Origin: Gracilaria domingensis
Lineage: Eukaryota > Rhodophyta > Florideophyceae > Gracilariales > Gracilariaceae
DNA: 27,624 nucleotides
Direction: 5' to 3'
Assembly: GCA_022539475.1 (NCBI GenBank)
Contig: VCMS01000461.1
Location: 23,942-51,565 of the forward strand
A program made the translations under genes and the position numbers. How positions within the stretch are numbered: the stretch's first letter is position 1; each line of letters starts with the position of its first letter. The notes beneath the pieces were generated by a model. The model was not told the DNA's origin and ran no database searches. It worked only from the letters and a program-made list of their open reading frames with translations. Positions 1 to 27,624 of the stretch are shown one piece after another.

Positions 1-306
1 CATCGTTTCTACAATTAAGAGATTCTTCGTAACCCTCGACGATTTGCTCTTATAGGGGGATAGCTAATACCCAGTCCTGCTCCGCAAATTATGCGGTCTA
101 TCGCTGTACTATGACGAATGCATATATACCAAGCAATACCAATATAGCAGCCCGAGAGCGACTTCTTGCTGTCTCACGATGATCGTCCTCTCTTTGTCAG
201 TATGAATATCCCCGGCATCTCCCCGTACTGCTCATACGTTGCTAAGGACCACCACTAGTGAGCATTCATCCCCATGTATCGACTGCAAGGTATATCCCCC
301 GTCTTC

Positions 307-483
307 CTACCTAATTTGCGACTCTTGTTTCCCACTACCGTCATGATTCACACTGGGTGGATCTTGACGGCTTTGCAGTCGTTCCTGAACATCAGCGTTC
401 GCAACTTCTGCTCCATTTCTCATTCGAAATACAAGCCATGCAGCGTTTAACTCGTCCTCATAACTACGTCCTGAGCGTGCCAT
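307..483 (-). pseudogene. Short coding-like frame, hypothetical, possibly part of a longer decayed gene
   Basis: An ATG at 483 opens 58 codons with ordinary amino-acid composition and a helical, charged start (residues 8-40 are rich in E, A, R and Q). It stops at TAG 307-309. The same frame continues to the window edge, broken by TGA at 232-234, TAG at 109-111 and TAG at 64-66, with plausible but unremarkable protein between. I do not recognise it. It lies on the same strand as the methyltransferase/SET module and could be a far remnant of that unit. The stop density of the extension is close to chance, so only the first 58 codons carry any weight. Confidence 0.25.
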
Positions 484-661
484 GCGCGAACTAGCTATTT
501 CGAAAATGGTGGGGTGGAGAACAACGGAGACGCTTGCCTTTTACCGCCCCGCCTTCCTCTCAAACTCTTAGCTCGAGACAACTGACGGATCCAAGCGTCT
601 AGAACGCGTGCCAACTGCATAATCCATGTGGCGCATCGACTGGGTCCTGTTCCCGCATTTC

Positions 662-1167
662 TCAAATCCTTTGTTCACATCGTAACCCAGAAATATCGCT
701 CCATAAAGACCCTGTAGGACCCGAAAAGTTCTCTAAACAGCAATGTACTTGCGGCATTGCTCTCTTCGCCACGGGATTTTTGAAAACGCGAAAAATGATA
801 TGTCCTCTTTTTTCGATGTTCTCCATGTGGAGGAGAATCTTCACACCCTTTTGCGCATCGTAACGGCAGGAAGCTGGTATTTTACACGGATTCCGATCCA
901 AGCTTGTTCCTATCCGATAGGTAGATTCGCTCCTCTTCCCTCTTATGTGATGTTGTCTATCACCAACCAGTCATTACCTTTAAAAGCCCGATAAAACAAC
1001 TCTCCTTCGCATGCGTTCCGAACCCCCTCCGCATCGCTCATAGGCCTTGCTTCAACCTCTGTCCGTAAGCACATGTCGCTGGTCAGCTGTCTGATGCATC
1101 TTCTTCCATCTTCATCTTCTGCCGTGTATTGTAGGTGCACTTTTACCAACCAGTGGTCCCTTGTCAT
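662..1167 (-). pseudogene. Decayed coding-like segment, unknown function
   Basis: Two minus-strand frames follow each other. One runs from ATG 1167 to a stop at 943 (74 codons) and contains an acidic EDEDGRR stretch followed by a mixed alpha/beta-looking sequence ending DWLVIDN. The other, in a different frame, runs from about 901 to 662 and contains the segment GVKILLHMENIEKRGHIIF. Their composition resembles real protein more than the pyrimidine-rich surroundings do, but I recognise no family. If they belong together, at least one frameshift and a stop separate them. Between 1170 and 2390 the plus strand is pyrimidine-rich and holds only short frames, so I make no call there. Confidence 0.22.
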
Positions 1168-2390
1168 GTGACCCGCAATTCAGGTTCGTCCTACGGTTAC
1201 TGTCCTTGCTTCACGCAAGGTTATGCACCGTACACGAAACCGAGTGGAGGAAAAGGCTTCATCTCCATCGGCGGACCTCCATTGACCAGTCGTGGATAAC
1301 AATCTCTTTCCCATCAAAACGACAGGAAAACCGGACTCAGTCTCAGGTCCGAGTGTCTCACTTCGATTCCCCCAGTTTCTCGCCGGGTGAACTCATCTCG
1401 AAGCAGAATTCCCTTGTCGTCCTCTTTCGCGTATGCGCTAATATGGTTTGCGTGCTTCATCCTTTATAGCTGGCTCGCTACCTCCTTAGATACGCGTACG
1501 TTCACACAATCTTCGTATCTTTCCTTTCTCGCTCTCCTAGTGGTGCGAATCACGCTCCCTTTGTGTGTCCTCCCTCAGTCACTCTCGGAAGTGATTGTAT
1601 TTAGCCAGAGATCTCCTTGTTCCCCAGATCAACCACCTTATCTCTATGTTGTCACGTCACTGCGCGTCTTCTAGTGGTATTCTTACGCTCTCTCAGACTT
1701 TTTCATTATACCTTCTGCGTTGTGACTATACAGAAAAGCGACGAATACCCCGCGCTAACAGAGTCTCCACACAGTCTTTGTCCAGCAATCAGCTCTGTTA
1801 GCGTGGCTTTACGCTTTCATCTTTTTCACCTTCTTGCGCTCATGATCTACTGCGGTGCAAAAGAGCACAGTAGGTAGAGCAGCGTAGGTAATTTGGTCCA
1901 GAGGCGACCTGCCACATCGAGTTACCGACCGCTCCTTTCGTTTTGCGCATTGTCTCTCTCTCTGGATAATCTGCCCTTGCGCGAGCCTCTCGTGCCAGTT
2001 TCCCCCTACGCACTCTCGCCAAAGGAAATTCCGAGGTCGAACCGCTCCTTCTTATTTGGTGAACCTTGTCTGACAGATGTGTACGACCGTAGCGCAAGAG
2101 GCCATCTGTATCTCCTCTAGACTTTCTCTCTCTTTCCTCTCTTGCACTCAGGCCGCTCCTCGCGCTGCTGAACCCGTCCTGATTATATGTGCGAATCGTC
2201 TTCCACATTCCAAGGAAATAGCTCTTCTTCGACCCGTTCGCGGCTCACGGTATAAGGAATGTATATTGGTGATCCCGAGACCTTCTTCCTCGTCACCTAG
2301 CACGATGCGGCAATGAAGGAATTCTTCCCCGATGTTTTTTTGATCTCCCTTCGCGATTTGTTTGCCGAGTGCACCTGAACATTTGGGCTG

Positions 2391-2946
2391 TTACATCATC
2401 GGCCTTTTCTTCACGGTCCCTACTGACTTTGCGTTGAAGGGAATCGTGTGTGATGATAGATAGACGCCCCATGCCCCTACCAGGTTGTAGATTTGCTCTT
2501 TCATTCTGTCCAACTCTTCTTCTAATGACATCTGTTCTCAAATTTCTTGTCCGTGTTCCTTTCGCTCTCGTACGTCTCTCGCCACCATTCTCTTCCATAT
2601 TCGCCTCATCGATTTATTCTTGGCACTTCCTCTGCAGCCATGTGTTGGGGAACCCCCCTCCCACTGAGCTGTGATGTGGTAACACTACTTTGCTCTCTGT
2701 CACTTCCGTTGGGGTCGTACTAACACCCAGCTTCGGTTTCGGTTTTGCCTTCGAAACCCGGAGTGCTGACTTAGAACCAGACTTCTTTCCAGTAAGCTCC
2801 ACACGGCGAGCTCGTCGTCGAGTACTTCTTCGGGTCGCGGCAGGCGGAGGGTTCTTGCGCTTAGCGACGCCAATACAATATCGCAGGATTCTTTGGGATC
2901 CCTTCGTCTCCCGGTCGTCTGCGTTGCTGAACCTTTGTGGAGCCAT
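2391..2946 (-). pseudogene. Decayed gene for a basic, coiled-coil protein
   Basis: ATG 2946 opens a lysine/arginine-rich segment (about residues 30-75, including TRRSTRRRARRVELTGKK and repeated KPKPK), typical of a nuclear or DNA-binding tail. A frame change near 2610-2625 leads into a helical segment (ATG 2609, 73 codons, stop TAA 2391-2393). That segment contains a heptad-like stretch, MSLEEELDRMKEQIYNLV, preceded by an in-frame TGA at 2538-2540. It lies downstream of and on the same strand as the SET gene, so it could be the third gene of the leftward module. A competing minus frame (3154-2861) overlaps its start in another phase. No family is recognised. The frameshift and stop mark it as broken. 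Confidence 0.35.
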
Positions 2947-3502
2947 TATTGCCCTTCAAAATCGCGTGAAAAGGAAGGATTATGTTCGGATTATAGATTG
3001 AGGAAACCGAAGCTTCTGGAGTTCTGCTCGTACTAAGAGTAGTGTGGGTTAAAAAAGCGGAAGGGGGCGAGCTTTTGAACCCTTGCAGCAGATGATGGAG
3101 ACCTTCAGTCGTTCTTGAGCCCTGAGTGAGCTGGTCCATTCCTGTTGCAGACATTCATACCAATTTTCCACATTTCCAATGGCCGTATTTTTCATTGGCT
3201 ATGTTCTATGTGCCAGGTCCGTCTGACGGGTCCCTTCATGATGAAGGTCGGCTGTTCCTTGGTCCAACCTCTGGGGTGTGAGGTGTTAATTCTGAGGTGT
3301 TGCTTTTGAGGTGGTAGCTCTGGCCGCTGTGGAGTATTCTTAGTAGCTCTTTGCTTAGCACGACAATGTGTCCTTGTGCCACGTTGTCGATTCCTGCAAC
3401 AATAGGTTTACTGGAATGATGAATGCATTCAATAAATGACGCAGTAGTTATGAAATACACTACAACAGTTTGTAATACGTCAAACTATAAAGCATGGGAG
3501 AA

Positions 3503-4318
3503 TTACAAATACCTCTCCCATGAACAGCTGGGTCCATAGTCTACGTACACTTCTTCTTGTTCATGAATATCCCTTGTAGCCATCACCAACAGTTGTCTAT
3601 AGCTTGCCAGTGTACCCAATGTGGTAGCTTGATGCTCGGAGGGGTGTCGAATAATAGTGTTTGGTAAGCGGCCTTGGTAAGGCTCCATCTCGGCCAAATC
3701 CTTCTCACCGTTCCCATCCCGGTACGAAGCATCATTGATGTAGCACGCTATACAGAAAGGAGCGGGTACTACCCAGGCAATTGCAGTATTGATTTCGGAA
3801 TCATACTGAGGAAGCGTGCTGTACATCTGCCCTTTCAGCTTCACTTCCATGCAATACCTCTTGAAACGAGAAACGGTGGCACCGAGCACTCCGCTTCCGT
3901 ATTCCATCTGTTTTGCATTGCGTCGGCTTATGTCATGATATACCAATGTCCCATAGAAGTACCCGACAACCTCTCCTTCCGAGAACGATCTACTATTGAA
4001 CACTCCATCTTCACTTATGGAGTGTTCGATGTTTGATTTCTTCCTGTACAACCATAAACCTGCTGCTTCAGTGGCGAGCAAAGTCTGTACATCCATCGTC
4101 TCCAATGCGCCTTGGAGATTCAGAGGCCACTCGTGCACCGGTTTCTCCTTTTGCTGAGCGATGAGACTCGGTTCTGCAAAACGTTGCGATGAAGGAATTG
4201 ATATGAAACGGGATACATTGGTATCGCGGGAATCCTTTCCGTGCGGTCCATATACGCGAGGTTCTTTGCTTCCCTTCCGGGGACTTTGTCTGTACTAAAT
4301 ACGAGGCTTGTACGACAT
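3503..4318 (-). pseudogene. SET-domain protein, probable lysine methyltransferase, with one premature TAG
   Basis: SET proteins transfer methyl groups from S-adenosylmethionine to lysine, usually on histones. The open part (211 codons, 4138-3503) shows the family order: GVFNSRSFSEGEVVGYFYG (N-terminal SET strands), then CYINDASYRDGN at the place of the usual NHS motif, then VMATRDIHEQEEVYVDYG followed by an aromatic residue (Trp), matching the C-terminal E-E-x-x-x-D-Y-G motif. The Asn-Asp in place of Asn-His is a deviation that could alter activity. The frame extends upstream to ATG 4318, only 2 nt after the methyltransferase stop, and is broken by a TAG at 4295-4297 that a single C-to-T change from CAG would explain. 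Without the extension, a GTG/CTG-type start would have to be assumed. No pre-SET or post-SET cysteine clusters are visible. The same frame stays open downstream (3460-3236), which is probably chance. Confidence 0.75.
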
Positions 4319-4320
4319 CA

Positions 4321-6637
4321 TTACTGACAGTTGACAGTTATTCTTGCGTTGAACTCGTTACCCCAAACCTTCCTCGCATACATCACTACAGCATTGTGTT
4401 CAGCATGAGCGAAGCACTGCTCATCCCTCTCAAATCCAATAAAGCGTCAGGGCTCTTCCATGCCCATGCACGCCAAGGCACCGGAAAATGTTCCACTATA
4501 GGGATCAACCACAACGTCCCCGGGATTTGAGAACCTGGCAATGAGTTCCTTTAGCAGTGCCCTCGGTTTCTATTCGGGGTGAACCTGAACCGAGTGTATT
4601 TTGGAACGCTTCTTTAGTCCCCAACGGAGTCCTTCACAAGCCTCCAGATGCGGAACCTGATCGATAATGGAGTAATGCCCGGGGTACTGCGTGAGAACGT
4701 AGTTGAAATTTTTGTAGTTCACCATCACCTTCTGCTCCTCGTACGCGTTTACATTCCGGACTTCGTGCACGGCATACTCGGTTGCAGAGAACAACGGTGT
4801 TGTGTTCTTTCCGGGGTTGTTCAAAGTGTGCGTACGAGAGGGAATGAATTGCATCGGTGTGGGGTCGACAAAGAACGAAGCACTTTGCCACCCCAGAACA
4901 TTTTCCGATTTGTGCCCAGGTAGAATCTCCTCCCAGTCCGCGAACTGTTCGATAGTACAGAAAGTTATAAAATGACGGCCAGGGCGAAGCATTGAGGCCA
5001 TCATTTCTGCAGTATTAACTATATCTTCGTCTAGAAGCTCATCATGCTCACTGTCACGTATACCATAAGATGGGTCCGTGAGTACGAGTTGAACATTGCT
5101 CTCTAGGGAATTATCGGAACGGTACAGTGTACCATGAGCCTCCACTAACTTTGCATAACCAATGCAATGCATAGAGAACTGTTGCTCCATGTTCTTTCTG
5201 ACCGCACCGAGAGCCTTCGTCGTCCTTACATCGGCAAAGTCGTGAGGTGGAAGAATACCATCAGGAAAATTAGAAAGGGGGTGCGCTCCATCGTCGTCAT
5301 CATCCGTGTCGTCTATGACAATGACATCCACCCGACCCGGGTCTGCACCGGATGTCTTACCGGATGTTTTACCCACCGCCCTAGCCATCGGTCTGGAGGA
5401 AATGGTTCTCTGTGCCGTAACCGTATCCTCAATCTTCACCGTGACCATGTTGCTTCCTTCCTGACGTCCTGACAGAGTGGCCTGGGATGGCTGCTGGGAA
5501 GGTCTCAGGTTTAGCTGGACAATAGCGGTACGAAGAGTAGCCAAATACTCATCCGAGAAAGCATCAAAGCGAGAAGGAAACCGTGTCTGAAGTTTGCTTC
5601 GAAAGCCTTCCAGCAGTTCCCACTTGGTAGTAGCGGACATTTTGTACAGAAATCCGTTTAAAACACCCTTGTTCAAATCGGACAGGAACTCTCTTGACAA
5701 ATCCCTTAGTTTGGTATCGATATCATCCGAAAGGGTGTGAACCCAAGGCACAGTGGCGTTGACCTCTGTGGTTGGCTTCACTTCGATCCCCAATGTTTTA
5801 CACACCGATGCTGGGCTGTATCCGGAAGAACGGGACTCAATTGCGCTGAAAGAAACCATCGCTTTCTTCATGGCAAGAAACGGTAACAGCATTTGTTCTG
5901 CGTCACGAAATCCAAGACTGGAAGCAAAAGAATCCCATCCTAGCATACCATTTGCACAGCATAACCCATCCGCCTTACGTGCGCTTGGTTTGACATGAAG
6001 AAACCATCAACAAACGGTATCTGTCTGGGAGAACCAGTTGCAGTCCTCGCCTTCTTCGCAACTGCGAGTCGCCTCTCCATATTGATACGCTTCACTAGAG
6101 ATAGATAGAGTAACTGCTGAAAACGAGTAGCAGGCTCAATCCGGAAGGTAGTTTTCTTCGTCTGCTTGGATCCGGGACCGTGCTCTTTGAATAAGTCATT
6201 CCAGAACACACGCCCCATAAAAGAATTCCCGCCATCCATATTCTTATCCAAACTCCATTCGAAAAGATTCCTCACCCGACGATCTTCACTCTAGTCATCC
6301 ACGTCAATGATACGGACATACTTGTTGACCCGACTTATGAACCTAACATCGGTACTTATCTTCACCAGCTCCTGCGGCGTATAGTTCGCGTACGTGCTAT
6401 TCGTAGCATCAGTGAGAAATTCCCCTGCACAAGCCAGACTGGCACGGTTTGCGACAGCGTACTCAACGAGAGCCGTGTATCCAACCTGACGAGGGGAACC
6501 AATGCCGCCTCGAGACGCCGCAAACGAGTCTCTCAGCTCGAGAAGTATGCTGAAAAAACGAACGACCGCGTCTCCATGATATCTTTCTCACCGGAGCTAG
6601 ACTGCGTAGATGCCATGGAAGATGCGGTAGTCGACAT
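4321..6637 (-). pseudogene. Beta-class DNA N6-adenine/N4-cytosine-type methyltransferase, disrupted
   Basis: The largest open part (5946-4570, 458 codons) contains, in order, a helical N-terminal half, an acidic linker (DDTDDDDDG, about residues 212-220), and the catalytic motif IV TDPSYG (D codon 5076-5074). The latter is the DPPY motif of DNA amino-methyltransferases. Downstream in the same frame come HPE[TAG]KP and then VVVDPYSGTFSGALAC, the SAM-binding motif I, ending in TAA 4321-4323. Motif IV before motif I is the permuted beta-class order seen in bacterial N6/N4 enzymes and in a few eukaryotic captures. Upstream coding continues to ATG 6637 through a frame change near 5950, a TAG at 6291-6293 and a frame change near 6570. 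Two further stops, TAG 4570-4572 (where HPxQKP is expected) and TGA 4447-4449, cut the SAM-binding end. DPSY instead of DPPY may be natural or another C-to-T change. The N-terminal ~220 residues match no family I know. Substrate specificity cannot be told. Confidence 0.8.
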
Positions 6638-6901
6638 CGCTCTGCTGTTAAGACCACAAAGGGGCCTGTTTCCGATGGGCGCCATGTAACTCTCGCAAGA
6701 ACTCGCGAAAGCGGAATAGACGGTGGCGATGAAACTCGCTGGAGTAGTTCTCGAAAGAGTAGTAGACGGCGGTGATGAAACATTATTCTAAATTCGTATT
6801 TGAGCGGCTGTTAGTCGTACGCAGGAGGGTGTGAACAGGGTTGCGAGAGCGGGTATAGTACAAAGACTTGTGTAAAATAACCTGGTAGTGACCCCCCTGG
6901 T

Positions 6902-6930
6902 GGCCGGATGCGACGTGTTCAGAGCGCGGT
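6902..6930. repeat. Half-site copy of the 7969 hairpin arm (direct repeat)
   Basis: The sequence from GGCCGGATGCGACGTGTTC to GCGGT repeats the left arm of the 7969-8026 hairpin about 1065 bp away, in direct orientation, with roughly two mismatches over 27 bases. The flank CCCCCCTGGTGGCCGG also resembles the reverse complement of the sequence right of the hairpin (ACCAGGGGGG and GGCCACC). The pair could therefore also be read as degenerate terminal inverted repeats. Confidence 0.7.
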
Positions 6931-7968
6931 ATGGAGACTGTCAAACCAGGTATCAAGCCACGTGTAGAGGGGGTTGTAGCGCGCATGGGGCAGATGAGAT
7001 ATGGTCCTATACGACTCAGAATCGTTGTTCTCCGCCACCGACCGGCTCCCCCTACATCATTATCTGCATCATCATCATAGCCGCCATCATAGGGCTGCAT
7101 ACAAATCTCCTGTACGCTCTCCGCCTCTGCTATCGCCGCTTGCGCTCCAACGCCGACGCGCACCCAAAGGGCGGTTGCATTGCGCGGAGGCAAGCCGTCC
7201 AGACGCCATCGTCATCGCAACATTCGACCACCGCATCCGTCGCACTCAACAACAAGAGCGTCCGGAACAACACGCAACTTAGGTCTTCCCCCTCCCCGTA
7301 CTGGTAATACCAATGTAGTAACGAGCATGACGTTTTACAGCGCTCACATTCCTCTTCGCCAGGCGTCTGTCGCGTCTTTCACGTAATGAAGACGTTCGTC
7401 GCAATGCGCACACACCCATAATAGCGCTGCTTTGACGACTGCAGCCGCCGTGGCCGCAGCTGCTGATCTCGGTATGCCTAATGACTGCGCTACACACCCA
7501 CCGCCTGGCTGGGTGTCCGTCTCAGGCGCTCAGTTTGATACAAGCTAGCGCATATTGCGTGGATTGCACTTTCTGGCTCACACCGTGTTGATGATGCAGC
7601 GCCAACACACTTCTTAGCACCCACAACAAGAGGAGAACACGTCAATGACACGATCTGTATAGTCGCCGCCCGCCCCTGAACGTCATGAGGGTCCTTCTGA
7701 GACTGCTTTCACGACAAACAGCCATGACCATAATACCCGTACAATTGCGATTGGTGCTGCCACCACTACCCTCATTCTCGAATGAATCTGCTCTTCGGCA
7801 TTCAAACTGAACATCGATTAAACCAAATCCGCGCGAAATTGTTTCTTGCGTCTGTGTAGGTACGTATAAACTGCGATGTGAAACGACAAATGTGCTCTGC
7901 GTAGCTCTACTCAGCTCTACGTTGTACCCTACAACCTGCTTTACCACCCCCGTAGGGTAGCGGGGTAG

Positions 7969-8026
7969 CCGGATGCGACATGTTCAGACCGCGGTCTGGA
8001 CTGCGGTCTGAACACGGCTCATCCGG
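7969..8026. repeat. Long imperfect palindrome / hairpin
   Basis: Arms 7969-7992 and 8003-8026 are reverse complements (CCGGATG then TGTTCAGACCGC on the left; GCGGTCTGAACA then CATCCGG on the right), with an unpaired 5-nt block inside each arm and a 10-nt spacer. Inside lies a further 14-bp palindrome, CAGACCGCGGTCTG, at 7985-7998, so the GCGGTCTG box occurs three times. Its position between divergent genes suggests a regulatory or recombinase-binding site, or the end of a small inverted-repeat element. That is inference. Confidence 0.8.
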
Positions 8027-8348
8027 CCACCACAGGAGGGTACCAGGGGGGAACCGTGGGGGTTGATCATGCTGTCTGGTATGCATCTAGCCTTCTACAC
8101 CGTCTCTAACCGCCTATACCACTCTTTTAAAGTGATGCGAATGTTCATGCGAGCATTTCCGCGTGCTGCACTACAAATCTACGACACGAAGGGGTGCGAC
8201 ACTTCAACCGACAACAAAGCGTGTACCGTGTTCAAACCGAGCGGGTGCGCCGTTTGCTGACTTGATCAGAGCATTATACGATTATCGCTTTGTTCTGCAT
8301 TCAAGCTTTATAGGTATCTGAAGAAGCTAAATTCAAACAAGCTATATA

Positions 8349-9522
8349 ATGCAGCCAAGAGGATTGGGGAACCAGCAGATGAGGCGCTCCCGAAAGCCGC
8401 GGAAAGTTCGCAACCCCATGGCGCCGCATCTTCGAAGTGCGAAGAAGACAAAAGAAGGAGGAAAGAAGAGTAGTGAGGAAGCACAGAATCCAGAGACGAC
8501 TATGAGCTCTAACCCGGGAAAAGCGAAACCCGCACCGGGGCACAAAGTGACGCTTCTTATCGCGGGGAATAGAGGGGACAAGGTCCCAATTGGCACGGCT
8601 GATGTGGTGGCCATCAAGTCTGCCGGCGACGGCAAAGACTATCGAAGAAAATGCATGGTCACACACTGGAAGGAAGCCAGAAGAGGATATAGTCCGTATA
8701 TGGCGAGCTGATGTATGGAAGGAGCTCTATACACCGTACCCGTATCCCTTTAATTGTACGGATGAGGACTCTATTCCGAACACCGTTGCGGACTTAAACA
8801 AGATGGGTTTCTATGCTTGGGACTTGAACTTCATGGCTTCGGGTGAGACCGTTCAGAACACCACGCCGCAGGTGGCCAGTAAGAAATCAGGGCATACCAA
8901 TGCGGCGTCCACGACAGGTGGTAAACGAGTGCATTTGGCGCAAACACCGAAACCTCCGCGTACACCGAGCGGAAAGCGGTTGCCACCTCAGGTAGCCCAA
9001 AACAAGACACCAGGCAAACAACAGAAGAACAAAGAGGGGAAGGAAGTACCGCCCCCAGCGCCTGGGCCTGTGCTTAAAACTCCATCTAAGCAAGACCAGG
9101 GTGGTACAAAGGTTTGAACTGCACAATTGACCACAACTCCAGAGAGTGCGGTCTCTGCATTACGGAAGCAACCAGCGATGAATGTGCAGTCTGAGTCGTC
9201 CAGAAAAAGCGCTGCTGAAGCGATTGCAATGGCTGGGAGTCGCAGTGGAGCTAGGATGGAAGTTGTGGATGTGGATGAAGTGGATGATGATGACGTTGTC
9301 TTGGTGAAGGAGAGCGTGGCTGGAAACGTCAATGAACCATTCGACGAAGGTGATGAATTACCTTCGGATGACGTGCATATAAGTCTGGCGTCGCTCAAGT
9401 TCACCCTGGACCATTATGAGTACGAGTCCGTGAAGGTCGACATCGACCTAATCGAAAGCCGGGACGCAACTGTGAGAGGGTCAGTTCGGGAGCATGTTGT
9501 AGCTCTGAAGGCGGAGATTTGA
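8349..9522 (+). pseudogene. N-terminal part of the rightward element gene: basic head and acidic linker
   Basis: ATG 8349 opens a very basic segment (repeated RK/KK clusters, about residues 10-60). A frame change near 8650-8690 leads into a folded-looking segment with RIWRADVWKELYTPYPYPF and then a Lys/Pro/Thr-rich linker. The same frame continues past an in-frame TGA at 9115-9117 into an acidic stretch (VVDVDEVDDDDVVLV) and to a second TGA at 9520-9522. Basic-then-acidic low-complexity tails suit a chromatin-associated protein. No family is recognised. It is probably one gene with the following two entries, because the phase is kept across the TGA codons and all lie on one strand without promoter-sized gaps. 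Separate small genes are the alternative. Confidence 0.45.
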
Positions 9523-11081
9523 AGGAAAGGGTTTCTTCAGGCCCTTAGAACGATGAGTGTTGCTATTTTGATCACGGATAAGTCTGAGAAGGAGATGATG
9601 GAGGGCAATCGCGTGAAAGTTACGTGAATTCTCAAAAATGGGGCTCATCGTCTTGTGGTACTCAAGGAACTATGTGAGGAGGATGCAAAGATAAGGAAAC
9701 TAAGTAAAGAACCTACTTTTTCCTTATGGACGAGAAAGGATGGACAAAAGATGAAAACGAGGGAGCTTCTGAGTCTGGGTAATGCTTTGAACGATGAACT
9801 GAAGCAGGCCCGACTTATGAACGTCACCGACAAGGTTCATCCCATTGTATCCTTTATAACCGCGATGGTTGAAAAGGAGAAGAAAGTGTTGAACAACATG
9901 ACAAAGAACGCGGTAGCGGGTGCCTTATTTGTATGCGGAATCATAGGTCAATACCATATCAGGCATCTATCGAGGTTTGCGGAGATGGGTTTGAAGGTGG
10001 CTAAGAGTCCTCGATTGCTGAAGCATTTAGAAAGTGTGTGTCGGGAGCATAATGAAATTGGTATTATATGTATCTCCAGTGATGAGTTCTTTTCTATGGA
10101 TGAGGACACAACTGATTTCGCCCAGGACGCCCTGGCAGCATATTTTGCGAGAAGACGAGAGTCCAAACTGAAGGGCCGCTTTGAAGATATACGAAAGTAT
10201 TTCTTTATATGCTGCCGGTCCCTAAATGAGCTGGCCGTTGGAGTATCGAAAAGAAAGAGACTGCTCTGAAGGAAGTGTATGAGATGCAGATTGAAGTCAC
10301 TATGTTTGAGGAACTCAGCCTTCGTGAGTATCTTGCCACACAGGCCGCACGCGTGGAAACTGCAGCGACAAAGAAGCTTTGGGCCGGAAAGATATCGAGA
10401 AGGGTGGCTTATGCTCGTGAAAAGCTTAAGAAGTTCATCGGGGTGGATTTCAATTCGACTGTGGGGCCGTCTGCTGCGGCGGGAGGGAGAAAAACGACCA
10501 CGTCTACGACCCAAGTGACTAAACCGGATATTCAGGCGTCGCGTTCTAAAGTTGGTAGCGAAGAATGCGGGGAAGACGTTCAGGAAGTGGTAAGCGACAT
10601 GGTTTTAGTAGAGTGCGGGGTTGAGAATGAGCACCAGAAGATGTCGTCGACGAAGGAAGATGATGAGCGACAACAACCCAGGGCTCAGAAGAAGGCGAAA
10701 GTAAGCGAACTGTCCCAAGATGAAACATTCGTCATCAATCATCTGCGTAGGCTCGGAGGGAAAGGGGTTAGAAGCTTACTCAAAGCTCATCAAATCTCCT
10801 TCAGCAGCGACACGGACTCTGATTCAGCGCCGAATGTTGAGACGCGAGGAGACGACACGGATCTTTTCGACGACACAGTCCCGGAAATTCTACCCCCGGG
10901 GCTGAAGAAAGCAGACGAAGGACCTTACGAGGGGGGGGGATTCGTGGTTGAAATTGTTGAAAGCAGTTCCTACCAAGTGGCCGGCTGGAGTGGACGGGAT
11001 GAAGTCGGTATATCCGTGGATGGATGCGATACATCTCCGGAAGGAGCAATGAGGCCATTTGCTCGAGCCGAAGGACTTTAA
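9523..11081 (+). pseudogene. Middle part of the rightward element gene: helical region of unknown function
   Basis: After TGA 9520-9522 the same phase continues, is cut again by a TGA at 9625-9627, and is then open to TGA 10267-10269. This stretch is lysine/glutamate-rich and helical, with a hydrophobic stretch, AVAGALFVCGIIGQYHI. A single-base loss near 10260 moves the frame, and about 268 codons follow (10275-11081). They hold a helical LREYLATQAARVETAATKK segment, a Ser/Thr- and Glu-rich linker, a KKAKVSEL patch and an acidic stretch (SSDTDSDSAPN). The frame changes again at about 11060-11080 into the dioxygenase domain. I recognise no family in this part. It may be a linker and partner-binding region. 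Confidence 0.4.
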
Positions 11082-12050
11082 AGAAGTACATCATGCTGTG
11101 TTTTGGCATACTGCGTATCAGGGTCAGAAGCTTCTCAACGAGGCGGTAGGAGAGGGGGAGGTTGATGATGGGAACATATGGGCAGAGGCAGTGAAGAACG
11201 ACTCCGCCGCGTATATATATTTTGTGAACAAGAAGGCTGAGCTTCAGGAGAGAGGTTTCTGTATTTTGGAAGGCTTTGCTTGTGACAACGACCTTTTGAA
11301 GATGGCTGAAAGTCCCAGCAAGCTCATCGATGGGGATGTAAGCGTCAAGTTATTGGACTTCTTCAAAAAAAGTTTCGAAGAAGCCCCATACCTCAGGGTA
11401 CCAGAGAATCGAACTACATGGATTTCTATAATCAAGGCGGACAATGGGAGGTATATGAAGACGAGAAGAGGTATAGTGGACGAGCTGGAGAAAAGACCGG
11501 AGACGCATTTGCTTGTCAAGAAGAGGGCTATGTTAGATGCTCGGCTTGGTCAGATATGTACGGCGTTGGGGCTACAAGACAACAAGCAACCAAATGAGAA
11601 AATGTATGCACCGAAGACTGCAGGGAGGATCTTATGCACCGGTGTGGCTTGCCAGCGACGCAACTACATACCGACTTCGAGACCTTGACAAACGAAGACA
11701 AGCTAGAAGGGAAGAACCCGGCGTACTTTGTGATGGTCTCCGGAACTGTGTCGTTTACACTTTGGATGTGTGAAGGATCCCACAGTTTCTCTGCTGTAAC
11801 AGCAAAGGCATTTGAACGGTTGGCACGAGGAATGGTTGTGAGAAAGTTCTTTGTCCTACCTTTGTCTGTGTCGATTGGGAGGGGGAATGTATTTCATGCC
11901 GGTGCGGGCACTAAAGATGGAAAATTTCCGGAAAACCCACTCCTTCGCTACCATATGTATATGGTACCAGAGAAGTACAGTTTGCCGGATGCAGTTCATC
12001 TGAATAACCATTTTCGACCGACTTTTGTAGAAGAAGACGACCTCATGTGA
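11059..12050 (+). pseudogene. Fe(II)/2-oxoglutarate dioxygenase-like domain, one frameshift
   Basis: Enzymes of this fold use Fe(II) and 2-oxoglutarate to hydroxylate proteins, nucleic acids or small molecules. The N-terminal part (11059 to about 11650) includes LQERGFCILEGFACD, the usual opening of the fold. A one-base loss near 11645-11655 shifts the frame into LPATQLHTDFETL. There the H-x-D iron ligands are His 11667-11669 and Asp 11673-11675. The distal iron ligand is the His of NVFHAGAG (11895-11897), and the 2-oxoglutarate-binding Arg is that of LRYHMYMVP (11946-11948). About 76 residues separate the two histidines, within the family range. The HAGA...R-x-H pattern is common in algal and protist oxygenases, but the substrate cannot be deduced. 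A TGA at 12048-12050 ends the domain. The frame then runs through an acidic tail with a TAG at 12090-12092 to TGA 12246-12248. TET/JBP- or AlkB-like action on DNA is a possibility, not shown. Confidence 0.68.
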
Positions 12051-12248
12051 ATGAAGGAAAACACAGGTGGTCCTGCGGTGGACATAGAATAGGTGGAGGA
12101 TGGGGATGACGAGGACAAAGAGGATGAGTTGATGGTCGAGGAAGGTGACAGCGACCAAGAAGACGAGAACTATGAACCGCAGGGGATGGAGGAGGGGACA
12201 GTGAATGGAAAGGAGAACTCAACGAGCCATGAATTTATGAATTTATGA
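12051..12248 (+). pseudogene. Acidic tail in frame with the dioxygenase
   Basis: This stretch follows the TGA at 12048-12050 in the same phase and is dominated by Asp/Glu (VEDGDDEDKEDELMVEEGD). It holds one in-frame TAG (12090-12092) and ends at TGA 12246-12248. It is either the original C-terminal tail of the dioxygenase gene, cut off by a CGA-to-TGA-type change, or an untranslated 3' region. The acidic composition supports the first reading. Sequence after 12250 becomes AT-rich and looks like a 3' flank. Confidence 0.4.
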
Positions 12249-12464
12249 TATTGCAGTTGACGAGTGGATATCTGGAGATGACGTCACCATGTTTTGTTGT
12301 TGTTGAAGATATTGATTGTTGTTTTGCGTAAAACCTATGTCACAAGTGCTATATATATGTTCTTATGTTTCCACAAAGGGACTTCATTAAGAAAGAGTTA
12401 CATGTTTGTTCTTTATCTATGTACTACTAATAATTATCGTAGCTCTAAATTATTTCTCCAATAG

Positions 12465-13131
12465 ATGACGAGTCTGGGCTCTAGGATGCTCTCCGAGTGC
12501 ACACAAGTACCTCTTGAGGTTGACCCGTGGTTTGTGCTGGACGATACCCGCACACACAAGAAATGCAACGAATAAGGTGTTTGTAAGAAGGGGGGGATGC
12601 CTCTGTACGTACGAAAGGCTGATGGTTCTAGCGACTAAGAAAGCGTGTGGGCGAAGAATACTGGTACCACTCTGTTCAAAAACATTCTGATAGAGAGCAA
12701 TACATCATGGAAAAAGAGAGCCTTTCTGAAGGAGTGTGGGACACAACGGATGTAGAGACAGAGCCTTTCCCATCGAGTTCCTACGCGGTGCGAGAGCGGT
12801 ACAATGTTGTTAAAGGTGTTGCCTGTAGACTAGAAGATAGAGAGTGCGTTCATGACGATAGTGAATAGTTCGAATAGAAATCCACCTGGAAAAAACTCTA
12901 TAGAGGCTGGTCTTACAGAATATATAAGATTGGAGGGGGATGGACGGAGTTGATAGGTGACGAAGATGGAGAGATTGAGAGCGAAAAGGCCACCGACCGC
13001 TATACCCAAGAATTTTTTTCCTCAATATGGAGGAGGTGCTCGTCATGTGAGAAGGAATTATCGGTCCGAGAGCTAGGGTACCGTATCATGCGGCATGCAG
13101 GGAAAAGGCGAGGTCGAAGAGAATAATGTGT
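12465..13131 (+). pseudogene. Broken plus-strand gene of unknown function
   Basis: ATG 12465 opens 36 codons (MLSECTQVPLEVDPWFVLDD region) to TAA 12573-12575. Coding-like sequence resumes in another frame at about 12647 and stays in phase for about 160 codons, interrupted by TAG 12866-12868 and a second TAG two codons later. The last part contains STWKKLYRGWSYRIYKIGGG, then a Cys pair (RRCSSCEKEL), and ends in a basic KRRGRRE tail at about 13130. The interruptions fit CAG-to-TAG changes. No domain is recognised. It converges on, and slightly overlaps, the minus-strand frame at 13682-13086. Confidence 0.35.
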
Positions 13132-13682
13132 AACATGGTTTCCAGAATGCTATAGAAAATGGTGAAATCCAGCTGAGCATGGCAAGAAGAGCGCTTGAAT
13201 AGAAACGCTTGGGCCAAGACGGGCTTGATGATACCGTAAAGCGCGCCTCTGGCTACCGTTAACAATGAAGCAAATAACACCATTGAAGGTGGTGAAAGCA
13301 CGCTGAGAGGATTCCGACAGTAGAATCTTGACTGATAGATATAATTCGAAAGATCTGGTAGAGTTCGAATAGCGTGAGTAAAAGGTGGGTGCTCCAGAAT
13401 ACTTTCGTGACGGGTTGTGTCATGTAGTATTTCATAGAACTGATTGAGCTCATTCTGCAGTGCGGGAGTGATGAGAGTTTGCACCCCACGAATGTGAGCT
13501 TCTTCAGCATCGAGGTCGTACTGTAACTGAAGGCAATTGTTGAAAGTGATGTACGTTGCATGTGGGAAAGCATCCAGCTGGATACGTGCAGAACGCAGTC
13601 GATTGTTTAGCGGGATTTCCCGTACTTGGTGTGTATTGCGAAAGACCATTGCGGAACAGTTTCGTTTTCGAATTCGTACCAA
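13086..13682 (-). CDS. Hypothetical protein, 198 residues, intact frame
   Basis: This frame is uninterrupted for 198 codons, one of the few such in the left half. An internal ATG lies 11 codons after the nominal TTG-type start, so the protein may be 187 residues. The first two thirds are mixed and soluble, with Asn/Gln/Leu-rich helices (LDAEEAHIRG, LQNELNQFYEIL). The last third is hydrophobic (GALYGIIKPVLAQAFLF and FTIFYSILETMLHIILF), possibly one or two membrane segments. No family is recognised. The plus strand opposite also shows coding-like patches between stops, so this could be an antisense shadow of a decayed plus-strand gene, at least in its C-terminal third. Confidence 0.35.
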   Translation of the reverse strand: MVRIRKRNCSAMVFRNTHQVREIPLNNRLRSARIQLDAFPHATYITFNNCLQLQYDLDAEEAHIRGVQTLITPALQNELNQFYEILHDTTRHESILEHPPFTHAIRTLPDLSNYIYQSRFYCRNPLSVLSPPSMVLFASLLTVARGALYGIIKPVLAQAFLFKRSSCHAQLDFTIFYSILETMLHIILFDLAFSLHAA

Positions 13683-14270
13683 AGGAGAGTAAAGGGGGCT
13701 TTGGATGGCTGTAGAGATGCGCTATATTTATTCGTTAGAACGTGGACTGTTTGTGAGTTACAATAAATAGGAAAACAGCTCTACTATTACGCTTCTTTAA
13801 AAGTCGAGGCTACTAACATGTAGAGAACATGGTTTTCATAACGATTGATTAGACTGGTTGCTTTTATACTATACTATGAAACGAGATAGTGATATAAGTA
13901 AGGCATAAGATACATGGATGATGAAAAATTGGTAACATGAAGAGGGAGACACGGTTGAAAACTCGGGAATTGGGCTAGAATTTATGAAATTATTTTTGAG
14001 AAACAACTTGTTTCACAGGGATAAGAACGGGTGCTACGCAGTGGTAGTGAATGCGCGTACATACATGACAGGGTTTTCGCGCCGTGATAAGTTCACGGAG
14101 CGCCTACGCACGAATAGAATTTCGTCTTCTCCCGTTTCGGATACCTTCCTTTTCGGTCCCTTCCGTTTCCGTTCCCCTCCGTTCCCGTTCCCGTTCCCGT
14201 TCCCGTTCCCTCCCTTCCCGTTTCCCTTCCCTCCTTCCTGCTATACGTTCCCGCTCATTGAAATCTGATC
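13683..14270. other. Intergenic stretch, AT-moderate, ending in a pyrimidine-rich tract
   Basis: I see no supportable gene here. It is AT-leaning to about 14000. From about 14140 it turns into a C/T-rich tract dominated by TTCCG and GTTCCC words directly upstream of ATG 14271. The tract could be a promoter/5' leader element or simple-sequence expansion. Confidence 0.4.
14181..14210 (+). repeat. GTTCCC hexanucleotide microsatellite (5 perfect copies)
   Basis: Five exact GTTCCC units lie inside a longer degenerate TTCCG/TTCCC tract (about 14150-14250), about 60 bp before ATG 14271. Such tracts vary in length by slippage. Position upstream of a start codon suggests a possible effect on the leader or promoter. 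Confidence 0.9.
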
Positions 14271-15096
14271 ATGAGCGGCAACTCTCATTCGAACGTGAAG
14301 TGGTCGTGGGATCCCAGCGATGGGGAAAGGTCGCATAAGATGATTAAGAGAATTTTTGCGGAGAAAGATGAAGAGGAGGACAAGGATGAGCTGGACTGGT
14401 GGTCGATGGCGATATTGGCGTGCGCAGGGGCGATGGGACCCGCATTGGTGAAGACGTGCGTCCACAGACGAAGAAGGTCACAGGATTTGTTGCTAGGGAG
14501 CTAAGGGGATTGAAGGATGGGCAAAACCAGTTGATGGGTCGAGTGCAGGGGCTGGAGGGGAAGCTGAAGGAACTCAGTGAGAAGCGGGAGGATGTACGTC
14601 AAGTCAGAGGTACTCCAGTGACTCCTGCGCTGAGGATTTTGAACGGTGTCGGGGTCGTGGTCGGGGTCGATGGGTCTAGTGTGGATGCAGATGAGGATAC
14701 GAGGGACTTTGTGCCGGCTACGGAGAGTTTGGGTGAGGATGAAACGGTTGCGGGTAATGAAGGAAAGAAGAGGGGCCGAAAGAGGAAGTACGGGGAGAAG
14801 AGGCCAATCGTGGCCAGGAAGCTAGAGGTGGAGGAGGATGAAGTGAGGCCGAAGCTTGCAAATGAGAAGAAGAAGAAGATGGAGAAAAAGAAGAAGACTA
14901 GGGTTGGGTTCAGGTGTGTTCCGAAGCCGGTGTGGAAGAGAACCAGCGTTGTGGGATATCAGGAGCGTGGAGCGGGGAGGATGTGGAGGAAGGGGAAAAG
15001 GAGGAGGAACGGGGCGATGATGTGGCGAAAGGGTTTGGGGCGTTGTTTTTCGCAGATGCGGAGATAGAGGAGGCTGGTGGCGGTGGACTGTTCTAA
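14271..15096 (+). pseudogene. Basic/coiled-coil nuclear-type protein gene with two frameshifts
   Basis: ATG 14271 opens a frame with an acidic stretch (AEKDEEEDKDELDWW) and a short hydrophobic run (MAILACAGAMGPALV). A one-base loss near 14460 shifts it into a heptad-like helix (LRGLKDGQNQLMGRVQGLEG) and then a nuclear-localisation or AT-hook-like patch (KKRGRKRKYGEKRP, about 14765-14810). Next comes a lysine run (KKKKMEKKKKTR). A second one-base loss at about 14920-14990 leads into an acidic C-terminus ending GALFFADAEIEEAGGGGLF before TAA 15094-15096. All three parts are needed for a sensible protein of about 275 residues, so I treat the shifts as damage or sequence error. No family is recognised. 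A DNA- or chromatin-binding role is inferred from the basic patch only. Confidence 0.45.
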
Positions 15097-18000
15097 GTAG
15101 GATGCAACTTGAAGTGGTATGGGGGTGGCGAGATGCATGCGCGCGGTTCCATAAGGTGAATGTTGTACTAGGTATTCGTAGTAATGATGACTATTCTAGA
15201 GTATTTGCAGCAAAATAGCGAACGTAAATATGGCGGCACAGGTGGACATCACAAGATGTCCTCACACGACAACAAATAATACGTCTGATACTTTCATTTC
15301 GTGAACATATACTAGCAGACGTGGCGTACGTCAACTGTTCTGCATTGAATGGAGAAAAAGCCCTAGTACATGAAAGCGTAGCATACAAAAAATTGAAATT
15401 AATTGCTTGCACATAGCCCTATGTGGTGCAAACCCAGGACGGGTGAAACACGCACAGGATGTCCGAAGTCCTGCTCCTTAGGGGATGGTAACTCGCTGGA
15501 CGAGCTTCTGTTGACACCGGGGACCTGGGTGTAAGACCAGTAGTGTACTGAGGAAACCCTACAGAGGTGAATGCAGAAAGTCCAATATCAGGACAATCAC
15601 CAGCCAAGAACGGTGTAGAAGCGAGGAATACCCGAAAAGGGGTGAGCCAGACACTTCGGAAGGAGGCGTAGCCCAAGAAATAAGGGACAGAGAGATACGT
15701 CCAAAGTGGAGACGCGGGCCGTGCACACGCAGGCAACAGGCCCGACGTCGGGGAAAAGACACGAAAAGAAACAAGAAAGAACCCAATACTGGGGCGGAGA
15801 TCTGTCCTGCAATCAGGAAGTAATAGAAATAGTAGAAGTCAATACGACACGGTATATACAGATTCCTTAGGCGTCCCAAGGAGAGTGCGCGTACTTATAC
15901 CTCTTGAGATGACCCTCTGGGCGGAGTAGTACACCGGCAAGGGCAGTAGCGCCTAGAGCCCACACTCAAGATGAGTCTCGAGTGCCCTCTGATCAGAGTG
16001 GCAGTTCTCAAGGAGAGGCTTGGTTACTTTACCATCAGGTGGTGTTTAGCCGCCTCTGCACCTCTAAGTACCCCAGGTGCATAGTCGGTTGACTGATTAC
16101 GATAGTGCACACCCGTACGGGTGGTACACGTACGCAACGCCACTGTCAGGGTGCAGAAAATAAAGACAAACTACAATATTCCCCAAAATACCCCATTGGT
16201 GCACTAGCCATCCACCTCCATGTGTCCACGCCCGACCAGGGCCCTTGGCATATGCACGCCCCTATAGGGGTGCTACGTAAGATTAAAGTAACCAACGGTT
16301 GAAGACTTCCATAGGGATGCATCTCATAATGTCAAGTGCCACGTGCACGGGCGCATCGCTCATGTATGAAGAGCTTCTTCGTCAAACACCCTCAGAATCG
16401 GGTTTGCTCCACATTGCTTAGTAAATGTTAATTCTAAATTAATGAAAATAAACTAATTAGTCCTTGCAATGCACGCGCATGCAAGCTCCACGTGTTGCAG
16501 TATACACACGTGCTGAGAGACCCGTGAGGTCACCACTCGGTCGGGGAGAGCCCCCGTTGATCGGGCGTGCTATACTACACTCAGATCTTGTGCTTAACGG
16601 ATAAGCGGACTGTTCCCACTGTTTGAACTGCTTTAAGGAAAAAAACGATGATGCGCCATAGTCCCCATTTCAGTAACGAAATCGGAACTTGCTGGATGCA
16701 AATGCAGCGGTAACCTCACCAAAGTGCACTTTTTCGGGTCTGGTACGCCCTAATCTTCAAAGTGAGAGCAACAAATAAAATCCGGAAGCTTCGAACATGC
16801 AAGTCGTCCACGTTCGTCTTCGTAATAATTATTCTTGCCAACCTTACATATCCAGTTTGAAGTTCTCTTCTGTGGGTTTGAAGCTTTGAGGAGGGCCGCG
16901 AGCTGATGTATACTTGATGCGAAGATAATGTGGCTTCAAAAATAGGAGAATGACTTTGGAGCGAAGAAAAAGATTTTGTGAAGCCAAAAGTTTTTCATAA
17001 GCATATATGCCATTCCTGCGACCAAAATAAAAGCTTTCCTTGGAGGTTCGAATCTTATAGTTATGTAGCTCAAGGAATTGACCAAGAATAATATTTTGTT
17101 AATTATGCCTTTTGAAAGAAGACCTAATATCAATGTTATAACAAACATAAGATTCTCTGTGTTGAAAAGGTTTTGAGAAGGCAGATTCAGAAATAAAAGG
17201 AAACGTGCCAACCTAATTGCCAGTCAAAGCTTTGGTAGAACTTGTGAGACCTGAGTTCTAAATTCCGTCGTGGACCTTTCGTCAAAACGCTACAATGGTT
17301 GAGAAACATTTTATACTAGAGAATGAGAATGTTGTTCTCGATACTTGTACTCGCTCTCCAAATAGGTAGACGGTACGACTTTGAGGCTGCTTTTGGCCTT
17401 TTTAAGTAGAGGGAGCTTTTGACCATTGTATTCTCTGTAACATTCTATTTGTCAAGACTATTGAATGAGGATAACTACGACTCAGCCGTCGGGATGTGAC
17501 TTGGTGGCACATTTACCGACTTGTACTGCTTGAGCGTGATGTGTTAAGATATCTTATAGTGCCCTTACACTCTATCAAAGAGAAATTCTTACAAGTTTTG
17601 ACTCTGAAAGCTTACAGTCTCTGTTATCCGCAATTTGACTTCATTCATTGAGAAGAAAGAAGAAAAACGGCCACTTTTTCGATGAATTGGATTTCGGACA
17701 AAACGAAGATTTGAGAGATGGTGAATATACTATCAGATCCGAATCGAACAATGCCTAACCTTTATCAAAATTGTAACGCGATGAACGAGTTCTTTTTTAG
17801 TAGTTTTTAGTACAATCACAGAACTGTTTTTCAGGCTATAGTTTTATGTTTTCTGTATTGAAACTTGCAACGGTCTGTTGTAAACTTGGTATCAATTAAA
17901 AACAGTAGAAAGGTCTCATAAAAAAAGTGTGATTTTTAAATGAGCGTTTTGCCTTTCAAAAACTTTTAACTTTTTGTGTGAAATCATACAGAACGGAAAA

Positions 18001-18339
18001 AACATAAAACAGTGTAAAATAACATATAATGTAATGCTGTTGAGTGCAAAGTACATTATCTTAATTCTGTAGTAAACAAAATAAACTGGTTATGTTTTTG
18101 GGAATATTTTCATTATGTTTTAGTATACATTATCGTATTTGTCATAGAACTAACATAAATGTTTACAAAATTGAGTAGAAAACTTGACATTTTGTATTAA
18201 ACAATAAATGAAACAAAAGCTTTGGATCATTGCAGAACAAAATATAATTTCATATTTTACTATTTGTCAGACAAGGTTTCTTACATTCATTAAGAAATGT
18301 ATAGAATTATTTATATGATTGTTTTCCCTGATATAAACA
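15097..18339. other. Long gene-free stretch, AT-rich in its second half
   Basis: I find no convincing gene in about 3.2 kb. Around 15550-15830 the plus strand has about 90 stop-free, Arg/Lys/Glu-rich codons, and the minus strand has similar-length frames. Neither shows a motif. At 16110-16123 there is a perfect 14-bp palindrome, CACCCGTACGGGTG, and near 16254-16275 an imperfect one around CCCCTATAGGGG. From about 16600 to 18335 the sequence is strongly AT-rich with poly-A/T runs, and the composition changes sharply to GC-rich at about 18340. A retroelement flank is conceivable for 15400-16600, but I found no second LTR copy, primer-binding site or pol motif. Confidence 0.5.
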
Positions 18340-19937
18340 TTGCGGTGTTCAGCAAACGCTGTTAAGCCGATGCTGCAGATGTTCATCAAGCTGTTGAGCG
18401 TGCCCATCTCGGGACGGCTGTGGCCTGTGACGGAGCAAGTGCTGGTGGTAACATCGAAAGCAATCTGTGCGGCGACGAGTATGCGGGAAGAGAGCTGCTA
18501 CTGCGCGAAGGCGCCGTTCGTGGCGGCGAGATTTGCGAGTGTGAGCATGGGGGCAGACGGGGCGCAGCTGAAGGAGGAGCTGAAGACGGCGTGTGAATGC
18601 GTGCTGCTGCTGGGGTGGCGGTACGCGCAGGATCAGGAGAAGGGCGGAAACGTGATGAAGCGGGTGATGACGGTGGTGAAGAACGTGGCGCTGTTCACGA
18701 GCGGCAGCAGTGGGCATGCGGTGAAGCACTACGTTGGGCTGATGCTGACGATGGGTGATCGGTTGTGCAGCAGTTCAAAGAATGGGGAGTATCTGCTTTG
18801 CCGCATGCTGACGTCAGAGTGCGCGTCGTTGGAGGCAGTGGCGGAGCATGTGGCTACCTTTGGGGGCGACAATGGCCTAGGCTGGAACGCAATGATGGAA
18901 GCGATCTGCACGCGACGTAAGGCGGTGCTCGCGCACGGCAGGAACGTTGGGGTGTGCGTGGAGTGGCTGTCGCAGAACGTGGTGAAGCAGCTGATGGTGA
19001 TGCGCAAGAGCGCGGACAGGACGCGGGCGACGAAGGTGAGCCGAGAGTTGCTGCGGGTGCAGGACTCGATCTTCTGCAGCGTGGCGATGAAGACGTTTGC
19101 AATGGTGGCGGACATTGGCGGCGAGCTGAGGCACAGGATCGAAGAGGGCGGCGAGGGCGCGTAGACAACGGGGTGACGGCGCTGCAGAAGTGGTGCGCGC
19201 ACGTGGAGGAGCTGGGGCAGTTTGGGCTGGAAGTGGTGGGGCAGATGGAGGCGCAGCGGCAGGAGTGCATGGCGAAGAAGCGGCATGTGGTTCTGGGCGG
19301 GCTGCTGCAGGTGCTCGAGGAGGTGCTGCGCGTGGGGCTGGCGGTGCGCAAGGCGTGCGGCGGCGCGCAGAGCGACTCGGTGGAGGCGCTGGTGATCGGC
19401 GTGATGCGCATTGCGCGCGTGCGCGAGCACGCGCCCGTGGACGTGCCCGCGGACGAGCACGAGAACGGCGCGTGGGCGCTGGCGGTGAAACAGCGCGCCG
19501 GCGCGATGGCGGCGCTGCTGAACTGCACGCGGTGGAGGGACGAGGCGCGGCCGCGCGGCGCGCACGACGCGGTGGAGTACACGGCGCGGCTGGCGCGGCA
19601 ATGCAGGCTGCTGCTGCAGGGGTGCAGCGGCGGCGGCGGCGGCGCACGCCGACGTGCGCTTCGCTTACGCGAGCTGCGCCGTGCGGGCGTTCGCGTGGCG
19701 CACGAGCGCTGGGCCGCGCGCGAGCTGCGCGCGCTGCGACGGCTGCTGCAGGCGGGCGGCGCCGAGCCGGTGGCGGCGGCGCAGCTCGCGGACGCGCTCG
19801 GGCGCAGCGCGCACGATTTTAAATTAAAAAATTTTGTTTTAAAGGAGCCGCGCGCACTCGCGTCGCGCTTTCCGAGTTGGAAATTCCAACTTGCATTGCG
19901 CGCTGAGCCACGCCACGCGCCACGGAGCGCGGAGTAG
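18340..19937 (+). pseudogene. Unrecognised all-helical protein gene with one frameshift
   Basis: A strongly GC3-biased frame runs from about 18340 to TAG 19162-19164. The frame used from about 19150 to 19813 continues the same kind of sequence after a one-base shift (GGELRHRIEEGGEG, then VDNGVTALQKWCAHVEEL). The product looks like stacked amphipathic helices rich in Leu, Ala, Val and Cys with no membrane segment, as in HEAT/TPR-like scaffolds, but I cannot place it in a family. The first in-frame codon after an upstream TAA is not an ATG. The first ATG is at about 18370, or an intron 3' end may lie near 18350 (TTCAG in a region following pyrimidines). The coding character ends at about 19813, where an AT-rich tract is embedded, and the remaining open codons look non-coding. 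Confidence 0.5.
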
Positions 19938-19976
19938 CATGCGCGCGAACCTGCGCGCGCGCTGCGAACAAAGCTT

Positions 19977-20003
19977 GCGCACTGTGCATGCTGCACAGTG
20001 CGC
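19977..20003. repeat. Perfect 12-bp inverted repeat with 3-nt loop
   Basis: GCGCACTGTGCA at 19977-19988 and TGCACAGTGCGC at 19992-20003 pair perfectly around TGC. It could form a cruciform or RNA hairpin. It lies just downstream of the helical-protein gene in non-coding sequence. Confidence 0.9.
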
Positions 20004-20250
20004 ATGCTGTGCTGGCTGCGCGCGTGCGGCGCGCCGCGGCTGCCGCCCGACGCCGCCACCGACACGCCGCGCGCCTGCGCCGTCGCGCCGCCGCTCAGGG
20101 CGCCGCGGCGCCGCCGTGACATCTACCTACTGCCGCTCGCACCCTGTCATGATGCCGCGCGGTTGACAGCGCGCCCTGCGCGCCCCAGCTGAGGCGCGCG
20201 CGCGCTGGCGGCCGCGCGCCGCCGCCCCTGCCGCCTTCTCACGCCCGCAT

Positions 20251-20310
20251 CTTTCAGCGCTGCTGCGGAGCTTTCGGCACTGCTGCGGATCTTTCGGCGC
20301 TGCTGCGGCT
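20251..20310 (+). repeat. 20-bp tandem repeat, three copies
   Basis: The three units are CTTTCAGCGCTGCTGCGGAG, CTTTCGGCACTGCTGCGGAT and CTTTCGGCGCTGCTGCGGCT, with two to four differences between copies. They lie in GC-rich, apparently non-coding DNA. This is ordinary minisatellite structure. Confidence 0.9.
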
Positions 20311-21119
20311 GCGCAGCGCGCGTGCGTCCGTTGCCGTGCTCTGATATCATACGCGCCGGCCCACCGGATCCGCCCGCAGCGCCTGCGCCCCGCGTCGGCA
20401 TTCGCCTGCCGCGTCCCTTCCGCCGCGGCCGACTGCGCTCGGCCGATGACTACGACTGGGGCCCCAGCTTGCCGCCGCTATCATGGACGAAGCCACCCCG
20501 ATCTTCGCGTGCCCGCACGACCGCACCGCACCTCCTCCGCCGCCGTCCCCACGCTCAAGCAGCAGGAACTCACCTCCTAAATCTGCACCTTCTCCCCGCG
20601 CTGCCTCATTTCTATCTACTTCGCCGTCACGCTTCTCTACATCCCATCGTGTGATGCTCCCGAAAAGCAGCATTGTACTTAGGGCCGCACAGAATCTTTG
20701 ATGATGTGCACATCCCGCTAATGTAACAAAGTAAAGGTTAGTGGCTGTCTGGCTTTTTCTAATTAAAAAGAAGGCCGCCGGACATGTCGCGGTGTCACAC
20801 AATCGGTAAAACGGAGCTACGAGGTACTTGAAGCATCTATGCAGAGTGACTTACTACCTTCTCTAGCGTGAGCTACAAGCAAACCAAAGTGACCAGGACT
20901 GATGTGGGCTTGTAGCTTTGCCTATTTGTTACAAATAAACCTCTTGCAATCAAATATTGCATTTACATAACTTCGTGACATCCGTCGCTTGACTTATTTG
21001 ATGTTACAAATTAAGCGGCGGAAAGAGAGTCCTGAGTTGCATAAGAGCAGCGTGCGACAACTTGTGCGCAAGCAATATTCGATTCATCCTCATACCTCCT
21101 TTGATTGGAAAAGCACAGT

Positions 21120-21668
21120 ATGGCAAGTCATCTTTTCAAATCTTTGCTACCTAATCAAGTTGTTAAATTTGCCTTCCAAATTTGCAGCAAGCATGGATCA
21201 AAGGCGGAAGTTCATTATCACTACAATGAAGAAGAGGAGGATGAAAATCATCAATTATGCGCAAGATCGACACAGTGGAAAAGAAAATGGAGAGACCTTG
21301 AAGATAATTGGCAAAAAGAAAATGGAGAACGCAGAAAAAGACGTGCACACGTTCTAGAAAACGAAACCGTGGAAGAAAAGGAAAAACGACTTAGAGAACG
21401 TAGAAGGAAGTATGCATTGAAAGTTGCAAAGAAGAGACAAGTGATTGCGGCAAGCAGAATGGTTCAGTTACCCCAAAACAGTAATATACTCTCTACCAGA
21501 GAGGAAAGAAGATCACTTCAAGGTCAATACAAAATTGTTACGAAAGTGGACAAAATAGAAGTGTTCAGTCACTTTCATACATACTGTCCCTTAAATGGAG
21601 AGAAACCGGTTGGAAAGGCTATCGAACTCAAGAAACATTCAGAGGGCTTTACTTTGAAGAATATTTAA
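21120..21668 (+). CDS. Basic coiled-coil ORF, possible fragment of a transposon protein
   Basis: ATG 21120 opens 182 codons to TAA 21666-21668 in the AT-rich island. An acidic patch (NEEEEDENHQ) is followed by a long charged helix with R/K/E repeats (VEEKEKRLRERRRKYALKV), then a less charged C-terminus with SHFHTYCPLNGEKPVGKAI. The 'ET-x-EEKEKRLRERRRKY' style resembles charged repeats often found near the N-termini of Helitron and other large eukaryotic transposon proteins. That is a resemblance in composition, not a family assignment. An overlapping frame (20989-21357) could supply a longer N-terminus after a frameshift. The AT-rich codon use differs strongly from the flanking GC-rich blocks. 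It runs convergent to the SPINDLY-like remnant, with 26 bp between stops. Confidence 0.4.
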   Translation: MASHLFKSLLPNQVVKFAFQICSKHGSKAEVHYHYNEEEEDENHQLCARSTQWKRKWRDLEDNWQKENGERRKRRAHVLENETVEEKEKRLRERRRKYALKVAKKRQVIAASRMVQLPQNSNILSTREERRSLQGQYKIVTKVDKIEVFSHFHTYCPLNGEKPVGKAIELKKHSEGFTLKNI

Positions 21669-21694
21669 TCTGCAGAAGACAGCGTTAGATGTTA

Positions 21695-22908
21695 TTAGTT
21701 GTGGAGAATTGTTGGACAACGCGAGAATGTAGTATGGGCAGTGCGTAGATGTTTTTTAACAGAATCGATACTACCAAGGGTATGAAGAACGGCAATATTG
21801 TTGTGGGTCTGATGGTGTTGGAGATCAAATTGCAAGGCAGGTTTGTAGCACTCAAGCGCCTTGTGCATATTTCCAAGTTCCTTTTGCACGACTTCTAGAT
21901 TGTTATGAGCCTCAGTTAGACGTGGGTTAAATTGGTCAGCAAGATTTTACGGGAGGAGAGCACGTTCCAACTTTCCAGTTTCGGCGTAGAGAACACCAAG
22001 GTCGTAGTGAACATCGGAAACCAGGGCTGGAGGGCAAGAACGCGCTTAGAGATCTTTTTTGCTAGCTGAGTATCAACAGTTTCGCCTATTAGAACCCTTG
22101 GCGGAGAGAGTGAGAGCGAGATTGCTATGGCCAGTTTGTAGTTAGAATTGCAGGAAGAACCCTTCTCGGAGGGGCGCATGGAAAGATCGGGGGCTCCAGC
22201 GTTTCATTGCAGCACGCCGAGATTGCAACATGCTTCGACGTGCGAGGAGTTGTGCTGCAGCTACTCCTTGTTGTACATTCGGGCCTTTCCAGTGTGCGAG
22301 GTGTCTGCACGTGCGATGGCCGTATTGTAAATTTCCTTCGGATACATCTGGAGGGCCTCGAAGTAGTGCTGGACTTCGTCAGCAAGAAGGTTAGCCATCT
22401 TCAAGAGCACGTCCTCATCGGTGAGCAGTGCGGCCAACTGCAACGCCAGCGACGTTTCACCGCACCAGGTCAAAGCCGTGATGGCTCGTCTAACGAGGCG
22501 CAACGCCTCTGGCAGCTGCACGAGGTTGAAGGACAAAATGGTGGCCAGTGCCTACAGCGCGGACACCGAGTCGGGCGCGATGCGCGGCGCGCGCCACAGC
22601 GTCTCCTCGGCGTCGGCAACGGCACGAGCTGCACCGACGCCAGCTGACCAAGCAGAGGCGCATAATGCGCGTGATGGGACTGCAGAACGGACAGCGCGGT
22701 GGTGACAGCGTGCTCCACGGCGGGATGGCGGCCGCACGCGTACAGGAAGGCGGCCTGCGAGAGCAGGGCGTCGATGAACGACGCGGGGGGCGCTTGGGGG
22801 GGCGGCGGCGTCGACGCCGGGCGCGGCAGGGCGAGGCGGCAAAGCGGTCATGGCGTGGGTGCAACCAGCGGGCGCGGTGGTGAGCAGGTGGCGCGTGGCC
22901 CGCGCCAT
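21695..22908 (-). pseudogene. SPINDLY/OGT-like TPR region, truncated and frameshifted
   Basis: SPINDLY and O-GlcNAc transferases (GT41) attach fucose or GlcNAc to Ser/Thr of nuclear and cytosolic proteins through an N-terminal TPR superhelix and a C-terminal catalytic domain. On the minus strand, 34-residue TPR units can be read across frame changes: NSSHVEACCNLGVL, then LALQPWF, then VLYAETGKLE, then KELGNMHKALECYK and HHQTHNNIAVLHTLG. Their order and the spacer after NSNYKLAIA match the SPINDLY pattern. Upstream are weaker helices such as ASFIDALLSQAAFLYACG and LPEALRLVRRAITALTW. Breaks include a TAG at 22552-22554, a TGA near 22225 and several one-base shifts. The frame ends at TAA 21695-21697, and no GT41 catalytic domain follows, so the gene is truncated at its 3' end. 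The first ATG (22908) lies inside the 187-bp repeat array. The 5' half is GC-rich, the 3' half AT-moderate. Confidence 0.7.
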
Positions 22909-23494
22909 TGACGAGGGCGCGCGCGTTTAAAGCGCAATGCTCCGGCGAAGCAGGGCGTCGATGAACGGCGCGGGGCGCGCTTGGGGGGGCGGCGGCGGCC
23001 ACGCGGGGCGCGGTGGGGCGAGGCGGCAAAGCGGTCATGGCGTGGGTGCAACCAGCGGGCGCGGTGGTGAGCAGGTGGCGCGTGGCCCGCGCCATTGACG
23101 AGGGCGCGCGCGTTTAAAGCGCAATGCTCCGGCGAAGCAGGGCGTCGATGAACGGCGCGGGGCGCGCTTGGGGGGGCGGCGGCGGCCACGCGGGGCGCGG
23201 TGGGGCGAGGCGGCAAAGCGGTCATGACGTGGGTGCAACCAGCGGGCGCGGTGGTGAGCAGGTGGCGCGTGGCCCGCGCCATTGACGAGGGCGCGCGCGT
23301 TTAAAGCGCAATGCTCCGGCGAAGCAGGGCGTCGATGAACGGCGCGGGGCGCGCTTGGGGGGGCGGCGGCGGCCACGCGGGGCGCGGTGGGGCGAGGCGG
23401 CAAAGCGGTCATGGCGTGGGCGCGACCAGTGGGCGCGGCGTTGAGCAGGTGGCGCGTGGCGCGCGCCATTGACGTGAGCGCGCGCGTTTAAAGC
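22764..23494 (-). repeat. 187-bp tandem array carrying the 5' end of the TPR gene
   Basis: Units at 22907-23093, 23094-23280 and 23281-23467 are nearly identical. A diverged partial unit lies before them (about 22764-22906) and a partial one after (23468 to about 23494). On the minus strand each unit has CGCTTTAAACGCGCGCG about 20-25 bp before an ATG that opens MARATRHLL...HAMTALPPRP. That is the same N-terminus as the TPR gene reads at 22908. The unit length is not a multiple of three, so the array cannot encode a repeated domain. It looks like amplification of a core-promoter-plus-start-codon segment. Copies differ mainly at the upstream-most unit (for example CGACCAGTGGGCGCG instead of CAACCAGCGGGCGCG), with a few single changes elsewhere. 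Confidence 0.9.
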
Positions 23495-23954
23495 GCACAG
23501 CGCTCCCATTCGACGTTTCCTTTCGCAGTTGGCGCCTTTGGCGCGGCGCGCGCCGCATTGGCGCCGGGATATGCTCCCTCGTGACTGCCGCGCGCACCTT
23601 CACCGGCGGCAGCGCCGGTCTTCGCGCAGCAGCCCGCCCTCTGACACGCGAATTCCCCCTGCCTCCGTCTTGCTGCTAACGCTCTCATGGCTGCAGTCAC
23701 TCTGTTTTGAGCCACTGCGCGACTGCCAACAATGCCATGCCCACTGCACAACTCTCTGCAAGCCCAGCAGCCCTTGACACTAACTGCCGTCCCCCACCAC
23801 GTCGCGTCTGCCGACGCTGGCGCGCAACGTAGCGCAGTTCATTCACTCTCGCCATGTCCTTCGCAGCGCTCGCCGAGAATTCCTTCATCATGATCGCCGC
23901 GTTACGCGATCGCAGCCTTCTTGCCGTGGAAAGCTTTTTCTGCCAAGGATTTTA
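23495..23954. other. GC-rich stretch upstream of the repeat array, no clear gene
   Basis: It should contain the distal promoter of the TPR gene if that gene started in the array. Frames on both strands are short and compositionally biased. A plus frame from ATG 23854 reads plausibly for about 45 codons but runs straight into the antisense of the Sel1 fragment, so I do not call it. Confidence 0.35.
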
Positions 23955-24311
23955 TCAGTTCAAAATGGAAAACCGTCCGCACCACAAGACGGGTATGATA
24001 CTGAATATCGCCGGGGCGCACTGCGCGTCGGTGGGCACGCCGGGCGCGCCGACGCGCAGCAGCAGCGCCAGGTTGTGCTTGGAACGCGTAGGGGTTGGCC
24101 TCGCGCGCGATCGCCGCCTCGCACAGCTCCACCGCTGCGCGCCGTCGGCCGCCAAGCCGCCCGCGCCGCCGCCCAGCAGCCACGCCAGCCCCAGCATGGC
24201 GTCCGTGCGCCCGCTCTCCGCGATCGCGCGCCGGAACAGCTGCCCGGCGCGCCGCGGCTGCGCCTTTACCTCCGCCGCGCCGTGCGCCAGGATCAGCGCC
24301 AGGTTGTACAT
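23955..24311 (-). pseudogene. Sel1-like repeat fragment
   Basis: Sel1-like repeats are 36-residue helical hairpins used as protein-interaction scaffolds. The minus strand reads MYNLALILAHGAAEVKAQP, then LFRRAIAESGRTDAMLGLAWL, then (after a frame change) ELCEAAIAREANPYAF, then back to KHNLALLLRVGAPGVPTDA. This gives about three units with the A-x-x-N-L-A-x-L-L-x-x-G signature and the AA-x-L-x-x-x-AI helix. There is no start or stop context: it is an internal piece, cut at its upstream side (about 24311-24320) by the SDR fragment on the other strand. The GC-rich codon use matches the neighbouring block. The parent protein cannot be named. Confidence 0.6.
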
Positions 24312-24317
24312 GGCGCA

Positions 24318-24839
24318 GCGATATCACGAAACTTTGATAAGCTGTTGGGTGTAATTGATGAAGTCTGGAACAAGTTGTTCGATGTGAATGTCACGGCAAA
24401 CTTTCGTATTTGTAAGATGTTTAGACCTATGCTGAAGGCCGGTAGTAGTATTCTGTTCGTCACTTCCCTCGCCGCCTATTTTCCTATTCGTAAGTTAGGA
24501 GTGTATTCCATTTGGAAGACCGCTTTGTTGGGAATTATCAAGGTTCTCGAGGATGAACTCGCAGATGATGATATTCGAGTAAACGCTGTGGCCCCAGGAT
24601 TAATTCGTACTCGTTTCTCAAGCGCTTTGTGGAAGCACGATAATGGGAGTGATTTGGGATGCGGAGAGCGAGAAGATGGTTCGGGGAAAGAAAGCAGTCG
24701 ACTACGTCGAAGTGGTTGCGTGGATGACGTTGCTACTGTTGCTGCTTTTCTTGTGTCAAAGCAGTCGCGGTTTGTAAGTGGGGAGATTGTTGTCTTGCCG
24801 GTGCTACACGTTCTAGATTGTAATTTGTCCTGCTCATGA
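24318..24839 (+). pseudogene. DHRS4-like short-chain dehydrogenase, C-terminal half only
   Basis: SDR enzymes reduce carbonyls or oxidise alcohols with NAD(P)(H). The frame starts abruptly with FDKLLGVIDEVWNKLFDVNV and holds the catalytic Ser in SILFVTSLAAYF and the Tyr/Lys pair YSIWK (Tyr 24504-24506, Lys 24516-24518). It then has the cofactor-loop signature IRVNAVAPGLIRTRFSSALW, which is characteristic of the DHRS4 group. The N-terminal Rossmann part with TGxxxGIG is absent. Near 24655-24700 two compensating shifts are needed to read DAESEKMVRGKK before GCVDDVA, and after SGEIVV the frame is lost, so the C-terminal residues are scrambled before TGA 24837-24839. With no NAD(P)-binding half it cannot be an active enzyme. 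Confidence 0.78.
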
Positions 24840-25373
24840 GTTAGCCAAATGTTTGACATCAGATATATTTCCATGCTCTTGAATATCCAGAACGGTACAT
24901 CCGAGATCTCTTTGCGTCAATCAATTAAGAAGACATGTGCTTGCGCTAGTTGTGCTTGAGTTTCTATGTCGAGCTTGTTGGGCGGCGCCCACAGATGGCT
25001 GCACCTGTATGTGAAGAGCAGTCGTTTTTGTGATACTCCTACACGAGATCTTGCGCATTAGATCTTTTTCTTTGTACAGTTCATGAAATTTCACTTTAGT
25101 AGCCCTCTCGAAGAGTGAAACCGTACATGTTACCTTCCATATTCGGCGGCCAGACTCGATAGCGCGGTGAAGACCATTGAAAATTCGAATGGAAGGAGGA
25201 CAATCTGATTACAAAGGCCTCCTCTGTGCATGTACTGTCATTTATGACAACAATCTTCACTTTCTTGTCTCGGTCTTTCCAGGTTGACACCTTCTGCGCC
25301 ATGGCAACCTGGAAAATAGCGTCACATTATCGACAAGTTCATACAAGGCTATAGATCTAAGGTTACGGCTACC
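24840..25373. other. Stretch between the SDR and ABCF remnants, no clear gene
   Basis: A 68-codon minus frame from ATG 25302 to 25096 has ordinary composition (KVKIVVINDSTCTEEAF), but no recognised motif and no partner segment. I see no repeats or RNA genes here. It is the 3' side of both flanking remnants. Confidence 0.35.
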
Positions 25374-27523
25374 TCACATTGAAAAAAGTTTCGATCTTGC
25401 ACGTAATCGTCGAACCATCTGCTGCCGATACTCCTGATACTCTCCTCTAAACTCTGTCACCTTACCGTCCTCACACACGCATATTGTTTCACAGACACTA
25501 GCAACGAGTCTCGCATCATGCGTAACCACAAGCAATCCTCCGTTGAAAGAATTAAGTGCCATTATTAGTGAATCAAGAGTCTCGATGTCCAGATGATTAG
25601 TGGGCTCATCAAGAATCAATATATGGGGCTTCTGGAACGTGATAACCGCAAGAGCTACTCGACTCTTTTGACCTCCAGAGAACGTATTAATTGGTCGCAG
25701 CGCTTGATCATTGCGCACTCCAAGCTTCGCCAAATGACTACGTAACTCGGGCATTATTGCGTCTGGGAACGTCACTTTCATGTGCTCCAATGGCGTTGGC
25801 CAAAGTACTAGGGTGTCCATATGATGTTGCGAGAAGTATCCCAACCGCAGCTTGGTGACTTCTTCACTTCACCGTCCATGGGAATGTTTTCGCCTAGAAG
25901 GAGCTTGAGTAACGTTGACTTCCCGGCCCCATTGGGACCGAGAAGCATAGTTTCGAATCCATGTTGATGCTGAAATCCAGTTGCCGAAAGAGAAATTCTC
26001 GGTCCGGATATCCAAACGTCACCTCGCAATCTGAACGGATGCGTGGGAACCAGTTAATGCTCCGGGATCTGGGAATGTGAACGAGAATTCTTCCTCCTCG
26101 CTTGGAAGTACCACTCTCTCTTCATCCATACGTTGTAGCATTTTCAGTCGACTTTGAGCCATACTTGCGCGTTTCGCGTTATACCGGAATTTGTCCACAA
26201 ACTTTTGAATGTGCGCGCGCTTCATTTCTTGACTTTCTGCAGTGCGTTCCAATTCTTTGAGTCTTTCTCTTCTTGCCTTCTCGAAATCGTCGTAGTTGCC
26301 ACTGAGGGATGTGGTTTGTGGTCTTTTACATGAATTATGTCAGTGCAGATCTCGTTCAGAAACGCTCGATCATGAGATACGCACGCCATGGTGTGCGGCC
26401 AACGCGAAAGATAGTCTCCCAACCAGATGACGGTCATTGCATCGAGATGATTCGAAGGTTCATCCAACAACAGCAGTCTAGGTTCCAGGAAGAGCGCGGA
26501 AGCCAGCGAAATCCGCATACGCCAACCCCCAGAATACTCATTCACTGTCTGATTCGTCATCGCATGATCACTGAAACCAAGGCCATCTAGAATGCCCGCA
26601 GCGCGTGCCTTGGCCTTGTCGGCATCCATCTGACCAAGCTTCTCATACACCTCAGCGAGTCTGGCCGCCGTAGACGGGTCCGGCTCTTTGCCAGCATCCT
26701 CTGCTTCCTTCAGATTCTCATTGAGCTCTTCTTCTTCTGCCAGAAGCTCTTGCCTCTCTAGATCGCTTTCCAGCACCACCTCCATGGGCGTCTTCTCACT
26801 ACCAGCTATTTCCTGTTCCACGTACACAATATCCATATCTTCTGGTATCGGTAGTTCTCGACGGGCAATCGCTCGCATCAATGTTGTCTGACCACATCTA
26901 TTTCTGCCGATAATTCCAACTCTTCTGCCGTATGGAATGTGGAGTTCGGCCGCCTCTAGTAAGGCATTCCTCCAAAGGACAAATCCAGACCTTCTATATG
27001 GACATCAGTCGAACCGGGGTGTATTTCGCTTTCGTACTGCTCACCGTGGCTTCGATTGATACGTCTTCACTGTACCCCCACGCGCCTCGCACACGTGCAG
27101 CTGAAGCTTCTTTGGCTCTCTCAGCTTCCGCAGAACGGTCCAATGTCTGATTGGCATTTCCTGCGCTCTGCCTTGCTCTGCGCCTTTCCGTCTCCCCGTG
27201 TCATGCCCACACTTGCTCCTAACCGAGTGGCCTTCGTGAGACGAACCAGCTTTTCTCGTGTTTGATCCTCTGTTGGCGCTCCATGAAGTTGACGGCGGAT
27301 GTCACGGGCGACCTCCTGGCTTTTGGATGAAGAATGTCAGGTTTAGGTGCGGAAGGAAAATTGAGACTACTTCCACTACTTCGTCTTCCGCAGCAGCCGC
27401 ATCTGCGAGCGCTGACGTCAGGTATTGTATTCGGCCGGTCGATACGGTCAAAGGATTCTCCAGACCTACGGCAGTTGCAAGAGCGTCGCGCGCGTTCTCA
27501 ACTGTTACAGATTTGCCAACCAT
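25374..27523 (-). pseudogene. ABCF3/GCN20-like ATPase pseudogene with multiple one-base frameshifts
   Basis: ABCF3/GCN20 proteins are soluble ABC ATPases with two nucleotide-binding domains that act on ribosomes and in Gcn2 stress signalling. From ATG 27523 the N-terminal helical extension (YLTSALADAA) is readable. It is followed by DVHIEGLDLSFGGMP, a one-base loss at about 26962, and Walker A GIIGRNRCGQTTLM. Then come EYSGGWRMR, LLLLDEPSNHLD and CVSHDRAFLN. A loss near 26315 precedes the linker (KFVDKFRYNAKRASMAQSRL). The second domain has Walker [38 protein letters not shown] and VVTHDA, ending at TGA 25374. Shifts also lie near 27310, 27140, 27025, 26025, 25950 and 25855; those compared with the expected reading look like single-base deletions, two within short runs. 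The span fits a full-length gene of about 710 codons. In the first Walker A, GNGCGK-type Gly and Lys are replaced by Arg (26897-26899) and Gln (26888-26890), which would abolish ATP binding there. Confidence 0.88.
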
Positions 27524-27624
27524 GGTTCTCGAGCTTGGATCTTCAAGACCAAAGATGGATCAGTTGGCAACACATGGCAGCGAGGTGCCACTGGAAGATT
27601 CCAGAAGAGTGTTGTCAGGCCACT

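Follow-up and report, generated by a model that had tools for sequence, protein, structure and literature searches.

A decayed Plavaka-type DNA transposon with methylation-related cargo genes in the red alga Gracilaria domingensis

A gene cassette in the 77.9-Mb genome of the red alga Gracilaria domingensis is, judging from its sequence, the cargo part of a decayed, high-copy, cut-and-paste DNA transposon of the Plavaka type. The stretch of DNA analyzed, hereafter the window, is 27,624 nucleotides long (contig VCMS01000461.1, positions 23,942 to 51,565), and the cassette lies at its positions 2391-12248. A preliminary description of this DNA had proposed the remnant of a large mobile or virus-like element that encodes an epigenetic toolkit of its own. 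The mobile element was borne out by a Plavaka transposase and inverted ends in related copies; the virus-like character found no support, as the transposase is of the Plavaka type and no viral gene was found in the frames scanned. Taken as a whole, the explanation that we consider probable is a Plavaka-type transposon with inverted ends, whose cargo of predicted methylation-related enzymes would serve to maintain its expression and mobility.

Extent, transposase and ends of the element

The element is larger than the cassette. Homology to other copies runs from base 1 of the window up to 15,422, and bases 1 to 15,421 (1-15421, unstranded) all belong to one decayed Plavaka-type element of subfamily A. 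In copy C278, the left TIR (52,349) lies about 5.1 kb ahead of the place, C278:57,484, that corresponds to base 1 of the window. The 2,000 bases preceding the window are N, an assembly gap that covers the transposase side of this copy. The preliminary description had found no transposase, which holds for the window itself, but related copies have one matching PF18759, as well as inverted ends, just beyond the part of the element that the window covers.

On the right, position 15,422 was first read as the terminus of the element because 29 of 45 matches end there. This reading was rejected, as in 20 fetched copies the element extends about 84 bp further, up to the TIR; position 15,422 is instead where a second repeat cuts the window copy. 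This second repeat (15422-16413, unstranded), recognized by a 94% match to C4:515521-516513 and by junction comparison with other copies, begins exactly at the cut and replaces the final ~84 bp, including the right TIR. The C4 locus was also tried as an empty site and rejected, being another copy of the second repeat.

The Plavaka domain PF18759 was detected in copy C157 with an E value of 2.4e-19 (70.1 bits, cut-off 26.3); transposases of this type are related to EnSpm/CACTA. The transposase of this copy shows the C(2)C motif as PCHRC and the H(3)H motif as FHLLDH, in two adjoining frames, and its catalytic D and E were identified by eye. At least seven Plavaka matches of the B type sit in 1,110-codon open frames. 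An initial by-eye reading as a KDZ transposase was ruled out by the Pfam match to Plavaka.

Terminal repeats, proposed as a check in the preliminary description, were found. The termini of the element are CGTCTG..CAGACG, and over 27 bp the left end of C157 agrees with the consensus of the right ends of other copies. A 25-base TIR probe, allowing at most one mismatch, found 79 genomic sites, against 0 for the reversed pattern. In the 20 fetched right ends, the commonest base is shared by 17-20 copies at each of the 25 positions just inside the terminus and by no more than 12 copies at each of the 8 positions beyond it. These ends were chosen for matching that far, and the motif search that located them tolerated 4 mismatches, a procedure biased towards agreement on the inner side. 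A target-site duplication of the 2-3 bp kind expected for Plavaka transposons was looked for at C157, the one place with both outer flanks read; the bases beyond its left and right ends differ, though the two ends are 37.7 kb apart and may come from separate insertions. At C351, the right end was looked for at the expected place and was not found.

From these copies we infer a full element of ~20 kb, a length pieced together from different copies, none of which is complete end to end, with the Plavaka transposase gene on the left followed by two cargo genes diverging from one spacer. Subfamily A, to which the window copy belongs, is largely decayed, with stops and with variants of motif IV of the methyltransferase such as DPSY, DPHY and NPPY. 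Long open frames occur in many copies of B and of the far family.

Two divergent cargo genes

The coding regions of the preliminary description proved real and on the strands given there according to profile, motif and BLASTP evidence, with SET and methyltransferase running leftward and a long protein rightward. Its cassette of three genes kept the divergent layout but was reduced to two genes, because methyltransferase and SET form a single 1,118-codon open frame in an intact relative. The intact fusion frame matches PF01555 (E 1.3e-14, in copy L098) and PF00856 (E 2.4e-6), and in L098 the motifs follow the permuted, beta-type order, with DPPY (IV) before LYSGTF (I).

In the window, this gene is broken into pieces on the minus strand. 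A further N-terminal piece (5940-6290), in another frame, resembles by eye RRVRDLFTWSLEK...GPGSKQTKRTTFRI of the intact copy. The catalytic half and the region preceding it (4573-6006) were delimited by an open frame, a motif survey and the intact homologue; motif IV reads DPSY here and DPPY in intact copies, and this open frame by itself has no PF01555 match in Pfam. The AdoMet-binding half (4402-4614), with motif I as PYSGTF and 2 internal stops, matches positions 150-219 of the PF01555 model (47.4 bits, cut-off 26.7). The permuted order claimed earlier, motif IV ahead of motif I, is thus confirmed. The C-terminal SET domain (3506-4294; PF00856, E 4.7e-7, 30.6 bits, cut-off 22.4) is separated from the rest of the gene by frame breaks. 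We therefore class the enzyme as a predicted permuted (beta-type) DNA amino-methyltransferase and, by profile in both the window and the intact copy, its SET part as a predicted protein methyltransferase domain. Relatives of the amino-methyltransferase in the PDB are DpnA, MboIIA and CcrM, and the nearest named relatives of the domain are phage and bacterial methyltransferases. Among three relatives outside this genome, one lacks a SET match and one has a SET match below the cut-off.

Both parts are highly repeated in the genome: there are at least 99 matches to the catalytic-half frame, at least 152 to the SET domain and at least 150 to PF01555, about 120 of the latter listed being stop-free within the matched stretch. 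It should be noted that all genome match counts in this study (methyltransferase, SET, rightward gene, Plavaka and PF01555) comprise the best-scoring candidates only and are lower bounds.

The hairpin reported earlier in the intergenic spacer exists (7964-8031, unstranded), with arms of 33 nt at 7964-7996 and 7999-8031 that are 85% complementary. Some other copies also have matches to it at a different position.

The rightward gene, on the plus strand, is fragmented in the window, from about 8331 to 12050; in intact relatives, the protein has ~1,280 aa (1,283 in the intact reading) and ends in an HxD...H...R/K arrangement. Its start (8331-8711; MQPRGLGNQQMRRSRK...) resembles by eye MDMRGLGKGQMRRSRK of the intact copy. 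The N-terminal pieces (8551-9519; frames 8551-9114 and 9118-9519) are 38% and 67% identical by BLASTP to the 1,283-aa reading, and identity to the intact copy is 67% in a central conserved region (9628-10266), 41% in a basic/acidic middle (10230-11078) and 66% in the region preceding the putative dioxygenase domain (11053-11685); the central and preceding regions each have at least 150 genome matches. A ParB-like middle domain, suggested by eye from LIDGAHR, found no support in Pfam, NCBIfam or PHROGs and is therefore not claimed.

The putative 2-oxoglutarate dioxygenase core (11598-12047) was recognized by the motif LHTDF ... VFHAGAGTKDGK. The preliminary description had placed a dioxygenase domain here; its HxD...H...R motif is in place, but none of five pieces of the protein had a Pfam match at E values up to 10. 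LHTDF is present in each of the 15 distinct copies compared (drawn from 20 overlapping loci plus L097 and the window); the 11 of them that extend far enough all have the distal His, with R/K nine residues after it. By its motif, the protein is possibly a 2-oxoglutarate dioxygenase. No TET/JBP domain was detected in it with Pfam (E up to 1 or 10) or NCBIfam, a PDB profile search returned nothing, and none of 7,986 candidates scored in a protein database matched. A profile search gave one match among 7,992 candidates, from Gracilaria domingensis, and tblastn of the C-terminal domain against phages gave none. Predicted structures had pLDDT values of 29 (whole protein) and 30 (C-terminal domain alone), too low for a reading of the fold.

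Conservation of the cargo and its possible roles

The layout recurs across the genome. Among 84 merged methyltransferase loci, SET was correctly placed and stranded at 78, the divergent gene at 60 and Plavaka at 40, with all three partners at 21, while a wrong-strand control over the same loci gave 0, 1 and 1, respectively. The input consisted of 99 methyltransferase matches, the listed SET matches (of 152), 110 Plavaka matches and, for the rightward gene, the close (A/B) matches; the far matches (40, 50 and 24) were compared separately. In the far subfamily (26-42% identical), a divergent methyltransferase was found at 20/40 and 11/50 matches, against 1/40 and 0/50 for a methyltransferase on the same strand. 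By the preliminary description's own test, genes that never co-occurred elsewhere would have spoken against a shared element; they do co-occur, in the same order and divergent layout, in many copies.

Between subfamilies, the cargo bears the mark of purifying selection, with dN/dS values of 0.065-0.166. Of nine pairs compared, that of the window with C157, aligned in a wrong frame over 30 codons, was left out, and in the methyltransferase half saturation of dS precludes a ratio. In a pair of near-identical B copies, dN is about equal to dS (0.007 and 0.008), giving no sign of present constraint.

Transposons are usual targets of DNA and histone methylation; the one described here seems to bring its own writers, fused in one protein, and a candidate eraser. 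The Plavaka transposase would cut and paste the element. The fusion enzyme may methylate adenine (N6) or cytosine (N4) in the DNA of the element, its SET part methylating lysines of histones nearby, and the oxygenase may strip or oxidise a silencing methyl mark. Jointly, the enzymes would secure the expression and mobility of the element against the silencing of repeats by its host. The cargo suggests self-marking or evasion of silencing as its purpose. A more specific version, about which we are doubtful, is a write-and-erase chromatin kit in which a bifunctional writer of DNA amino-methyl and histone-lysine marks, and a new family of dioxygenases, unlike TET/JBP by profile, removing or altering a host silencing mark, sustain at least 100 copies in a red alga.

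Other explanations overlap with the preferred one, and the probabilities that we give to them all add up to slightly more than one. DNA transposons often take up host fragments, and the cargo could be a chance capture that plays no part in the life of the transposon, as would suit the many decayed copies and the unconstrained pair of B copies. The low dN/dS between subfamilies, the same layout in three subfamilies and the long open frames kept by many B and far-family copies make this very unlikely. The large size of the element and the phage and bacterial affinities of its methyltransferase would also fit an endogenous viral or Maverick-like element; this is highly improbable given the Plavaka transposase with its 27-bp inverted ends, the lack of any capsid, polymerase or packaging gene among the frames scanned and a scan of viral contigs in which matches at 19 loci were confined to the methyltransferase domain.

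Dam sites control some bacterial transposons, and the transposase of the element might likewise read a DNA mark, the methyltransferase timing excision after replication and SET and the oxygenase tuning it. Methyltransferase and transposase keep a steady spacing: of the 40 loci having both, 25 have them 7.0-7.4 kb apart. This speaks for such licensing of transposition, which may overlap with our preferred explanation; the licensing leaves the SET fusion unexplained, and we regard it as unlikely. Somewhat less unlikely is that the enzymes serve attack and not self-defence, methylating or demethylating host chromatin or rival transposons broadly, so that host silencing is altered and the element benefits indirectly. 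The same genes and pattern of selection fit this reading, and a passage in PMC12730594 raises the possibility that some TET/JBP enzymes of fungal transposons lack target specificity in oxidising 5mC. Retention across three subfamilies, however, suits a benefit to the element at least as well.

If the enzymes of the element work, N6-methyladenine or N4-methylcytosine would have a natural source in a eukaryote, and the element would lend itself to asking whether a transposon can manage its own silencing.

Comparison with known systems

Our literature searches turned up no description of a transposon cargo combining a methyltransferase-SET fusion with an oxygenase-like protein. Parallels exist for its parts. 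DIRS retrotransposons, like the algal element, are mobile elements that encode a Dam-like (DNA adenine-type) methyltransferase domain; they are retroelements with a tyrosine recombinase, unlike the algal DNA transposon, and we know of no SET fusion among them. In bdelloid rotifers, N4CMT, as presented in part of PMC8885841, is likewise a eukaryotic permuted PF01555 amino-methyltransferase fused to a chromatin-related domain. It is, however, a host gene with a chromodomain and with targets that include transposons, whereas the algal enzyme is fused to SET and borne by a transposon. SET methyltransferase genes are also carried by the HarbingerS and MuDR DNA transposons of Phytophthora named in PMC12730594, which belong to other transposase superfamilies; the passage that names them does not mention an amino-methyltransferase fusion.

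The closest comparison is with the Plavaka DNA transposons of fungi, some of which carry a TET/JBP dioxygenase (Kojima 2025, PMC12730594). According to the passages of that paper considered here, they share with the algal element inverted ends as well as the C(2)C and H(3-4)H motifs of the Plavaka transposase domain, which in the published description stand between the second D and the last E. The dioxygenase carried by some fungal elements has a candidate counterpart in the algal cargo, which in place of a TET/JBP enzyme comprises an amino-methyltransferase-SET fusion and an oxygenase-like protein without a TET/JBP profile match. The fungal termini are given as TGT..ACA or CATCA..TGATG, and those of the algal element (see above) resemble neither PlavakaA nor PlavakaB, so we assign it to neither lineage. 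In Amoebidium, part of the cargo of the giant Plavaka repeats matches database sequences only from far-removed eukaryotes, among them dinoflagellates or red algae, according to a part of PMC11244446. The main text of that paper does not contain the words SET domain, adenine or dioxygenase, and the cargo that it describes, repetitive intron-poor genes with many tyrosine recombinases, is unlike the algal cargo. Set beside these accounts, as far as their cited passages go, the Gracilaria element would widen the range of cargo-bearing Plavaka transposons from fungi and Amoebidium to a red alga.

Gene order among the copies

Protein searches of the genome assembly (77,892,253 bases in 680 contigs) returned at least 99 matches for the methyltransferase, at least 152 for SET, and at least 150 each for the middle and later regions of the rightward protein. 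Subfamily A (~72–100% protein identity among the better matches) is mostly decayed, while many copies of subfamily B (~50–70%) are intact. A far family (26–42%) comprises many equally scoring copies, several of the matches listed having open frames of 1,055 codons. The copy on contig C278 is 97.8–99.7% identical to the window across four stretches compared, and only 77% identical, with gaps, to window 329–2800.

The 99 listed methyltransferase matches were merged into 84 loci, and neighbors were scored among the matches listed for the methyltransferase, SET, the rightward gene, and Plavaka. Within this set, SET adjoins on the same strand at 78/84 loci, the rightward gene is divergent at 60/84, and a Plavaka transposase lies beyond SET at 40/84; all three were found together at 21 loci. 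The wrong-strand control, using windows of equal distance, gave 0 for SET, 1 for the rightward gene, and 1 for Plavaka. The order and divergent layout described in the preliminary description from a single copy are thus repeated in many copies. In the far family, PF01555 is in the divergent position for 20 of the 40 middle-region matches listed (same strand only, 1) and for 11 of the 50 later-region matches listed (same strand only, 0), and the methyltransferase is found just upstream of SET on the same strand in 13 of the 24 matches listed (opposite strand, 0). Some missing partners are likely to lie outside the matches listed or at contig ends.

Transposase and ends of the element

Homology between copies extends leftward beyond window base 1, and because the sequence before the window is N, the window copy's own transposase is not visible. 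On contig C157, an open frame left of the cargo matches PF18759 (Plavaka; E 2.4e-19) and is followed, in an adjoining piece in a different frame, by an H(3)H motif. Plavaka has at least 110 matches genome-wide, seven of those listed lying inside 1,110-codon open frames. On the right side, all 20 copies, chosen for matching up to window 15,422, continue ~84 bases beyond it and then stop at an inverted repeat, after which the flanks differ. The left end on C157 and C351 reads CGTCTGTGTTCTCG..., repeating the right end in inverted orientation, and each of the first 27 bases on C157 is the one most frequent among the right ends. A 25-base end probe occurs 79 times in the genome at ≤1 mismatch (reversed control, 0), which bears out the mobile nature proposed earlier as far as terminal repeats are concerned.

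The left end on C278 is at 52,349, ~5,135 bases ahead of the place matching window base 1; combined with the right side of other copies, this would put the full element near 20 kb. As to a target-site duplication, the flanking bases on C157 do not match, at ends that are 37.7 kb apart and perhaps belong to different insertions; on C351, no right end was found at the expected position. Facing inverted ends were also observed close together at C21:144077-154357 (10.3 kb) and C184:25867-34724 (8.9 kb), which suggests shorter, perhaps non-autonomous copies. The C157 copy has a chromodomain frame ~0.8 kb beyond its left end (positions 185-559 of the stretch L099; PF00385, E 4.5e-12), which might be the last part of a retroelement integrase that carries a chromodomain.

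A second repeat (TGTGGTGCAAACCC...; window 15422-16413) starts exactly at the cut of the element. It has a 94% copy at C4:515521-516513, and the junction region as at window 15,422 is also present on C345 and C425.

Cargo proteins and the constraint on them

In the window copy, frame changes and stops break both cargo genes. The SET region matches PF00856 in Pfam (E 4.7e-7), and the methyltransferase open frame taken alone does not match PF01555. In a whole-genome profile search, the motif-I half (window 4402-4614) scored 47.4 bits for PF01555 against a cut-off of 26.7, with 2 internal stops. A B copy on C12 holds PF01555 (E 1.3e-14) and SET (E 2.4e-6) in a single 1,118-codon open frame. In B copies, the cassette of the preliminary description therefore consists of two genes, not three. 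Outside this genome, three proteins are related to the fusion: P0001 (1,060 aa, 36% identical; SET 20.5 bits, below the cut-off of 22.4), P0002 (874 aa, 36% over 59%; PF01555 and SET both above cut-off), and P0003 (955 aa, 26%; only PF01555 matched). The closest solved structures to the methyltransferase in the PDB are the bacterial adenine methyltransferases DpnA, MboIIA, and CcrM.

The rightward gene is one 1,326-codon open frame in a B copy on C140 (~1,280 aa from the first likely Met). Searched in five pieces, the protein matched nothing in Pfam even at E ≤10; no match was found in NCBIfam or the PDB, and nothing in PHROGs below E 0.05. Among 7,992 candidates scored, the sole database match of its profile was the G. 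domingensis "hypothetical protein" FGB62_18g20. We consider it a putative dioxygenase because it carries LHTDF ... VFHAGA, followed at nine residues past the His by R or K. LHTDF is present in 15/15 distinct copies examined (20 overlapping loci, the window, and L097, the intact B-copy reading), and VFHAGA with R/K at +9 in all 11 copies that extend so far. An Arg 17 residues past the distal His in A copies is Leu in L097, where the +9 Arg/Lys is kept; the latter is therefore the likely 2-oxoglutarate contact.

Comparisons of A with B gave a dN/dS of 0.161 for SET (221 codons) and of 0.127 and 0.166 for the rightward gene (813 and 757 codons), with 0.065 in its middle region (212 codons) and 0.154 in the stretch that leads up to the putative oxygenase and enters it (203 codons). 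The methyltransferase half is saturated for synonymous change (pS 0.775, pN 0.236). Two A copies gave a dN/dS of 0.554; two B copies diverged recently, with no visible constraint (dS 0.008, dN 0.007, ratio 0.95). Judged from these ratios, selection maintained the cargo during subfamily divergence, although synonymous distances ≥1.4 are rough.

Decay, proposed mechanism, and related elements

The right part of the window contains four copies of a 187-bp GC-rich tandem unit (22757-23497; 96% matching), a plus-strand short-chain dehydrogenase frame (23784-24839; PF13561, E 1e-28) overlapped by a minus-strand Sel1-repeat frame (23955-24323; E 5e-5, below cut-off), and a conserved minus-strand ABCF-like ATPase gene (25374-27004; best PDB match ABCF1, 5zxd). 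The latter is split by a one-base frame change at ~26,300, and is either a pseudogene or an assembly error. Since such a change occurs in a conserved gene, some broken frames in the window could be assembly errors; however, many other A copies also show degraded motifs and stops, an indication that genuine decay accounts for much of the damage.

Cut-and-paste at inverted ends by a transposase is established for EnSpm/CACTA relatives. By analogy, the Plavaka-type transposase would excise the element at its inverted ends and insert it elsewhere. The fusion enzyme has domains predicted to suit methylation of an exocyclic amino group of DNA and of a lysine of a protein, and the rightward protein may oxidize a methyl group. 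The simplest use would be control of the element's own chromatin, putting its own mark on and taking the host mark off, with the hairpin-containing spacer as a plausible shared promoter region of both divergent genes.

No description of such cargo was found in titles and abstract openings from the Plavaka, KDZ, or red-algal transposon literature, a set with few subscription journals in which absence is not proof. From the portions consulted, we also drew on the account of N4CMT in bdelloid rotifers (PMC8885841), and the nearest published accounts appear to be those of fungal Plavaka elements, some with TET/JBP (PMC12730594), and of the Plavaka giant repeats of Amoebidium (PMC11244446).
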